Assembly (NCBI GenBank): GCA_026392115.1 | Contig: JAPLCQ010000069.1 | Span: forward strand, 1 to 64,000 | DNA length: 64,000 bases | Source: Armatimonadota bacterium | GTDB taxonomy: Bacteria > Armatimonadota > Chthonomonadetes > Chthonomonadales > CAJBBX01 | Direction of reading: 5' to 3' | Part shown: in pieces, positions 1 to 64,000 of the stretch | Layout of the letters: every line of letters starts with the position of its first letter | Position numbering within the stretch: the stretch's first letter is position 1 | Made by a program: the position numbers and the translations under genes | The notes under the pieces: model-generated | Told to the model about the DNA's origin: nothing | The model's database searches: none | The model's input: only the letters and a program-made list of their open reading frames with translations

Positions 1-3
1 GGG

Positions 4-105
4 CGGCGCGGTGGCGGGCGACGAAGGGAGCGGCGAGCAAGGGGGCGCCCCCAAGAGGTCAAGGGGCTCACTTTCCTATGGCAGAGAAGTGAGCCCCTTG
101 AGCCG
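4..105. repeat. Copy 1 of a ~100-bp direct repeat containing a perfect 14-bp inverted repeat (CAAGGGGCTCACTT / AAGTGAGCCCCTTG at 60-73/87-100)
   Basis: Near-identical sequence recurs at 292-393; hairpin arms read directly. Confidence 0.85.
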
Positions 106-291
106 TTAACCGTCAGGAGCTATGCATTGCCGAAGCCGCCGTCGAAGTTGCCATTGCCGGTCGTCCCGAACGAAGTGAAGGACCCCGACTCCAGCGCAAT
201 GGTGGCTTGCCCGAGCCGCACGGCCCGCCGGGGTATCAGGGTGCGGCGCAGGAGTCGGGGCCCTTCGTTCCACTCAGGGCGACGTCAGGGA

Positions 292-393
292 CGGCGCGGT
301 GGCGGGCGACGAAGGGAGCGGCGAGCAAGGCGGCGCCCCCAAGAGGTCAAGGGGCTCACTTTCCTATGGCAGAGAAGTGAGCCCCTTGACCCG
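292..393. repeat. Copy 2 of the ~100-bp direct repeat (inverted-repeat arms 348-361/375-388)
   Basis: Same sequence as 4-105, offset 288 bp, just downstream of the secretin gene stop. Confidence 0.85.
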
Positions 394-414
394 TTGCCGT
401 CGCCGGCCTCCCCT

Positions 415-2082
415 CTACTTCAGCAGCCGCCGCACCTTCGCCTCTTCGGCTTCGTCCTTCAGGCGGCCCCGGTCGGTCAGGACGCGGGGGGTTACGAAGA
501 TGACCAGTTCGGAGTCGACGGTGCTGGTCTTCTTGCTGCGGAAGGGGATGCCGAGGATCGGGATGTCGCCCAGGATCGGCACCTTCGTGCGGGTCTGGTA
601 CTCCTGCTTCTGCACCAGGCCGCCGATCATGATGGTCTCGCCGTCCTTCACTCGCACCGTGGTCTCGGCTCGGCGGGTGGAGAGGACCGGCAGGCCGGTC
701 TCGCGCTCCTGCTCGCTGATGTTGCTCACCTCGGGCTTGAGCGTCACGGTGATCTCGCCGTTGCCGCCCGTCCAGGGCCGCACCTCCAGCTTCACGCCCA
801 CGTCAACGCCCTGGATGCGCTCCTGCTTGCCGCCGTAGGAGGTGACCTCCACCTTGATGAACTTGGTCTGACCGATGAAGATGTCGGCGGCCTGGCCGTT
901 CACCGCAGCCATGCGCGGGTTGGCGCGGACTTTCGCCTTGCCTTCGGAGACGAGCGCCTTGAGGGCCGCCTGAAAGTCGGTGGGGAGCGTGCCGATGGTG
1001 CTGTAGGTGATGTCGCCGGTGGCCGAGTTGGTCCCGGCCGTCATGCGGTCGTTCCGGAATGCCGTGGCCAGCGAGGCGGTCAGGTCGCTCGTGGAGGCCA
1101 CCTCCACGGCCAGCGCCTCGATCATGATCTGCGGCGGGGCCACGTCGACCTTGCCGAAGTCGGAGCGAATCTTGTCCAGCATCTGCCCCGGCGCGGTGAC
1201 CACCACGGCGTTCTGCGCCTCGTTGACGTGCAGGAAGCTGTAGAGGAACGTCGGCAGCAGGCCGGACGCGGTCTGGGCCTTGATGTACTTCATGCGGTAG
1301 GACTCGGTGCCGGAGAGGCGGTAGGTGGCCAGGTCGACCGGTGTTCCGTCGCAGATGGTCCAGATGCCGTCCTTCTTGGAGGCCGCCAGCCCGCACGAGG
1401 CGGCGATCCCGGCCACGGCGTCGTCCACCGCCATGCCGTCCAGCGACATGGAGACGTCGCGGTCCTTCACGGAGTCGTCGATCACCATGTCGGCCTTGGC
1501 GGCCTGCGAGACGGCGGCCAGCAGGGCCAGGAGCTTGGCCTTGGTGGCGTCGATGCTCAGGAGCCCGCCCTTCATCTGGACGTCCATCCCGCCGGCCGCC
1601 GCCGCCGCGCCGCCGCCGCCCCCCGCCGCCGTGGCCCGCGTGGCGGTGTTGCGCTCGCTGTTCACGGTGATGATGACGCTCTGCTGGTCGGTGCTCTTGG
1701 CGAAGCGGATGGAGGCGGGCTCATACATGGCCACGACGAGGTTGACGCCGACGCCCTCCTTGGCGCTCTGCGGGACCGCGAGCTGGAGGTAGCTGACCGG
1801 GTACTTGCTGATGTCGATGAACGCCTTGCCGACCTGCGACTTGGCGTTGGTGAAGACGATGCTCACCTTCTGGCGCGCCCCGCCGCCGTAGATCATGCCC
1901 CAGTCGTTGTTCTCAGGCATCCAATCGAGGACGCCGTCGGCCTTGATGCTGATCTGCACCCCATTGCTCAGCTGCTGGGCGTCGATGCTCTGGATGTTGC
2001 AGAACGCCGCCGTCTGGGCGTGGCAAGCCGCGGCCAGGGCCGTCATGGCGGCGATCAGCGCAAGCGCCGGATGGGTTCGCAT
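415..2082 (-). CDS. Secretin family protein (type II/III secretion or type IV pilus PilQ-like)
   Basis: Signal peptide MRTHPALALIAAMTALAAACHA; C-terminal secretin motifs (VKDGETIMIGGLVQ..., TKVPILGDIPILGIPFRS, VIFVTPRVL); RBS aggag upstream of 2082. Confidence 0.88.
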   Translation of the reverse strand: MRTHPALALIAAMTALAAACHAQTAAFCNIQSIDAQQLSNGVQISIKADGVLDWMPENNDWGMIYGGGARQKVSIVFTNAKSQVGKAFIDISKYPVSYLQLAVPQSAKEGVGVNLVVAMYEPASIRFAKSTDQQSVIITVNSERNTATRATAAGGGGGAAAAAGGMDVQMKGGLLSIDATKAKLLALLAAVSQAAKADMVIDDSVKDRDVSMSLDGMAVDDAVAGIAASCGLAASKKDGIWTICDGTPVDLATYRLSGTESYRMKYIKAQTASGLLPTFLYSFLHVNEAQNAVVVTAPGQMLDKIRSDFGKVDVAPPQIMIEALAVEVASTSDLTASLATAFRNDRMTAGTNSATGDITYSTIGTLPTDFQAALKALVSEGKAKVRANPRMAAVNGQAADIFIGQTKFIKVEVTSYGGKQERIQGVDVGVKLEVRPWTGGNGEITVTLKPEVSNISEQERETGLPVLSTRRAETTVRVKDGETIMIGGLVQKQEYQTRTKVPILGDIPILGIPFRSKKTSTVDSELVIFVTPRVLTDRGRLKDEAEEAKVRRLLK

Positions 2083-2092
2083 GGGAGTTCTC

Positions 2093-3790
2093 CTAGGTGG
2101 CGCCCGGAAGCGTGCGGGCCGTGACGAAGACGCCCAACCGGGTCTCCGCACGGCGCGAGCCGTGGCGAGTGAAGAGCCGGCCGATCAGCGGTAGATCGCC
2201 CAGCACGGGGTTCCGAGCATGCGTCGGCTCGTCCTGGACGATGTCGAGGCCGCCGATGAAGAGCGTCTCGCCGCTCTGGATGCGCATGAGCGCGCCGGCC
2301 GTGCGCGTGGAGACGGTGGGCGCGCCGGTGGCCGGGTCGAGTTCCACAATGTTGCTCACCTGCGGGATCACACCCAGCAGGATCGAGCCGCCGCCGCCCG
2401 CCGTGGCCGATACCGTGAGGCGGGCGCCCACCTCCACGGGCATCAGGACGGTGTCGTAGGCGTTGGCAAACGTGTTGTAGGTGATCGCCTTGATGTACTT
2501 CTGCTGCCCGGCGAAGAGCGACGCGGACCTGCCGCTGAGGACGACCGCCTTCGGCTCCGACTTGATGCGCACCCGTCCCCGGCTGCTCAGGGCGCGCAAC
2601 CGGGCCCCGAAGCTCGCATCGAGCGCGCCGAGGCTGGTGTACCGGATGCCGGCGCCGTCGGGCGATGCCGCAACGTCGCCAAAGGCGCCAAGGCCGCGCA
2701 GCTCGGGCAGCGCCTCCAGGTCGTCGGACCGGTTGTACTCCACGGTGGTGGCCGTCACCTCGATCTGCGCCACCGGCCTGTCCAGGCGGCCGATGTCCTC
2801 GCGGAGCCGCCGCACCAGGCCGGCCGGGCCGAAGACGCTGAGCGCGTTCTCGCCGGGGTTGGCGTGGATGTACCGGAGCAGGAACTCCGGCAGGCTGTTG
2901 CGGATGGCGACGGCAGACCCGTGCCGCACGCGCACGGTCTCCAGCGCCTCCACGTCGTAGGCGGCCATGCCCGCGGAGTCGCCGTCGGCCACGCGCACGG
3001 TCCCGTCCCGACGCTCCAGCGCCAGTCCGTAGGTCTGGGCGATGGCGTCCAGGGCGTCATCCAGCGGGGCTTCGTCCAGCCGTATGCTCACCTGCCGGTC
3101 GAGGCCGGGGTCCACCAGCAGCGTCGCGCCCGACACGGTCCCGATGCGGGCCAGCAGCTCGCGCAGGTCGCCGTTCAGGGCGTTCACCGAGACCCGACCC
3201 GACCCGCCCGTCACCTCCAGCTCGCGGGGATCGCCGGGCCCGGCCTTGCGGCGCACGGCCGGCGGCTGGGTGCGCCGGTCGCTGGTCACGAGGATCACAA
3301 TGGAGCGCTGGTCGTGGCCCACCTCGATGGAAATCTTGGGCACCGGCAGCTCGTTGCCGCCGGTCTCCCAGTTCTCGCCGCCCGCCTTGAAGAGCGAGAC
3401 GACGCCCGGCGTCAGCAGGCTGACGCGAAGCTCCAGCCCGATGCCGTCCTGGGCGCCCACGGGGACGAACGCCTCCACATGGCTCACCGGGTAGACGCCC
3501 ACGTTGGCGAAGCTGCCCACCTGCGAACGGGCGTTGGTGACCCAGATCGGCACCGTGTCGATGAGCCGGTGGAGCTTCTCCCACTGCCCCTTCTGCGCCG
3601 CCTCCAGGTCGAAGAAGATGCCGGGGTCGGCCACGACGCGCATGAGGCCGTCGGCCCGGATCGTCACCTGCACGGCGTTGCCGCGCCGCACCGATTCGAT
3701 GGACGTGATGTTGCAGTAGACCCGCTGGGCGTGCGAAGGCGCGCAGGCGAGGAGCAGCAGGGCCGCCGATAGGAACCGCCTCAAGGTCAC
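2093..3790 (-). CDS. Secretin family protein, second paralog
   Basis: Signal peptide, STN-like N domain, C-terminal GETLFIGGLDIV...PVLGDLPLIGRLF...VFVTARTL. Confidence 0.82.
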   Translation of the reverse strand: MTLRRFLSAALLLLACAPSHAQRVYCNITSIESVRRGNAVQVTIRADGLMRVVADPGIFFDLEAAQKGQWEKLHRLIDTVPIWVTNARSQVGSFANVGVYPVSHVEAFVPVGAQDGIGLELRVSLLTPGVVSLFKAGGENWETGGNELPVPKISIEVGHDQRSIVILVTSDRRTQPPAVRRKAGPGDPRELEVTGGSGRVSVNALNGDLRELLARIGTVSGATLLVDPGLDRQVSIRLDEAPLDDALDAIAQTYGLALERRDGTVRVADGDSAGMAAYDVEALETVRVRHGSAVAIRNSLPEFLLRYIHANPGENALSVFGPAGLVRRLREDIGRLDRPVAQIEVTATTVEYNRSDDLEALPELRGLGAFGDVAASPDGAGIRYTSLGALDASFGARLRALSSRGRVRIKSEPKAVVLSGRSASLFAGQQKYIKAITYNTFANAYDTVLMPVEVGARLTVSATAGGGGSILLGVIPQVSNIVELDPATGAPTVSTRTAGALMRIQSGETLFIGGLDIVQDEPTHARNPVLGDLPLIGRLFTRHGSRRAETRLGVFVTARTLPGAT

Positions 3791-3791
3791 G

Positions 3792-5126
3792 CTACGGCGC
3801 CTTGCCCTTGGGAGCGTCGCCCTGCAGGAAGCGCTCGCGCAGCTTCTTCTCGTCCTCGGCGGGCAGGTGGCCCGTGGTGGAGAGGATGCGCGGCGTGATG
3901 AAGATGGCCATCTCGGTGCTGGACTCTTTCGAGTCCGTCGTGCGGAAGAGCGGCCCGAGGAGCGGCAGGTCGCCCAGGATCGGCATGCGCGTCCGGGTGC
4001 TGATGGTCTCCTGCTGCGTCAGGCCTCCCAGGATCACCGTCTCGCCGTCGCGGACGCGGACCGTGGTGTTGGCCCGGCGCGTGCTCCGGTCGGGCAGGCC
4101 GGTCTTGGGGTCCAGTGCGCTGAGGACGCTGATCTCCGGGTGGATGTCGATGATGATCTCGCCCTCTCCGCCGGTGAAGGGCGTCATATCGAGCCGGACG
4201 CCCGCGTCGATGGAGTTGGTCTGGATCATGGAGCCGTCGGAGCCCCCGGTGATCGCCACGGGCGTGCTCAGGTAGCGCTGCTTGCCGATGAAGATGCCGG
4301 CCTTCTGCCCGCTCACCGTGGCGATGCGCGGGTTGGCCTTCACGCGGGCCTTGCCCTGGGTCACCAGCGACTTGAGGCCGGCATTGAAGGCGTCGGGCAG
4401 CGTCACCAGCGTCCGGTAGAAGAGGCTGCCCGCCGGCGCGTCCACGGCGACCTGCCGCGTGGCGTTGGTCCAGTCCCATTTCAGCGAGAACTCGCGGGCG
4501 CCGCTGTCGGTGAACTCCACCATGAGCACGTCGATCATGATCTGCGAGGCCGGGATGTCGAACTGGCGGATGTCCTCGCGGAACTTGCGCAGCACGTCCG
4601 GCGGAGCGGAGAGGATGACCGAGTTCTGCTCCGGGTTCGTCTTCACATGGTCCTGCAGGAATACGGGCAGGAGCGACTTGGCATTGGGCGCCAGGACGTA
4701 CTGGGTGCTGATCGAGTCGATGTCGCTGAGCAGGTACGACGAGGGTGTCTTCGGGATGCCCTCGCTGACCATGAAGATGCCCTTCACCTGGCGGCAGGCG
4801 AGGCCGTAGGCGCTGACCACGGTATCGAGGATATCGGTGGCCTTGCGGCGGGTCAGGTTCACCGTGATGGTGCGTTTGACCGTGTCGTCGATCATGATCT
4901 GCAGGCCGGTCTTGCGGGCATACCGGTTGAAGAACTAATGGGCATCCACGCCAGCCGCGGCGACCGAGACGCCGTCGGCGCCCACGTCGACGATCACCCG
5001 CTCGGGGGCGGGCTGGGCCGCGGGGGCCGCGGGCGGAGGGGCGGGAGGGTTCTGGGCCATCGCCGCGGGACCGGCTGCGAGACACAGACAGGCCGCAGCC
5101 AAGATGCAGAGGACCGGCAAGCGCAT
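3792..5126 (-). pseudogene. Third secretin paralog interrupted by one in-frame TAG (4935-4937)
   Basis: Signal peptide MRLPVLCILAAACLCLAAG at 5126; frame continues through ...GVDAH-TAG-FFNRYARKTGLQIMIDDTVKRT... into a full secretin domain (GETVILGGLTQQ, MPILGDLPLLGPLFR, AIFITPRIL). Confidence 0.75.
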
Positions 5127-5377
5127 ATCACTCTCCCTGCCGGGTCTCTTCGACGATGACGAGCCCGACCCTTGCACCGCGTGGAACGCGGACGTACGCA
5201 ACTAGTACCCCGGTCGGGCCGTCCGGGTTTCGTTATCGTCGCGGCAGACTCATGATACAGCACCCAGACGCCGCGACCGGCAACCACGTCCACTCCGGCA
5301 GGAGACCCGCATCCCGTCGCCTAACTAGTGCCCAGAGGCGGCCGCTTCCCGACCGCGCCCAAAGGAAGGCAACACCT

Positions 5378-6754
5378 ATGCTCATCGCCTCGCTGGCCGC
5401 TCCCGCCGCCCCGCCGGTATCGGGGCCGATCGCACAGCACCCGGTCAATCCCCGCGTCTTCATCTACAAGGGGAAGCCCACGGTGCTGGTCACCTCGGCC
5501 GAGCACTACGGCGGCGTGCTGAACCTGGGCATGGACGCCCGCACGTACCTCGCCGCGCTGAAGGTCGACGGGCTGAACTACACGCGCCTCTTCTCCGGAG
5601 CCTACTGCGAGAGCCCCGCGGACTTCGGCATCCGCCACAACACACTGGCCCCGGAGACCGGCAAGCTCATCTGCCCCTGGGCACGGTCACCTACCGACGG
5701 CTACGCCAACGGCGGCTCGAAGTTCGACCTCACGCGGTGGGACCCGGCCTACTTCGCGCGGCTGCACGCCTTCGTCGGCGAGGCCCGCAAGCAGGGCATC
5801 ATCGTGGAGATGGCCCTCTTTTGCCCGTTCTACGGCGACACCATGTGGAACCTGAGCCCCATGAAAGCCGCCAACAACGTGAACGGAGTGGGGACCTGCG
5901 GCCGCGAGGAGGTCTACGCGCTGAAGGAGGAGGCCCTGACCCGCGTGCAGGAAGCCCTCACCCGGAAACTGACGCGCGAGATGAACCGCCACGACAACCT
6001 CTTCTTCGAGATCTGCAACGAGCCCTACTTCGGCGGCGTCACGCCGGCGTGGCAGCGGCGCATATCGACCGCCATCGCCGACGAGGAGAGCCGCCTGCCC
6101 AAGAAGCATCTCATCGCCCAGAACATCGCCAACGGCTCGGCCCGCGTGACCGATCCGGACCCCAACGTGCAGATCCTGAACTTCCACTACGCCTCGCCGC
6201 CAGTGGCCGTGGGCGAGAACGCGGACCTGAAGCGCATCATCACCTGCGACGAGACGGGCTTCCAGGGCGCCGACGACGAGCCCTACCGCCGGCAGGGATG
6301 GGCCTTCATGCTCAGCGGCGGCGGCATGTACAACAATCTGGACTATTCCTTCACCGTGGCGCACCCCGACGGCACTGCCACGGTGGAGGATCCCACGCCG
6401 GGCGGCGGCGGGCCGGGCTTCCGCAAGCAGATGGCGACCCTCCTCCGCTTCATGAACGCACTGGACCTGGCCGCCGTGGCGCCGGACGGACCGTGGCTCA
6501 GGCCGATGGACGGCGCCGCGCAAGCCTACGCGCTCGCCAAGCCCGGCGCCCAGTACGCGGCGTATGTCTGCGGCGGGACCGGCGGCGGCCTCACCGTTAC
6601 GCTGCCCGCGGGCAAGTACCGCGTCCGCTGGACGCAGCCGTTGACGGGCGTCGTCACCGACCGCGCCTGCACCTCCACGGGCGCCGCGCTCCAGATCAGC
6701 CCGCCGGAATACCCCGGCGAGGCGGCCGTCCTGGTGACGCCGAAGCGAGGGTAG
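5378..6754 (+). CDS. Putative glycoside hydrolase-like TIM-barrel protein (cellulase/DUF4038-like)
   Basis: FFEICNEPYFGG acid/base-type NEP motif, HFHYASPP, C-terminal beta domain; family not assigned with certainty. Confidence 0.6.
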   Translation: MLIASLAAPAAPPVSGPIAQHPVNPRVFIYKGKPTVLVTSAEHYGGVLNLGMDARTYLAALKVDGLNYTRLFSGAYCESPADFGIRHNTLAPETGKLICPWARSPTDGYANGGSKFDLTRWDPAYFARLHAFVGEARKQGIIVEMALFCPFYGDTMWNLSPMKAANNVNGVGTCGREEVYALKEEALTRVQEALTRKLTREMNRHDNLFFEICNEPYFGGVTPAWQRRISTAIADEESRLPKKHLIAQNIANGSARVTDPDPNVQILNFHYASPPVAVGENADLKRIITCDETGFQGADDEPYRRQGWAFMLSGGGMYNNLDYSFTVAHPDGTATVEDPTPGGGGPGFRKQMATLLRFMNALDLAAVAPDGPWLRPMDGAAQAYALAKPGAQYAAYVCGGTGGGLTVTLPAGKYRVRWTQPLTGVVTDRACTSTGAALQISPPEYPGEAAVLVTPKRG

Positions 6755-6781
6755 CGCAAGGAGGGGCGCACCCCGTTGCCC

Positions 6782-9289
6782 CTACTTCAGCCTGACGTAC
6801 TCCACCACCACCGAACCGGGCTTGGAGGGGACGGTGACCTGCAGCTTGGCCAACTGGGCGCCGGTCATCGTCTCCGCCCTGCCGCGGGTATAGCCAGCCG
6901 AGCGGCGGACGGCGTACCGCGCCTGGGCGTCGATGCCCCGCAGGTCGCAGTCGAACGCGCAGAACGGCGACAGGTGCCGCCTGAACGCGACCACCATGCC
7001 GTCGCCCTGCTGCGGGCGGTCGTACTGCCGGACCGACCAGTTCCTCGGGTCGTGGTCGACCGCCGTCAGGACGTGGAGGTCGCCTGCGTAGTAGCCTCGG
7101 AGCCGCTTGGCCTCGGCGATGGCGCGCTTCAGCTCCGCCTTCGGGTACCGGGCGGGGCGGACATCCTCCGCGAAGGCGATCCCCGCGTTGGATCCGCTGC
7201 GGAATAGGTAGGGGCTGGAGCCCATCATGCCGCTGACGCTGTAGGGCACGTAGGGGCTCAGGCCGTCGGTCATGATCTGGTTGCGGATGGCCGCCTCGTT
7301 GAAGTCCAGGTCGAAGAGCGGGCCGATCGTGTCGTCGGTGCGCCAGAGCGGGATGGACCGGGAACAGGTCTCCAGGTCGATGCGAGTGCCGCCGCTGGCG
7401 CAGTTGTCGATGGCCAGGTGCGGGTACTCGCGGCGCAGGTCGTCCCACAGCCGGTAGAGGCCCTCGACGTAGCGTATCTCCGTGAGGCCGGCGCGGTCGG
7501 GGTTGGCGCGGTCGCCGTGCTGCCAGTAGGGTAGCGGATTGATGTTGAAGTCGATGCGAAGCCAGCTCAGGTCGTACTCACGAATCGCCTCGGTCAGGTA
7601 GCGCGTGATGTACTCGCGGGCCGCCGGATGGCCCAGGTCCAGGAGGCCGCTACCGTCTCCCGCCGGCGACAGGACCCACTCCGGGTGGTGCTTGGCGATG
7701 AGCGTCCCGGAGGCCACGCGCTCCGGCTCGAACCACATGAGGAACTTCATACCGGCCTGCCGGACGGCCTGGCCCACGGGCTTCAGGCCATGCGGGAACC
7801 GATCCGGCGGCTCGGCGCCGCTCAGGGGCAGGGCGTAGTTGCCCATCCCGTCCGGGAAGCCGCCCCGTGTCCAGTAGGCGTCCAGCCAGAAGACCTCGAA
7901 GCCGAGGCCCTCCACGGAGCGCAGGTGCTCCGTCAGGTTCTTCTCGGTAGTGGCGTTCATCTCGTAGAACGAGGTGCTCAGATGGACGATGGGCGGCGTG
8001 ACCACCTTGCCGTCGATCCTCGGCAGCACATGGGCCAGCATGGTCCGCCGGAGGGCGTTGTGCGCCGTCTCCATGTCGGCGCCGGCGTAGTGGACCTGCA
8101 GGATGCGCGGCGAACGGATCGACTCGCCGGGCTTGAGCCGGAGGCGCAGGCCCTGCATGCCGGCCGAGACCCGCAGGTCGCCGCCCGTGGGGCGCTCGAT
8201 GGCCGCCTGCCACTGGCCGGACCATCCCACGGCGGTGGCCACGCCGCCTGTGCCCCAGTCGACGGTGAAGAAGGGCCCGACCTCGGCTGCGGTGCGACCG
8301 TCGGCGCTCACGAGCCGGGCCGTCGCTCCCGCGGCGACCTGCTCGTCGACCGGCTGCCAGCTCAGCGGGCCGTGGGCGCTGCCGCGTAGCCGGTGCAACG
8401 CGACCCTGGCGCCAAGGCCCAGCCGCACCGAGGCATCGACGGCCCGGACATCCTCCAGGAGCGGCGTCTCGGCCGTGCCTGTGTTGCGGAAGTGGAGCGT
8501 CCAGTCGGCGCCGGCCGTGTCCAGATAGACGGTGGCCTCGGCCGTGACCTCCAGGCCGGTCTCGGGATCGGTCAGGACCACCGTCCGCTTCTCGGCCGTC
8601 GGTAAGGCGACGACGCGGACCTCGCGCCGCCAGTTGCTGACCAACTCCGACGACGGCCGTCCGCCGTAGGTGAACGAGAACGGCAGACCCGGCTTCAGCG
8701 TGGCCTGGCCGGCGAGGCTGTCGAGCCAGAGCGTTCGGCCGTCTTCCAGCGTGACGCGGGCGTCGGCCCAGTCGCCCTGGTCCCATCCGCGCCCGTCGCC
8801 GCCGTCGTCCACGATGAGATCAAAGGATCGGGCGCCGTGCATCTGCACAGCGATCGGCACGGGGGTCGCCCCGGCCCGCATCACGGGCGTGGCGAAGAGC
8901 TCCACGCCGCCCGCCTGGACATGGAAGCGGACCGAAGCCGCCGTGTTGTCGACGTTGCGGTCCAGCCCGATGAGCGCCGTGAACATGCGCGCCGGCGCGT
9001 CCAACTCCACGCGAAGGACGCTGTGCGAGTTCACGCCGATCCCGTGAGCGAAGGTCCGTTCGCCCAGCCGCATGGGCCCGCCGCCCGCGCCCCTGCGCAG
9101 GTGCGTGTCACCTGCCACGTCCTCATGGACCACGACGAGCCGCGAGGGCGGGGCGCCCGCGTCCTTCGCCTCGGCGAACGCCGACCGGGCCCACTGCCGC
9201 GTGGTCGACGCGATGGAGGCGAACGGGTCCGAAGCACGCAGGGACATGGGCATACACTCCAGTGCCGCAAGCAGGGCCAGGCTGAGCAT
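6782..9289 (-). CDS. Alpha-galactosidase-like glycoside hydrolase (GH27/36 clan) with N-terminal NPCBM-like domain
   Basis: NPCBM-like FAHGIGVNSHSVLRVELDAPARMF; GH-D motifs FWLDAYWTRGGFPDGMGNY, MWFEPERV, WLRIDFN, DNCASGG. Confidence 0.85.
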   Translation of the reverse strand: MLSLALLAALECMPMSLRASDPFASIASTTRQWARSAFAEAKDAGAPPSRLVVVHEDVAGDTHLRRGAGGGPMRLGERTFAHGIGVNSHSVLRVELDAPARMFTALIGLDRNVDNTAASVRFHVQAGGVELFATPVMRAGATPVPIAVQMHGARSFDLIVDDGGDGRGWDQGDWADARVTLEDGRTLWLDSLAGQATLKPGLPFSFTYGGRPSSELVSNWRREVRVVALPTAEKRTVVLTDPETGLEVTAEATVYLDTAGADWTLHFRNTGTAETPLLEDVRAVDASVRLGLGARVALHRLRGSAHGPLSWQPVDEQVAAGATARLVSADGRTAAEVGPFFTVDWGTGGVATAVGWSGQWQAAIERPTGGDLRVSAGMQGLRLRLKPGESIRSPRILQVHYAGADMETAHNALRRTMLAHVLPRIDGKVVTPPIVHLSTSFYEMNATTEKNLTEHLRSVEGLGFEVFWLDAYWTRGGFPDGMGNYALPLSGAEPPDRFPHGLKPVGQAVRQAGMKFLMWFEPERVASGTLIAKHHPEWVLSPAGDGSGLLDLGHPAAREYITRYLTEAIREYDLSWLRIDFNINPLPYWQHGDRANPDRAGLTEIRYVEGLYRLWDDLRREYPHLAIDNCASGGTRIDLETCSRSIPLWRTDDTIGPLFDLDFNEAAIRNQIMTDGLSPYVPYSVSGMMGSSPYLFRSGSNAGIAFAEDVRPARYPKAELKRAIAEAKRLRGYYAGDLHVLTAVDHDPRNWSVRQYDRPQQGDGMVVAFRRHLSPFCAFDCDLRGIDAQARYAVRRSAGYTRGRAETMTGAQLAKLQVTVPSKPGSVVVEYVRLK

Positions 9290-9512
9290 GGTTCACACCT
9301 CATTGCCCGTCCACTGCGATGGGTCAGGCTCGGGCCATGGATGAGTTCGGCGGCGGCGGCGCAATGCCCTGCCTCGCCCTGCCAAACCGTAGGCCGGCCT
9401 CCCAAAGCAGGAAGCAACGGCGCGCCCGGCGTAGTTGGTTCGTACACCACCGAGGACGCGGAGGAGGGCGCACACCCGCCCCCGCCGGGTCCTTTCCGGA
9501 TGGAGGCCAACC

Positions 9513-12095
9513 ATGTCTCGTGCCGTTCGCTCGCTCATGACAAAGGTGATGCTCATGGCCATCGCGCTCTGCCCCAAGCCGCACGCCCTGGCGTCCGGAC
9601 ACCCCCACTCCGGGTCGATGACGCACGACAACGTCCTCCTGGGCATCCATTTCCTGCATGAGCGCGCCGACTGCAACACCACCGGCGCCGGCATCCTCAA
9701 TGTGGCGCCCAGCTTCTGGGACTACACGGAGAAGATGCCCGACGACCTGAAGCACGTCTCCTATGCCGACTTCTGGCACTGGTGGTACGAGTTCGAGCGC
9801 TACAAGGGCGACGAGAGGGGCATGGCGGACATGGACGCCATCGTGGACGAGTGCCTCCGCCGGGGCATGAGAGTCAAGATCGACCTCTCCTGGTCCACAC
9901 ACTACACCAACAACAACGATTGGCCCAAGGACAACGGCCTCGTCATGGGCCCCGTCGACGCCGACGACTGGATGCACCTCTGCGACCTGCTGGGCCGCCG
10001 CTACCGGGGCCGAGTGGCGCTCTGGCTGCTGCAGGGCGAGGCCAACACGCGCGACTACTGGCCGGGCATGGACATCAAGCACGTGCAGGAGATCTACCGG
10101 ACGGGCTACGATGCCTTCAAGCGCGCCGACCCGGGCGCGTTCATCAGCATCAGCGGAGCCACCCCCGGCATCGGCGGTATGAACGTCTACGGCGCGCTGA
10201 ACAACCGCGACCAGATGGACCGCTGGACCCGCGACAACCTGACGGCCTGCAAGGGGAAGTATGACGACATCCCCATGAACTACTTCGCCGACGTCTTCGG
10301 CGCCGACCCCTACGCGGGCCTCAAGGACTACTTCACCTCTATCCGCTCGGTGCTGGACGAACTCGGCCAGCGCCAGGTGGAGGTAGGGTCGGGCGAAAGC
10401 TCGTTCCAATGGGCGCTGGACAGCCACCAGGTGAAGGCGCCGCCGCCGCCGTGGAAGCCCGATCCCGCACCGCATCCCCAACCGCCCCTCTCCGAGGAGG
10501 GGCAGGCGTGGCGCTTCAATCGGTCCATGGCCGAGTTCTTCGGCCTCGGCGGCTCCAAATTCATGTTCTGGGCCTCGGAGTTCGCGCCCGGCGGCGGATG
10601 GGTATGGCGCTGGGGCCTCCGCAAGTACCAGGACTGGTGGGACATCTGGCCCGCCAAGCACAAGGTTCCCGGCACCAACATCGTCTTCGGCAGCGAGACC
10701 GAGGACGGGCGGACCGTGGACCTCCGGCCCGGCTGGACCTCGCCTCAGGCCGACCCGTACCACCCGATCTGGTCCGTCTACCGCTTCTGGGCGCAGGCCA
10801 CGCCACCCGGAGCCGAGGCCGTGCGGCTACCCGCCCGCTTCGCCAAGGCGTCTGCCGCCGGGACACCCGGACTGCTTGCCACGTACCTCCGGTGCCGCGA
10901 CGAGGCCGTTGTGCTGGTGCAGCTGGACAAGCCCGGCCCCACGACGATCATGCTCGACCTCCGCGCCACCGGCTGGTACGCGGGAACGCCCCTCGAGGTG
11001 CGCACGCAGGGGACCTCCATCGACTACCGAACCGGCGCCGAGACGCCGGGCGCCGTCAGCCGGGTCCCAATCGTCGCGGCGCCGTCCCTGCGGCTACCGG
11101 TCAGCTCCGGCGCCTCCTTCACCACCGTCCGCATCGTACGCGCCCGTCCTGCCATCACCGGGGTCATCACGCTGCCGGATGCGCCGGCCGAGTGCGGCGT
11201 CGGTGAGATCCCCTACGTCACCGCCACCGTGACGAACACGGGCACGGCGGCATGGCTGGCGGGCTACGTCGATATCCGCATCGGAGGGCGCACACTCTGG
11301 ACGCTCCGCGACGACCTGGCGCCGGGCGCGTCGACGGCGGCCCTGCTGCGCCTGCCCCGCGCCGCTTGCGCCGGGCAGACAGCGCACATGCTCCGGCTCC
11401 GCCACGTGAAGGGGCGCCCGTTCGGGCCCGCGGTTGTCGCCGTTGCCCGCGCCGTGGAGCGCCGGGCGCCGCGCAAGCTGGTGGCTCACCGCGAGGTGGG
11501 GCGCGTCCGAATCCAGTGGTTCGCGCCGGAGGGCGGCGCGGTCGACCAGTACGTGCTCATGCGGGCAGATGCCTTCGGCGGCAAGGCCGTCGCCGTCGCC
11601 ACCACCCGCGCGACGATGTTCCTTGATACGCCGCCGCTGCGCGACCACGCTTACTGGTACCACGTGGTGGCGCTTGACGCGCGCGGTCGGGCGAGCCGCC
11701 CCTCCAACGAGGACAACGCCAAGGCGATCTCCAGCCCCCGGCTCTGGGACGCGGAGGTCACGGCGTCGGCGCCCGCCCGGATGCGGCTGGGAGAGCGGAC
11801 CGAACTCGAGATCACCGTGCGCAACACCGGCAGCCGGGAGTGGGACACGGCGACGCAGGCCTACCGGCTCCACCTGGCGCTCACGCGGCAGTGGGACGCA
11901 GCCAGGGAGACCCGCGTCGACCTGCCCGCCGGCCCTCCCATTCCGCCCGGCGGCAGCGTGACGCTCCGGTTGCCCTACGCCGCCCACCGGCCGGGCCGGT
12001 TCGAGAACCACTGGGTGCTGGCCATGGAGGTTCCCGGGCAGGCCGTCGTCCACCTGGGCACCCCCTTGCTGGCCGAGACGCTGGTTACGGAGTAG
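9513..12095 (+). CDS. Putative glycoside hydrolase-like protein with C-terminal Fn3-like/beta-sandwich domains
   Basis: WLLQGEANTRDYWPG, TIM-barrel-like N-terminus, C-terminal VRIQWFAPEGGAVDQYVLMRA... YWYHVVALDARGRASRPS Fn3-like. Confidence 0.55.
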   Translation: MSRAVRSLMTKVMLMAIALCPKPHALASGHPHSGSMTHDNVLLGIHFLHERADCNTTGAGILNVAPSFWDYTEKMPDDLKHVSYADFWHWWYEFERYKGDERGMADMDAIVDECLRRGMRVKIDLSWSTHYTNNNDWPKDNGLVMGPVDADDWMHLCDLLGRRYRGRVALWLLQGEANTRDYWPGMDIKHVQEIYRTGYDAFKRADPGAFISISGATPGIGGMNVYGALNNRDQMDRWTRDNLTACKGKYDDIPMNYFADVFGADPYAGLKDYFTSIRSVLDELGQRQVEVGSGESSFQWALDSHQVKAPPPPWKPDPAPHPQPPLSEEGQAWRFNRSMAEFFGLGGSKFMFWASEFAPGGGWVWRWGLRKYQDWWDIWPAKHKVPGTNIVFGSETEDGRTVDLRPGWTSPQADPYHPIWSVYRFWAQATPPGAEAVRLPARFAKASAAGTPGLLATYLRCRDEAVVLVQLDKPGPTTIMLDLRATGWYAGTPLEVRTQGTSIDYRTGAETPGAVSRVPIVAAPSLRLPVSSGASFTTVRIVRARPAITGVITLPDAPAECGVGEIPYVTATVTNTGTAAWLAGYVDIRIGGRTLWTLRDDLAPGASTAALLRLPRAACAGQTAHMLRLRHVKGRPFGPAVVAVARAVERRAPRKLVAHREVGRVRIQWFAPEGGAVDQYVLMRADAFGGKAVAVATTRATMFLDTPPLRDHAYWYHVVALDARGRASRPSNEDNAKAISSPRLWDAEVTASAPARMRLGERTELEITVRNTGSREWDTATQAYRLHLALTRQWDAARETRVDLPAGPPIPPGGSVTLRLPYAAHRPGRFENHWVLAMEVPGQAVVHLGTPLLAETLVTE

Positions 12096-14193
12096 CGGCC
12101 TTCCCGGGCTTCCGGGGCCCGACGCCACGGAGGTCGATGGGCCGGAAGCCCAGGCTGAGCGCCGGCGAACCGGGCTTCAGCCTGTAGTCGTCCTTCTCCG
12201 GCGCCACGAAGAGCGGGTCCGCGACCAGCGAGTCGCGGTCCAGCCCTTTGGCCTTCCACTCGTCGAAGCTGTAGCGCATGAAGCGCACCGGCTCGCCGTC
12301 GGTCCGCCAGTAGAGGTTGCAGTTCCAGAGCGTGGCGAAGGACCACCAGTCCTTTTCGTTGAAGAGCGGGCCATCGCGCCACACCACGATATTCCGGGCG
12401 AAGACCTCGCCGTTGGGCGGCGGCGGCCCGTCCGGAGCGTCGCCGTAGCGCGTCAGTTGGTACCGGCGCCCATTGATGAAGATATTATTATGAATGACAT
12501 TTCCGTAACAGTTGAAGTTGCATCCCCAGCCGCCGGAGACGGCATCCACCACCACGTTGTCCTCAACCAGGATGCCGGAGCAGCCGTTGTCGAGGATGAT
12601 CCCCTCCCCGGCGCCCCAAGCCTCGGTGGCGTGCACCCGCTGGATCAGGTTGCCGCGCAGCACGGTGCCCGGCGAGATGCCGAGGCAGTAGAGCGCCCCG
12701 TGCGTTCCCAGCGTGCCGGCGCCGAGGTCGTGGATCAGGTTGCGCTCCACGATGTTGTCGCGTGACCGGTTGAGCGGGAAGTAGGCCCAGTTCCACCCCA
12801 GCGATACCGCCCACATGAACTGGCCCGTGATCTCGTTGTGGCATATCCGGTTGCGACCGCTCTGGCCCACCCAGATGGCCGGCGCGCCCAGGTAGACCCG
12901 GCATCCGTCAGCCAGGCGGCTGTCGGCGATCAGCGTGCCGCGGGCCTCCGCGGCGTCGAGCTTGGGATCGGCGGCCTCGCCCACCTTCACGCAGCCGGCG
13001 CCCACGTCGCGGATGTCGCAGCCCACGATGCTGTTCTCGCGGCATCCCCGGCCCAGGTCGATGGCCCAGCCGCCCAGATGCTGCGCCTTGCACCGTTCGA
13101 ACCGGCACCGCTCCGCGCCCACGGCGGTCACGGCCGAAGGGGCCCCGAGCTCGGCCTGAGTGAAGGCGTACCCCTCCGCGGGCAGAGTCCAGCCGGTGTG
13201 GCTCAGCGTGATGCCCCGGAAGGTGACATCGTGGACCCGCTTGGGCCCGTTCGGCTGACCCTCTATCCGCACCAACTCCTCGGTCAACGGCGCGATAACG
13301 TCCACGGCGTCCGGCGCTTCGCCCGGCATGGGGCGGTAGAGCAGCGTTCGCGTGGCCGCGTCCCAGCGCCAGGCTCCGGGAGTGGCGAGGCCCTGCGGCG
13401 CGTTGTCGACGTAGTAGCCGAACGACCAGGTGAGCGGCCTCCAGCTTCCGCCGGTGAAGAGCACGGTGGACGAGGCCTCGTCCACGGCCTGGATGCGCAG
13501 GCGCGCCGCCATCCAGAACTGGAGGACGACCACCTCCACGTTGTCGGCGCCGGCCCAATCGGCGCGGATGTCGCCCGGCCGGAACCGGAACGAACGCCGG
13601 GCAGCCTCGTCGTCCGGCCGCCCGCCCAGCGACGCTGCCCAGTTCGTGGTCTTGTGGTCGGCCGCCCCGGCCACGGTGAACCAGCCCTTCGCAGGCCACC
13701 GCGCGCGCTCCCGGCGCGCGCCGTTGACGAACAGCTGCCGGACGCCGCCCCTGGCCAACGCCGCCGGCACGGGTGCGCTCCAGAGCCCGTCAGCCGTCCG
13801 CCGCCAGCCTGTGATCGGCACGCCGCCGCTGAGGACGGGCACCTCGTTGCCGTAGTTGGCGTAAGTTACGGGCGAGCGCTCCGTGCCGGAGTCGTCCGGA
13901 CGCAGCACAAAGGGCCGAGCCGTGCGGTAGACGCCGCCGCGAAGAAGGACCGTGGACGGGACCGCCGAGCCCTGCGCCCGCGCCTGGCGTATGGCGTCCC
14001 GGGCGCGCTCCAGCGTGGCGAATGGGCCGTCGGTCCGGGTGCGGTTGGCGGCAGGGAGCGTGCCCGACCAGCTATCGCGCCCGGCGGTTGAGACGTAGAG
14101 CGCGCGAGGAGGAGACGCGGCTCCGGCCTCCGCGAGCAGAAGCCCCGCGGCCATCAGGGCCAGACATGACGTGAAGAGCCACATCGTCGGCAC
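12085..14193 (-). CDS. Right-handed parallel beta-helix repeat protein (polysaccharide lyase/GH-like)
   Basis: LYVSTAGRDSWSGTLPAAN...GPFATLERARDAIRQAR N-terminus typical of beta-helix enzymes; beta-helix rungs. Confidence 0.82.
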   Translation of the reverse strand: MPTMWLFTSCLALMAAGLLLAEAGAASPPRALYVSTAGRDSWSGTLPAANRTRTDGPFATLERARDAIRQARAQGSAVPSTVLLRGGVYRTARPFVLRPDDSGTERSPVTYANYGNEVPVLSGGVPITGWRRTADGLWSAPVPAALARGGVRQLFVNGARRERARWPAKGWFTVAGAADHKTTNWAASLGGRPDDEAARRSFRFRPGDIRADWAGADNVEVVVLQFWMAARLRIQAVDEASSTVLFTGGSWRPLTWSFGYYVDNAPQGLATPGAWRWDAATRTLLYRPMPGEAPDAVDVIAPLTEELVRIEGQPNGPKRVHDVTFRGITLSHTGWTLPAEGYAFTQAELGAPSAVTAVGAERCRFERCKAQHLGGWAIDLGRGCRENSIVGCDIRDVGAGCVKVGEAADPKLDAAEARGTLIADSRLADGCRVYLGAPAIWVGQSGRNRICHNEITGQFMWAVSLGWNWAYFPLNRSRDNIVERNLIHDLGAGTLGTHGALYCLGISPGTVLRGNLIQRVHATEAWGAGEGIILDNGCSGILVEDNVVVDAVSGGWGCNFNCYGNVIHNNIFINGRRYQLTRYGDAPDGPPPPNGEVFARNIVVWRDGPLFNEKDWWSFATLWNCNLYWRTDGEPVRFMRYSFDEWKAKGLDRDSLVADPLFVAPEKDDYRLKPGSPALSLGFRPIDLRGVGPRKPGKAATP

Positions 14194-14245
14194 TCCTTCC
14201 AGGCCAGGGAGCGGGCCGCGGCAACTGCATCCGGAGGCGCGGCAG

Positions 14246-14503
14246 CTAGCAGGCGCTCATCACTTCGTACTCGTTGGGCGTATGGGCAAAGATCAACGAG
14301 ACGTACTGGGTCTCCTTGCCAAGATCCTTGCGTAGCGCTCCGAACAGGAGCTTCTGGCGCGTGAGAAACCGCTTGCGCTCAAAGCCGGGCCACAGAACGT
14401 ACCCGGCGACCTTCTCTAGATCGGGATCCCAACCGACATGTATCTCGGCGCCGGGAAAGCGGCGCGCGATGCTCTCACGAACGTGCCGTGCTACCTCTTC
14501 CAT
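14246..14503 (-). CDS. Small hypothetical protein overlapping the HEPN-like gene
   Basis: 85-aa ORF; start overlaps the end of the upstream gene by 13 nt. Confidence 0.55.
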   Translation of the reverse strand: MEEVARHVRESIARRFPGAEIHVGWDPDLEKVAGYVLWPGFERKRFLTRQKLLFGALRKDLGKETQYVSLIFAHTPNEYEVMSAC

Positions 14504-14940
14504 CTCCGAACTCCTTCGGCCACGATCACGCCTGCCATCTCTACCATCCGCGTGGCACTGAACTTAATACGGTCGCCTCGTACGCGTCGGTCCAGTCCCG
14601 CGCTGTTCAGGTACAGCACCAGACCAGAGCGCGAGAGGTAGCGATGGTTTGCCCGCCAACGCATCTCGAGTTCAAGAAGCACGGCCTGTAGAGCGTCGGC
14701 GCCGTCCTCATTGCCGTCGCCGACCAGACCCGCCTGGCCCGCCAGGAACCTGATGCTGTGGTTGCTGGTGAACGCCTGTCCGACACGCAACGCATGGGCG
14801 CGCAGCATGGCCTCCGCAGCCACGCCGGCAAAGTAGTGCGCGGCGAGGTGCTCTCCGGTGCGCGCAAGCCGTACGGAGAGATCCAGATGCTCCATGGCAG
14901 CGGAGTAGTATGCCTTTGCACTAAACAAGGATCCAGCCAC
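14491..14940 (-). CDS. HEPN-domain-like protein
   Basis: SAKAYYSAAMEHLDLSVRLARTGEHLAAHYFAGVAAEAMLRAHALRVG...HSIRFLA resembles HEPN helices; GTG start with RBS GAGGAGG. Confidence 0.5.
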   Translation of the reverse strand: MAGSLFSAKAYYSAAMEHLDLSVRLARTGEHLAAHYFAGVAAEAMLRAHALRVGQAFTSNHSIRFLAGQAGLVGDGNEDGADALQAVLLELEMRWRANHRYLSRSGLVLYLNSAGLDRRVRGDRIKFSATRMVEMAGVIVAEGVRRWKR

Positions 14941-14992
14941 TACATCCCTCCTCGGGCATGCAGGACCCCAGCATAGTACCCTTCCAACCTTG

Positions 14993-16312
14993 TTACCGCG
15001 CCATCCGCAACTCCACGATGGTATCGACGGCGTGGCGATCCTTGGCCGCAATCGTGACCACCGTGCCGTCGGCGGTCTGCGTTACGGTGGCCTGGCCGCC
15101 TGTCAGCGTCTTCACGGAGGCCACCTTGCCGGGCAGCGCGGGCAGCGTCAGGGTCTCGCCCTGCCAGGGGAAGAGGTGCAGCCAGACCCGGTCGCCCTTG
15201 CGGGTGGCGCCTCCCCAGGCTCCGTTGGGGATGGGCCCGCCGCGCGTCCCGTAGAGCGTGCCGCCGTACTGCTTCATCCACGCGCCCATCTCGGCCAGAT
15301 GCTCCACCTGGTCGGGCATGATCTCACCCGTGGGCATGGGCCCCACGTTGAGCAGCAGGTTGCCGTCGCCGGTGACGGTGCTGACGAGAATCTTGATGCA
15401 CTCGGCGGCGTCGCGGGTCCGGCCGTCGGGACGGTAGGACCAGCCCCCGCCGTCCTTGCACTCGGTCATTGTCATGCAAGATTCCCACGCGCGGTCGATG
15501 TGGTAGGCTCCGATCTGCTGCTCCGGGGTCTCGTAGTCGCCGTTCACGAAGTCGAGCAAGCCCGCCTCGGGCTGGTCCTTGGTGCCGAAGACGAACCGGG
15601 CGGCGCGGTTGTTCACCAGAATGTGCGGCTGGAGGCGGTAGATCATTCGGAACAGGTCGCGGAAGCGGTAGTCGCCCCAGTTGCCGGAGACGTGGTCGAA
15701 CCAGAGGATGTCCACCTTGCCGTAGTTGGTGAGCAGCTCCTCGATCTGCGCGTGGTAGTAGTCGTTGTAGCGGCTGTTGTCGCCATGCAGGTAGTCGGGG
15801 TGGGTCCAGTCGCGCGTCGAGTAGTACCAGCCCAGCTTCAGGCCATGCCTGTGGGCCGCGTCGGCGATCTGCCGGCAGATGTCGCGTTTGTAGGGCGTGT
15901 TGGTGATGTTGTAGTCGGTCTGCTTGGTGGGCCAGAGGCAGAAGCCGTCGTGGTGCTTGGTGATGAAGACCACATACTTGCACCCGGCCTGCTTGGCCAT
16001 CCGCATCCACTTGTCGGCGTCCAGCTTCTCCGGGTCGAACCGCTTGTAGAGCTGGTCGTACTCGCCGGCGGGCACCGTCTCATGACCGTGGTGGTCGAAC
16101 GGGTGTCCGATCCGCGCCCAGCTGATCTCCACGCCCCGCACGCTGGCCGGGCCCCAATGGATGAAGAGCCCGAGCTTGGCGTCGCGCCACCACTGCATCT
16201 CCTCGGCGGAGGCCGGACGGGGCGAAGCCGACCGATCATCCGCCATGCAACAGGCCGAAGCCACCAACAGCGTCACCGCCGCCGCCACCCAAACCATCTG
16301 CATCATCCTCAC
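14993..16312 (-). CDS. Alpha-L-fucosidase (GH29-like)
   Basis: WWRDAKLGLFIHWGPASVRG, KYVVFITKHHDGFCLWPTKQTDYN, LLLNVGPMPTGEI. Confidence 0.9.
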   Translation of the reverse strand: MRMMQMVWVAAAVTLLVASACCMADDRSASPRPASAEEMQWWRDAKLGLFIHWGPASVRGVEISWARIGHPFDHHGHETVPAGEYDQLYKRFDPEKLDADKWMRMAKQAGCKYVVFITKHHDGFCLWPTKQTDYNITNTPYKRDICRQIADAAHRHGLKLGWYYSTRDWTHPDYLHGDNSRYNDYYHAQIEELLTNYGKVDILWFDHVSGNWGDYRFRDLFRMIYRLQPHILVNNRAARFVFGTKDQPEAGLLDFVNGDYETPEQQIGAYHIDRAWESCMTMTECKDGGGWSYRPDGRTRDAAECIKILVSTVTGDGNLLLNVGPMPTGEIMPDQVEHLAEMGAWMKQYGGTLYGTRGGPIPNGAWGGATRKGDRVWLHLFPWQGETLTLPALPGKVASVKTLTGGQATVTQTADGTVVTIAAKDRHAVDTIVELRMAR

Positions 16313-16360
16313 CCTCCCCGCGCCTGCACGCGCCGACTTTCGACATTCGACTTGTCACTT

Positions 16361-17456
16361 TCAACTAATAGATATCTCCGCCCAGACGATGCGCCCCGCG
16401 TCCGCGGCATGCACCTCCACGAGGTTGTGGCCCCGCTGCACCGCCTCGGGCGGCACGCGCCATCCATGCATCGGCGCCGCCGGGCCGGGCTTGCGGGCGG
16501 CCAGTTCGCCGGAATGCTCCAGGCGCGCGCCGTTGAGCCGCACCTGCCACTCCGCCGCCTTCTGGCCGCCGGTTCCCTCGATGCCCAGCGCCACCTCCGC
16601 GGCTTGCCCCAGCGGCTTCGGTCCCGTCTGGACGCGGATGGCCGACCAGCGCCCCGAACCCACGTCCATCGGCAGGGCGCTGCCATGCGGCTCGCCGGGC
16701 GCCCAGGTGTCGGCGTAGGTCACCACATGCCGCCGGGGCTTGCCGGCCAGCGTGGCCAGGTCGCCACACTCGCGAAGCAGCGCCGGGTAGTTGGCCAGGT
16801 CGTCCATGGCGGTCTGCGAGTCCATGTAGTTGAAGAGGTATATTCGGTCGGCGCCCCGGTCCAGCAGCGAAGCCGCCGCGCCGCGCACGGTCTCCAGCGA
16901 GTTGGTCTGGTTCACGCCATACCCGGGATAGGGGCGCAGCAGGATCTCCAGCCCGGCGGCAAGAGTCACCCGCGTTCCGCGCAGCAGGGCGCGCCAGGTC
17001 TCCACGGGCATGTCGGTCTCGCAGCTGGCCCAGAAGGGGGTGATGACCAGCATGTCCACCAGTCCGCGCCGGGCCCACTCGGTGGCGTCGAGGCCCAGGT
17101 TCCGCGCCGTCTCCGGCCGCGACGGCACGCGCGCGCCCAGGCGGATGCGCCGGCCCGTGCGCCGGCCCTTTGCGTCAAGCCACTTGCGGACCGTGGCGGT
17201 GAACTCGGTGAGGAGCGGCGCGTCCTCCAGCTCCCGGCCCGGCCGCAGGTGGAAGCCGAAGCGCATCCAGTCCAGCTCCAGTCCGTCGAAGTCATACCGG
17301 TCGATGAGTTCGCGCACCAGCGCCAGGTGGTAGTCGCGGACCTCCTTGTGCCCGTAGTCGAAGGCCCGGTCGACCCACTCGGCGAAGCGGTAGGGCGTGC
17401 GGCGAAGCTCGGGCCGGCTGCGCCAGAACTCGCTGTGGATGTAGCTTCGCTCGTCG
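16361..17456 (-). pseudogene. C-terminal half of a putative glycoside-hydrolase-like gene split by the prophage
   Basis: YDFDGLELDWMRFGFHLRPG TIM-barrel motif; lacks its N-terminus at the attL junction; frame continues in 59058-59553. Confidence 0.9.
17449..17456. other. attL core GCTCGTCG
   Basis: Identical 8-mer at 59058-59065; host gene frame restored by joining at the core. Confidence 0.85.
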
Positions 17457-17475
17457 TCCACTCTACCGGTGGGGG

Positions 17476-19047
17476 TCATATCAGGTGGGAGCGGCGTAGG
17501 TTTGCCGCGGGGATTGGGACCTGCGGTAGGTCTGGGTGGAGGGTTACTGTGGCGTGGCGGACCTTGCGTCTGGGGCCTGGAGGGGCGTGGAGGTCGATCC
17601 GGGAGATCACTGCGGCTACGAGCAGGCGGTGCTGCTTGGCTGTCCAGGAGGGCGTCTCGGCCCATAGCGCAGGGCCCAGATCTCGCGCTGCCAGGAGCAT
17701 GGCCGCCGCTGAGGCTGGGTCCGGACGGGCTATCTCGGAGCGCAGGGACGCTATGCGGCGGCGCAGCTCCTCGCCCTGGGCGCTGAGGGTGGAAACTGCC
17801 GCGTCGTAGCGGGCCTGGCCGAAGCCCGGCAGGCGCGCGTAGAAGGCTGAGCGGGAGAGCAGGTCGTCCAGTGATCGGGATACCTCCTCCAGGCTGCGCT
17901 GGGCAGCCACGATGTCGCGGGCGAGCATGGATCGGTCGATGCCCTGCTGCCTGATGGGGAGCCCCTCCGGCTGGATAGCGGCGAGGACACGCTCGACGAC
18001 TTGCTTGGCGTAGGCTTCCAGCCCAGTATAGCGGATCGTGGAGCCGCTGTGGTCGGGCGAGCAGCGGCAGCGGTACTGCCGGCCGCAACGGCACATGGAG
18101 CGCCCCGCACAGCAGTAGAGGATGCCGCTGAGGAGGGCCACGGAGGGCGGGCCGCCCCGGTAGCGGGAGCGGATGGCCTCGAGGATCTCCTGGTGGCGAT
18201 CCAGGCTGATCGGGTGCTCGTAGTCGCCCTCGGTTTCGGACCATATCCAGCGGTCCTCCGGCAGGCGGACGAGGCCTCGCTCTCGGGCGACCTCCTGGCG
18301 GTGCACCGTGTAGCCTGCGTAGGCCGGGTTGATGGCGATGGCGCGGACCGTGGAGGCCGACCAGGCGGTGCATTCGCTGGAGGGCAGCCCGGAGGATGGG
18401 ACCGGAATGCCCCGGGCGTTGAGGTCGCAGGCGATGACGTGGGTGCCCTCGGATAGGATGCGATCGAGCAGCTCGACCAAGACGTGGTACGTGGCCCGGT
18501 CGGGCTCCAGCCTGCCGTCGATGACCTTGCGCTGGCCCTCGTAGGTCGCGGGGATCCACCGGTAGCCGTATGGGGCCACTCCAGACGAGCGGATGCCCCG
18601 GCGGGTGCGCTCGGCGGTGTGGTGCTGGCGCTTGACGGAATACTCCCAGCGGTAGCGGCGTGCGAGGACGGCCTCGACGTCCAGGATGGTGGTGTCGAGG
18701 GCGTTGTCGAACCGGTAGACGCCGCGCGGGGTGACCAGGTGGGCCTGGTTGCGGTAGAGGGCGCGCTTGATGGCTGCCCACTGATCCTCGAGGCCGCGCG
18801 AGAGGCGGGCGACATCGTAGACGAGGAGGTGGGTGCACCGCCCGGCCGTGAGGTCGTCGAGGATGGTCATGAGGCCGGCGCGGGTGTCGATGCGGTCGGA
18901 CTGCTCGATCTCGGAGATGATGTCGTCGTCGGCGAGTGGGAGCTGGTGCTGCCTGGCCAGCGTGCGGAGCATGGACAGGTGGTTTGCCAGGGTGTCTCCG
19001 CGGCGGACGTCGGTGCGGCTGAGGCGGGCGTAGGCTCGGATGGTCAT
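17476..19047 (-). CDS. Large serine recombinase (phage integrase)
   Basis: MTIRAYARLSRTDVRRGDTLANHLSMLR, LLVYDVARLSRG, recombinase domain GIRSSGVAPYGYRW, zinc-ribbon CAGRSMCRCGRQYRCRC. Confidence 0.95.
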   Translation of the reverse strand: MTIRAYARLSRTDVRRGDTLANHLSMLRTLARQHQLPLADDDIISEIEQSDRIDTRAGLMTILDDLTAGRCTHLLVYDVARLSRGLEDQWAAIKRALYRNQAHLVTPRGVYRFDNALDTTILDVEAVLARRYRWEYSVKRQHHTAERTRRGIRSSGVAPYGYRWIPATYEGQRKVIDGRLEPDRATYHVLVELLDRILSEGTHVIACDLNARGIPVPSSGLPSSECTAWSASTVRAIAINPAYAGYTVHRQEVARERGLVRLPEDRWIWSETEGDYEHPISLDRHQEILEAIRSRYRGGPPSVALLSGILYCCAGRSMCRCGRQYRCRCSPDHSGSTIRYTGLEAYAKQVVERVLAAIQPEGLPIRQQGIDRSMLARDIVAAQRSLEEVSRSLDDLLSRSAFYARLPGFGQARYDAAVSTLSAQGEELRRRIASLRSEIARPDPASAAAMLLAARDLGPALWAETPSWTAKQHRLLVAAVISRIDLHAPPGPRRKVRHATVTLHPDLPQVPIPAANLRRSHLI

Positions 19048-19694
19048 TCGGGGGCCTCGGGGGTGAGGAGGTGAGGAGGTGAGGAGGTGAGGAGGTGAGA
19101 ACGGCGGGCGCCGGCCACGGACCGGGCACCGGCCGCGGCGCCGGCCTGACGGGTTCGGCCTCGTTGGCGGCGGGATTGCGGCTTCGCGAGACCCTGGAGC
19201 ACGGCGGGCGAGGCTGGGTCGTCGGCGTGTGGGTCGTCGTCGAAGGTGTCGGGGGCTTCGGTTCGGAGGATGCTGGGCGGATGGATATGGTCGACCGGGG
19301 CGGGCGGGGCGGTTAGCTCTTCGGGCGTGCGGGCGATGGCTCGGCGGTAGTGCGCCTCGATGCGGGTGGCTACGGCGTGGCGGACGCCTGGGTCCGGGTG
19401 TGCGGCGGTGCGTTCGGCTAGCTCGTGGATGCCTCCGGCGAGGAGCGCGGCTGGGTCGGCGGTCGAGACCAGGGTGACGACGTCGCCGGCGACGTGCGTG
19501 GTGATGGGCCTTGGATGCTCCAGGAGCTGCACTTTGAGGCCGAGGGCGTGGGCGGTGCGCTGGAGCTGGGCGATGGTGAGCGGGTAGGCGCCGGCGTTGG
19601 CCTCGAGGAGGCGGTCTGCTGTTCGTGCGGACTGCTCGGCAAGGGTCATGTCTACGTACCTCTGCGGTGATAGGTAGAGATGTGTATACCTCAT
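19044..19694 (-). CDS. Hypothetical protein in the integrase operon
   Basis: ATGA overlap with integrase start; contains GIHELAERT; C-terminus encoded by GAGGTGAG-type repeat. Confidence 0.55.
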   Translation of the reverse strand: MRYTHLYLSPQRYVDMTLAEQSARTADRLLEANAGAYPLTIAQLQRTAHALGLKVQLLEHPRPITTHVAGDVVTLVSTADPAALLAGGIHELAERTAAHPDPGVRHAVATRIEAHYRRAIARTPEELTAPPAPVDHIHPPSILRTEAPDTFDDDPHADDPASPAVLQGLAKPQSRRQRGRTRQAGAAAGARSVAGARRSHLLTSSPPHLLTPEAPE

Positions 19695-19702
19695 TGTGGG
19701 AA

Positions 19703-19795
19703 TGAGGAGGTGATCGGGTGATGAGGTGAGCGGGTGAGGAGGTGAGGAGGTGAGCGGGTGAGGAGGTGAGGAGGTGATCGGGTGAGGAGGTGATT
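19703..19795. repeat. Tandem GAGGAGGTGA repeats (anti-SD-like CACCTCCTCA on the transcribed minus strand)
   Basis: Six exact GAGGAGGTGA units plus a variant counted by eye. Confidence 0.9.
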
Positions 19796-19858
19796 GTAAC
19801 AGAGGCGGGCGGTGAGCGGGGGTTTTCTTGGGAACGGCGGGGGAAGGGGGGGACGGGG

Positions 19859-20012
19859 CCCACACCGGCACCGGCTCCACACCGGCACACGGACGGACAC
19901 GGACCGGGCACGGACCTGCACGGACCGGACACCGGCCCACACCGGCCTACACCGGAGGAGACCGGAGGGCACCGGACCACACCGGCTGCGCCGGGCTGAC
20001 CGGGCTGACCTT
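19859..20012. repeat. Degenerate CACCGG/CACGGAC short repeats
   Basis: ccacaccggcaccggctccacaccggcacacggacggacacggaccgggcacgg... Confidence 0.85.
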
Positions 20013-20018
20013 GGTGTG

Positions 20019-21647
20019 TTAGAGGTCCAGGGTTTGTTGGCCCGGGTCGGTGGTTAGTTTGGGGGCGGTGGCTACTCCGAGGAGGAGGGCCGACGATGGG
20101 ATCTGGAAGGGCTGGTTGGCGAGGAGCTGTTCGGCTGTGCGGAACTGGAAGCGGGGCAGGCGGTGGCCTCCGAGGGGCGTGGTGTAGAAGCCCAGGGTGT
20201 CGGCTTCGCGGAGCATGGGGGTTGTGGGCGGGTCGAGGGTGATGTAGAGGCCCAGGGTGGCCTTCTCGCGGGCTATGACGTGGGCGAAGTCGCGGGCGTG
20301 GCCGAGGCTGGGGTGGCCGGACTTGACCTGGATGACGGCCTTCTTGGGGTCGGCGGCGTCGTCGCGGAAGTAGAGGAGGCCGTCGACGCCTCCGTCGGCG
20401 CCTTTCTTCTGCTGGTAGAGCATGGCGCGGGGGACGAGGCCGACGGCCCATTTCTGGAACTCGTCGCGGTCCTGGTTGGCGAGGGCGCGGGCCTCGGCGT
20501 CGGTGGTGGGTTCGCCGATGACGAGGTAGTCGGCCTTGGGCTGGAGGTTGAACGAGTCGGTGAGGCGGTACTTGATGAGGGCGATGGCGACGTGGGCCAC
20601 GTCGATGCCGACCCACTGGCGGCCGAGGCGCTGGGCGGCGACGACGGCGGTGCCGCATCCGCAGAAGGGGTCGAGCACGACGTCACCGGGGTTGCTGGAG
20701 GCGCTGAGGATGCGCTCCAGGAGGGCGACGGGCTTCTGGGTGGGATAGCCGAGGCGCTCACGGGCCTGGGCGCCAAGGGGCGGGATGTCCGTCCAGACGT
20801 CCTGGATCGGGACGCCGGGCATCTCGTCCAGGTACCGCTTGTAGGCAGGGACAGCGCCGGGTCGCGTCTGGATCACTCGACCGGCTTGCCAAAGCTCCTC
20901 CATGCGCTCCTTGGCGAAGCGCCAGTAGCGTGTGACGCCCAGGAACTCGTAGTGCGGGTTGCGCTTGGCGGGGTCCGCTCCTCCTGGAGCAGTGAGGTCT
21001 CCGAGCCGATACAGTCTGCCTGTGGCCGGCTCAACATGCCTGTAGAAAGTGTCCAGATAGTCCTGGTCGTAAGGCGTATAGGTCTGGTTCCACTGCCAGT
21101 CATCTCCCTTCGTGTAGAAGAGGACCACGTCGTGGATGCGCCCGTGCTGCTTGCGCCCCTGGCCCGAGTCGTTGTGAGCGCTGGTCCGTTGCCAGATGAT
21201 CTCGCTACGGAACCTCGTCGGCTCGAACACGGCGTCTAGGACGAGCTTGAGGTAGTGGCTGGCGGTGGGGTCGCAGTGGAGGTAGAGGCTGCCTGTGGGC
21301 TTGAGGACGCGGTGTAGCTCGGCGAGGCGCGGGGCCATCATGGCGATGTAGGCGGTGACGGCGTTGCGGCCGAGCATCTGGGTGAAGCCCTGGACGAGGT
21401 TGAGGAGGCGTGGGTTGCGGCACTCGTGCAGGAAGGTCTGGTAGGCCTCTTCGGACCACTCCCATGTGTCGGTGAAGGCCTTGATCTGGGCGGGGCTCTG
21501 GAGGCCGGACTGCTCCTTGAAGAGGACGTTGTAGTTGCGCTGGGAGTTGAAGGGCGGGTCCAGGTAGACGAGATCGACGGAGGCGTCGGGCATGTGCTTC
21601 CGGAGGACGTCGAGGTTATCGCCGTAGTAGAGGGTGTTTGTAGGCAT
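20019..21647 (-). CDS. DNA methyltransferase fused to C-terminal Mrr-like PD-(D/E)XK nuclease domain
   Basis: [11 protein letters not shown] (motif IV), [15 protein letters not shown] (motif I); C-terminal [15 protein letters not shown]...AVIQVKSG. Confidence 0.85.
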
Positions 21648-21657
21648 GTGGGTGGGT

Positions 21658-22104
21658 TCAGGGGCGGGTGGGGGCAACCGAGGCGTGGGGGGCAGGATCG
21701 CCACAGGCGTCGCTCCACTCGGCCCTATAGTCGGAGAGAAGCGACTTGATCGGCTTTTCGGAGATGAACCGCATGAACCAATACATGCTGCACCTCGCCC
21801 TCTTGAGCGCTTGCTCTGTGGCCTGGCCCACGTATTCCGCCCCGGTGAGATTGGTGGGCAGCCAGAAGCAGGTCTTGGTCATCATCAGCGCGGAGGGCTT
21901 GGCCAGGGCCAGTTCTGGGCAGACTCGATAGCCGGTCTGCCAGCAATCATTCACGTGCGGGTTCGTCTCCCAGTCGGTGAGCGAGACGGTCAGAAAGCGA
22001 CCATCCAGCGGGCTCGGGTCGCTGAGAACGATCCAGTAGTGCGCCGGCCTATGGTTGTGTTCGTCCACCTTGTAGACGCTGCCCGCGCAAATCAGCGGCG
22101 CCAA
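21658..22104 (-). CDS. Hypothetical protein, possible toxin partner of the Panacea-like gene
   Basis: Directly downstream of the Panacea-like [37 protein letters not shown] is PemK/MazF-like in character only. Confidence 0.5.
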
Positions 22105-22105
22105 C

Positions 22106-22657
22106 TCACCCGGCCACCGACTCGTAGTAGCCGATCTCGGCGGCCTTGGCCTGCGCCACTGCAGGCGGGAGCCCCAACCCGCGCTGGAGCACGTCGATGA
22201 GCTCGATCCTCGCGCTCGTTTGCTTGGCCTTGCAGGACCTGTCCCACTCCGGGAATGTGTGCGTGATGTCTACCAACTCCCACTTGGAGTAGCCCTTGTA
22301 CCTGTCCCACGTCTGGTCGATCACGCCTATCTCGTACTCTGATAGGACATCTTCGACGGCCACATGAGCAATGAGGCGGAAGGTGTTGGACCTCTTGCCA
22401 GCCTTCGGAAGGTACTCGATGCAGCGGCTCCGCGCTCCGATCCCGCGGCCCTTGAGCTGGTTGAGGGACTCGGAGAGCACTGGGCCCATGGGCAGGCTGT
22501 AGAAGGCGTCTCCGGTGATGGATGTGGTCGTTTCGGCGATGGCTGTCCGCTCGGCGATGACCATGAGCTTGGTGAGCCGGAGGTCATTGAGCTCCTTGCC
22601 GGGTGCGAGGGCAAGGAAGCGAGCTGCCATTGCCTCGGATTTGGCTGGGCGGAACAT
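22106..22657 (-). CDS. Panacea/SocA-like (DUF4065) antitoxin-type protein
   Basis: LNDLRLTKLMVIAERTAI...TSITGDAFYSLPMGPVLSESLNQL typical of DUF4065. Confidence 0.72.
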   Translation of the reverse strand: MFRPAKSEAMAARFLALAPGKELNDLRLTKLMVIAERTAIAETTTSITGDAFYSLPMGPVLSESLNQLKGRGIGARSRCIEYLPKAGKRSNTFRLIAHVAVEDVLSEYEIGVIDQTWDRYKGYSKWELVDITHTFPEWDRSCKAKQTSARIELIDVLQRGLGLPPAVAQAKAAEIGYYESVAG

Positions 22658-22702
22658 GGTCGTCTCCGTAGGTGCGGCGTCGGGCGCCTGGATGATTATT
22701 CA

Positions 22703-22719
22703 GCCACCGAATCGGTGGC
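22703..22719. promoter_or_regulatory. 17-bp palindrome GCCACCGA-A-TCGGTGGC upstream of the Panacea-like gene (possible operator)
   Basis: Perfect 8-bp arms read directly, 46 bp upstream of the 22657 start. Confidence 0.5.
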
Positions 22720-22856
22720 GTCGCTGGGGTCCCAAGGAGAGTCTACCGTGCGCTGGGGCGGGATTGTTGCAGGGTTTATGGCGGTTTTTCGCCGGTCCCG
22801 GGGCCTCCCCTGCCTCCGTCAGTGGCGGATGTATTCGTTGACGAATGGGTTGGGCG

Positions 22857-23702
22857 TCAGGGGCTGAGGGCTTCGGGCGGCATGTGGCTGGTCAGGGCCT
22901 CCGCCAGATCGGCGATGGAGCGCTCTTCGTAGACCCGGGTGTTGGATGGCGCTCGGTGCCGTAGGTGCCTTACGGCCTTCTCGTAGTGACCCTCCATCTC
23001 AGGAAGCTGTGGGCGGCCGATGAGGATCGACGCAGAGCCAAGCTCCTCGTGGTCGGCTACCGTCCCGATCTTGCCCAAGCACTGGAACACATGCACGTTC
23101 ACCGTGCCTGCGTCCAGGTAGTCGAGGGACAGCGGCTCGACCACGTGCCAGCTTCGGTTCTTGTAGGCGTACTCAAAGCCGGCTGCCATGCCCTCGGAGG
23201 AGTAGAGGGTGCACTCCTCGATGAGCGAGGCGGCCTTCACGGGCAGCGCCTGCCTGAGCTTATCGAAGAGGTCCTTGTTCGTGATGCGGTCCCGGCCTCG
23301 GCGTTCCGGGGCGTAGCGCTCCACGTGGGCGCGGTACAGGTGGTCGATCTCGTTGGGCCTTCCTGGCGACACTCCGAACATGATCCGGCTGTAGTGGATG
23401 CTGAGGCCGTTATCGGCCACCACGTTGGCCATGACGGATTCGAGCGAGGAGTTGTCCAGGGTGTCGAGGATCGTTTCGGACGGCGGAGCGAAGCGCTCGA
23501 AGGCTCGCTGCAGGCCGTCGAGCCATGCGCGGTAGCCGTCGGTCTGGACGCCGGCAAAGGCGCTGGTGAGGCGTGCGTAGTTGTGGTCGGCCTTGAACTC
23601 GATGGCGCCGTTGGCCCACCGAAGGACGACGCCGATGTTGAGCTGCTCCTCGGTCCCGCGATCCGGAGAGTAGCGCAAGACGCAGAAGGTGTACTCGTCC
23701 AT
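22857..23702 (-). CDS. DUF3037-like protein
   Basis: MDEYTFCVLRYSPDRGTEEQLNIGVVLRW...; 2 nt from HipA-like gene, a known neighbourhood. Confidence 0.7.
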   Translation of the reverse strand: MDEYTFCVLRYSPDRGTEEQLNIGVVLRWANGAIEFKADHNYARLTSAFAGVQTDGYRAWLDGLQRAFERFAPPSETILDTLDNSSLESVMANVVADNGLSIHYSRIMFGVSPGRPNEIDHLYRAHVERYAPERRGRDRITNKDLFDKLRQALPVKAASLIEECTLYSSEGMAAGFEYAYKNRSWHVVEPLSLDYLDAGTVNVHVFQCLGKIGTVADHEELGSASILIGRPQLPEMEGHYEKAVRHLRHRAPSNTRVYEERSIADLAEALTSHMPPEALSP

Positions 23703-23704
23703 GG

Positions 23705-24499
23705 CTACATGACCCCTCTTATGATGGCCTGCACGAATGCGGCCCACTTATTCTGTACGATGTTCAGGTGGTTCTCGGCATCCTCGTAGAGCGCCTTGCA
23801 GCCCATCTCTGCGGCGACGCCACGGTTCACATGGATGGTTCGCAGCGGCTCGATATGCATCTCCATCTCGCGGACGTGCAGGGCCGCGGCCGCTCGCAGG
23901 GCGTGGGTATGCGCGATCTGGCCGGCCACATCGAGCCACGGATGCCGGGTCAGTGTCGGGTCTCTAAGGCCGACGAAGGCCCACTCCATGTCGAACGCGA
24001 GCAGGTCGCGCCCACGGAAGGCGCAGTTGACGTTGGTGGTCGGGCGGTCGGTGTTGAGCACCATGGCGTCGAACGCCAGCAGTATGCAGGCATCGTGCGC
24101 CGAGACCTGCCTGGCGTGTTCTGCCGGCTGGAACGTGCGCAGGCCCGGGATGTAGGCGAAGCCGAGGTGCGCGGCTGGATCGACGGGCCTCTTCAGCGAG
24201 CGCGTGACGTACTCGGCCAGCCGGGCCGGCACATGGACAATGGCTGGATCAGGCACGAGCAGGCCGGAGGAGCGGGCCAGCAACGTTCCGAGCAGCTCGG
24301 CGTGCACATCGACCAGACGCCGGCGGCCCCAGACCGGCTTGACGACCATCTCGGCGTCGGGCCCATCCGATCCGCGCCGGGCGCACCGCATGATGACAGG
24401 GCGTGATGAGCCCTGGTCGATGACGCATGGGGCGTCCACGGCATCCCAGTGGTCGATCGACTTGACGTTGTGCACTATCGGCTCCTTGGACCAGCACAC
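23705..24499 (-). CDS. HipA-like kinase family protein
   Basis: AFDAMVLNTDRPTTNVNCAFRGRDLLAFDMEWAF kinase catalytic/metal motifs. Confidence 0.72.
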   Translation of the reverse strand: MCWSKEPIVHNVKSIDHWDAVDAPCVIDQGSSRPVIMRCARRGSDGPDAEMVVKPVWGRRRLVDVHAELLGTLLARSSGLLVPDPAIVHVPARLAEYVTRSLKRPVDPAAHLGFAYIPGLRTFQPAEHARQVSAHDACILLAFDAMVLNTDRPTTNVNCAFRGRDLLAFDMEWAFVGLRDPTLTRHPWLDVAGQIAHTHALRAAAALHVREMEMHIEPLRTIHVNRGVAAEMGCKALYEDAENHLNIVQNKWAAFVQAIIRGVM

Positions 24500-24571
24500 C
24501 GGCTTGACCCTGTTGACCCCACTGACCCTGTTGACCGCACTGGCTTGCCGGCCTCCACCGGCGGGGGGCGG

Positions 24572-24991
24572 TCAGTCCACTCCCAGGGTGGCTTTGATGA
24601 TGCGCTTCAGGCGCTCTCGCTCTTCGGGGTCGGGGGGCGGCTCGCCTCGGTGCCAGCCGATGACGGCGTCGATCATCTCGTCTTCATCGGTGAACCGGTC
24701 CGGCGCTTCGGTGCGCGGCGTCCAGGACGGAGGGGAGGACGCAGGGGAGGCGTGCATGACGCCTTCGACCAGGTCGGAGTACCCCGCCCATCGCAGCCAT
24801 TGGTCCACCGGCTCGCCGATCGCCAGTGCCCACGATGTGACGGTGCCCGGGTGGGGGCATCGCCCCTGCGACATGTCGTGGATGGTCTGATAGCTCGTTC
24901 GCGTGGCGCGTTCGGCCATGCGCAAGGTCCAGCCATGGTCCTCTAGAACGCGCTTCGTCTGCGCCGAGATGTCCTCGCTGTAGCGTGCCAT
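24572..24991 (-). CDS. XRE-type HTH repressor (CI-like)
   Basis: LRMAERATRTSYQTIHDMSQGRCPHPGTVTSWALAIGEPVDQWLRWAGY; divergent from early genes. Confidence 0.72.
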   Translation of the reverse strand: MARYSEDISAQTKRVLEDHGWTLRMAERATRTSYQTIHDMSQGRCPHPGTVTSWALAIGEPVDQWLRWAGYSDLVEGVMHASPASSPPSWTPRTEAPDRFTDEDEMIDAVIGWHRGEPPPDPEERERLKRIIKATLGVD

Positions 24992-25043
24992 GCCCCAGTC
25001 TACACCTGACCTCAGGCCCCCGTGTAAAAACCCGAACAAACTC

Positions 25044-25063
25044 TGTGTCAACCCATTGACACG
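25044..25063. promoter_or_regulatory. Operator O1: TGTGTC-N8-GACACG
   Basis: Overlaps -35 TTGACA of the rightward promoter; same spacing as O2. Confidence 0.75.
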
Positions 25064-25084
25064 AGGGCCGGAGCGTGATAGACT
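25056..25084 (+). promoter_or_regulatory. Sigma70-like early promoter TTGACA-N17-TAGACT
   Basis: -35 at 25056-25061, -10 at 25079-25084, in repressor/early-gene divergent region. Confidence 0.75.
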
Positions 25085-25103
25085 GTGTCATCAGTTAGAC
25101 ACA
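25084..25103. promoter_or_regulatory. Operator O2: TGTGTC-N8-GACACA
   Basis: Centre-to-centre 40 bp from O1. Confidence 0.75.
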
Positions 25104-25121
25104 TCGACAGGAGGTGAGTGG

Positions 25122-25433
25122 GTGAGACGAAACGGACGTCCTCGGCGCGAGCATCTGGCGGCAGAAGTCGCGATCGCTCGTATCGGCGTCCCGGGCGGGC
25201 TGTATGGCCTGCTCGATCGGTGGGACGGTGCCGGGATGGTGCTGCCTGACCAGGCGGCCGAACTGGCGAGGCTGACGGACGTGACTGTGACCGGGGCGAC
25301 CCTGCGGAACTGGCTGCGGCGCTACCGGGCGACCACGGACCCGGGCAGGGATGCCCGAGCGACCGAGGTGCGGCTGCCGGCGGATGCCCCGGCCGCGATG
25401 TTTGAGCGGGGCGGACTGGGAGGTTTCCATTGA
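25122..25433 (+). CDS. Early phage protein, putative HTH
   Basis: GTG start after AGGAGGTGAG RBS; DVTVTGATLRNWLRRYR. Confidence 0.6.
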   Translation: MRRNGRPRREHLAAEVAIARIGVPGGLYGLLDRWDGAGMVLPDQAAELARLTDVTVTGATLRNWLRRYRATTDPGRDARATEVRLPADAPAAMFERGGLGGFH

Positions 25434-25551
25434 GCGAGAGGACCAAGGCGTCGGCGGAGATCGCCGAGATGGTGATGGTGGTCTGCGTTGGGGCGCTGAT
25501 CGGGGCGTGGTTCGGCGACTGGATCCTCGGGTTGGTTGAGCGGGTGATCCG

Positions 25552-26079
25552 ATGAGGCGCTCTTGCTGCGTTTGCGGGGCGCTGATCGGGGCCGGGGAGC
25601 GGTGCCGGATCCGCGGGGCTGAGGTGCGCGGCGGGCGGGAGAGCTTCGCGCTCGTCTGCCAGCGGTGCGACGACGGAACGGAGGTGATGTGCGGTGGATC
25701 GGTTGGGACGGCAGGCGTGTTACGACGAGCTGCACCGGGCCCAGGAGGCGACGCTGAGCGCTCGGCTCTCGATGGCACGGGTGACGGCGATGCTTCGGGA
25801 CAGCAGGCACTTCGATCTGGCCCATGCGTGCGCCGAGGAGGCGACGGTGCTGCTGCACCAGCTTGCGGCGCTGGGCAGCTACGTGGTTCCGGAGCAGGCG
25901 TGAGGGCGGAGGGCGGTTTCACCGCGCTGGCCTATGTGCTGACGCGGCACCTGGCGCCGGCGCTTGAGGAGCTGCGGGCGAAGCGGGACGGGCTGGAGGT
26001 CGGACTGAAGACAGCGGCAGGGCCCGGGATGGGACCCCAGACCCTGCGGGAAGACGCTTTGGAGGGCGCACACCCATGA
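25552..26079 (+). CDS. Small zinc-ribbon protein; 3' extent uncertain
   Basis: MRRSCCVCGALIGAG...LVCQRC; overlaps 25694-25903 in another frame, so the downstream part may be a separate GTG-started ORF (~25900-26079). Confidence 0.4.
   Translation: MRRSCCVCGALIGAGERCRIRGAEVRGGRESFALVCQRCDDGTEVMCGGSVGTAGVLRRAAPGPGGDAERSALDGTGDGDASGQQALRSGPCVRRGGDGAAAPACGAGQLRGSGAGVRAEGGFTALAYVLTRHLAPALEELRAKRDGLEVGLKTAAGPGMGPQTLREDALEGAHP
25694..25903 (+). CDS. Small hypothetical phage protein
   Basis: 69-aa ORF MDRLGRQACYDELHRAQEATLSARLSMARVTAML..., compact overlapping arrangement. Confidence 0.5.
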   Translation: MDRLGRQACYDELHRAQEATLSARLSMARVTAMLRDSRHFDLAHACAEEATVLLHQLAALGSYVVPEQA

Positions 26080-27029
26080 TAGCACGAGAGGACGGAACCG
26101 CGGACTTTTCGGCGGCGGCGAAGACGGCTGAATGGCACGAGGCGCGGCGCGGGCGGATCGGCGGATCGGATGCCGGCGTGATCGCCGGGTCGCCCTGGAA
26201 GACGACCTACCAGCTCTGGCTTGAGAAGACCGGCATGGAGGACGTTGACAAGGCCGAGACCGAGGCCATGTATTGGGGCTCGGTGCTGGAGGACGCGGTG
26301 GTCCGGCGCTACTGCGACGAGACGGGGCACAAGGTGCGCCGGCAGCCGCTCATCACGAGCAAAGCCTACCCGTGGATGGTGGCGAACGTGGACCGGCAGA
26401 TCGTGGGCGAGGAGCGCGGCCCCGGCATCCTCGAGGTGAAGACGACCAACGCCTTCGCACGGATCGACGAGCTGAACGACATCCCGGACGCCTACTACGC
26501 GCAGCTCCAGCACTACCTGATGGTGACCGGCTACTCGTGGGGCGCCTTCGCCGTGCTGATCGGCGGGAACACGTTCCGGCGCTTCGAGGTGGTGGCCGAC
26601 AAGGACTACCAGGAGATCCTGCTGGCGGCCGAGGTGGCCTTCTGGGGCCTGGTGGAGAGCGGGATCGCCCCTGACGTGACGGGCGGCGACGCGGCGTTCC
26701 TCGGGCGGCAGTTCCCCACCGACAGCGGCGCCACGGTGACGCTGGAGGGCGATGCGGCCGACGCGCTGCGCGAGCTGCCCGGAGCCCGAGAGCGGGCGAA
26801 GGAAGCCGAGGAGTGGCAGAAGACGCTGGAGGCCCGCATCAAGGGCGCGATGGGCGACGCCTCGGAGGCCGTGGTGCCGGGCGTGGGCAGCGTGACCTGG
26901 AAGGCGGCCAAGCCGACGACGAAGACGCGGATCGACGAAGAGCGGCTGAAGGCCGACGGGCTGTACGAGACCTACGCGGTGTCGACCACGACGCCGGGGT
27001 CGCGCCGGTTCCTGGTGAAGGTGAAGTAG
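26076..27029 (+). CDS. YqaJ-family viral exonuclease/recombinase
   Basis: WHEARRGRIGGSDAGVIAG, GPGILEVKTT, YYAQLQHYLMVTG. Confidence 0.88.
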   Translation: MIAREDGTADFSAAAKTAEWHEARRGRIGGSDAGVIAGSPWKTTYQLWLEKTGMEDVDKAETEAMYWGSVLEDAVVRRYCDETGHKVRRQPLITSKAYPWMVANVDRQIVGEERGPGILEVKTTNAFARIDELNDIPDAYYAQLQHYLMVTGYSWGAFAVLIGGNTFRRFEVVADKDYQEILLAAEVAFWGLVESGIAPDVTGGDAAFLGRQFPTDSGATVTLEGDAADALRELPGARERAKEAEEWQKTLEARIKGAMGDASEAVVPGVGSVTWKAAKPTTKTRIDEERLKADGLYETYAVSTTTPGSRRFLVKVK

Positions 27030-27031
27030 GA

Positions 27032-27448
27032 ATGGCAGCCCTGACCAGGACGGCGGACGAGGGCAAGGCGGTAGGGACGCGGACCGCGCGGCTGACCGAG
27101 ATGGCGGCGAAGGCGCAGGCGCTGCACGACGCGCGGCAGGCTGCGCCGAGGCCGCCGGCAGGACCGGACCCGTTCGCGCCGGACGCCGAGGAGACGGCGA
27201 CGCTGGAGATCGAAGCGCCGCCCACGCCTGCGGAGCCGGTGACCGTGACCGTGCGGCGGGTGAGCGTGAGCGTCAGCCGGAAGATCAGCAAGGACTACAA
27301 GAGCACCGAATACTCCGCCGGGATGGAGGCCGACGTGGCCGGCCTGAGCGAGCGGAGGCAGTTGGACGGCATCCTGGCCGAGCTGTACGACCAGTGCCGC
27401 AACGCGATCCGGGCGGAGTACGCCCGCAACCTGGCCCAGGCGGGCTGA
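27032..27448 (+). CDS. Hypothetical phage protein
   Basis: Operon position between YqaJ and SSB-like ORFs. Confidence 0.6.
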   Translation: MAALTRTADEGKAVGTRTARLTEMAAKAQALHDARQAAPRPPAGPDPFAPDAEETATLEIEAPPTPAEPVTVTVRRVSVSVSRKISKDYKSTEYSAGMEADVAGLSERRQLDGILAELYDQCRNAIRAEYARNLAQAG

Positions 27449-27470
27449 AGCGAAAGGAAGAGAAGCGAAG

Positions 27471-27947
27471 ATGGCGACTTTGGAGAAGAGCACCGACCGC
27501 ACCCTCATCACCGAGGGCGAGCACTGGCTGAAGTTCCACGGCTACGAGGTCAAGCGCATCACGAGCTCGTTCCCTGACAACAAGGTGGCCGACGGCAAGG
27601 CGGACGTGCTGATCGTGAGCTTCATCAGCTCCACGACGGACGCTAACGGCGTGAACGAGGACATGGACGTGCTCCTGCCGCCGAAGATCAGCCCGGCGAA
27701 CGCCACGGGGCGGTTCTTCCGGACGCTCTCGCCGCAGCTCGACCTGGAGAAGGACGACGTGGACCCGGACGACTACATCGGCCGCGTTTACAAGGCGATG
27801 GTGATCCACGAGACGACGGTGGCGGGCAAGACCCGCCCGCGGATCGTGAAGGCGACGGAGCGCAAGAACGGAACCTCGGCGCCGAAGCCGCCGCCGCCGC
27901 CCGCGCCGGCCTTCGACGGGACCGACGACCCGTTCGGCGACGACTGA
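27471..27947 (+). CDS. SSB-like/DUF2815- or DUF669-like phage protein with acidic DDPF tail
   Basis: C-terminus FDGTDDPFGDD resembles SSB interaction tip; next to YqaJ. Confidence 0.5.
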   Translation: MATLEKSTDRTLITEGEHWLKFHGYEVKRITSSFPDNKVADGKADVLIVSFISSTTDANGVNEDMDVLLPPKISPANATGRFFRTLSPQLDLEKDDVDPDDYIGRVYKAMVIHETTVAGKTRPRIVKATERKNGTSAPKPPPPPAPAFDGTDDPFGDD

Positions 27948-27957
27948 CGAGTGACAC

Positions 27958-27990
27958 AGCCCCCGCCGGATGGGACCTGGTGGGGGCTTT
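27958..27990 (+). terminator. Rho-independent terminator-like hairpin AGCCCCC...GGGGGCT-TT
   Basis: Perfect 7-bp arms followed by T's, immediately after 27947 stop. Confidence 0.6.
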
Positions 27991-28006
27991 CCCGCAGAGG
28001 AGGGCG

Positions 28007-28210
28007 ATGTGGATGACCGCACGAGACGTGGCACGGATGACGCTGGAGGCCGAGATGGGCAACCGGGCGGCGGCGGCGAGGCTGTACCTGAGGGAGTGCC
28101 GGAAGGCGCGGAGGCGGCAGGCGCTTGCCCTGACGATGGAGATCGCCGGAGGCGCGGCGCTGGTGGCCGTGTTCTGGGCGCTCTGCGTTGTGGCGGCCGG
28201 ATGGCCGTAG
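28007..28210 (+). CDS. Small membrane protein
   Basis: C-terminal TM stretch IAGGAALVAVFWALCVVAAGW. Confidence 0.5.
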   Translation: MWMTARDVARMTLEAEMGNRAAAARLYLRECRKARRRQALALTMEIAGGAALVAVFWALCVVAAGWP

Positions 28211-29184
28211 CGAAGCAGTTCCTGGACGCGCTGTACGCGCCCTACTCCGGGCTGGGAGACGGCTTCGACCGGCCCAGCCTGGAGATACGGGCATTGCCCC
28301 CACGGGGCGCCGCCGAGGGCATGCAGCCGGTGCGGCAGTGGTTCGGGCTGGACCGGACCGAACAGGCCGCCGAGGTCTGCATGGGGCTGGCCGAGACGAT
28401 GGACGTGTACGTGGGAGTGCTGCCCCGGCGCGGGCACGGCGGGAAGATGGGCAGCGTGCCGTGGGGCGGCTGGCTCTTCGCGGACATCGACGGCGGAGAC
28501 GACGGTGTGGCCGGCGCGGTGCAGCTGGTGGCGCGGGAGCCCAGGAAGTGGGCGGCGCCCCACATGATGGTGGTCTCGGGCGGCGGAGTGCACTGCTATT
28601 GGCGACTGCGCGCGGCCGCCGAGCTGGCCGACGCGGAGCAGCGGGCGGCATGGAAGTCGGCTGAGAAGGGGCTGGTAGCCGCGATCGGGGGCGCCGCGCC
28701 ACAGGCCCACGCCGACCCGCAGGCGACGGATATCGCGCGGATCCTGCGGGTGCCTGGCACGGTGAACCACAAGAGGCAGCGCCCCGTGGAGCTGATCCGG
28801 CTGCGCGATGGGGCCCACGGGCTGGATAGCTGGGTGGCCTCATGCGGGGCGGAGCGGCGCACGGACGAGCACGGACCGGCACGGACGGGCACGGACCATG
28901 TCCCGCAGAGCATCGGCCCGCTGCGGAGGGGGCTGCCTCGGGCCGGGGAGTGGCGCCCAGGTGAGCCTATCCCGGACGGGCTGCTGCGATGGGCTCGAAC
29001 CGGATACGTGGAGGGCGAACGCCACGGGCGGATCGTGAGCGACGCGAAGTGGCTGGTGCGGGATATCGGAATGCCCACCCATGTTGCGGAGACGCTGATC
29101 CGGACAAAGGCGATGGCCTCGCCGGGGTCACACCCGATCAGCGACGGGGAGCTGACGGCGATGATGAGGTGGGCGAATGCCTAG
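28201..29184 (+). CDS. RepB-like/AEP-fold primase
   Basis: LFADIDGGDD, VVSGGGVHCYWRL, TDIARILRVPGTVNHK. Confidence 0.75.
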   Translation: MAVAKQFLDALYAPYSGLGDGFDRPSLEIRALPPRGAAEGMQPVRQWFGLDRTEQAAEVCMGLAETMDVYVGVLPRRGHGGKMGSVPWGGWLFADIDGGDDGVAGAVQLVAREPRKWAAPHMMVVSGGGVHCYWRLRAAAELADAEQRAAWKSAEKGLVAAIGGAAPQAHADPQATDIARILRVPGTVNHKRQRPVELIRLRDGAHGLDSWVASCGAERRTDEHGPARTGTDHVPQSIGPLRRGLPRAGEWRPGEPIPDGLLRWARTGYVEGERHGRIVSDAKWLVRDIGMPTHVAETLIRTKAMASPGSHPISDGELTAMMRWANA

Positions 29185-30490
29185 CGACTCGTTCCGAGCC
29201 GAGATGCGCGGCATGACGGTGAGCGACTGGCAGGCCGTGCTGCTGGGCGCCGCGGAGATCTTCCCCGGCGGCGTGCGGTCGGCCTACGACGTGGCCGTGC
29301 GGACGTACCAGTCGGCGCTGCCCGAGGAGGAGGACGGCGACGGGCAGCTCGTGCGGCTGGACGAGTTCCTGAAGAGCGTGGGCGACCCGCCGCCCATGCT
29401 GATCGAGCAACTGGTGCCGGACAAGGCGATCGTGGCTCTGAGCGGCAAGCCGAAGTACGGGAAGAGCCTGGTGCTGCTGGACATCCTGGACAGCGTATGG
29501 CGGGGCTTCGCGGTGTTCGGGCGCTTCCGGGTGAACCGGCCCGGCCCGGTGGTCTACATCGGGATGGAGGACGGCCGGCACGAGATCGCCAACAGGTGGC
29601 GCCGCCGCGGCACTCAGCGGGACGGAGACGCCGATGTCTACATCTGCGCGGAGCGGATGCCGCTGGGCACGTCCGTGGGCGTGGAGGCGCTCCTGGCGCA
29701 GATTGGGGCCATGCCGAAGCCGCCCGTGCTGATCGGGATCGACACGGCGCGGGAGGCGCTCGGCATCACCGACTGGAACGACACCGGCGAGGTGGTGGAG
29801 CGGCTGCGCCCTCTGCGCGACATGGTGGCCCGGAAGGTCTGCTCGGTGATCCTGGTGGCGCACAACCGGAAGGCCGAGAGCCGGGACCAGGTGGACGCGC
29901 TGAGCGGATCGAACGCCTTCAGTTCGAGCATGGACGGCTTCATATCGGCCTACAAGAAGGAGATCACCGCGGACGACGGCATCAAGCTGAGCTTCCACTG
30001 CGAAGGGCGGCACGGGATGCGCGGCGAGTTCGAGATCGAGATGGACAGCGCGAACCTGACGTGGCGCTGCTCGGACGGCGGCGGACAGGCCGACGACCGG
30101 CTGACGACGACGCAGCGGCAGGCCCTGGCGGCCATGGCGGACTTCGAGAACAGCGAGTGCACAGGCCCCCAACTGGCGAAGGCGATCAGCCGCACCAGCC
30201 GGTGGGCGAACGACGTTCTGAGGCAGCTTGTGGCGGCTGGAATGGCCCACGATACAGGTAGACGCCATTCTGGTACTTCAGGGAGCCCGTCGGTGATCTA
30301 CCGGATGTCGCTGGAGGCGACGCAAACAGTCGATCTAAGCGGAAGTACCCCTATAGAGAAAACACCAGTACTTCCGCTTTGTGAGACCCCCCTAGAACCC
30401 CCCGTTGATGCCGGAGAACCGGCGGCAACAACGGAGAGAGTATGTGAACAAGCGTCTACCATTCTGCAGGAAGGATGGGAGGCGCTTTGA
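29177..30490 (+). CDS. RepA-like AAA ATPase/helicase
   Basis: Walker A SGKPKYGKSL, VVYIGMEDG, PVLIGIDTAREALG, SVILVAHNRK. Confidence 0.8.
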   Translation: MPSDSFRAEMRGMTVSDWQAVLLGAAEIFPGGVRSAYDVAVRTYQSALPEEEDGDGQLVRLDEFLKSVGDPPPMLIEQLVPDKAIVALSGKPKYGKSLVLLDILDSVWRGFAVFGRFRVNRPGPVVYIGMEDGRHEIANRWRRRGTQRDGDADVYICAERMPLGTSVGVEALLAQIGAMPKPPVLIGIDTAREALGITDWNDTGEVVERLRPLRDMVARKVCSVILVAHNRKAESRDQVDALSGSNAFSSSMDGFISAYKKEITADDGIKLSFHCEGRHGMRGEFEIEMDSANLTWRCSDGGGQADDRLTTTQRQALAAMADFENSECTGPQLAKAISRTSRWANDVLRQLVAAGMAHDTGRRHSGTSGSPSVIYRMSLEATQTVDLSGSTPIEKTPVLPLCETPLEPPVDAGEPAATTERVCEQASTILQEGWEAL

Positions 30491-31383
30491 GAGGGCCTTT
30501 TGAGGGCACACGGACTGCCACGGACGACCACGGACGGACCGGGGAAGAGGCGGCCTGGCAGGACGCCGAAACGACCGCCCTGGATGTCTATGTCCGGCTG
30601 AAGTGCGCGGGCGTCGGGCTGAGCCTGACGGGCAGCGGGATCGCCTCGGCGCGGATGCCGGCGGACCCGGAGCTGCGGGCGATGGCCCGGACGCACAAGG
30701 CCGGGCTGATGCGCATCCTGCTGGAGGGCGCCCCGAAGGTGTGCCGGAAGTGCGGGCTGGTGGACGAGGCTCAGCGGATGGCATGGGTGGACGAGGGCAC
30801 GGTGTGCATTCCCGGCTGCCTGCCGGACGGGCTGGTCTATATGGGCAACCGGGTGACCCGGGCGACGGTGCGCGGGATGGCGGAGGCGATCGTGGCCGGG
30901 TGGACGTTCCTGGCGGGCCGGATGGACGGGGTCCGCGTGGAGCTGGGCGGGGGGCAACGCCGCAGGAAGGAAGAACCCTATGGAGAGTGCGCGATGACCT
31001 GGACGCTTTGCAGGAAAGGGGCCACGCACCGGCTGAGCGGGGCTGTGGTCTCGTTCACACGGTGCGGCTCGTCGATCATCGCTACGACGAGCGAGGAGGT
31101 CTGGGAGGGGCTCGGGCAGTGCGCGTTCTTCTCGGTGCACCAGCACGACGCGAGCGTGCCTGTAGAGAACAAGCCCACGCCGGCCATGCGGGCGGCAGGG
31201 CGCGAGGCGATCGCGGCGTACGTGCAGGCCCATGCGGTGCACGACGAGCCTGTGACCGCCGACGTGGTGCGCACGATCGGCGCGGACCACGGGCTGACGG
31301 CGGCCGAAGCGACCCGCGTGATGCAGGCGGCGCTGAGCGAACTGGCCGAGGCTCGGGCGGCCGAGAGGAGGGGGAAGGGATGA
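30475..31383 (+). CDS. Hypothetical phage protein (start uncertain)
   Basis: Long ORF; TubC-docking-like LKCAGVGLSLTGSGIASARMPADPELRAMARTHKAGLMRIL and CRKC...C motif. Confidence 0.55.
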   Translation: MGGALRGPFEGTRTATDDHGRTGEEAAWQDAETTALDVYVRLKCAGVGLSLTGSGIASARMPADPELRAMARTHKAGLMRILLEGAPKVCRKCGLVDEAQRMAWVDEGTVCIPGCLPDGLVYMGNRVTRATVRGMAEAIVAGWTFLAGRMDGVRVELGGGQRRRKEEPYGECAMTWTLCRKGATHRLSGAVVSFTRCGSSIIATTSEEVWEGLGQCAFFSVHQHDASVPVENKPTPAMRAAGREAIAAYVQAHAVHDEPVTADVVRTIGADHGLTAAEATRVMQAALSELAEARAAERRGKG

Positions 31384-31625
31384 GCCAGATCAACCCTGAC
31401 CACTACTCAAATGGCGGGCGAGCCGAGACGATCGACATCATCGCCAAGCTCGGATGGGGCCGCGACTTCTGCCGCGGCAACATCCTCAAGTACGTCACCA
31501 GATACCAGGACAAGGGCGGCATCGAGGACCTCCAGAAGGCGCGCACGTATATTGAGTTTCTCATCGAGATTGAGCGAGGCAACGATCCGAGCGTCGTCCA
31601 CACGGGACCGGAGGTGGAGGAATGA
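31380..31625 (+). CDS. DUF3310 phage protein
   Basis: INPDHYSNGGRAETIDIIAKLG...NILKYVTRYQDKGGIEDLQKARTYIEFLI. Confidence 0.88.
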   Translation: MSQINPDHYSNGGRAETIDIIAKLGWGRDFCRGNILKYVTRYQDKGGIEDLQKARTYIEFLIEIERGNDPSVVHTGPEVEE

Positions 31626-31933
31626 CCGCGCTTGAGCAACTGGCGGTTGACTACGTGCGGGCTCGTGGAGCCAGGGACGACGCGCGGAAGGCCCGGGCAA
31701 AGGCCTTGCTGGAGTTGAGCAAGCGCTTCGAGACGCGCGGCGTGGCACGGCCGAGTATCGACGAGGAGCTGAGCATCGCCATGGGCAAGGCGTGGAACCG
31801 GCTCCGCAAGGCCGTGGCGGCCATGGATGACGGGGCGCCACGGCTTGACGGGGTTGACGGGGTTGACGATGGGGGCAACGGCCAGGCCGACCCCTACGCC
31901 CAGATGAGCATGGGCATGGACGGTCTGCCATGA
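31622..31933 (+). CDS. Hypothetical phage protein
   Basis: ATGA-type overlap with neighbours. Confidence 0.6.
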   Translation: MTALEQLAVDYVRARGARDDARKARAKALLELSKRFETRGVARPSIDEELSIAMGKAWNRLRKAVAAMDDGAPRLDGVDGVDDGGNGQADPYAQMSMGMDGLP

Positions 31934-32586
31934 CCTGCAGGTGTGGGGCTCCGATGTTCCCACGGTACGACCGGACCGGGCGGCGGGTTGTGGGACATGT
32001 GTGCCAGGGATGCGGGGCCGAGGCCAGCGCCGGGGGCGCGCCGATCGTGGTGGCGCCGAAGCTGCCGGGGTTGGACCGGGGGCGGCAGCGGCGGGCGGCT
32101 CCGGTCTACGCGACGGAGGGCGAGCTGCAGGCGGCGATCACCCGGCGGCTGCGGGCGGACGGGCACACGGTGCTCTCTACTAGCCGGCACCGGCGCGGTG
32201 TGACCTGCCGGAAGTGCGGCGCCTGGAGCATGCCTCAGGGCGGCGACGGGGTTGACCGCGGCGTGCCGGACCTGCTGGTGCACGTGGACGGCGCCCGGTG
32301 GATCGGCATGGAGGTGAAGGGGCACCGGACCGCGGTGAGCCCGGAGCAGCAGGCGCTGCGCGACGCGGGCCGGATCGTGATCGTTCGGAGCGTGGAGGAG
32401 GCGCTGGAGGCGGCTGAGGGGCTGAAGGGGAGAACGGGCGAAGGGGAGAAGGGGGGAACGGGTGACCACACCGTCAACGGTGTCAACACCGCCAGCACGG
32501 TCCGGCCGTTGTCACCTCCTCACCTGAATCGCCCCCTCACCTCCTCCTCCCGCGAGGCGGGATCGGGCGTTCGGGGAGTGCGGTGA
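31930..32586 (+). CDS. VRR-NUC domain nuclease
   Basis: TEGELQAAITRRLRADGHTVLS...GVPDLLVHVDGARWIGMEVKGHRTAVSPEQQALRDAGRIVIVR. Confidence 0.85.
   Translation: MTCRCGAPMFPRYDRTGRRVVGHVCQGCGAEASAGGAPIVVAPKLPGLDRGRQRRAAPVYATEGELQAAITRRLRADGHTVLSTSRHRRGVTCRKCGAWSMPQGGDGVDRGVPDLLVHVDGARWIGMEVKGHRTAVSPEQQALRDAGRIVIVRSVEEALEAAEGLKGRTGEGEKGGTGDHTVNGVNTASTVRPLSPPHLNRPLTSSSREAGSGVRGVR
32461..32553 (+). repeat. SD/anti-SD element copy A (inside VRR-NUC 3' end)
   Basis: GGTGACCACACCGTCAACGGTGTCAACACCGCCAGCACGGTCCGGCCGTTGTCACCTCCTCACCTGAATC... Confidence 0.85.
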
Positions 32587-32768
32587 CGGTTCGTTGCCCG
32601 GTGTGCGGCAGGTTTCTGCTGGAGCTCAGGGGCGGCGCCGGGCTCGTCTGCCGGGTGCGCTGCCCCCGGTGTCGGCAGCATGTGCTGGTGCTGGCCTCCG
32701 GTCCGGGAGTGGTGGTTACTGAACGGATCGAACGGGCAACCCTTGACAGCAATGGGCATTCGGTGTAG
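32583..32768 (+). CDS. com: Com-like zinc-finger translational regulator (phage Mu Com family)
   Basis: VRCPVCGRFLLELRGGAGLVCRVRCPRCRQHVLVL matches the layout of Mu Com IRCKNCNKLLFKADSFDHIEIRCPRCKRHIIML (from memory). Confidence 0.72.
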   Translation: MTVRCPVCGRFLLELRGGAGLVCRVRCPRCRQHVLVLASGPGVVVTERIERATLDSNGHSV

Positions 32769-32771
32769 ACT
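32743..32771 (+). promoter_or_regulatory. Sigma70-like promoter TTGACA-N17-TAGACT (head/late operon)
   Basis: -35 32743-32748, -10 32766-32771; same hexamers as 25056 promoter. Confidence 0.7.
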
Positions 32772-33037
32772 GATCTAACAACCGGCGCACCCTTCAACGG
32801 GCAAGCGCCGCCATAACCGATCGAAACGCGGGCACATTCAACGCCCCTGACGACTTCGCGCTTTATCGCGCGGTGACGCCGGGGGCGTTTCTGCGTTTGG
32901 GACCCGAACCCGGGGAGATGATGGCCCATGAAGCTCTGCCGCACTGGCCTGAACGACGTGAGCCGGCCTTCGATCCATGGCGAGCGCGATTCGGCGCCGT
33001 GCCACCTGAGCCCGAGAGGGCCGGAGGATGCCGGCTG

Positions 33038-33346
33038 ATGGCTGACACGCACAGCACGGCAGACTGCCCCTACGCGCCGCTGATCGGCAAGATCGTCTCC
33101 GACATGGAGGAGGGGCGACGAGAGGCCAGGGCCGACTCTCAGGAGACGCGCGAGACGCTGAAGAAGCTCGAAGTGCAGCTTGCGGCCGTGCAGCAGTCGG
33201 CGATCACCGGGCGGGCCATGTGGGCCGGGATCACAGCGGCGGCCGGGCTGGCCGGAGGCGCGGGCGCGATGCTGCTGCAGAAGCTGGTGACGGCCACGCC
33301 GGGATCGGCGGCCATCGCGGCGCACATCGCCGGCCAGGCGAAGTGA
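33038..33346 (+). CDS. Small coiled-coil/TM phage protein (XhlA/holin-like)
   Basis: Coiled coil ETRETLKKLEVQLAAVQ then TM AMWAGITAAAGLAGGAGAMLL. Confidence 0.5.
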   Translation: MADTHSTADCPYAPLIGKIVSDMEEGRREARADSQETRETLKKLEVQLAAVQQSAITGRAMWAGITAAAGLAGGAGAMLLQKLVTATPGSAAIAAHIAGQAK

Positions 33347-33356
33347 GGAGACCGAT

Positions 33357-33542
33357 ATGAGCGCACTGGCCGATGTGATCGATGCCTACGCGGCGCTGAA
33401 GGTTGCGGCGGCCTGCCTTGCGAAGGTGGAGCCGGGAGAGCAGATCGAGGCGGACATCCCGGACATCACGCTGAGCTACCGGGTTAACGGCAAGCAGATC
33501 CGAGGGCGCATCGTGTCGGTCACCGTCGAGCGAGAGGGGTAG
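33357..33542 (+). CDS. Hypothetical phage protein
   Basis: 61-aa ORF in operon. Confidence 0.5.
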   Translation: MSALADVIDAYAALKVAAACLAKVEPGEQIEADIPDITLSYRVNGKQIRGRIVSVTVEREG

Positions 33543-33551
33543 GGGCTGTGG

Positions 33552-34025
33552 TTGGCGCTGACCCAGAACACGGGCGGGCACGGACGGGCAGAGCCACCAA
33601 GGACCGGTGTTCGAACAGATGCGAACACGTTCGAACGGGAGGTGGGGGTGGCTAGAGCGCTGGACAGGGCGGTTCAGGACCAGGTGATCGCGGACCTCTG
33701 CGCGCAGATGGGCATTCGCGAGGTCGCGCGGAAGTACCGCCTGTCGCCGTCCACCGTGAGCGCCATTCGGGCGGAGATCAAGGACCGGGTGCAGGCCGCC
33801 GCGCCGGAAGTGAAGCGCCAGTTAGACGAGCTGCTGCTCGATGCCCTGGCGGCGAGCCTCGAGGCGCAGCGACGCATCGCCGAGGTGGTGAGTGAGCCAG
33901 AGTACGTGCGCAAGCAGACCGCCGCCGCGAATTCCGACATGTTTGGCGCCCTTGCGTCTCACTCGGTTCGACTTCTCGAAGCGGCGAGTTGGGCAGAGGC
34001 CGACGGCGAAGCGCCGGACGGCTGA
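33552..34025 (+). CDS. Putative terminase small subunit
   Basis: HTH MGIREVARKYRLSPSTVSAIRAEI; immediately before TerL. Confidence 0.6.
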   Translation: MALTQNTGGHGRAEPPRTGVRTDANTFEREVGVARALDRAVQDQVIADLCAQMGIREVARKYRLSPSTVSAIRAEIKDRVQAAAPEVKRQLDELLLDALAASLEAQRRIAEVVSEPEYVRKQTAAANSDMFGALASHSVRLLEAASWAEADGEAPDG

Positions 34026-35376
34026 GGACCTTGACAACCGAATAGGGCTGGCCGAGTTCGTTGAGCGGACGACGGTGCTGGAGCTGGACCCATGGCAGAG
34101 GCACCTGTGCGCGAGGCTTGAGCGGATCGGGGAGGAGCGTGGGGCGCGGATCCTGATCCATGCGCCGCCGCAGCACGGTAAGAGCATCATCGTGTCGCAG
34201 CGGTTCCCCGCCTGGCTGCTCTCCAGAAGGCCGCAGGAGCGCGTGAAACTGGCTTGCTACAACATCACCCACGCGACGCGGTTCGGGCGCATCGTACGGG
34301 ACCTGATGGCCGGGGATGAGTATGCACGGGCGTTCCCCGACCCGGCTCTCCGGCTACCGACGGTGACCAGCGCGGAGGAGTGGAGCACGGCGGCCCGGCA
34401 CAAGCTGGCCGACGCGCAGCCCTCGTTCAAGGCGCTGGGGCTGGTGACCGGGTTTGTGGGGCAGGGCGCGGACACGCTGATCATCGATGACCCGTACGCT
34501 AGCCCGCAGGACGCGCTGAGCGAGGCGATCCGGGCTTCGACGTGGATGTTCTGGAACGAGAGCGCCCGGGTTCGTATCCGGGACGACGCGAACGTGGTGG
34601 TGATGTTCCACCGCTACCACGAAGAGGACCTGGCGGGCCAGCTAATGGCCGAGGGCGGATGGGAGGAGCTGCGCTACGCGGCCCAGGCGGACGGCGATCC
34701 GGAGAGCCCGGACCCGATCGGCCGGCCGGAGGGGCAGTACCTGAGCCCGAGGTTCAGCGAGGGTTACTACGACGCGCAGCGGGAGCAGACGCTTGTCTGG
34801 TTCGGGCAGTTCCAGGGGCGGCCCAGCGCGAAGACGGGCGACCTGTTCGACGTGACGAAGATCGAGGTGGTTGCGGCGGCGCCGGCGGGGCTGACCCGGG
34901 TTCGGGCCTGGGACAAGGCGGCCACGAAGGGCGGCGGCGACTGGACGGCCGGCGTGCTGATGGGCTTCGACGGCAAGGGCACCTACACCGTGCTCGACGT
35001 TGTCCGGGAGCAGTGGGGGCCGGGCGAGCGGGACGCGGGCATACGGCTGGTGGCGGGCATGGACGGCCCCGAGGTGCGCATCGTGGGACCGCAGGACCCG
35101 GGGCAGGCCGGCGTGATGGACGCGGCCCAGTTCGTGGCCATGCTGGCCGGCTACATGGCGGAGACGCACCCGGTGACGGGCGACAAGCGAGTGCGGGCCG
35201 GGCCGTTCGCGGCTCAGGTGAACGCGAGGAACGTGAAGATGCTGAAGGGCGACTGGAACGGAGCCTACCTGAAGGAGCTGAAGGGCTTCCCGAGGGGCCG
35301 CAACGACGACCAGGTGGACGCCTCGGCCGACGCGTTCAACGCGCTGGTGACGCAGGCGAACTGGGAGTGGTCGTGA
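33892..35376 (+). CDS. Terminase large subunit (start uncertain, may be nearer 34025)
   Basis: Walker A-like HAPPQHGKS, DTLIIDDPYA, RAWDKAATKGGGDWTAGVLMG nuclease motif. Confidence 0.92.
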   Translation: MSQSTCASRPPPRIPTCLAPLRLTRFDFSKRRVGQRPTAKRRTAEDLDNRIGLAEFVERTTVLELDPWQRHLCARLERIGEERGARILIHAPPQHGKSIIVSQRFPAWLLSRRPQERVKLACYNITHATRFGRIVRDLMAGDEYARAFPDPALRLPTVTSAEEWSTAARHKLADAQPSFKALGLVTGFVGQGADTLIIDDPYASPQDALSEAIRASTWMFWNESARVRIRDDANVVVMFHRYHEEDLAGQLMAEGGWEELRYAAQADGDPESPDPIGRPEGQYLSPRFSEGYYDAQREQTLVWFGQFQGRPSAKTGDLFDVTKIEVVAAAPAGLTRVRAWDKAATKGGGDWTAGVLMGFDGKGTYTVLDVVREQWGPGERDAGIRLVAGMDGPEVRIVGPQDPGQAGVMDAAQFVAMLAGYMAETHPVTGDKRVRAGPFAAQVNARNVKMLKGDWNGAYLKELKGFPRGRNDDQVDASADAFNALVTQANWEWS

Positions 35377-35395
35377 GGCGCGCTGGGAGGCGATC

Positions 35396-35518
35396 ATGAC
35401 GCCGCTGGGACTGTTCTTGTACGGGCTGGCGTTGGCCGGCGGCGTGGTGGCCGTGGGGGTTGCCGGGCTGGTTGTGGTCGGGCTGTTTGGGCTGATGATG
35501 GCTCCTCGGGAGCGATGA
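35396..35518 (+). CDS. Small membrane protein
   Basis: MTPLGLFLYGLALAGGVVAVGVAGLVVVGLFGLMMAPRER. Confidence 0.5.
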   Translation: MTPLGLFLYGLALAGGVVAVGVAGLVVVGLFGLMMAPRER

Positions 35519-35519
35519 G

Positions 35520-37364
35520 ATGGCACTGAGCGTTCGACGGCAGATACAGGCTGGGCTCAAGGCGGCTGGTTTCCGGCTGCCCGGGTCCGGCTACGGCTAT
35601 GGGCCGGACCTCTACGGATGGTTCGGGCGAACGCTGCCGGGCACTCAGTTCGACTTCCGATCGGAGGCGGGCGCGCTCTGGGAGAACGGGGCCTTCGCGG
35701 CGTGCCTGCGCTGGCTGCAGGACACCTGGACCGAGGCGCCCATGTGCGTGCGGACGCGGGACGCCAACAACCGCTGGGTGACGGACCCGACGCACGCGGC
35801 GGAGGCCTGGTTCAACGAGCCGAGCCCCTACTACGACGCGTCGGTGCTCTGGTACGGCACGCTGCTCTCGCTGAAGAGCGACGGGAACGCCTACTGGTAC
35901 AAGGTGCGCTCTCGGGCCAAGCAGATGGTGGGCGTGATCTACCTGCCGCACTTCCTGGTGACGCCGCGCTGGACGGCGGGCGGCTCCACGTTCATCGAGA
36001 CCTACGAGTACCGGCCGGACGGCACGCCGATCCAACTGGACCCGGCCGACGTGGTGCACCTGCGGATCGGGATGGACCCGTTCCAGATGCGGCGCGGCCT
36101 GAAGCTCATGGACGCGGTGCTGCGCGAGGTCTGCACGGAGAACGAGATCGCCACGTTCCATGCGGCGGTGCTGCGCAATGGAGGCTTCCCGGGGGCCGTG
36201 GTGTCGCCGGAGGGGTCGCACAACGGGCAGCCTGCGATGCTGACGAAGCCGCAGCGAGACGAGTTCCGGGAGCAGTGGAAAGAGCGGTTCAGCAAGGACG
36301 GCGCCGGAGAGGTGTTCGTGCAGAGCATCCCTGTGAAGGTTCAGGTGCCGGGTTGGAAGCCCAGCGAGATGATGATGGACAAGATACGCGGGCTGAACAG
36401 CAGCTACATCTGCGCGGCGTTCGGCCTGGACCCGATGGTAGTGGGGCTTCCGAGCGAGACGAAGACGTTTGCGAACTACGAGGAGGCCCGGCAAGGGGCG
36501 TACGACAACCTGGTCCTCCCGCTGCATCGTGTGATCGGCCGCCAGTTGGACCGGCAAGTCCTGCCCGAGCTGGTGGGCAGCAACCCGGTGAACCAACGGA
36601 TCGGCTGGGACTACCAGGATGTCCGCGAGCTGCGGGAGGACCGGGCGAAGATCTACCCGGTGCTGAGCCAGGCTGTGGGCGGCCGCCCGTGGCTGACGGT
36701 GAACGAGGTCCGGTCGATCGTGGACTTCAAGCCGATGGACGGGGCGGACGAGCTGGAGGCTCCGGAGCCGCCGATTTCCGCGGGGGCGAGGGGGAGAAGG
36801 GGAGAAGGGGAGAAGGGGCCCGACGCCGGGGCGGCCGAGGCGAAGTGGGACGGGCAGCCGAGGCAGGCCGGTGGGAAGTTCGGGCCGGGCAAGATGCCCA
36901 AGCCGGGAGATGTCGAGCCGACTGGTGACGGCAACTTCGGGCCGATCTACGCTCAGTTCAAGGGGCGGCCGGAAGATGCGATCGCGCAGCTCCTGATTAC
37001 CGAAAAGGGCGAGGTCCCTGGCGCGTTCCATCGCGATGACCTGGGAGACATCGATCTGATCTGGGGAAGTGAAGGCGCTAGCAAGGGTAAGGGCTATGGG
37101 CTGGCCAAGGTTGCGAAGTGGCATCCTGAGATGCTGACGATCCTGCCGGATGTCATCGCGCAAGGAACCGTCAAAGCGGGCCCCACTACGGATCTATCGC
37201 GCACTATCGTGGATGGCGAGCATTTGGCGCTGGTGAAACTCACGTGGTACGAGAAGCAGAAGACGTGGCTAATGACCGCCTACGGTGCAGAGGGTGACAC
37301 AGGACTCGGTGAATCGACGCGGAAGATTATTGCCGCTCTTAGGAATAGCAAAGATGGCAGTTGA
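35520..37364 (+). CDS. Phage portal protein with C-terminal barnase/EndoU/colicin-type nuclease-like (PBECR-like) domain
   Basis: Portal: LPGTQFDFRSEAGALWENGAFAACLRWLQDTWTEAP...ICAAFGLDPMVVGL; C-term FGPIYAQFKGRPEDAIAQLL...GDIDLIWG...GYGLAKVAKWHPEML. Confidence 0.82.
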   Translation: MALSVRRQIQAGLKAAGFRLPGSGYGYGPDLYGWFGRTLPGTQFDFRSEAGALWENGAFAACLRWLQDTWTEAPMCVRTRDANNRWVTDPTHAAEAWFNEPSPYYDASVLWYGTLLSLKSDGNAYWYKVRSRAKQMVGVIYLPHFLVTPRWTAGGSTFIETYEYRPDGTPIQLDPADVVHLRIGMDPFQMRRGLKLMDAVLREVCTENEIATFHAAVLRNGGFPGAVVSPEGSHNGQPAMLTKPQRDEFREQWKERFSKDGAGEVFVQSIPVKVQVPGWKPSEMMMDKIRGLNSSYICAAFGLDPMVVGLPSETKTFANYEEARQGAYDNLVLPLHRVIGRQLDRQVLPELVGSNPVNQRIGWDYQDVRELREDRAKIYPVLSQAVGGRPWLTVNEVRSIVDFKPMDGADELEAPEPPISAGARGRRGEGEKGPDAGAAEAKWDGQPRQAGGKFGPGKMPKPGDVEPTGDGNFGPIYAQFKGRPEDAIAQLLITEKGEVPGAFHRDDLGDIDLIWGSEGASKGKGYGLAKVAKWHPEMLTILPDVIAQGTVKAGPTTDLSRTIVDGEHLALVKLTWYEKQKTWLMTAYGAEGDTGLGESTRKIIAALRNSKDGS

Positions 37365-37480
37365 CATCTGTCCGGGGATTAGTCCGGGCCCAGAGCTACG
37401 CACCCGCCGCCTGCCTTGGTCGTCGGCGGGTGGGAGCTGCCATCGGCCCGATTATACAGCACTTCGGACGGTGGCGCAAG

Positions 37481-38179
37481 ATGTATGACGCGGTCACGGA
37501 GCGGGATCGGGCCGAGGAGGCGCGGCGGGCAGCCCTGTTGGCGCTGCTGGCCCTGCTGATCGACAGCACGCGGCATGAGCTGGACCTGATCTGCGGGTCG
37601 CTCACGCTGGGCGCTGTGGGCGTGCCTGCCTGGAGCGAGCGCTTCATGATCCGCCTGGTGGAGGGGCACACGCACGCGGCCTACCTTGGGCGGCGTATGG
37701 CGGGGCGCGAGGAGCCGCTGGACAGCCTGGACGAGGCGTTCGGTCAGTCCGTCGCCGAGGAGCAGGCGCCATTCCTGGAGAAGTTCGCCGGCGCCATCGA
37801 GGCGGGCGAGTATGACCTGCCGGCGGAGCCCTCGGCCGACGAGCCGACGCTGGGCGAGATCGTGGCGGAGCGGGTGGCGCAGCTTGACGCGGAGCGGATA
37901 CGCGCCCGGGCCGGCATGTACGCCGACCGGCTGCGCGGCACGTTCCACGAGGCGTGGGTGCTGAGCCTGCCGGCGGAGACGGTGATCCACTGGAAGCTGG
38001 AGGAGGGCGCCTCGGAGCGCCACTGCTCGACCTGCCCGAAGCTCGCGCGAAATGGGCCCTACACGCCGGAGACGCTGCCGACGTTCCCCGGAGCCGGGGA
38101 TACGGACTGCCTGACGAACTGCCTGTGCCGGCTTGAGGTTGTGGACGGGGATCGCCCAAAGGGAGCACGAGATGCTTAA
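37481..38179 (+). CDS. MuF-like minor head/head morphogenesis protein
   Basis: HWKLEEGASERHCSTCPKLARNGPYTPETLPTFPGAGDTDCLTNCLCRLEV. Confidence 0.7.
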   Translation: MYDAVTERDRAEEARRAALLALLALLIDSTRHELDLICGSLTLGAVGVPAWSERFMIRLVEGHTHAAYLGRRMAGREEPLDSLDEAFGQSVAEEQAPFLEKFAGAIEAGEYDLPAEPSADEPTLGEIVAERVAQLDAERIRARAGMYADRLRGTFHEAWVLSLPAETVIHWKLEEGASERHCSTCPKLARNGPYTPETLPTFPGAGDTDCLTNCLCRLEVVDGDRPKGARDA

Positions 38180-39167
38180 CGACATTCTGGTGATGCGCGG
38201 GGCGGCGGCGAAGAGCCTTGGGTCCGGGCGGATCGGCGGTTGGGGCGTGCTCTTCAGCACGGCCGAGGACCCGGACCTGGCGCGGGACTACTTCGACGAG
38301 CAGACCGACTTCGGGCCGCACAAGACCAGCCTGGTCTGGTACGACCACCGCCTCGATGATGACGTTCGGCAGGTGCTGGACCCCTCCGCCACGCTGGAGG
38401 TGAAGGCCGAGGGCGTCTGGGTCGAGGCCCAGCTTGCCATGCGGACCGAGTACGAGCGGGACATCATGGCGCTGGCCGAGGCGGGCAAGCTGGGCTGGAG
38501 CTCGGGCACCGCGTCGCACCTGGTGGAGCGCGAGGCCGACGGCAAGAGCCGGCACATCAAGCGGTGGCCGCTGGGTCTGGACATGAGCCTGACGCCGACG
38601 CCCTGCGAGCCTCGGACGATGGCCGTGCCTCTGAAGAGCCTGGCGGCGTCGCGCAAGGCGACGGGGTTGAGCGACAGCGACAAGCGGTCCGCGCTGGAGC
38701 CGCTGGTGAAGGCCGCCTGCCACTGCACGCCGGACGAGGACAAGGAATGCTGGGGCCCATGGATCACCGACCTATTCGATGAGCAGGTGATCTGGACCTG
38801 TTGCGGGCGCTACTACGAGGCGGACTACTCGATGACGGACGGCAAGCCGCTGCTCGGCGAGGCGCGAGAGGTGCGGCGCCGTGTCGTCTTCGATCCGGTT
38901 GGAGACGGGCTCCGGTCGCTTGCTGGCCTGAGCATGCAGGACCACACCGAGGCGGCGCTTGCTGTGGTTTCGGAGTGGGCGCAGCGTGTCAAGTCGATCG
39001 ACGCGCTGCGGGCTGAGAGTGGGCGCGCGCTGCCGCCGAGCCGGTTGGAGGCGCTGAAGCGGGTGCAGGAGCTGCTCGCAGGGGTGGCCGGACGGCAACC
39101 GGGGACGCACGCGGCGGCCCTCATGGCGAAGGTATTGGCGACCGAGGCGGAACTGATGATGGGGTGA
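38172..39167 (+). CDS. Prohead protease (HK97 family)
   Basis: GRIGGWGVLFSTAEDPDLARDYFDEQTDF...LVWYDHRLD; precedes capsid gene. Confidence 0.75.
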   Translation: MLNDILVMRGAAAKSLGSGRIGGWGVLFSTAEDPDLARDYFDEQTDFGPHKTSLVWYDHRLDDDVRQVLDPSATLEVKAEGVWVEAQLAMRTEYERDIMALAEAGKLGWSSGTASHLVEREADGKSRHIKRWPLGLDMSLTPTPCEPRTMAVPLKSLAASRKATGLSDSDKRSALEPLVKAACHCTPDEDKECWGPWITDLFDEQVIWTCCGRYYEADYSMTDGKPLLGEAREVRRRVVFDPVGDGLRSLAGLSMQDHTEAALAVVSEWAQRVKSIDALRAESGRALPPSRLEALKRVQELLAGVAGRQPGTHAAALMAKVLATEAELMMG

Positions 39168-39254
39168 GGAGGTGAGGAGGTGACCACACCGTCAACGGCG
39201 GCAACGCCGTCAGCATGGTCCTTGTCACCTCCTCACCTGAATCACCTCCTCACG
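39163..39254 (+). repeat. SD/anti-SD element copy B
   Basis: GGTGAGGAGGTGAGGAGGTGACC...TTGTCACCTCCTCACCTGAATCACCTCCTCAC. Confidence 0.92.
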
Positions 39255-39270
39255 ACCGAAGGGAGACGAG

Positions 39271-40668
39271 ATGAACGAGAAGCTGAGGCAACTCCGCGAG
39301 CAGGCCGCGGCCAAGCTGGCGGAGGCGAAGGCGCTGATTGGGACCGGGCGGCCGGAGGACCTGGATAAGGCCTCGAAGCTGAACGGGGAGATCGGCGAGA
39401 TCAAGGCGCAGATGGACGCCGAGGGCAACCGGAGCGCGGTGGCCGAGGCGATCAAGGCGAACTCGCAGTGGTTCGACCAGCCCGTCAACGACCTGGTACT
39501 GCCGGGAGACGGCGGCGGGGCGGCGCCTGCAGCGGCCGGAACCACTCCCGCGCAGCTCGTGGGATGGCAGGCGGCGGGCAAGACCTGGCTGAGCCGGGCC
39601 CGGGGCGTGCTGGAGGACGAGGGCGCGGGCGCCATCTCCACCAAGCAGTGGAACCGGATCTCGCAGGACGACTACCTGAAGACCTTCTTCCGTTGGCTGA
39701 AGGTCGCGAGCAAGGGCGGCTCGGTGTCGAGCGCCGAAATGAAGGTGCTGCAGGAGGGCCTCGACGACCAGGGCGGCTTCCTGGCGCCGGCCGACGTCAT
39801 CATGCGGATGCTGACGAAGCAGCCCGCTCCGACGCAGCTCCTGAGCCATGTGAACGTCGTGGAGACCAACCGGGACCGCATCCGGCTGCCCAAGGGCGTC
39901 TACTCGACCGACAACAAGTACACCAGCCCGGTGCGTGTGCAGTGGGTGGGCGAGGTTCCGGCCTCCAGCACGGCGGCCCTGGCCACTCAGCCGGTGTTCG
40001 GCGAGTTCGAGTGCCCTGTCCACACCGCGATGATGTACATCCCGGTGACCAACGACATGCTCGAAGACTCGGGCGTGGCGATGATGGACTACCTTGGGCG
40101 CTGCTTCAGCGAGGCGCAGGACCTTGGGCTGGAGGACGTGGCCATCAACGGCACGGGCTTCAAGCAGCCCAGCGGCATTCTGCAGTCTCCCGCCACGGCC
40201 GAGGGCAGCGGCGAGCCGGTCTCCGTCAACAGCACGAACGCGACGCTCCTCAAGCCTGCGGGCCTGAAGGCGCTGCAGTTCGCGCTGCCCCCGCAGTACC
40301 AGGCGCGTGCGCGCTGGCTGATGAACTGGACGAACTGCGCGCAGGAGATCGACTCGTGGGTCGACGGCCACGGCCGCTACCTGTGGGGCCAGATGGACAA
40401 CGGGATCGACCGGAGCAACTACGAGCGGCCGCTGCTGAGCCGCCCGGTGGTGTTCAGCGAGTTCATGCCGAACATCGCCGCGAACGCCTACCCGATCGTC
40501 TACGGCGACCTGTCGGCCTACACGCAGGTTCGGCGCATCGGCATCTCCATCCAGATCCTGAGCGAGCTGAACGCGCTGCTGAACCAGAAGGTGCTGCTCG
40601 CGCGGCTCCGAGTGGGGGGCGACGTGGCCGAGGACTGGGCGATGAAGATCCAGAAGGTGGCCGCGTAG
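39271..40668 (+). CDS. HK97-type major capsid protein
   Basis: N-terminal coiled-coil; DDQGGFLAPADVIMRML; FECPVHTAMMYIPVTNDMLEDS; NIAANAYPIVYGDLSAYTQVRRIGISIQIL. Confidence 0.92.
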   Translation: MNEKLRQLREQAAAKLAEAKALIGTGRPEDLDKASKLNGEIGEIKAQMDAEGNRSAVAEAIKANSQWFDQPVNDLVLPGDGGGAAPAAAGTTPAQLVGWQAAGKTWLSRARGVLEDEGAGAISTKQWNRISQDDYLKTFFRWLKVASKGGSVSSAEMKVLQEGLDDQGGFLAPADVIMRMLTKQPAPTQLLSHVNVVETNRDRIRLPKGVYSTDNKYTSPVRVQWVGEVPASSTAALATQPVFGEFECPVHTAMMYIPVTNDMLEDSGVAMMDYLGRCFSEAQDLGLEDVAINGTGFKQPSGILQSPATAEGSGEPVSVNSTNATLLKPAGLKALQFALPPQYQARARWLMNWTNCAQEIDSWVDGHGRYLWGQMDNGIDRSNYERPLLSRPVVFSEFMPNIAANAYPIVYGDLSAYTQVRRIGISIQILSELNALLNQKVLLARLRVGGDVAEDWAMKIQKVAA

Positions 40669-40670
40669 GC

Positions 40671-40790
40671 GGCTGAGGAGGTGAGGAGGTGAGTAGGTGA
40701 CCACACCGTCAACGGCGGCAACACCGTCAGCGCGGTCCGGCCGTTGTCACCTCCTCACCTGAATCACCTCCTCACCCCCCCTCACGACCG
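40671..40790 (+). repeat. SD/anti-SD element copy C
   Basis: GAGGAGGTGAGGAGGTGAGTAGGTGACCACACCGTC...TCACCTCCTCACCTGAATCACCTCCTCAC. Confidence 0.92.
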
Positions 40791-40803
40791 AAGGGAGCAG
40801 AAC

Positions 40804-41343
40804 ATGGCAGCGACTACCAAGATCGAGATACCGCAGGGGGCGGACCAGCTCCTTGTGCATAGCGGCGGGCTCATCGACGTGGAGAGCGGCGCTTCGCTGA
40901 AGCTGGCCGGCACCGCGCTGACGCCGACGGCCGCCGAGATCAACAAGCTTGCAGCGGCGACGCCCGGCATCGGCCCGGCGAACTTCGCCAACGTGGCGGA
41001 TCTGGGGATCGGCGCCGAGGGCATCCTGCGGATGGACGTGGCGGACGCAGCGACCCAGAACATCGACGTGGCCATGCCGTACAAGGTCCGCGTGATCGAC
41101 GCCTGGGGCTTCAAGTCCGGGGGTGCCGGCGGCGCGGCGAACACGGTGAAGCTGCAGAACGTGACCAACGACATCACGGACGCCATGGTGCTGAACATCA
41201 ACGACAACGTTCGGTTCGCCGTGGGCACGCTGGACGACGCCCAGCAGGAGATCGCGGCGGCGGCGAACCTGCGGATCGTGACGGCGAAGGCTGGCGGCAA
41301 CTGCGCGTTCCGGCTCTACGTGCGCGTACTGCGCGTCGCGTAG
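40804..41343 (+). CDS. Phage structural protein (possible decoration/fibre)
   Basis: Downstream of capsid; GASLKLAGTALTPTAAEINKL fibre-like motif. Confidence 0.6.
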   Translation: MAATTKIEIPQGADQLLVHSGGLIDVESGASLKLAGTALTPTAAEINKLAAATPGIGPANFANVADLGIGAEGILRMDVADAATQNIDVAMPYKVRVIDAWGFKSGGAGGAANTVKLQNVTNDITDAMVLNINDNVRFAVGTLDDAQQEIAAAANLRIVTAKAGGNCAFRLYVRVLRVA

Positions 41344-41386
41344 GCCTCAGGAGTGATAGGGCCCTTGCTTGGGCTCGGAGGATGAT

Positions 41387-41881
41387 ATGAACCACAACCT
41401 TTCCAAGAACGTGGTCCTGAAGCGGCTGGCCGCGGTGGCCGGCGGGGCGTACCAGGTCGCCACGGCAGTGGACGGCGCGGCCGCCGACACGGGCGCCGTG
41501 GACACGTCGAACTACGACGGCGTGCTGCTCCTCTTCATCAAAGGGTCGGGCGTCAACGCCAACGTGCTGGCCGCCAAGGTGCAGCAGTCCAGCGACAACG
41601 GGGTGGCGGACGCCTTCGCCGATGTGGCGGGCACGCTCCAGACCATCACCGACGTGGGCGGCAACAAGGCCTCCAAGGTGCTGGTCTGGGACATCTACAA
41701 GCCGCAAGAGCGCTACCTGCGGCTGGACTACCAGCGCACCACGCAGAACAGCGCCATCGACGGGGTCTTCGCGATCCTGTACCGCGGGCATCACAAGTCG
41801 GTTGACTTCGACCTGACCGGCGCCGGCCAGATCGCAGGAACGCCGGTCGTGCTGAACGGCCCAGTGGCGGGGACGGCGTAG
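41387..41881 (+). CDS. Phage structural protein
   Basis: ORF within head cluster. Confidence 0.6.
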   Translation: MNHNLSKNVVLKRLAAVAGGAYQVATAVDGAAADTGAVDTSNYDGVLLLFIKGSGVNANVLAAKVQQSSDNGVADAFADVAGTLQTITDVGGNKASKVLVWDIYKPQERYLRLDYQRTTQNSAIDGVFAILYRGHHKSVDFDLTGAGQIAGTPVVLNGPVAGTA

Positions 41882-42020
41882 CCGGCTGACGCGGCTGAGG
41901 CGGCTGAGGAGGTGAGGAGGTGAGGAGGTGACCACACCGTCAACGGCGGCAACGCCGTCAGCACGGTCCGGCCGTTGTCACCTCCTCACCTGAATCACCT
42001 CCTCACCCACCTCACGACCG
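41881..42020 (+). repeat. SD/anti-SD element copy D
   Basis: Three tandem GAGGAGGTGA-type units then core then TCACCTCCTCACCTGAATCACCTCCTCAC. Confidence 0.92.
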
Positions 42021-42033
42021 AAGGGAGCAGAAC

Positions 42034-42306
42034 ATGGCCGACGCATACGGGAAGTACCAGCGGGCTGTCAGCGACCCTGCCACCGCGCTGGAGGTGGTGG
42101 ACATCGCCGGCGGCAACTTCACGCCCACCAGCGTGGGGCGCGCGCTCTACGTGGGGGGCACAGGCGACGTGGTGGTTGACACGCCGGACAGCACGAACGT
42201 GAAGCTGGCCTCCGTGCCCGCCGGGGCGATCCTTCCGGTCCGCGTGACCAGGGTCTACGCGGCGGCGGGCGGCACCACGGCCTCGTTGATGGTGGTCCTG
42301 GCGTAG
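42034..42306 (+). CDS. Small phage structural protein
   Basis: 90-aa ORF following copy D. Confidence 0.6.
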   Translation: MADAYGKYQRAVSDPATALEVVDIAGGNFTPTSVGRALYVGGTGDVVVDTPDSTNVKLASVPAGAILPVRVTRVYAAAGGTTASLMVVLA

Positions 42307-42308
42307 CT

Positions 42309-42983
42309 ATGCCAGCAGCATGGTGCACGGGAGCTGACATGGCGGCGCTGCTGGCGGACGCTGGCCTATGGGACGGTACGGCTCCGACGGGCGTGGACGC
42401 CGACGGCTACGTGGCGGCTGCGCGCGGCGAGTTCGAGGCTCGGACCGGTCGTCTGCCGTTCCTGGGCACGGCGCAGACGCGCACGTTCGACCCGCCCGGC
42501 CCGAACACGAGCGGCAAGCGCTGGTTCGGCTTCTCGCGCGGGGGCGGGCGCATCTTGAACCTGGGCACGGGGCTGCTGAGCGTGACCACGCTGACCAGCG
42601 GGAAGACTGGCCTGTCCAACGGGACCGTGCTGACGGCCAATACCGACTTTGTGCTGCGCCCCTACGACGCGCCGGCCGAGGGGCAGCCCTACCGCTCCAT
42701 CGAGTTCCTGGCGCCGCAGTGGGGCAGCGCGGCGACCATCGAGATCGTGGGCGTGTGGGGCTGGTCCGCCACGATCCCGGACGACGTGTGGGCGGGCGTG
42801 CTGGCCGGGGCGGCGACGCGCGCCGGCCGCGTGCTGGCCTCGCAGGCCTCCATGGGCGTGCAGAAGGTGAGCATCGGCGGCGACAGCTTCGACTTCGGGG
42901 CGAGCCCGTTCGGCGCGCAGATCGAGGCCTGGGCGGATGAGTTCGACGCCCTGGTGCGGCGGTACATGCGGATGGACGGGTGA
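42309..42983 (+). CDS. Head-tail connector (gp6-like) protein
   Basis: Position and DGYVAAARGEFEARTGR...; SLEYRSIEFL-like architecture. Confidence 0.6.
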   Translation: MPAAWCTGADMAALLADAGLWDGTAPTGVDADGYVAAARGEFEARTGRLPFLGTAQTRTFDPPGPNTSGKRWFGFSRGGGRILNLGTGLLSVTTLTSGKTGLSNGTVLTANTDFVLRPYDAPAEGQPYRSIEFLAPQWGSAATIEIVGVWGWSATIPDDVWAGVLAGAATRAGRVLASQASMGVQKVSIGGDSFDFGASPFGAQIEAWADEFDALVRRYMRMDG

Positions 42984-42999
42984 CGGGCGGGGTAGGCGT

Positions 43000-43110
43000 C
43001 GCCGGCTGAGCGCGCTGAGGAGGTGAGTGGGTGAGGAGGTGATCACACCGTCAACGGCGGCGCCGGTCTCACCTCCTCACCTGAATCACCTCCTCACCCC
43101 CTCACGACCG
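43000..43110 (+). repeat. SD/anti-SD element copy E
   Basis: GTGAGGAGGTGATCACACCGTCAACGGCGGCGCCGGTCTCACCTCCTCACCTGAATCACCTCCTCAC. Confidence 0.92.
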
Positions 43111-43123
43111 AAGGGAGCAAACC

Positions 43124-43921
43124 ATGAACATCACTCTCGGAGTCGGTATCGGGTCTCAGCAGCGGCCGCCCGCCTGGTCGCCCAGCAGCTCTGCAAACCT
43201 TGTCCTCTGGCTCGATGCCCGCGACCTCCCGTTGGCCGACGGCGCCGCCGTGGCGAGCTGGCCCGATCGCAGCGGGGCCGGCCTGGCCGCCGCCGCGGTG
43301 CAGGCCACTGCCAACTACAAGCCGACCTTCAAGACCCAGCTCGTCGGCGGAGGCCCCATCACGCCAGCCGGCCTCCCCGCCGTCTACTTCAGCACCGACG
43401 ACTGGCTCAGCGCCAACGGTCTGGCAGCCCGATTCACCGGGACCGACAAGCCCTTCACAGTCGCCGCCGTTGTCCGGCTGGCGGCCGACGCCGCCCTGAG
43501 CTGCCTCTGGGGAACAGGGCATGCCACGCAGACGGCGCTCTACTACCTGTTCGCGGGGCTAAGCCCCACCAACGGGAAGCCATATCTGCTCCGAGTTGTG
43601 AACTCGAACAAGGCGGCAGGCCACCCGACCGGCGTCGGAACGGCGGCCGCGCATGTCGTGCTGATGGACCAGGGCGACACCACCCCGTTCAACGGTCGGA
43701 CCCAGATCGACGGAGGCGCAAGCTCCACGGCGGACCTCTCGGGCCTCGGAGCCATGCCCACCCAGAGCCTCTGCACCATCGGCAGCATCAACCGGGGCGG
43801 CACGCTCGCCTACCCGCTCAACGGCTACGTCTGCGCGCTGGCCGTCTACGACCGGGCCCTGACCGAGCCCGAGCGCGCGACGCTCGCCGCCTACATGAAG
43901 GCCCTGGCTGGAACCGCCTGA
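43124..43921 (+). CDS. LamG/concanavalin-like phage structural protein
   Basis: LVLWLDARDLPLADGAAVASWPDRSGAG...PAVYFSTDDWL. Confidence 0.7.
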   Translation: MNITLGVGIGSQQRPPAWSPSSSANLVLWLDARDLPLADGAAVASWPDRSGAGLAAAAVQATANYKPTFKTQLVGGGPITPAGLPAVYFSTDDWLSANGLAARFTGTDKPFTVAAVVRLAADAALSCLWGTGHATQTALYYLFAGLSPTNGKPYLLRVVNSNKAAGHPTGVGTAAAHVVLMDQGDTTPFNGRTQIDGGASSTADLSGLGAMPTQSLCTIGSINRGGTLAYPLNGYVCALAVYDRALTEPERATLAAYMKALAGTA

Positions 43922-43942
43922 GGAAGCACCGGGAGGCGCACA

Positions 43943-44314
43943 ATGAACATGAATGGGTATCGCGTGGCCGTGGCCGTGGCCATCGCCGAGCAGGACCTTG
44001 CGGCGTGCCTGGCCGACGTGGCAGGCATGGGCTTCGGCCTGGACATGGAGGCCGTCGATACCGCCTCTGGCGCTCCCATGCGCGTGGCCGAGGGGCTCGT
44101 CGACGAAGCCCAGCGGCTCGCGCTCCTGGCGCTCCTGGCCCGAAACGCCTACCCCATCCGATGGATCATCGGAGACGCCGAGGCATGGCTCGTCCTGAGC
44201 GACTGGCTCGGCGGCACAAGCGCCGGCGCCGGCTACACCGCACCCCTCGTCGCGCATGTCCTGGGCATCACCCAGGCCCCGCTCCCAGCCGCCGCCTCCG
44301 GCGGACACGGCTGA
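43943..44314 (+). CDS. Hypothetical phage protein
   Basis: 123-aa ORF between structural genes. Confidence 0.55.
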   Translation: MNMNGYRVAVAVAIAEQDLAACLADVAGMGFGLDMEAVDTASGAPMRVAEGLVDEAQRLALLALLARNAYPIRWIIGDAEAWLVLSDWLGGTSAGAGYTAPLVAHVLGITQAPLPAAASGGHG

Positions 44315-44450
44315 GGCGGCTGAGCGCGCTGAGGAGGTGAGGGGGTGAGGAGGTGACCACACCGTCAACGACGGCGCCGGTCTCACCTCCTCACCTGAAT
44401 CACCTCCTCACCTGAATCACCTCCTCACCTCCTCGCGACCGAAGGGAGCA
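44311..44450 (+). repeat. SD/anti-SD element copy F (extra anti-SD unit)
   Basis: Right arm has three TCACCTCCTCACCT units. Confidence 0.92.
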
Positions 44451-44455
44451 GAACC

Positions 44456-44785
44456 ATGGACCTCACGAACCTGATCCGAACCTGCCGAGCGCAAGCCGAG
44501 GTGCTCATGCCCGAGACGGCCGCCGTGTCGCGCCGCAACGCCCTCACCCTCCTCTGGGAGCCCGTGGCAACCCTCCCATGCAGGCTTCAGCCCCGGCGAT
44601 CCGTCACCAGGGCCGACGGCGCGCTGGTCGGCATTACCCTCTGGAAGGCCCTCGTGCCGCACGACGCCGACGTACAGGAGGGCGACCAGGCCCTCATCAA
44701 CGGCCACACCTACACCATCACAGGCGCCGACAGTGGCCGCTCCAACGCCGTCCTCGCCACCATCCAGATGTCCCGCACCCCGTAG
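44456..44785 (+). CDS. Head closure/stopper-like protein
   Basis: Fold-like signature LWKALVPHDADVQEGDQALINGHTYTITG. Confidence 0.6.
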   Translation: MDLTNLIRTCRAQAEVLMPETAAVSRRNALTLLWEPVATLPCRLQPRRSVTRADGALVGITLWKALVPHDADVQEGDQALINGHTYTITGADSGRSNAVLATIQMSRTP

Positions 44786-44970
44786 GGGCGGCACGGGGGT
44801 TGCCGTTCCGTTCCGTTTCGTTCCATTCCGCGCGACCCGCCGGGTGTTCGCAACTGTTCGAACCTACTGCCTTCCCGACCTTGCCCCCAATCTCGGCCAA
44901 TCCGGCCGCCCAGACCGCCTCTTCGTCTCCGCCCAGATGAGCCGCCTGCACTGAAGGCCCCGGGTGGCCC

Positions 44971-45507
44971 TCACCGCCGTGCCGGACCCGGCAGCGACGC
45001 ACGGAGCGGGCGCGAGCGGAAGGTCCATGGGGCGACCGGGCGGGGCTGGGACCAAAGGCCGCGCCGCGCCGAACGCGCCGCGGCTTCGAGTGCGCGGAGG
45101 CGCGAGGCTTCAGGCGCGTAGCGGCGGTACCACCAGGCGAGACCGGCGGTGACGAGTGCCTCGTTGACGTTGCCGGCGGAGGTCCGCACAGTCGCGAGGG
45201 TCCGGCCGTACCGGTCCGTGCCGTGCAGGGCGAGGGTTACCGGCTGGCCGACGCAGAGGCCGGCAGTGATCTTGCGGGCGGTCACGCCGAACGGCTGTCC
45301 GAGTTCAGGGCAGTCGATGCCGTAGAGCCGCACGCGGACGGTACGGCCCTCCACGCGAACACGCAACGTGTCGCCGTCCGTGACGCCCAGGACCCAACCG
45401 TGCACCGATCGGGGCGCCCGGGCGTTGATGGCCGCTACGAATACGCAGGCGAGGACAAGCACCAGCGGGGGCAGGTACATGTACCGGCGGAACCAGCGAT
45501 GCGGCAT
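44971..45507 (-). CDS. Thermonuclease (SNase-like), signal-anchored
   Basis: VLGVTDGDTLRVRVEGRTVRVRLYGIDCPE...GTDRYGRTLATV...NEALVTAGLAWWYRRYAP. Confidence 0.88.
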   Translation of the reverse strand: MPHRWFRRYMYLPPLVLVLACVFVAAINARAPRSVHGWVLGVTDGDTLRVRVEGRTVRVRLYGIDCPELGQPFGVTARKITAGLCVGQPVTLALHGTDRYGRTLATVRTSAGNVNEALVTAGLAWWYRRYAPEASRLRALEAAARSARRGLWSQPRPVAPWTFRSRPLRASLPGPARR

Positions 45508-45659
45508 GGCGGTGGACCTCCCCAGGGCGCGAGGCGCGCGCCTGCTAGTGTACTCGCGCAAGGACGGCGAAACCGGAAAGGCGCGCGCGGCAGAAGGAAG
45601 CGAGGGCGGTGGGGGCGAAGGTTACACCGCAACACCAGCGAAGGGGAGCGGCGTACCGA

Positions 45660-46769
45660 ATGAGCAGGATCGTCTTTGTGTTGGGTGCGGGTGCGTCGGC
45701 CGAAGCTGGCGCGCCGATGATGAAGGACTTCCTGGACAAGGCGGACTGGTGCAGGACGAACCGTAAGGTGAGGGACCCGGCCGACTTTGATCTCGTGTTT
45801 GACGCCATCCACAGGATGGATGCAACCATGGCGAAGGGCCACGTCGACCGCGACAACCTGGAGAGCCTGTATGGTCTCTTCGAGATGGCGGAGCTGACGG
45901 GGCGGGTACCAGGGTTGGACCCAGCGAAAGCCCGAGACCTCACGCAAGCCCTGCGTACGGTTATAGCTCAGACGCTGGAGGAGTCGATCAAGCACCCAGT
46001 GCGCCGGGCGGTGGCAGAAGCGCCCGAACCATTCGGGCGTTTTGTCGATCTGGCATGCGGCGAAGAGCGTGCTTGGCGGCAGTCTGTGTCCTTCATGACC
46101 TTCAACTACGACCTCTGCCTGGACTACGCCTTGCTGATGCGGGGTGTGCGGTGCTGGAGTTCGCCAACAGAGGGTGCTACGCCGCAAGGGTGGGTGGACC
46201 TAATGAAGCTGCACGGTTCGTTGAACTGGCGGCGTGAGGAGGCCGGCACGGTCACTGAGGTCCCGATCAGGGCCGTGAAGCGGCCATTCGATGTTGATGG
46301 GTCGGACGTCTACGTGCCATGGTCCGAACTCCTCGGCGAAAGCCCGTCGGGCCATGACCCGTTCATTGTGCCGCCGACGTGGAACAAAGGCGAGTACCAC
46401 AAGGCCATCGCGCCCGTGTGGCGGCGGGCGGCGGCGCATCTGGCCGAGGCCGAGTACGTGGGCTTCATTGGCTTCTCGCTGCCAGAGGCCGACGCATTCG
46501 TGCCGGCGCTGTTCGCGCTGGGCACTGAAGGACCGGCCAAACTGAAGAGGGTCGCAGTCTTTGACCCAGCCGAGTCGGTCGATGAACGGTATCGGCAGAT
46601 GCTGGGTCTCAGTATGCGTGCGCGGTTGGTCGGCCACAGGATGAGCTTCTCCGAGGCCTTGCGGGTGCGCCGGTCCCGGGGTGGCGACGTTGCGGCGGGC
46701 GGGATTGCCGATGACCTTGCAGACATTTTGGGCGAGGTGCCACAGAGGCGGCGCGTGACAGGGGGCTAG
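45660..46769 (+). CDS. SIR2-like (NAD-binding) protein, candidate NADase
   Basis: IVFVLGAGASAEAGAPMMKDFL, MTFNYDLCLDYAL, LMKLHGSLNW, VPPTWNK, YVGFIGFSLPEADAF. Confidence 0.8.
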   Translation: MSRIVFVLGAGASAEAGAPMMKDFLDKADWCRTNRKVRDPADFDLVFDAIHRMDATMAKGHVDRDNLESLYGLFEMAELTGRVPGLDPAKARDLTQALRTVIAQTLEESIKHPVRRAVAEAPEPFGRFVDLACGEERAWRQSVSFMTFNYDLCLDYALLMRGVRCWSSPTEGATPQGWVDLMKLHGSLNWRREEAGTVTEVPIRAVKRPFDVDGSDVYVPWSELLGESPSGHDPFIVPPTWNKGEYHKAIAPVWRRAAAHLAEAEYVGFIGFSLPEADAFVPALFALGTEGPAKLKRVAVFDPAESVDERYRQMLGLSMRARLVGHRMSFSEALRVRRSRGGDVAAGGIADDLADILGEVPQRRRVTGG

Positions 46770-46930
46770 CATACGGCACCAGCGGCATTAGCGTGGGCAT
46801 ACCGGGCAACGGAGGTGCGGCGCCTGGAGGGTGCGCGTTGGCAGTATTGGAGACGGTATGGGGCAGCAGAGCACAACGTGCCCCGGCACCGGGTCGGGCG
46901 TAACTCTCGCTTACGAGGAAGGAGCCGGGC

Positions 46931-47569
46931 ATGAAGGGAACCGGGCCTGCGTGGCCGCCAACGCGCGAAGCCTTCGACTGCAAGTTCATGCGGGACGCGA
47001 ACTGCGTTAATGCCAGGGGGAAGGATGCCAACTTGAGCCGGCTGGAGCAGTGGGCGCGAGACGGCGTCATCACGCTGCAATGGTGCGCGACCTCGGCGGA
47101 CGAGGCATGTGCAGGCGCTGGGGAGGCCGCTGAGAGCCGAAGGATGAAGGTGATGGACACCAGGAAACCCTTGGACGGCGGCCGCACTCTGCAAACCGTG
47201 GCCACGCAGCTGCAGTGGATAACCGATGAACCATCGCAAGGTGAAAATGTAATATTATCAAAAGTACAGAATGTACTCGTCCACAACCGTGCACTGACTA
47301 TACAAGATAAGACTGATATCGATATCATATTTGAGGCGTGGAAATATAAACTCATCTTGATCACTAACGACGGTGACTCGAACAGGCAGCCGCGCGGCAT
47401 CCTGGGCAGTGCGGCTGATCTGCGAAGGGAACTCGGCGTGCGCGTAATGAGACCGGCTGACGCAGTGGGCCATACCCGATCGGCGATCAACAATCGCGAC
47501 GAGTACGCACGCTCGTGGGCGGACGAGACGGGGAACGCCCTGCCCGAGTGGGTCGGCCGCGACGCGTGA
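46931..47569 (+). CDS. PIN-like domain protein (putative nuclease)
   Basis: CKFMRDANCVNARGKDANLSRLEQWARDGVITLQW...DIDIIFEAWKYKLILITNDGD. Confidence 0.5.
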   Translation: MKGTGPAWPPTREAFDCKFMRDANCVNARGKDANLSRLEQWARDGVITLQWCATSADEACAGAGEAAESRRMKVMDTRKPLDGGRTLQTVATQLQWITDEPSQGENVILSKVQNVLVHNRALTIQDKTDIDIIFEAWKYKLILITNDGDSNRQPRGILGSAADLRRELGVRVMRPADAVGHTRSAINNRDEYARSWADETGNALPEWVGRDA

Positions 47570-47693
47570 CCATGTGGGCCGCAAGAAGCGATCAGTAGCC
47601 GATCTGGTTGCGGACGGCGGTGGGGTGCGCTGGCAGAAAGCGTAAGAGCACCATCAGGTACAGTACAATGGTACTAACGGGCCAGGAGGGACC

Positions 47694-48710
47694 ATGAAGC
47701 CTACCGCTGTACCCGATGGCGCCTCGGGCATGCGCGCCTTGTACCGAAGGCTCGGCGCACTTGGGCTGGGCCAGACGTACGTCCGCAGCGTGGCGCTGCC
47801 GACCGGTTGGGATGACAGTGAAGCTGCCAATCCCTCTACGTATGCCTGCGTGCTGACCTTGCTGGCGCGGAACCTGGGGCTGGATATACGCTCGTTGCAG
47901 GACGCGCAGGCGCCCCTGCGGTGGCGCGAGGCCGGTGAGACCCGCTTCCTGAAGCACGGCAACGTGGACGAGTGCGAGTTTGACGCGGTAAAGGGCATCG
48001 CCCTGCGCGCCGCTGGAGCCGCAGCTCAGGGCGTCACGGCTCCGACCCGCACCATTCCCTCGGCGCAAGCGCTTCGCACGCAGATTCTCTCCGCCGGCCA
48101 CCAGGCTGTGACCCTGGAGGCGCTCCTCGACGCTTGCTGGGACCTTGGCATCGTAGTGCTCTGCCTGAGGGACCTGCCCCCAAAGGCGAAGAAGCCCACC
48201 GCAACGGTGACTGTCGCAGGGGGCCGGCCGGTGGTGGTCCTGTGCCGAAAGCCTTGTGCAGCAGCATGGATGCTGTTCTGGCTGGCGCACGAGATCGGTC
48301 ACGTCGCAAATGGCCACCTTGGCGGCGCTTCCTTGCTGATTGATGCTGACCTCGATGGGCAGCCGAGCGGTGACATGGAGCAGGAGGCCCACAAGTATGC
48401 GGTGACGTTGCTCGCGGGCGAACCTGATCCGGGTTATCTAGCGCCGAGCAGGCTGTATCGGGGACGGCTGGCCGCTTGGGCGCGCGATGTCGGCCGACGC
48501 GACGGCGTGGACCCGGGGTTCGTGGTGCTGCACAGCACAAGGGCTAGCGGCGGGAGATACGATGTCGCAAACAATGCCCTTAAGGCGCTGGAGGACAGCC
48601 CTGATCCTGTGGCGACTGTGACGGCCCAACTGGACCGCCGGCTGGACTGGTCCCTGCTGACGCGCGACGCCCGGGAGTTCCTACGCCGCATGGCAGTACG
48701 CGCCTCGTAG
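47694..48710 (+). CDS. ImmA/IrrE-family metallopeptidase
   Basis: WLAHEIGHVANGHLG (HExxH) with trailing EQEAHKYAVTLL. Confidence 0.82.
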   Translation: MKPTAVPDGASGMRALYRRLGALGLGQTYVRSVALPTGWDDSEAANPSTYACVLTLLARNLGLDIRSLQDAQAPLRWREAGETRFLKHGNVDECEFDAVKGIALRAAGAAAQGVTAPTRTIPSAQALRTQILSAGHQAVTLEALLDACWDLGIVVLCLRDLPPKAKKPTATVTVAGGRPVVVLCRKPCAAAWMLFWLAHEIGHVANGHLGGASLLIDADLDGQPSGDMEQEAHKYAVTLLAGEPDPGYLAPSRLYRGRLAAWARDVGRRDGVDPGFVVLHSTRASGGRYDVANNALKALEDSPDPVATVTAQLDRRLDWSLLTRDAREFLRRMAVRAS

Positions 48711-48712
48711 CC

Positions 48713-49336
48713 GTGCGGCACTACGTCGACACAAGCGTCGTCATCGTGCTGCATGTCGGCGATCTCTGGAGGGCGACGCTGCAAGCGCTGGGTACGTCCA
48801 TCAGCCATCTGTGGCTGCTGCAGGGCGAGGTCTGCAGCCTCTGCGCCCATGACTCTGAGCTTGAGAGCGCCTACGACCGCGCGACCTTGGCCGGCGCCGC
48901 TCGCTTTGCGCACACGGCGCAGCCGGTGTGTGACGCGCCCGACCCAGAGGAGCATGCCTACCTCACCAACGCGGACCGCATCGACGGCGGCGAGGCCGCG
49001 CTGTTCGCCGCCACGAAGAGCGCCCCCGGCGACTTCCGGTTGCTGACGGCCGACGTGAACTCCCTCCAGGCTCTGACCACTGCGGCTGGCTGCGTCGGCG
49101 TGGAGAAGCGCCTTGAGGGGCGCGTCCTTGTGCTCGAGCAGATTGTGGAACGGCTGCTGGCGCGTGTCGGTATGGAGCCGGTCGCGGCCGGGCTGCGCGA
49201 AGCCGGTCGCGGGTGCGGCGCGGCGCGGCTCATCGTTACCAAGGCTGGCGACCCCATGACAGAGGCCGGTTTGAAGGCGGCGCTCAGTAGGCGGATCGAG
49301 GAGATCAGAAGGCAGACGGGTCGGCTTCTTGCCTGA
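48713..49336 (+). CDS. PIN-like domain protein
   Basis: HYVDTSVVIVLHV...DGGEAALFAATK...FRLLTADVNSLQAL; GTG start 2 bp after ImmA-like stop. Confidence 0.65.
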   Translation: MRHYVDTSVVIVLHVGDLWRATLQALGTSISHLWLLQGEVCSLCAHDSELESAYDRATLAGAARFAHTAQPVCDAPDPEEHAYLTNADRIDGGEAALFAATKSAPGDFRLLTADVNSLQALTTAAGCVGVEKRLEGRVLVLEQIVERLLARVGMEPVAAGLREAGRGCGAARLIVTKAGDPMTEAGLKAALSRRIEEIRRQTGRLLA

Positions 49337-49413
49337 CCGCAGTCCATGCCCGGCCCCCATCAGACGCCGTTGGGTAGACTGACAGCAGCATCGACACTCG
49401 AGGTGGCCCCAGC

Positions 49414-50784
49414 ATGCTGAAGAGCGACCTACCATTCGGCAGCGAGTTCTCACCAGCCCAGATTGATCTCCCTGTCCTGCTGGAGGCCGCTGCGGCCCAC
49501 GGCGGCGACTGGCATGCCTTCGAGGCTGTCGTCTGGGAGAGGTACTTCGCCAGCCACACCAGCACCTCGGAGTACAACCAACGGAAGCTCGCCAACAACA
49601 CGAAGCTCGGCATGCAGGCCTACGGCATCATCGACGACGATGCGCGGCTCACAACCGTTGGTGAGTCCTTGTACGCCCTGCGCGAAGACGCCGCGGCGTT
49701 ACACGCCGCGCTGGGCCGGCATGTCCTTCTGATGATGAAGGGCATGGTCGTGCTGCAGTGCGTTCAGGATATGCAGGCAGCCGGCGAGGTAGTGGACCTC
49801 AATCGGCTAAGGAAGGCGCTTGGCGAGCGGGGTGTACACGTTCCGCGAGGCGGCAAGCACATGAGTACCCTTCGGCTATGGCTGGAGCGAGCCGGTGTGT
49901 TGTACGCCCGTTGGCGGGTGAACGAGGAGCGAGTGCGCGAACTCTTGGGTCTTGGCAGCGATGAGATCGACGTGTTGGCCGGGATGACGCCCCCACAGCG
50001 TGCCTTCCTGAAGGCCCTGGCGAACATTGGCGAGGAGGTTGTGGTCCAGGCCAACAGGGTTGAGCGGCTCGCGGCGGCGACGTATGGCGTGCAGTTCAAC
50101 GAGAAGGCCTTGGCGAAGGACGTCCTGTACCCGCTGCGGGACGCCGGGTATCTGGTGCTGGAGCGTGGGACCAAGGAACCGGGTCGGGGAGCGAAGTCGC
50201 CAGTCGTCCGGCGATCAGAGAAGTTCGTCGTTGACGTGGCGTTACCCCTGCTTGAGCAGTTCGAGGGGGCACTCCTCAGCGAACTCCGTCCAGTGCTGCG
50301 CCGACCGCTCGGGGCGATCATGGATGACCTGAGTGCTGCCGACAAGCACACGCGGGGCCTGGCCCTAGAGGCGCTGGCAATTCGGCTGATGCGGCTGGTA
50401 GACCTCACGTACGTGGCCACGCGCCTGCGCGGAACCGCCACGGCGGGCGCGGAAGTTGACATCGTTTTCGAGACGGACCGGCTGCTGTACTCGCGGTGGC
50501 AGGTGCAGTGCAAGAACACCTCGGCGGTGGCCCTGGACGATGTGGCCAAGGAGGTCGGGCTGACGCACATGCTGAAGAGCAACGCCATCGTGATCGTCAG
50601 TACAGGCAAGATCGGACCCGAGGCGCGCCGTTACGCGAACTCGGTAATGGGCACTACCAACCTGTGTATCGTAATGCTGGATGGCCACGACTTGGACGGC
50701 ATCCGGGCCGACCCCACCGCCATTATGGATGTGCTGAACCGCGAGGCGAGCTCCGCGATGGCCCTTAAGAGACTGGAGAAGTAG
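49414..50784 (+). CDS. Restriction endonuclease-like protein with Mrr-like catalytic domain
   Basis: TAGAEVDIVFETDRLLYSRWQVQCKNT...ALDDVAKEVGLTHMLKSNAIVIVSTG. Confidence 0.75.
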   Translation: MLKSDLPFGSEFSPAQIDLPVLLEAAAAHGGDWHAFEAVVWERYFASHTSTSEYNQRKLANNTKLGMQAYGIIDDDARLTTVGESLYALREDAAALHAALGRHVLLMMKGMVVLQCVQDMQAAGEVVDLNRLRKALGERGVHVPRGGKHMSTLRLWLERAGVLYARWRVNEERVRELLGLGSDEIDVLAGMTPPQRAFLKALANIGEEVVVQANRVERLAAATYGVQFNEKALAKDVLYPLRDAGYLVLERGTKEPGRGAKSPVVRRSEKFVVDVALPLLEQFEGALLSELRPVLRRPLGAIMDDLSAADKHTRGLALEALAIRLMRLVDLTYVATRLRGTATAGAEVDIVFETDRLLYSRWQVQCKNTSAVALDDVAKEVGLTHMLKSNAIVIVSTGKIGPEARRYANSVMGTTNLCIVMLDGHDLDGIRADPTAIMDVLNREASSAMALKRLEK

Positions 50785-50787
50785 CCG

Positions 50788-51843
50788 ATGGCCGCGAACC
50801 TTGCGGTGGCGCAGCGGGCCGCAGTTGCAATTGAGACCGCGCTCGGTCGGGTGTACTGGGCGGACTCTCTGGATGTCATGCGCGAGGCCTGTGCCAGCGG
50901 GTCGGTCGATCTGATCATGACCAGTCCGCCATTTGGTCTCGTAAGGAAGAAGGACTACGGTAATGCTGATGCCTGGGATTATTTAGACTGGTTTAGACCA
51001 TTCGCTGAACACTTTCGCCGCATCCTGAAGGACAACGGCAGTCTCGTCATTGACATTGGTGGGGCGTGGGAGCCAGGGCAGCCGACGCGCAGCCTATACC
51101 ATTTCAAGCTCTTGATAATGCTGTGCGAGGAGTATGGCTTTCACTTAGCCCAGGAGTTTTACTGGTGGAACCCGTCGAAGTTGCCGACCCCGGCCGAGTG
51201 GGTGAACATCCGGCGGATTCGGGTGAAAGACGCGGTGAACTGTGTCTGGTGGCTCTCGCGGAGTCCGTGGCCAAAGGCATCCAACAGGCGCGTACTGCAG
51301 CCATACAGCGACAGTATGCAGGTGCTGCTCCGCGATGGATATAAGGCGATGAAGCGACCGTCCGGTCATGACATTAGCACGAAGTTCGCGCTGAACAATG
51401 GTGCGGCCATACCGCCCAACATCATCGCTGCCGCGAACACGGAAAGCAACACCGCGTACTTGCGCTACTGCAAGCACCATGGGATTGCGGCGCATCCAGC
51501 GCGGTTCCCTGCGGAACTGCCGGGGTTTTTCATCCAGATGCTGACCGACCCTGGCGACCTGGTTCTCGATCCGTTTGCCGGTAGCTGCGTGACGGGCGAG
51601 GTGGCGGAGCGCGGCGCCCGGCGGTGGGTGTGTGTAGAGATGATGGAAGAGTATGTAGAAGGGGCGAGAGCCCGGTTCTGCCGCCCTTCCAGCGATGGCC
51701 AGCCCGGGCAACCAGCAGCGCCGGCACAGTACAGGCTGTCGAAACCCGGGCTACAGGCGCTGGCCGAGGGCGGAGAACCGCTCTCTCCCGACGGTGGCCG
51801 GGTGCGCCCCGCTTCGGCTAAGCGTCGAGCCGAGCAGGGCTGA
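50788..51843 (+). CDS. DNA methyltransferase (SPPF-type, N4-cytosine-like)
   Basis: DLIMTSPPFGL; LVLDPFAGSCVTGEVAE. Confidence 0.88.
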   Translation: MAANLAVAQRAAVAIETALGRVYWADSLDVMREACASGSVDLIMTSPPFGLVRKKDYGNADAWDYLDWFRPFAEHFRRILKDNGSLVIDIGGAWEPGQPTRSLYHFKLLIMLCEEYGFHLAQEFYWWNPSKLPTPAEWVNIRRIRVKDAVNCVWWLSRSPWPKASNRRVLQPYSDSMQVLLRDGYKAMKRPSGHDISTKFALNNGAAIPPNIIAAANTESNTAYLRYCKHHGIAAHPARFPAELPGFFIQMLTDPGDLVLDPFAGSCVTGEVAERGARRWVCVEMMEEYVEGARARFCRPSSDGQPGQPAAPAQYRLSKPGLQALAEGGEPLSPDGGRVRPASAKRRAEQG

Positions 51844-51900
51844 CGATAGCGTCGCAACCGGTGCGTCGTCGTGCATTGGCATGTGCGCGCTGCAAACGGG

Positions 51901-51929
51901 TTGACACCGGGGCCGCGAGGGAGTAGTCT
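51901..51929 (+). promoter_or_regulatory. Sigma70-like promoter TTGACA-N17-TAGTCT (tail operon)
   Basis: -35 51901-51906, -10 51924-51929 upstream of tail genes. Confidence 0.68.
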
Positions 51930-52092
51930 GTCTGGGTACGTGAGGAACTGAATATCGGGAACGCCTCCTAAGGAGCCCTTTTCTACGCTCCGCTACGGGC
52001 ATGATGCTTGGCCGAAACGGCCGTGCTCTGCCTGTGGCGGGGCGTTTTTGCGTTGGGAGGGCGGAAGAGGGAGAGGGCGATACCGGACGGAC

Positions 52093-53265
52093 GTGACGGT
52101 GCGCATCCCCGCGGTGTGGGGCTCCGGGTGGCCCTGGTACGAGATGCCCTACCGGCCTCGAGTGATGCACGTGCACGAGGTGCAGGTCTTCGACGATATC
52201 GGGCGACGGATGGCGGCCTCGGCCTCGGTGCGGATCAACAACCGATGGGGCGACATGAGCGGGGTCTTCGGGAACTTCTCGGCGACGCTGACGGCCTCGA
52301 ACGGCGCGGGATGGGCAGTGCAGCGGCTGCGCGGAGTGCTGGCCGGGAGCCCTGGTCTGCAGGTGAGCCGGCAGGACCCGGCGCGGTACGCCGAGGGCGT
52401 GATCCACGATCCCAGCTACAAGCTGCGGCGCCCGCTGGGGCAGGAGATCATCCTGGACGGATGGTGCATCTACTCGGCCGTGCGGCTGCTGATGGAGATC
52501 GGGCAGATACACCCGGACTTCCTGGTGAACATCCCCTGGTACCCCTACGGGCCGGCAGGCTACGACTGCCCGTACCCGATCCTGGGCAGGGGCACGGGGC
52601 TGAGCCCCAGGTTCCGGTTCATGCCCGACGCCACGGTGATGGGCGTGCTGAGCGACCTGGTGCAGGACGCGGGCTGCGTGGACCCGATCACCGGCGTGAG
52701 CGTGCCCTACTTCTGGGGCTTCGACCGGTGGGGGCAAGCGCACTTCGAGCCATTCGACCCCAGGGGGCTGCCCGTGGCGACATGGTACACGGACACCGAT
52801 CTGACGGGGCTGCACCGGATCGAGGAGATCCAGGTGATCAACTCCATCGAGGACCTGCGGACGGAGATCACGTTTCAGGGGCACGACGCGCTGACGAACG
52901 AGCTGCTCAATCTGCATGTTCCCCTGCCGGCGGACCTGGCGACGGCGGGCTTCAACTACCCGTGGTTCGAGCGGAACAGCCGTTGGAGCTCCGAGGAGTA
53001 CGTGGGGCGGCTGATGGGCAGCGCGGTGAACGCGGCCAGCCTGCCGGGGCAGCTCGTGCGGATGCTGGTGCCGTTCGACCCGAATGTGTTTGCCGGGCAA
53101 CTGGTGGGGGTGCGTGAGCGGCAGGCTCTGGGCGGATCGGGCCTCTTCGTGATCACCTCGCTGGAGAGCCGGTACGGGCTGATGGACGCGACGGGGCGGC
53201 ACGGCGAGCAGGAGTGCCACAGCATCGTGACGGCGCGGGCGGCCGAGTCGCTGATGCCGGCGTAG
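52093..53265 (+). CDS. Phage tail/baseplate-type structural protein (start uncertain)
   Basis: 405-aa ORF in tail region; no firm family. Confidence 0.55.
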   Translation: MTVRIPAVWGSGWPWYEMPYRPRVMHVHEVQVFDDIGRRMAASASVRINNRWGDMSGVFGNFSATLTASNGAGWAVQRLRGVLAGSPGLQVSRQDPARYAEGVIHDPSYKLRRPLGQEIILDGWCIYSAVRLLMEIGQIHPDFLVNIPWYPYGPAGYDCPYPILGRGTGLSPRFRFMPDATVMGVLSDLVQDAGCVDPITGVSVPYFWGFDRWGQAHFEPFDPRGLPVATWYTDTDLTGLHRIEEIQVINSIEDLRTEITFQGHDALTNELLNLHVPLPADLATAGFNYPWFERNSRWSSEEYVGRLMGSAVNAASLPGQLVRMLVPFDPNVFAGQLVGVRERQALGGSGLFVITSLESRYGLMDATGRHGEQECHSIVTARAAESLMPA

Positions 53266-53389
53266 CGCGCGCGGCGCGCGCTGAGGAGGTGAGGGGGCGA
53301 GGAGGTGACCGCACCGTCAACGGCGGCGCCGGTCTCACATCCTCACCTGAAGCACCTGAATCACCTCCTCACGACCGAAGGGAGTAGAG
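53264..53389 (+). repeat. SD/anti-SD element copy G
   Basis: GAGGAGGTGAGGGGGCGAGGAGGTGACCGCACCGTC...TCACATCCTCACCTGAAGCACCTGAATCACCTCCTCAC. Confidence 0.9.
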
Positions 53390-54751
53390 ATGGCTGCACC
53401 ACAGACTGGGCTGCCCACCGCGGGCGCGATCGTTACGGTTCTGGATGGGCTGGGGGCCTGGTTCAAGCGGCTGCCGGCCGCCCACGGGCTGGGGCAGGCG
53501 AGCGAGAGCGGGGCCGGGACGATCGGTTACTACGGCATGCAGGCGCTGGCCTCGATCCTAGGGGACGGGAGCAGCGGAACGCCGGGGATCGATAGCCCGG
53601 ACCTGCAGACGCACCTGCAGAGCGGGCTGAACACCCTGGCGCTGAACAGCCGGTACGACGTGATCGGAGCGACGCTCTGCCGCCAGATGCTGACGGGCCT
53701 GGACCAGTTCATTGTGCAGCGGGCTCCGGCGGGCTGGTCGCTCATCGGGACGAGCGTTGGGGCGCTGGACGCGCTGCTGCTCCGCATGAACGGTGTGAGC
53801 GCATCGGCGCCGGCCCCCACGGCGGATACGCCGACGCTGACGCCTGCCACGGGCGGGGCGATACCGGAGAACAGCACGGGCTCGCGGGTGCAGGTGAGCC
53901 TGGTAGGCGCCTCCGATTGGCTGGAGAGCCTGCCGTCGACCGCGTCGACACAGGTGGCCATGGCCGCGCCCAAGTCGGCCTACACGCTGGCAGGGCTGAG
54001 CGGGAACGTGCCCGTTGGCGTGACCAAGTTGCGCGTCTACCGGCAGCTGCAGGGCGCCGGCGCCGGAGACCCCTACTACTGGTACCAGGACGTGGCGGTG
54101 ACGGCCGGGACGGCATGGTCGACCTACACGATGACGCTGCGACAGCCGGACATGGGGCTCAGGCTGGACATTCAGCCGCCAAGCTGGCTGCAGGCGATGG
54201 CCCTGCCGGAGGCGGCGGCGCTGATGGCGCTGGCCTACGGGAGCCTGACGCCAGGAGCGGGCGCCGGCGCGGCCATGGCGTACCAGGCGATGATGGACCC
54301 GAGCAACGTGGCGCTGAACCCGGGCACGGACTTCCTGGGCGTGGGGACCCCGGCGGCGGCGGCGCTCTTCGGGTCGAAGGTGCTGGGTGGAGCCTGGACG
54401 AACGGGACGATCCAGACGGCCAACGACCTGACCGTGGCGCCGGGCATTCAAGGCTTCGCGGGGAGCTCCGGCGGTCTGCAGGCTCGAGTGACGGCGACGC
54501 TGAGCGGGGGCAGCGCGGCGGTGATCACGGCAATCACCTATACCTACTATGACGCGACGCATCCGCCGTCCGGGACGGTGCAGACGGCCACGGTGACGGG
54601 GCTCTCAGTATCGCTGGCCGATGCGATCGGGTCCACGGCGGACCTCGGCATCCCCGCGGGGCGGCTGGTAAAGACAGTGACCGCCCTGACCGTGACGGGG
54701 CGGACGACCGGGACGATCCTGATCGAGGCGAAGGCGCCGAGGACGATCTAG
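53390..54751 (+). CDS. Phage structural protein
   Basis: 453-aa ORF following copy G. Confidence 0.55.
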   Translation: MAAPQTGLPTAGAIVTVLDGLGAWFKRLPAAHGLGQASESGAGTIGYYGMQALASILGDGSSGTPGIDSPDLQTHLQSGLNTLALNSRYDVIGATLCRQMLTGLDQFIVQRAPAGWSLIGTSVGALDALLLRMNGVSASAPAPTADTPTLTPATGGAIPENSTGSRVQVSLVGASDWLESLPSTASTQVAMAAPKSAYTLAGLSGNVPVGVTKLRVYRQLQGAGAGDPYYWYQDVAVTAGTAWSTYTMTLRQPDMGLRLDIQPPSWLQAMALPEAAALMALAYGSLTPGAGAGAAMAYQAMMDPSNVALNPGTDFLGVGTPAAAALFGSKVLGGAWTNGTIQTANDLTVAPGIQGFAGSSGGLQARVTATLSGGSAAVITAITYTYYDATHPPSGTVQTATVTGLSVSLADAIGSTADLGIPAGRLVKTVTALTVTGRTTGTILIEAKAPRTI

Positions 54752-55629
54752 TGTGGCTTGAGGCGCAGGGGCTGCCGATCGACGCGAGAGTTGGGTCATG
54801 GGTTCGGTTCCAATACGAGGTGCCGGCCAACACTCCCGGGTACGTGTGGGCGTTCGGCGGCTCCGGCGGCTACCCGGAGTACGGCGGGCTGGTGGGCGCC
54901 TACGGTACGTGGCTGGATAACGGCTACGTGCTCTCCTCGCGGACACAGGGGATGGTTGGCGCCACGTGCATATGGGCGACGTCAAAGCCGGTACCCGGAG
55001 GCAACTGGCGCGGCTACTGCGACACGACGGACGGATACCCTGGCTGCCCATGGTCGTCGCAGATCGTGGGGGCCGTGCTGGTGGGGACGACGCCGGACGA
55101 GCAGATAGCGATCGTGAACCAGTGCCTGCGCGAGTGCGCGGGACTCGGGCCGGGCGTGACCATGGAGACCATCCACATACCGCTGCTGGGCGTGGGCACG
55201 ATCCGGATCGACAGCGCGCGCATGTTCATCCACGAGGTGCTGAGCGGAGCCCCGGCGCCTCCGGTCTATACGGTGGCCTCGTGCTGCGCGGAGCGGCGCG
55301 GCGTGGTGGTTGCGGTCGGGCTGGGAGCGAGCGGGGCGACGTCGCAGGCCCTGGTGATCAGCGTGAACCGGGCGGCCATGAAGCCGGGCTCGCCGTGGAG
55401 CAGCGCCACGCTCTGCGACGTGGACAAGGGCTCGAAGCTGGGGTTGGCGTTCCTTCCGGACGGGACCCTGATGGTGGCCTACACCGTGGGCGGCGCGAAC
55501 GTCTGCCGGACGAACCTGAGCATGGGCGACGCGGGGTACTGGTCCGGCGCGGAGGCCTTCCCGGCTTCTCCGTCCATGCTGAACGCTGGGAACGACGGCA
55601 TCACCGCATGGAAAGTGAGGACGGGCTGA
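54751..55629 (+). CDS. Sialidase/beta-propeller-like phage structural protein
   Basis: GLAFLPDGTLMVAYTVGGANVCRTNLSM. Confidence 0.5.
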   Translation: MWLEAQGLPIDARVGSWVRFQYEVPANTPGYVWAFGGSGGYPEYGGLVGAYGTWLDNGYVLSSRTQGMVGATCIWATSKPVPGGNWRGYCDTTDGYPGCPWSSQIVGAVLVGTTPDEQIAIVNQCLRECAGLGPGVTMETIHIPLLGVGTIRIDSARMFIHEVLSGAPAPPVYTVASCCAERRGVVVAVGLGASGATSQALVISVNRAAMKPGSPWSSATLCDVDKGSKLGLAFLPDGTLMVAYTVGGANVCRTNLSMGDAGYWSGAEAFPASPSMLNAGNDGITAWKVRTG

Positions 55630-56051
55630 TGGCATACGGGCGGATCTACAACCGGGCGAAGTACCGCCTCCTGCGGGGCGAGGAGCACCTGAACTCCGAC
55701 ACCTACAAGGCCATGCTGGTGGGCACGGGCTACGCGTTCGACGCCGACCAGGACTACGTGGCCGATGTGGTGGCGCAGGAGCTGAGCGGCACAGGCTACG
55801 CGCGGATGACGCTGGGCAGCCTGACCGTGACGCTGGACGACACGAACGACCGGGCGGTGTGGGGCGCGGCCTCGGTGACCTGGACCGGCATCAACGCCGG
55901 GACGATCCTCGGTGTGGTGGTCTACCGGCATGTGACCAGCGACGCGGACAGCCCCCTGGTGGCCTACTACGAGAACGGGCCGATCGTGACAGACGGCAAC
56001 GACGAGGCCTTCAACATCGACAGCACCGAAGGGCTCTTGCAGTTCCTCTGA
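55629..56051 (+). CDS. Phage structural protein
   Basis: MAYGRIYNRAKYRLLRGEEHLNSDTYKAMLVGTGYAFDADQDYVADV, resembles a recurrent phage virion protein family. Confidence 0.6.
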   Translation: MAYGRIYNRAKYRLLRGEEHLNSDTYKAMLVGTGYAFDADQDYVADVVAQELSGTGYARMTLGSLTVTLDDTNDRAVWGAASVTWTGINAGTILGVVVYRHVTSDADSPLVAYYENGPIVTDGNDEAFNIDSTEGLLQFL

Positions 56052-56812
56052 TGGGTTACTACAGCGAGGGCGATATCCCGATCCCGCCGACTCCGGTCCC
56101 GGAGGGCGACCACTCGCGGACGCTCCGTTTCGCAGTGCTCGGCGGGATCGCGCTGCAGCCCAGCGCCCGGGGGCGGCGGTCGCGGACGATGGCGGCGGCA
56201 GAGGTCCGGGGGCAGGTGAGCCGGCCCGTGGTGACGCGGCTGGTGGGCGGCACGGCGGTCTGCCGATACTCGGTGCTGGAGCCGGCGGTCGGCTCCGGGG
56301 TGGCTCCGACCATCGAGGTGATGACGCAGACGGCGGACAACGTGCGGTGGTCCGAGGCGCTGGGATGCGACGCCGCGGAGTGGACGGCCGAGCAGCAGAT
56401 CGCGAGCAGCGACGACGGCGCGGCGTTCGGGGTGAAGCACCGGCACGGGGCCGGGGTGCTCTACAGCAAGAGCGGCGCGGTGAAGTGGCTGAGCACGGCT
56501 GACCCGTTCGCGTGGAGCGGTTCCGGGTCCTCGATCGGGTTCAGCGGGGCGGCGCGGGGGCTGGTCTGCACGCGGTCGAACCTGCTCGTCGGCGCGCTCT
56601 ACCACGCGAGCGCGGCGGTAGGGGCGAGGTGGAGCGCCGTGCGGTCGATGGACGGCGGCTCGACCTGGTCGCAGTCGTTCCCGTCGAAGCAGCCGGACGC
56701 GAGCGCGGGCTGCGCTCTGGCGGCGATCGGGGATGTTGTGGTGTGGGTCTATTCGTCGGCGAATGGTGCGCTCCACCTGGTGAGCACGGACGGCGGTGCC
56801 ACGTGGAGCTGA
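56051..56812 (+). CDS. BNR/sialidase-like phage structural protein
   Basis: SMDGGSTWSQSF, STDGGATWS BNR motifs. Confidence 0.6.
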   Translation: MGYYSEGDIPIPPTPVPEGDHSRTLRFAVLGGIALQPSARGRRSRTMAAAEVRGQVSRPVVTRLVGGTAVCRYSVLEPAVGSGVAPTIEVMTQTADNVRWSEALGCDAAEWTAEQQIASSDDGAAFGVKHRHGAGVLYSKSGAVKWLSTADPFAWSGSGSSIGFSGAARGLVCTRSNLLVGALYHASAAVGARWSAVRSMDGGSTWSQSFPSKQPDASAGCALAAIGDVVVWVYSSANGALHLVSTDGGATWS

Positions 56813-56825
56813 ACGGGAGGGCGCA

Positions 56826-58859
56826 ATGCCGGGAAGCATCGGGCTGGGCATCAGATTGGCGTGCGCTGCCGGCTGGCAGCTGGAGGACATGATGGGCAAA
56901 CTACCGTTTGTTATCGCGGCGGCCGACGCCCCCGCAGAGTGGCAGCAGGCTGCTAGCACGGTGTGCGGCGCCGTTGACGACTCGGTCGCTATCAACGCGG
57001 CGCTGGCGTCGCTCGGGTCGGATGGTGGGCTCATCCAGTTCAGCCCCGGCACGTTCGTGATCGCCCAACCTATCAACCTGAACCTGGCCGACAAGGTCGT
57101 GTTCCAGGGATCGAACATCGGCGGCACCTACATCCACCTGGCGACGAATGCGAACTGCCACATGTTCTACGGCGATGCGCACTCGATCTTCTACCGGTGG
57201 ACTGGGCTGCACATCATCGGCCGGTCGGCGTATCAGAGCAAGAGCGTGACCTACCCGTACGACATGATCGACGGGATCCACCTGGAGAGCGTTGCGGAGG
57301 ACACAGGCACCAACCTGACGGTCCACGCGTCCGACGCGACGAAGTTCGCTCCGGATGGTCACACGATGGTCGCCGGCGCGGACGTGAACAAGGTTGTGGT
57401 GATCGGATACAGCGCCTCGCCGGCCTGGGCCGCGGGCGAGTACCTGATCACTGCCAACGATGACACGTACTGGACGCTCTCTCCGTGCTCGTCGGGCGGA
57501 GTGGCCGCGCCGACGTCGCCGGCAGCCGTGGGCACCGCAGGCGGGGTATGGCGACTGCTCTCCACCGGTCAGGGCGCTTACGACGTGCAGGTCGACAACT
57601 GCTGGGTGCAGGCCTGCAAGGGGCACGGGTACTGGTTCCGCGAGGGATGGGGCGTACACCTGGGCGATCGGACCATCGGGGAGTACAACGCGGGAGACCA
57701 GGTGCGGTTCGCCGACCGTCCGCTGGCGCGGCCAGACTACGGCCCGGAGATCCACTCTGGCAAGTACTTGAGCTTCACGGACAACACGGCCGCAGGCGCG
57801 GGGTCGGCGGCGGGGCTGGGCCACGGCGTCTACCTGGGCGCCGGCAACTACAGCGCGTCGCTGGTGGGCAACCAGCTCCGGTCCGATGTGGCCAACCGGG
57901 CGCCGCTCTGCTTGTTCGGAGACGCCGCGAGGGTGGCCGGAAGCGGCAAGCACAGCATCATGGGCAACATGTTCCTGGTCACTGTCGGCCAAGCGTCCGT
58001 GCATCACATCCAGGTGCTGGCTTGCGAGCGAAACCGGATCATCGGGAACACGTTCCCAGGCGTTGCTCCGGCTGCGGGCAACATCATCGGGGTCCACATT
58101 CCGGTCTCGGCGTACGCCTGTTACAACATCATCGATGACAACGACTTCGGGTTCAGCGTGGCGGGCGACCTGCCCATCAACGCGCTTCAGGGGCGGCAGT
58201 ACATCGGACACAACAACCGTGGCTACTGCAGCAAGGTGCAGGGGTTCATCGACTGCCCGCACGAGCACGGAGACGCCCGGACGCTGCACCTGACGCCGGC
58301 CACGGCCTCGGCGCAGGGAGTGCAGACAGGGCTGTTCGGTTCAACCGCCAGTGTCGGGCCGACCGTTCCGGCGGGCGCCGTGGTGGCCTGCACGGTGCAG
58401 CCTCAGAACGCCAACGCCGCGGCACACTCCTGGTACGCCTACGTCTACCGCAACACGATCCGGGTGACCAGCACGGAGGACCTCGACGACGACGACGCGT
58501 CGATCAGCACCACGCTGAGCATCGCGAACGACGCCGCGGCACGGTTCGACCTGATGGGCAATACCGGGACGCCGTTCTCGGCCGCCGTGGCCGGAGACTG
58601 GGTGCGCGTGTACAACTCGGGCGGCACGCCGATCGGCACGTACTACATCGAGGTGAAGGTCAGCTCCGGGGCCGGCGTGACGTGCTACGGGGCGACGCCT
58701 CCTGCCCTGACCTCGGGCGATACGTGCAAGCTGCTGAAGGGCTACAAGCTCAGCGTGACCGCCGAGTTCACCAACCAGGACCGGAGCATCGAGCCGCTGG
58801 TGAGCGTGAACGGGATCGACACCAAACACCCGCTGGACCTCACGACACCTGTGGTGTAG
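56826..58859 (+). CDS. Tailspike-like right-handed beta-helix protein
   Basis: DDSVAINAALASLGSDGGLIQFSPGTFVIAQPINL and beta-helix rungs; last large phage ORF. Confidence 0.78.
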   Translation: MPGSIGLGIRLACAAGWQLEDMMGKLPFVIAAADAPAEWQQAASTVCGAVDDSVAINAALASLGSDGGLIQFSPGTFVIAQPINLNLADKVVFQGSNIGGTYIHLATNANCHMFYGDAHSIFYRWTGLHIIGRSAYQSKSVTYPYDMIDGIHLESVAEDTGTNLTVHASDATKFAPDGHTMVAGADVNKVVVIGYSASPAWAAGEYLITANDDTYWTLSPCSSGGVAAPTSPAAVGTAGGVWRLLSTGQGAYDVQVDNCWVQACKGHGYWFREGWGVHLGDRTIGEYNAGDQVRFADRPLARPDYGPEIHSGKYLSFTDNTAAGAGSAAGLGHGVYLGAGNYSASLVGNQLRSDVANRAPLCLFGDAARVAGSGKHSIMGNMFLVTVGQASVHHIQVLACERNRIIGNTFPGVAPAAGNIIGVHIPVSAYACYNIIDDNDFGFSVAGDLPINALQGRQYIGHNNRGYCSKVQGFIDCPHEHGDARTLHLTPATASAQGVQTGLFGSTASVGPTVPAGAVVACTVQPQNANAAAHSWYAYVYRNTIRVTSTEDLDDDDASISTTLSIANDAAARFDLMGNTGTPFSAAVAGDWVRVYNSGGTPIGTYYIEVKVSSGAGVTCYGATPPALTSGDTCKLLKGYKLSVTAEFTNQDRSIEPLVSVNGIDTKHPLDLTTPVV

Positions 58860-58967
58860 GCGGGGACGAGAGGAGGGCATCGCGTGGGCAACGTGACCAG
58901 CCAGCTACCGGACGAGGAGGCCCGCCCTCCCCCGGCGTGATCGCATCGCATGGGCTATCCTGAGAAG

Positions 58968-59000
58968 CAAGGCTCCTCCGCACAACCTGGAGGGGCCTTG
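58968..59000 (+). terminator. Terminator-like hairpin CAAGGCTCCTCC/GGAGGGGCCTTG
   Basis: 12-bp arms, one mismatch (G-U capable), at end of late operon. Confidence 0.6.
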
Positions 59001-59057
59001 CTGTTGCGTGGGGGGGCTCCGGCTTGGGCTACTGAATGATGGGTAGAGGTTGCGTGG

Positions 59058-59065
59058 GCTCGTCG
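59058..59065. other. attR core GCTCGTCG
   Basis: Matches 17449-17456. Confidence 0.85.
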
Positions 59066-59553
59066 ACGCAGTGGACATCGTTCATCCGCATGGTGATCCA
59101 CGGCGCCATCCCCCGCTTGCGCGCCCGGGCGATCCAGAGCGCGTAGGGGTCGATGCCGTCCTGGTGGAGACGCCACGCGGTGTGGATCCAATCCCGTGCG
59201 CCCTTGCGGCCGTCGGCGGCCGTGCTGGCAAGGAGCGGCTGGTCGTCGGGACCGGCGGGATCATACCCGCGCCAGATGTGGTCCCACGCCTTGCTGGCGT
59301 AGCTCGTCCGCATGCAGTTGGGGCAGAGCATCAGCTCGCGCACCTGCGTGCCCGCGTACTGGTCGACCCAGGAGGCCACAGTCTCGGCGTCCAGCTTCTG
59401 CCCGGCCCGCGTGCCGAAGTAGTGGCTGTCGTCCTCGTTCAGGCAGAGGCCGCCGGGCGCCGGCTTCGCGGCCGCCTCGGCCTCGGGCTCGTTCATCAGC
59501 GCCACAGCCGCAGCGGCCGCCGCCGCCTTCGCCAGATCGCGTCGTGCCATCAT
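59058..59553 (-). pseudogene. N-terminal half of the putative glycoside-hydrolase-like gene split by the prophage
   Basis: MMARRDLAKAAAAAAAVAL signal; RBS GGAGGAG; ends at attR core then runs into phage-derived stop. Confidence 0.9.
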
Positions 59554-59756
59554 GGTGGGCTCCTCCGGCGGTAGGTTCGGGCTGAAGACGGCGGTTCCCT
59601 GCATGAGGGCCGGCCGCCTTGGTCGGCAAGGTCAACACCCGACATCGTTGACCTTGTTGACCGTGTTGTCGATGGAGGCCCGGGCCTGATGCGTCATGGC
59701 CCTCGGGCCGGTACTATGGGTCTGCGCGGGTGCGTTCGCCGCGCCCGGAGGGTCCC

Positions 59757-61808
59757 ATGCGCACCGCCTGTCTGCTCCTGATGCTCCTCGCCGCCCTGCC
59801 CGCCGCCGCCGCGCCGGGCCGATGCTGCATGACCGACCCGCAGGGGTGGTACTTCCATCCGGCGGAGAAGATCGCCGCGCGTTTCCGGGCCTACCGCGAG
59901 ATCGGCGTGGACACCCTCCGCGTGGAGCTGGACTGGCGGCAGTTGGAGACCTCCCCCGGCGTCTGGGACCTGGCGCCGTTCCGGACCTACCTGCGCCTCG
60001 TCCGCGAGCACGGCTTCCGCGTGAAGCTCATCGTCGGGGCGCTCATGGGTCCGCCGCAGTGGTTCGTGCAGCAGCATCCCGACGCCCTCATCACGGACGA
60101 GAACGGGCAGGTGAGCCTCAACACGCTCAGCTACTGGTACCCCGGCCTGCAGGCGCTGATGACCGACAAGGTCCGCGGCATCCGCCAGGCGCTGGCCGAT
60201 ACGGGGCTGGCCGACCGCGTGGACTTCGTGATCCCCGCCCTTGGGCCCGCCGGCGAGGCGATCTACCCGGTGCCCTGGACGCTGGGCGAACACGTCAAGG
60301 CCCAGACCATGTGGTGCTACGACGTCCATGCGCGTGCGAGCTTCCGCGCCGCCATGCGGGCGAAGTACACCGCCGTCGCCGATGCCGACCGCGCCTGGGG
60401 GACCTCCTACGCCTCGTGGGACGAGGTAAGCCCGCCGCGGCCCGGCGAGCGGCCCGGCGCCATGTGGCACGACCTGCTCACCTGGTACCGCGACAGCAAG
60501 CGGTCCTTCTGCGCCTGGCAGGTGGCCGACCTCCAGCGCCAGTTCCCGCGCGCGCGGACGCTCGTCTACGTGCCGGGCACCGCCTACACGCCCGAGCATT
60601 GGCAGGAGGCCGTTCGCACGGGCCGGGGCGGCGATGCGATCCAGATGATGGCCGACTCCTTCTTCCTCATGGATCTCGCCGCCCGCACCGGCAGCGACCT
60701 GCAGTACACGGGATGCGAGAACGAGGCCGAGGTGCGCCGCCTCCGCACCTATCTGGATGCCCGAGGCGCCTCCGCGCCGCCCATGTGGGGCGAGAACGCC
60801 GGGTTCGCGGGCTCCGCAGGCAACCCCGGCCACCTGGCGGACGTGGTGCTGGGCTGCCGCTTGGCCGGGCTCGACTACACCCACGCGCACTTCGCGTTCG
60901 AGGCCGATACGGTCACGCCCAACGCCGTCATGCCGCTCCTCAAGCAGGCCTACGCCCGCGTCGCCGCCGCGCCGCCGTCGAAGCCCCGTCCCGGTTTCCG
61001 GGTGAGCGGGGTTCGGCCCGCCGGGTCCGGACTGCCCGCGGGCGTCCAGCGCGTCGACTACGCCTGCGTCGATGGCACGCCCGACTGGGCCCTGCTCCTG
61101 CCTCCCGCCCGAGGCGCCGACTGGGTGGTGAACCTCCACGGCCACGGCTCCACAGGCGACCAGCTCTACACGCGGCCCGACATCCGCGACCTCTGGCTCC
61201 CGGCCTTCCGGGCGCGCGGCCTGGGCATCCTGACCCCCAACCTGCGCGGCAACCCCTGGATGTCGCCGGAAGCCGCCTCCGACCTCCATGCGCTGCTCCA
61301 GTGGATGCGCGAGAAGCGCGGCGCCCGGCGCTTCCTGCTCGTGGGCGGGAGCATGGGCGGCTCCAGCGTGCTCGCCTATGCCGCCGTCCACCCCGAGGAT
61401 GTGGCAGGCGTCATCGCCCTCTGCCCGGCCTCCGACATCGGCGCCTACGCCGCCTGGTGCGCCACGGCCGAGCCGCCCATCTGCCGCGAGATCGGTCAGG
61501 CCATCCGAGCCGCGTACGCCGGTGAGCCGGGCGAGATCCCGCAGGTCTACGCCGCCCGGTCGCCCATCCGCCAGGCCGCCCGGCTGCGCATGCCCCTCTA
61601 TGTCTGCCATGGCGCGCTGGATGCCGTGATCCCCGTCACCTGGAGCCGCCTGCTGGCGAAGGCCATGGCGGGCCGGGCCGCGTTCCGCTACGACGAGCAA
61701 CCACAGGGCGACCACGAGACGCCGCTCCATGCCCTGCCGCAGGCGTTGGAGTGGGTTCTTGGCAAGATGGGGGCGGCTCCGGGCAAAGCGGCTCCCCGCG
61801 GCAGGTGA
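59757..61808 (+). CDS. Glycoside hydrolase-like (GH42/GH14-type barrel) fused to C-terminal alpha/beta hydrolase
   Basis: N-term FRAYREIGVDTLRVELDWRQLETSPGVWDL, PALGPAGEAIYP; C-term GGSMGGSS nucleophile elbow, CHGALDAVIPVTWS. Confidence 0.7.
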   Translation: MRTACLLLMLLAALPAAAAPGRCCMTDPQGWYFHPAEKIAARFRAYREIGVDTLRVELDWRQLETSPGVWDLAPFRTYLRLVREHGFRVKLIVGALMGPPQWFVQQHPDALITDENGQVSLNTLSYWYPGLQALMTDKVRGIRQALADTGLADRVDFVIPALGPAGEAIYPVPWTLGEHVKAQTMWCYDVHARASFRAAMRAKYTAVADADRAWGTSYASWDEVSPPRPGERPGAMWHDLLTWYRDSKRSFCAWQVADLQRQFPRARTLVYVPGTAYTPEHWQEAVRTGRGGDAIQMMADSFFLMDLAARTGSDLQYTGCENEAEVRRLRTYLDARGASAPPMWGENAGFAGSAGNPGHLADVVLGCRLAGLDYTHAHFAFEADTVTPNAVMPLLKQAYARVAAAPPSKPRPGFRVSGVRPAGSGLPAGVQRVDYACVDGTPDWALLLPPARGADWVVNLHGHGSTGDQLYTRPDIRDLWLPAFRARGLGILTPNLRGNPWMSPEAASDLHALLQWMREKRGARRFLLVGGSMGGSSVLAYAAVHPEDVAGVIALCPASDIGAYAAWCATAEPPICREIGQAIRAAYAGEPGEIPQVYAARSPIRQAARLRMPLYVCHGALDAVIPVTWSRLLAKAMAGRAAFRYDEQPQGDHETPLHALPQALEWVLGKMGAAPGKAAPRGR

Positions 61809-61878
61809 TCGGCGCCGCCCCGCCGAACCTGCAGGCATCGGCGCGGCTTCGCTACGAGCTCGCGCATGGAGGTGACCC

Positions 61879-64000
61879 GTGAGGCTGCTTCTTCCTTTGG
61901 CGCTCCTGGCCTGCGCTTACCTGCTGCAGGCGCTGCCTGCCCTTGCGGCAGGGAGTACGCCGCCCGCCACTGACGACCTGACACTGCAGGCCCCCATCGA
62001 CACCTGGGACGAGGCCGTGCCCATGGGCAACGGCCTGATGGGAGGCCTGCTCTGGGGCAACGGCGGCACGCTACGGCTCTCGCTGGACCGGGGCGACCTC
62101 TGGGACGAGCGGCCCGCCGGCGACCCGAACTGGTGGAAGAAGCAGACCTGGGCCGAGGGCAAGAAGCGCATCGAGGCCGGCGACGCGGGCACAGTGAACC
62201 AGTGGTGGGACGCCCCATACAACGGAGTGAGCCCCACCAAGCTTCCCGCCGGGCGCGTGGAGCTGGACCTGGGCGGCGGCGCACGGGTGGAGCGCTTCCG
62301 GCTCCATCTCGCCACCGCCGAGGCCTCGGCCGAGTTTTCCGGAGGCCGTCGCGTCTCGGCATTCGCCTCCGCCACGCAGCCGGTGATCCTCCTCCATGTG
62401 TCAGGTCCCGCGCCGGCCGTCGCCCTCTTCACGCCGCTCCAGGTGCTGCGCCGCGCCGCCGGGGCCGACGCCGGTCCCAGTAGCGGCGGCTCGGTGGATC
62501 GTCTGGGCTACCCCGAGGCCGTCACGGGAGCCGGTGCCGGCGCACAGTGGTACGTGCAGGAGGCCTCCCAGGGCCTGCGCTACTGCGTCTACGTCGAGAC
62601 GAAGCCGGTGCAGGGCGGATCGCTCTTGGCCGTCACCGTGGCGGCCACCACGGACGGCCCCGACCCGCTGGCCATCGCCCGCAAGCGTTGCGCCGACGCC
62701 TTCCGCCGAGGCCGCGCCGGACTGCTGCGGGCCCACGTCGATTGGTGGCAGCGCTTCTGGTCCGCCAGCGCGGTCGACGTGCCCGACGACGCCGTGCGCC
62801 GCCAGTACCTGCTCTCGCGCTACCTGCTCGGCGCCGGCTCCCGCCGAGGCGCGCCGCCCATCCCGCTGCAGGGCGTCTGGACCGCCGATACCGGTGGCCT
62901 GCCGCCCTGGAAGGGCGACTACCATAACGACCTGAACACGCAGATGACCTACATCTCGTACCAGGCCGCGGGCCACTTCGAGCAGGGGCTCTCCTATCTG
63001 GACCTGCTCTGGAAGCTCCGACCGACCTTCCGCGACTTCGCCCGGAGCTTCTACGGGGTCGACGGGCTCGCCACGCCGGGCGTCATGTCGCTGGCCGGGC
63101 AGCCGCTGGGCGGGTGGGGCCAGTACAGCATGTCCCCCACCATGACCAGCTGGAACGCCCACATCTTCTACCTCCATTGGCGCTACACGGGCAGCCCCGC
63201 CTTCCTCCGTGACCGGGCCTACCCCTGGTGCCTGGACGCCGCACGTTGCCTCCGGTCGCTGCTGAAGCCCGACGCCCAGGGCGTCCTCGCGCTGCCGCTC
63301 TCCTCGTCGCCGGAGATCCACGGCAACAGCGCCGAGGCCTGGGTGCGGCCCAACAGCAACTATGACCTGATGAGCCTGAAGATGCAGTTCCTCGCCGTGG
63401 CCGAGATGGCCGACGCGCTGGGCAAGACCGCCGAGGCCGCCGAGTGGCTCAAGGCTGCCGCCGCGCTGGGCGACTTCCACGCCGACGCCCGGGGCGAGTT
63501 GCTCATCGATCCGGTGCAGCCCCTGGCAGAGAGCCACCGGCATCTCTCCAACCTCATCGGCCTCTACCCGTTCAACCTTCTCACCGTGGAGGGCGACGAC
63601 ACCGCCCGCCGCCGCATCGACGCCTCGCTGGCGCAGTGGGCGCGGCTCGGCACGTCGCAGTGGTGCGGCTACAGCTTCGGATGGATGAGCGCCCTCCAGG
63701 CCCGCGCCGGCCGCTCGGACGAGGCGCTCCGCCTGCTGCAGGTCTTCACCAAGGCCTTCGTCCTGCGCAACGGGTTCCACGCCAACGGCGACCAGACCCG
63801 GAGCGGCTACAGCAGCTTCACCTACCGACCCTTCACGCTCGAGGGCAACTTCGTGGCCATGCAGGCGCTGCAGGAGATGCTGCTCCAGAGTTGGAGCCCC
63901 ACACCCGGCCAGCGCGATACCGAGGTGATCCGCCTCTTCCCGGCCACGCCCGCCGCATGGCCCGACGCCTCGTTCAGCGACCTGCGCGCCGAGGGAGGCC
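61879..64000 (+). CDS. GH95-like alpha-L-fucosidase family protein, 3' truncated by window end
   Basis: DEAVPMGNGLMGGLLWGN, LQGVWTADTGGLPPWKGDYHNDLNTQMTY, ESHRHLSNLIGLYPFNLL; GTG start with GGAGGTGA RBS. Confidence 0.82.
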   Translation, partial: MRLLLPLALLACAYLLQALPALAAGSTPPATDDLTLQAPIDTWDEAVPMGNGLMGGLLWGNGGTLRLSLDRGDLWDERPAGDPNWWKKQTWAEGKKRIEAGDAGTVNQWWDAPYNGVSPTKLPAGRVELDLGGGARVERFRLHLATAEASAEFSGGRRVSAFASATQPVILLHVSGPAPAVALFTPLQVLRRAAGADAGPSSGGSVDRLGYPEAVTGAGAGAQWYVQEASQGLRYCVYVETKPVQGGSLLAVTVAATTDGPDPLAIARKRCADAFRRGRAGLLRAHVDWWQRFWSASAVDVPDDAVRRQYLLSRYLLGAGSRRGAPPIPLQGVWTADTGGLPPWKGDYHNDLNTQMTYISYQAAGHFEQGLSYLDLLWKLRPTFRDFARSFYGVDGLATPGVMSLAGQPLGGWGQYSMSPTMTSWNAHIFYLHWRYTGSPAFLRDRAYPWCLDAARCLRSLLKPDAQGVLALPLSSSPEIHGNSAEAWVRPNSNYDLMSLKMQFLAVAEMADALGKTAEAAEWLKAAAALGDFHADARGELLIDPVQPLAESHRHLSNLIGLYPFNLLTVEGDDTARRRIDASLAQWARLGTSQWCGYSFGWMSALQARAGRSDEALRLLQVFTKAFVLRNGFHANGDQTRSGYSSFTYRPFTLEGNFVAMQALQEMLLQSWSPTPGQRDTEVIRLFPATPAAWPDASFSDLRAEGG

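Follow-up and report, generated by a model that had tools for sequence, protein, structure and literature searches.

Fusions of PBECR-type RNase domains to phage head proteins have been described before. Iyer et al. (2017, PMC5512222) reported fusions to MuF and portal domains as the simplest PBECR architectures and predicted that they are packaged and injected, and related papers describe portal fusions with 2H, InPase, Nudix and ART domains. The portal fusion analysed here is therefore a further case of a known type, carrying its PBECR domain on a portal as those fusions do, although the text of Iyer et al. names no PBECR1 domain on a PF04860 portal. We show that this fusion has a conserved predicted active site, arose by recent modular acquisition and recurs on other portal families; relative to the earlier work, the junction, the recent acquisition and the other portal families are newly documented.

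Three further systems invite comparison. MuF polymorphic toxins (Jamet 2017; Bxa, Apk2) also place a C-terminal toxin-like domain on a head protein in the same gene neighbourhood, but here the carrier is the portal itself and no immunity gene adjoins it. Among annotated phages the domain is most similar to part of Bbp10 of Bordetella phage BPP-1 (44% identity), a polyvalent protein of 2052 aa that differs in not matching the portal profile used. T4-type capsid-targeted internal proteins and prohead protease substrates share the proposed head targeting and proteolytic release before ejection; the likeness is one of proposed logic, cleavage of the present fusion being hypothetical.

The fused portal-PBECR1 gene and its neighbourhood

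The stretch of DNA analysed (the window) comprises positions 1–64,000 of a 78.8-kb contig (G000:C178) in a 5.7-Mb bacterial genome. The original prediction was of a portal domain, a low-complexity linker and a C-terminal nuclease-like domain in one ORF. Indeed, the strand, the length of 614 aa, the linker peptide GARGRRGEGEKGPDAGAAEAKWDG, the (GGGGAGAA)n array and the C-terminal sequence were all found as quoted, and one continuous frame over the full length rules out a frame error or the joining of two genes. An hmmscan search placed both the Phage_portal profile (PF04860) and PBECR1 (PF18809, E 7e-10) above their curated Pfam cut-offs and far beyond chance, the latter confirming the proposed nuclease class (Table 1). 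The portal assignment rests on the profile match together with the position after the large terminase; identity to portals of other genomes, viral contigs and phages is 24–38%, and the nearest portals of other genomes share 28–39%.

The fused gene is the sole match to the PBECR1 profile in the whole genome, and PBECR3, considered as an alternative family, had no match anywhere in it. The Pfam scan detected no Phage_Mu_F domain in the fused protein and a single effector domain, so the protein does not qualify as polyvalent, a term for polypeptides with at least two. The PBECR1 module is longer than its Pfam match, since the FGPIYxxF segment common to the N-termini of PBECR1 proteins begins near residue 470 and the change in codon composition described below falls after residue 462. 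A search of plasmids for relatives returned no match and a sequence search of the PDB found nothing. Scanning viral contigs with the domain as a single protein yielded no relatives; those used below were found only after searching with an alignment.

Table 1 Features of the fused gene and its surroundings (positions in the window).
Feature	Position	Strand	Evidence or remark
Terminase large subunit	33892..35376	+	Terminase_6C/6N; PHROG 38 E 3.4e-72
40-aa hydrophobic ORF directly before portal	35396..35518	+	Sequence; coding-like composition
Fused portal-nuclease gene	35520..37364	+	Single ORF, 614 aa; two Pfam domains over cut-off
Portal domain, residues 59-401 (PF04860)	35694..36722	+	E 2.8e-44; PHROG portal families also match
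8-nt (GGGGAGAA)n array encoding GRRGEGEKG linker	36783..36818	+	Recurs elsewhere in host genome
WDGQPRQAGGKFGPG, possible degenerate copy of W[DE]ExKHPRxx[DN]G[KQ]F	36846..36890	+	Gap-tolerant pattern only
PBECR1 nuclease module, residues 471-614	36930..37361	+	39.8 bits vs cut-off 27.6; pLDDT 86.9; GC3 0.68
PBECR1 Pfam core, residues 502-590 (PF18809)	37023-37289	+	
Predicted active-site region K530, H535, E537	37107..37130	+	Column conservation, 142 domains
T586, predicted C-terminal catalytic Thr/Ser	37275..37277	+	T 138/142, S 3/142
Minor head protein, MuF position	37361..38179	+	35% identity, E 5e-29, to Synechococcus phage Sc-Yong805-2 gene between portal and prohead protease
Gene in head-protease position (candidate protease)	38133..39167	+	Synteny only
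Major capsid protein	39271..40668	+	PF05065 E 6e-39
GAGGTGAG-type repeats	32461-32544, 39157-39253, 40660-40780, 41898-42011, 43014-43101, 44328-44432, 53280-53327		

The gene directly downstream had no Pfam match, and a MuF identity found no support, the MuF profile being negative. For the head protease of the element no profile match was obtained, and BLASTP of the candidate gene against annotated proteases gave weak results. Bacterial glycosidase genes flank both sides on the contig, so the element is most likely a prophage; the contig had no integrase match.

Additional features were noted in the surrounding DNA. Partly palindromic repeats of about 120 nt, built of GAGGTGAG-type 8-mers, lie between the prophage genes, mostly just before a start codon, and shorter pieces of them are present elsewhere in the genome. 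Between the head genes and later genes, positions 45609-51843 may hold defence cargo (a SIR2-like protein, an Mrr-type endonuclease and a DNA methylase) of lower GC3. On the minus strand, positions 20019-24499 encode a DNA methylase with an Mrr-like domain and SocA/Panacea antitoxin-like, DUF3037 and HipA_2 kinase-like proteins.

Origin and predicted active site of the nuclease module

The portal and linker end in G or C at 415 of 456 third codon positions (GC3 0.91), against 98 of 144 (about 0.68) in the nuclease (Fisher p 2e-10). A single change point in GC3 fits best after residue 462, between linker and domain, where the value falls from 0.91 to 0.67; none of 500 permutations reached it. 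Most of the nearest portals, from other genomes and viral contigs, end at about 430–525 aa without a nuclease or run into a MuF domain. The compositional break, together with the lack of the domain in the closest portals, marks the nuclease as an added module, probably acquired recently from a source of lower GC. Synechococcus phage Sc-Yong805-2 has the order portal (449 aa), homologue of the gene that follows the fusion, protease and capsid, so the module looks inserted into a conserved order.

To the domain of the window we added 141 PBECR1 domains from viral contigs and genomes, giving a conservation set of 142. Among its most constant positions are G509-D-I-D-L, W515, G516, G527, H535, W583 and T586, all of which are kept in the window. 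The K530 column contains K or H in 141 domains, H535 is H in 136, E537 is E in 110, and the T586 column is T or S in 141. The PBECR active site, according to Iyer et al. (PMC5512222), combines a His in the N-terminal helix with a C-terminal Thr/Ser, to which H535 and T586 correspond. The set K530, H535, E537 and T586 also resembles the residue pattern listed for colicin D ([KH]K, Hxx[ED], [ST]; PMC3482391).

AlphaFold, run with 68 sequences, returned a model of the domain with pTM 0.78 and the pLDDT given in Table 1, in which the GDIDL strand is followed by a helix ending at H535, and T586 lies in the last strand. The model was well scored by pLDDT. In Foldseek searches of the PDB, headed mostly by RelE, HigB, RelBE, ParE and a CDI toxin, none of the matches reached E 1e-3, the best (RelE- and CDI-type toxins) having E values of 0.1–0.5 and low TM-scores. 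The ranking nevertheless suggests the fold class expected for BECR, as support rather than proof. The domain is predicted to be a metal-independent endoRNase of the BECR fold.

Other portal fusions and a junction motif

PBECR1 was found at 80 viral and 78 genomic loci, and in 3 of 291 genomes of the phylum. Contrary to the expectation that the class usually sits on MuF-type proteins, surveyed PBECR1 domains lie almost always in polyvalent proteins of 900–3500 aa, with some in short stand-alone ORFs. Beside the window, three portal-PBECR1 fusions were identified, on two other portal families. One belongs to an uncultured Mucispirillum (L145, portal PF06381) and carries N at the position of the catalytic T, so at least this copy may be inactive. 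The second lies in what remains of a prophage, in another genome of the window's phylum (L202, portal PF06074, 31.8 bits), and the third, on a viral contig, keeps the T (L214, portal PF06381, PBECR1 at 46.2 bits). The count is a minimum; since the Pfam scan covered part of the ORFs at the roughly 160 loci, a few more fusions could be among them. A shared origin of the portal-borne domains of the window, L202 and L145, with L214 excluded, was neither rejected nor supported (AU p 0.48, long branches).

Other portal extensions were seen alongside these. The 648-aa portal of a relative (L017:1396-3339) has a metallopeptidase-like C-terminal extension with HELTH, possibly another portal cargo, where Peptidase_M78 matched below cut-off. 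A 1000-aa portal-MuF fusion (L191:1347-4346) shows an intein-splicing-like match after MuF, also below cut-off.

In L202 the PBECR1 domain is preceded by NWREEDHPRADDGKFGDG. Used as a 23-aa query, this segment drew eleven matches, all weak (E 2 or worse); a phage portal headed them, and further portals were present. Following the L202 linker led to the motif W[DE]ExKHPRxx[DN]G[KQ]F. Searched as the strict DNA pattern W[DE][DE]xxHP[RS]xx[DN]G[KQ]F, it occurs in at least 120 stretches of viral contigs, where by our own estimate well below one is expected by chance. Among the matches listed, it lies either close to the N-terminus, in stand-alone proteins, or in an internal linker. The 71 motif-bearing ORFs among them gave 13 portal matches, from four Pfam families, and their effector side includes LPD3 (10), ART exotoxin (3), PBECR1 (2), Zeta toxin (2), InPase and NUDIX. 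Portals with a strong copy of the motif are present in cultured phages too, such as the Xanthomonas phages PhiXhv-5/7 (L209, L211). Next to 32 stand-alone tagged ORFs among the matches listed lie portal (12 matches), MuF (5) and DUF2213 (5) genes, and portals share an LPD3-like tail with stand-alone tagged proteins beside head genes. None of the papers searched contained any of six literal versions of the motif, which is weak evidence of novelty.

Across L213-L292, among the matches listed, the motif is widespread in proteins of phage head clusters, as an N-terminal tag and as a linker between domains. One 1351-aa ORF (L224:955-5016) contains five copies, each ahead of a separate segment.

The linker of the window may hold a worn copy, degenerate at best. 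The stretch from W443 to G457 (WDG-QPRQAGGKFGPG) fits a loosened, gap-tolerant pattern; this pattern was written after the window sequence had been seen, has a shuffle rate of 5e-6 and matched nowhere else among 1.66 M background residues. A motif HMM did not score the window linker above shuffles. A tentative reading, to which we give somewhat less than an even chance, is that phages have a plug-in delivery system made up of portals, MuF proteins, head proteases and stand-alone proteins of head clusters. The shared motif would then be a head-targeting or protease-release tag for swappable effectors (PBECR1, LPD3, ADP-ribosyltransferase, Zeta toxin, InPase and NUDIX), and the window fusion a recent product with a worn tag.

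Possible roles of the portal-borne nuclease

In dsDNA phages the portal ring consists of twelve subunits, whose C-terminal parts (crown or barrel) point into the capsid. From this topology the nuclease is expected inside the capsid. We propose, with confidence evenly divided, that the portal carries it as an RNase, that a cut in the linker releases it, and that it leaves with the DNA to act in the new host. Portal subunits would assemble normally, with the PBECR1 RNase projecting into the procapsid on its flexible linker. A protease, most likely that of head maturation, would cut the linker and leave the nuclease free among the packaged DNA; the nuclease would then be ejected into the next cell and, soon after infection begins, cleave host or defence RNA. 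Because a C-terminal portal domain held covalently inside the capsid could not leave with the DNA, delivery needs linker cleavage. The suggestion in the original prediction that twelve nuclease copies on the ring are injected or act at host takeover would require the same cut for injection. Such a step has precedent in Salmonella phage SPN3US, whose prohead protease cuts both portal and ejected proteins, and in DarA and DdrB of phage P1, which are processed before packaging. Iyer et al. (PMC5512222) argued that phage polyvalent proteins are packaged and injected, and relatives of the window's domain sit in such proteins. The kept H535 and T586, the toxins heading the non-significant Foldseek list, the signs of an added module, the recurrence on other portal families and the shared junction motif also speak for this reading. 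Against it stand the head protease lacking a profile match, the contig without an integrase match, the N of L145 and the window linker that the motif HMM did not recognise.

The covalent nature of the fusion also fits a nuclease that remains on the portal and acts in the procapsid or in packaging, for example by removing or binding RNA, with no ejection. The loose match of the window linker to the junction motif, the missing catalytic T of L145 and the case of Mu gpF, whose inactive PBECR was suggested by Iyer et al. (PMC5512222) to bind RNA, point the same way. We consider this unlikely, however, as both H535 and T586 are intact in the window, related portals work without the domain, and the same junction class carries ART, Zeta-toxin and LPD3 domains with no obvious packaging role. 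Retention of the near-invariant PBECR1 positions in an open frame, and recurrence of the architecture on three portal families, likewise make it quite improbable that the insertion is neutral and carried without function, even though its composition indicates recent acquisition, its branch in the tree is long and the exact fusion has no close homologue with which selection could be tested.

A polymorphic-toxin style weapon, in which the RNase kills non-lysogens while an immunity protein shields lysogens, has been proposed for MuF toxins, for which immunity genes have been documented (Jamet 2017, PMC5576092; Bxa, PMC11699363). A small ORF follows 89% of MuF toxin genes. A cognate immunity gene, for which the original prediction advised a search, did not turn up next to the fused gene: directly 3′ of the fusion in the window, L145 and L214 there is no small ORF, the next gene being a head gene or one in head-gene position. 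This difference favours an effector of early infection over a toxin that kills, and we regard the weapon as rather improbable here. Least credible, to the point of near dismissal, is a phase-variation switch that acts on the nuclease through the 8-nt linker array. The unit of this array is not divisible by three and another frame stops at 36928, but no variant was seen and the array recurs at other host loci, once inside an apparent coding linker, for which reason the switch was set aside; the array is not good evidence for phase variation and is plausibly the source of the flexible linker. The recurrence in question, at G000:C39:1589-1616 (locus L200), is in frame, forms the apparent linker of another host protein and encodes the same peptide, GRRGEGEKG.

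If the proposed early-infection effector is indeed released and ejected, the portal would be a cargo carrier with a dozen copies, beyond its role as a DNA gate, and entry of the RNase would be timed to entry of the genome. If the junction motif is a tag, virion-delivered effectors could be listed from sequence, including those without a known domain, and the loading and freeing of effectors by phages could be tested with one protease and one peptide.
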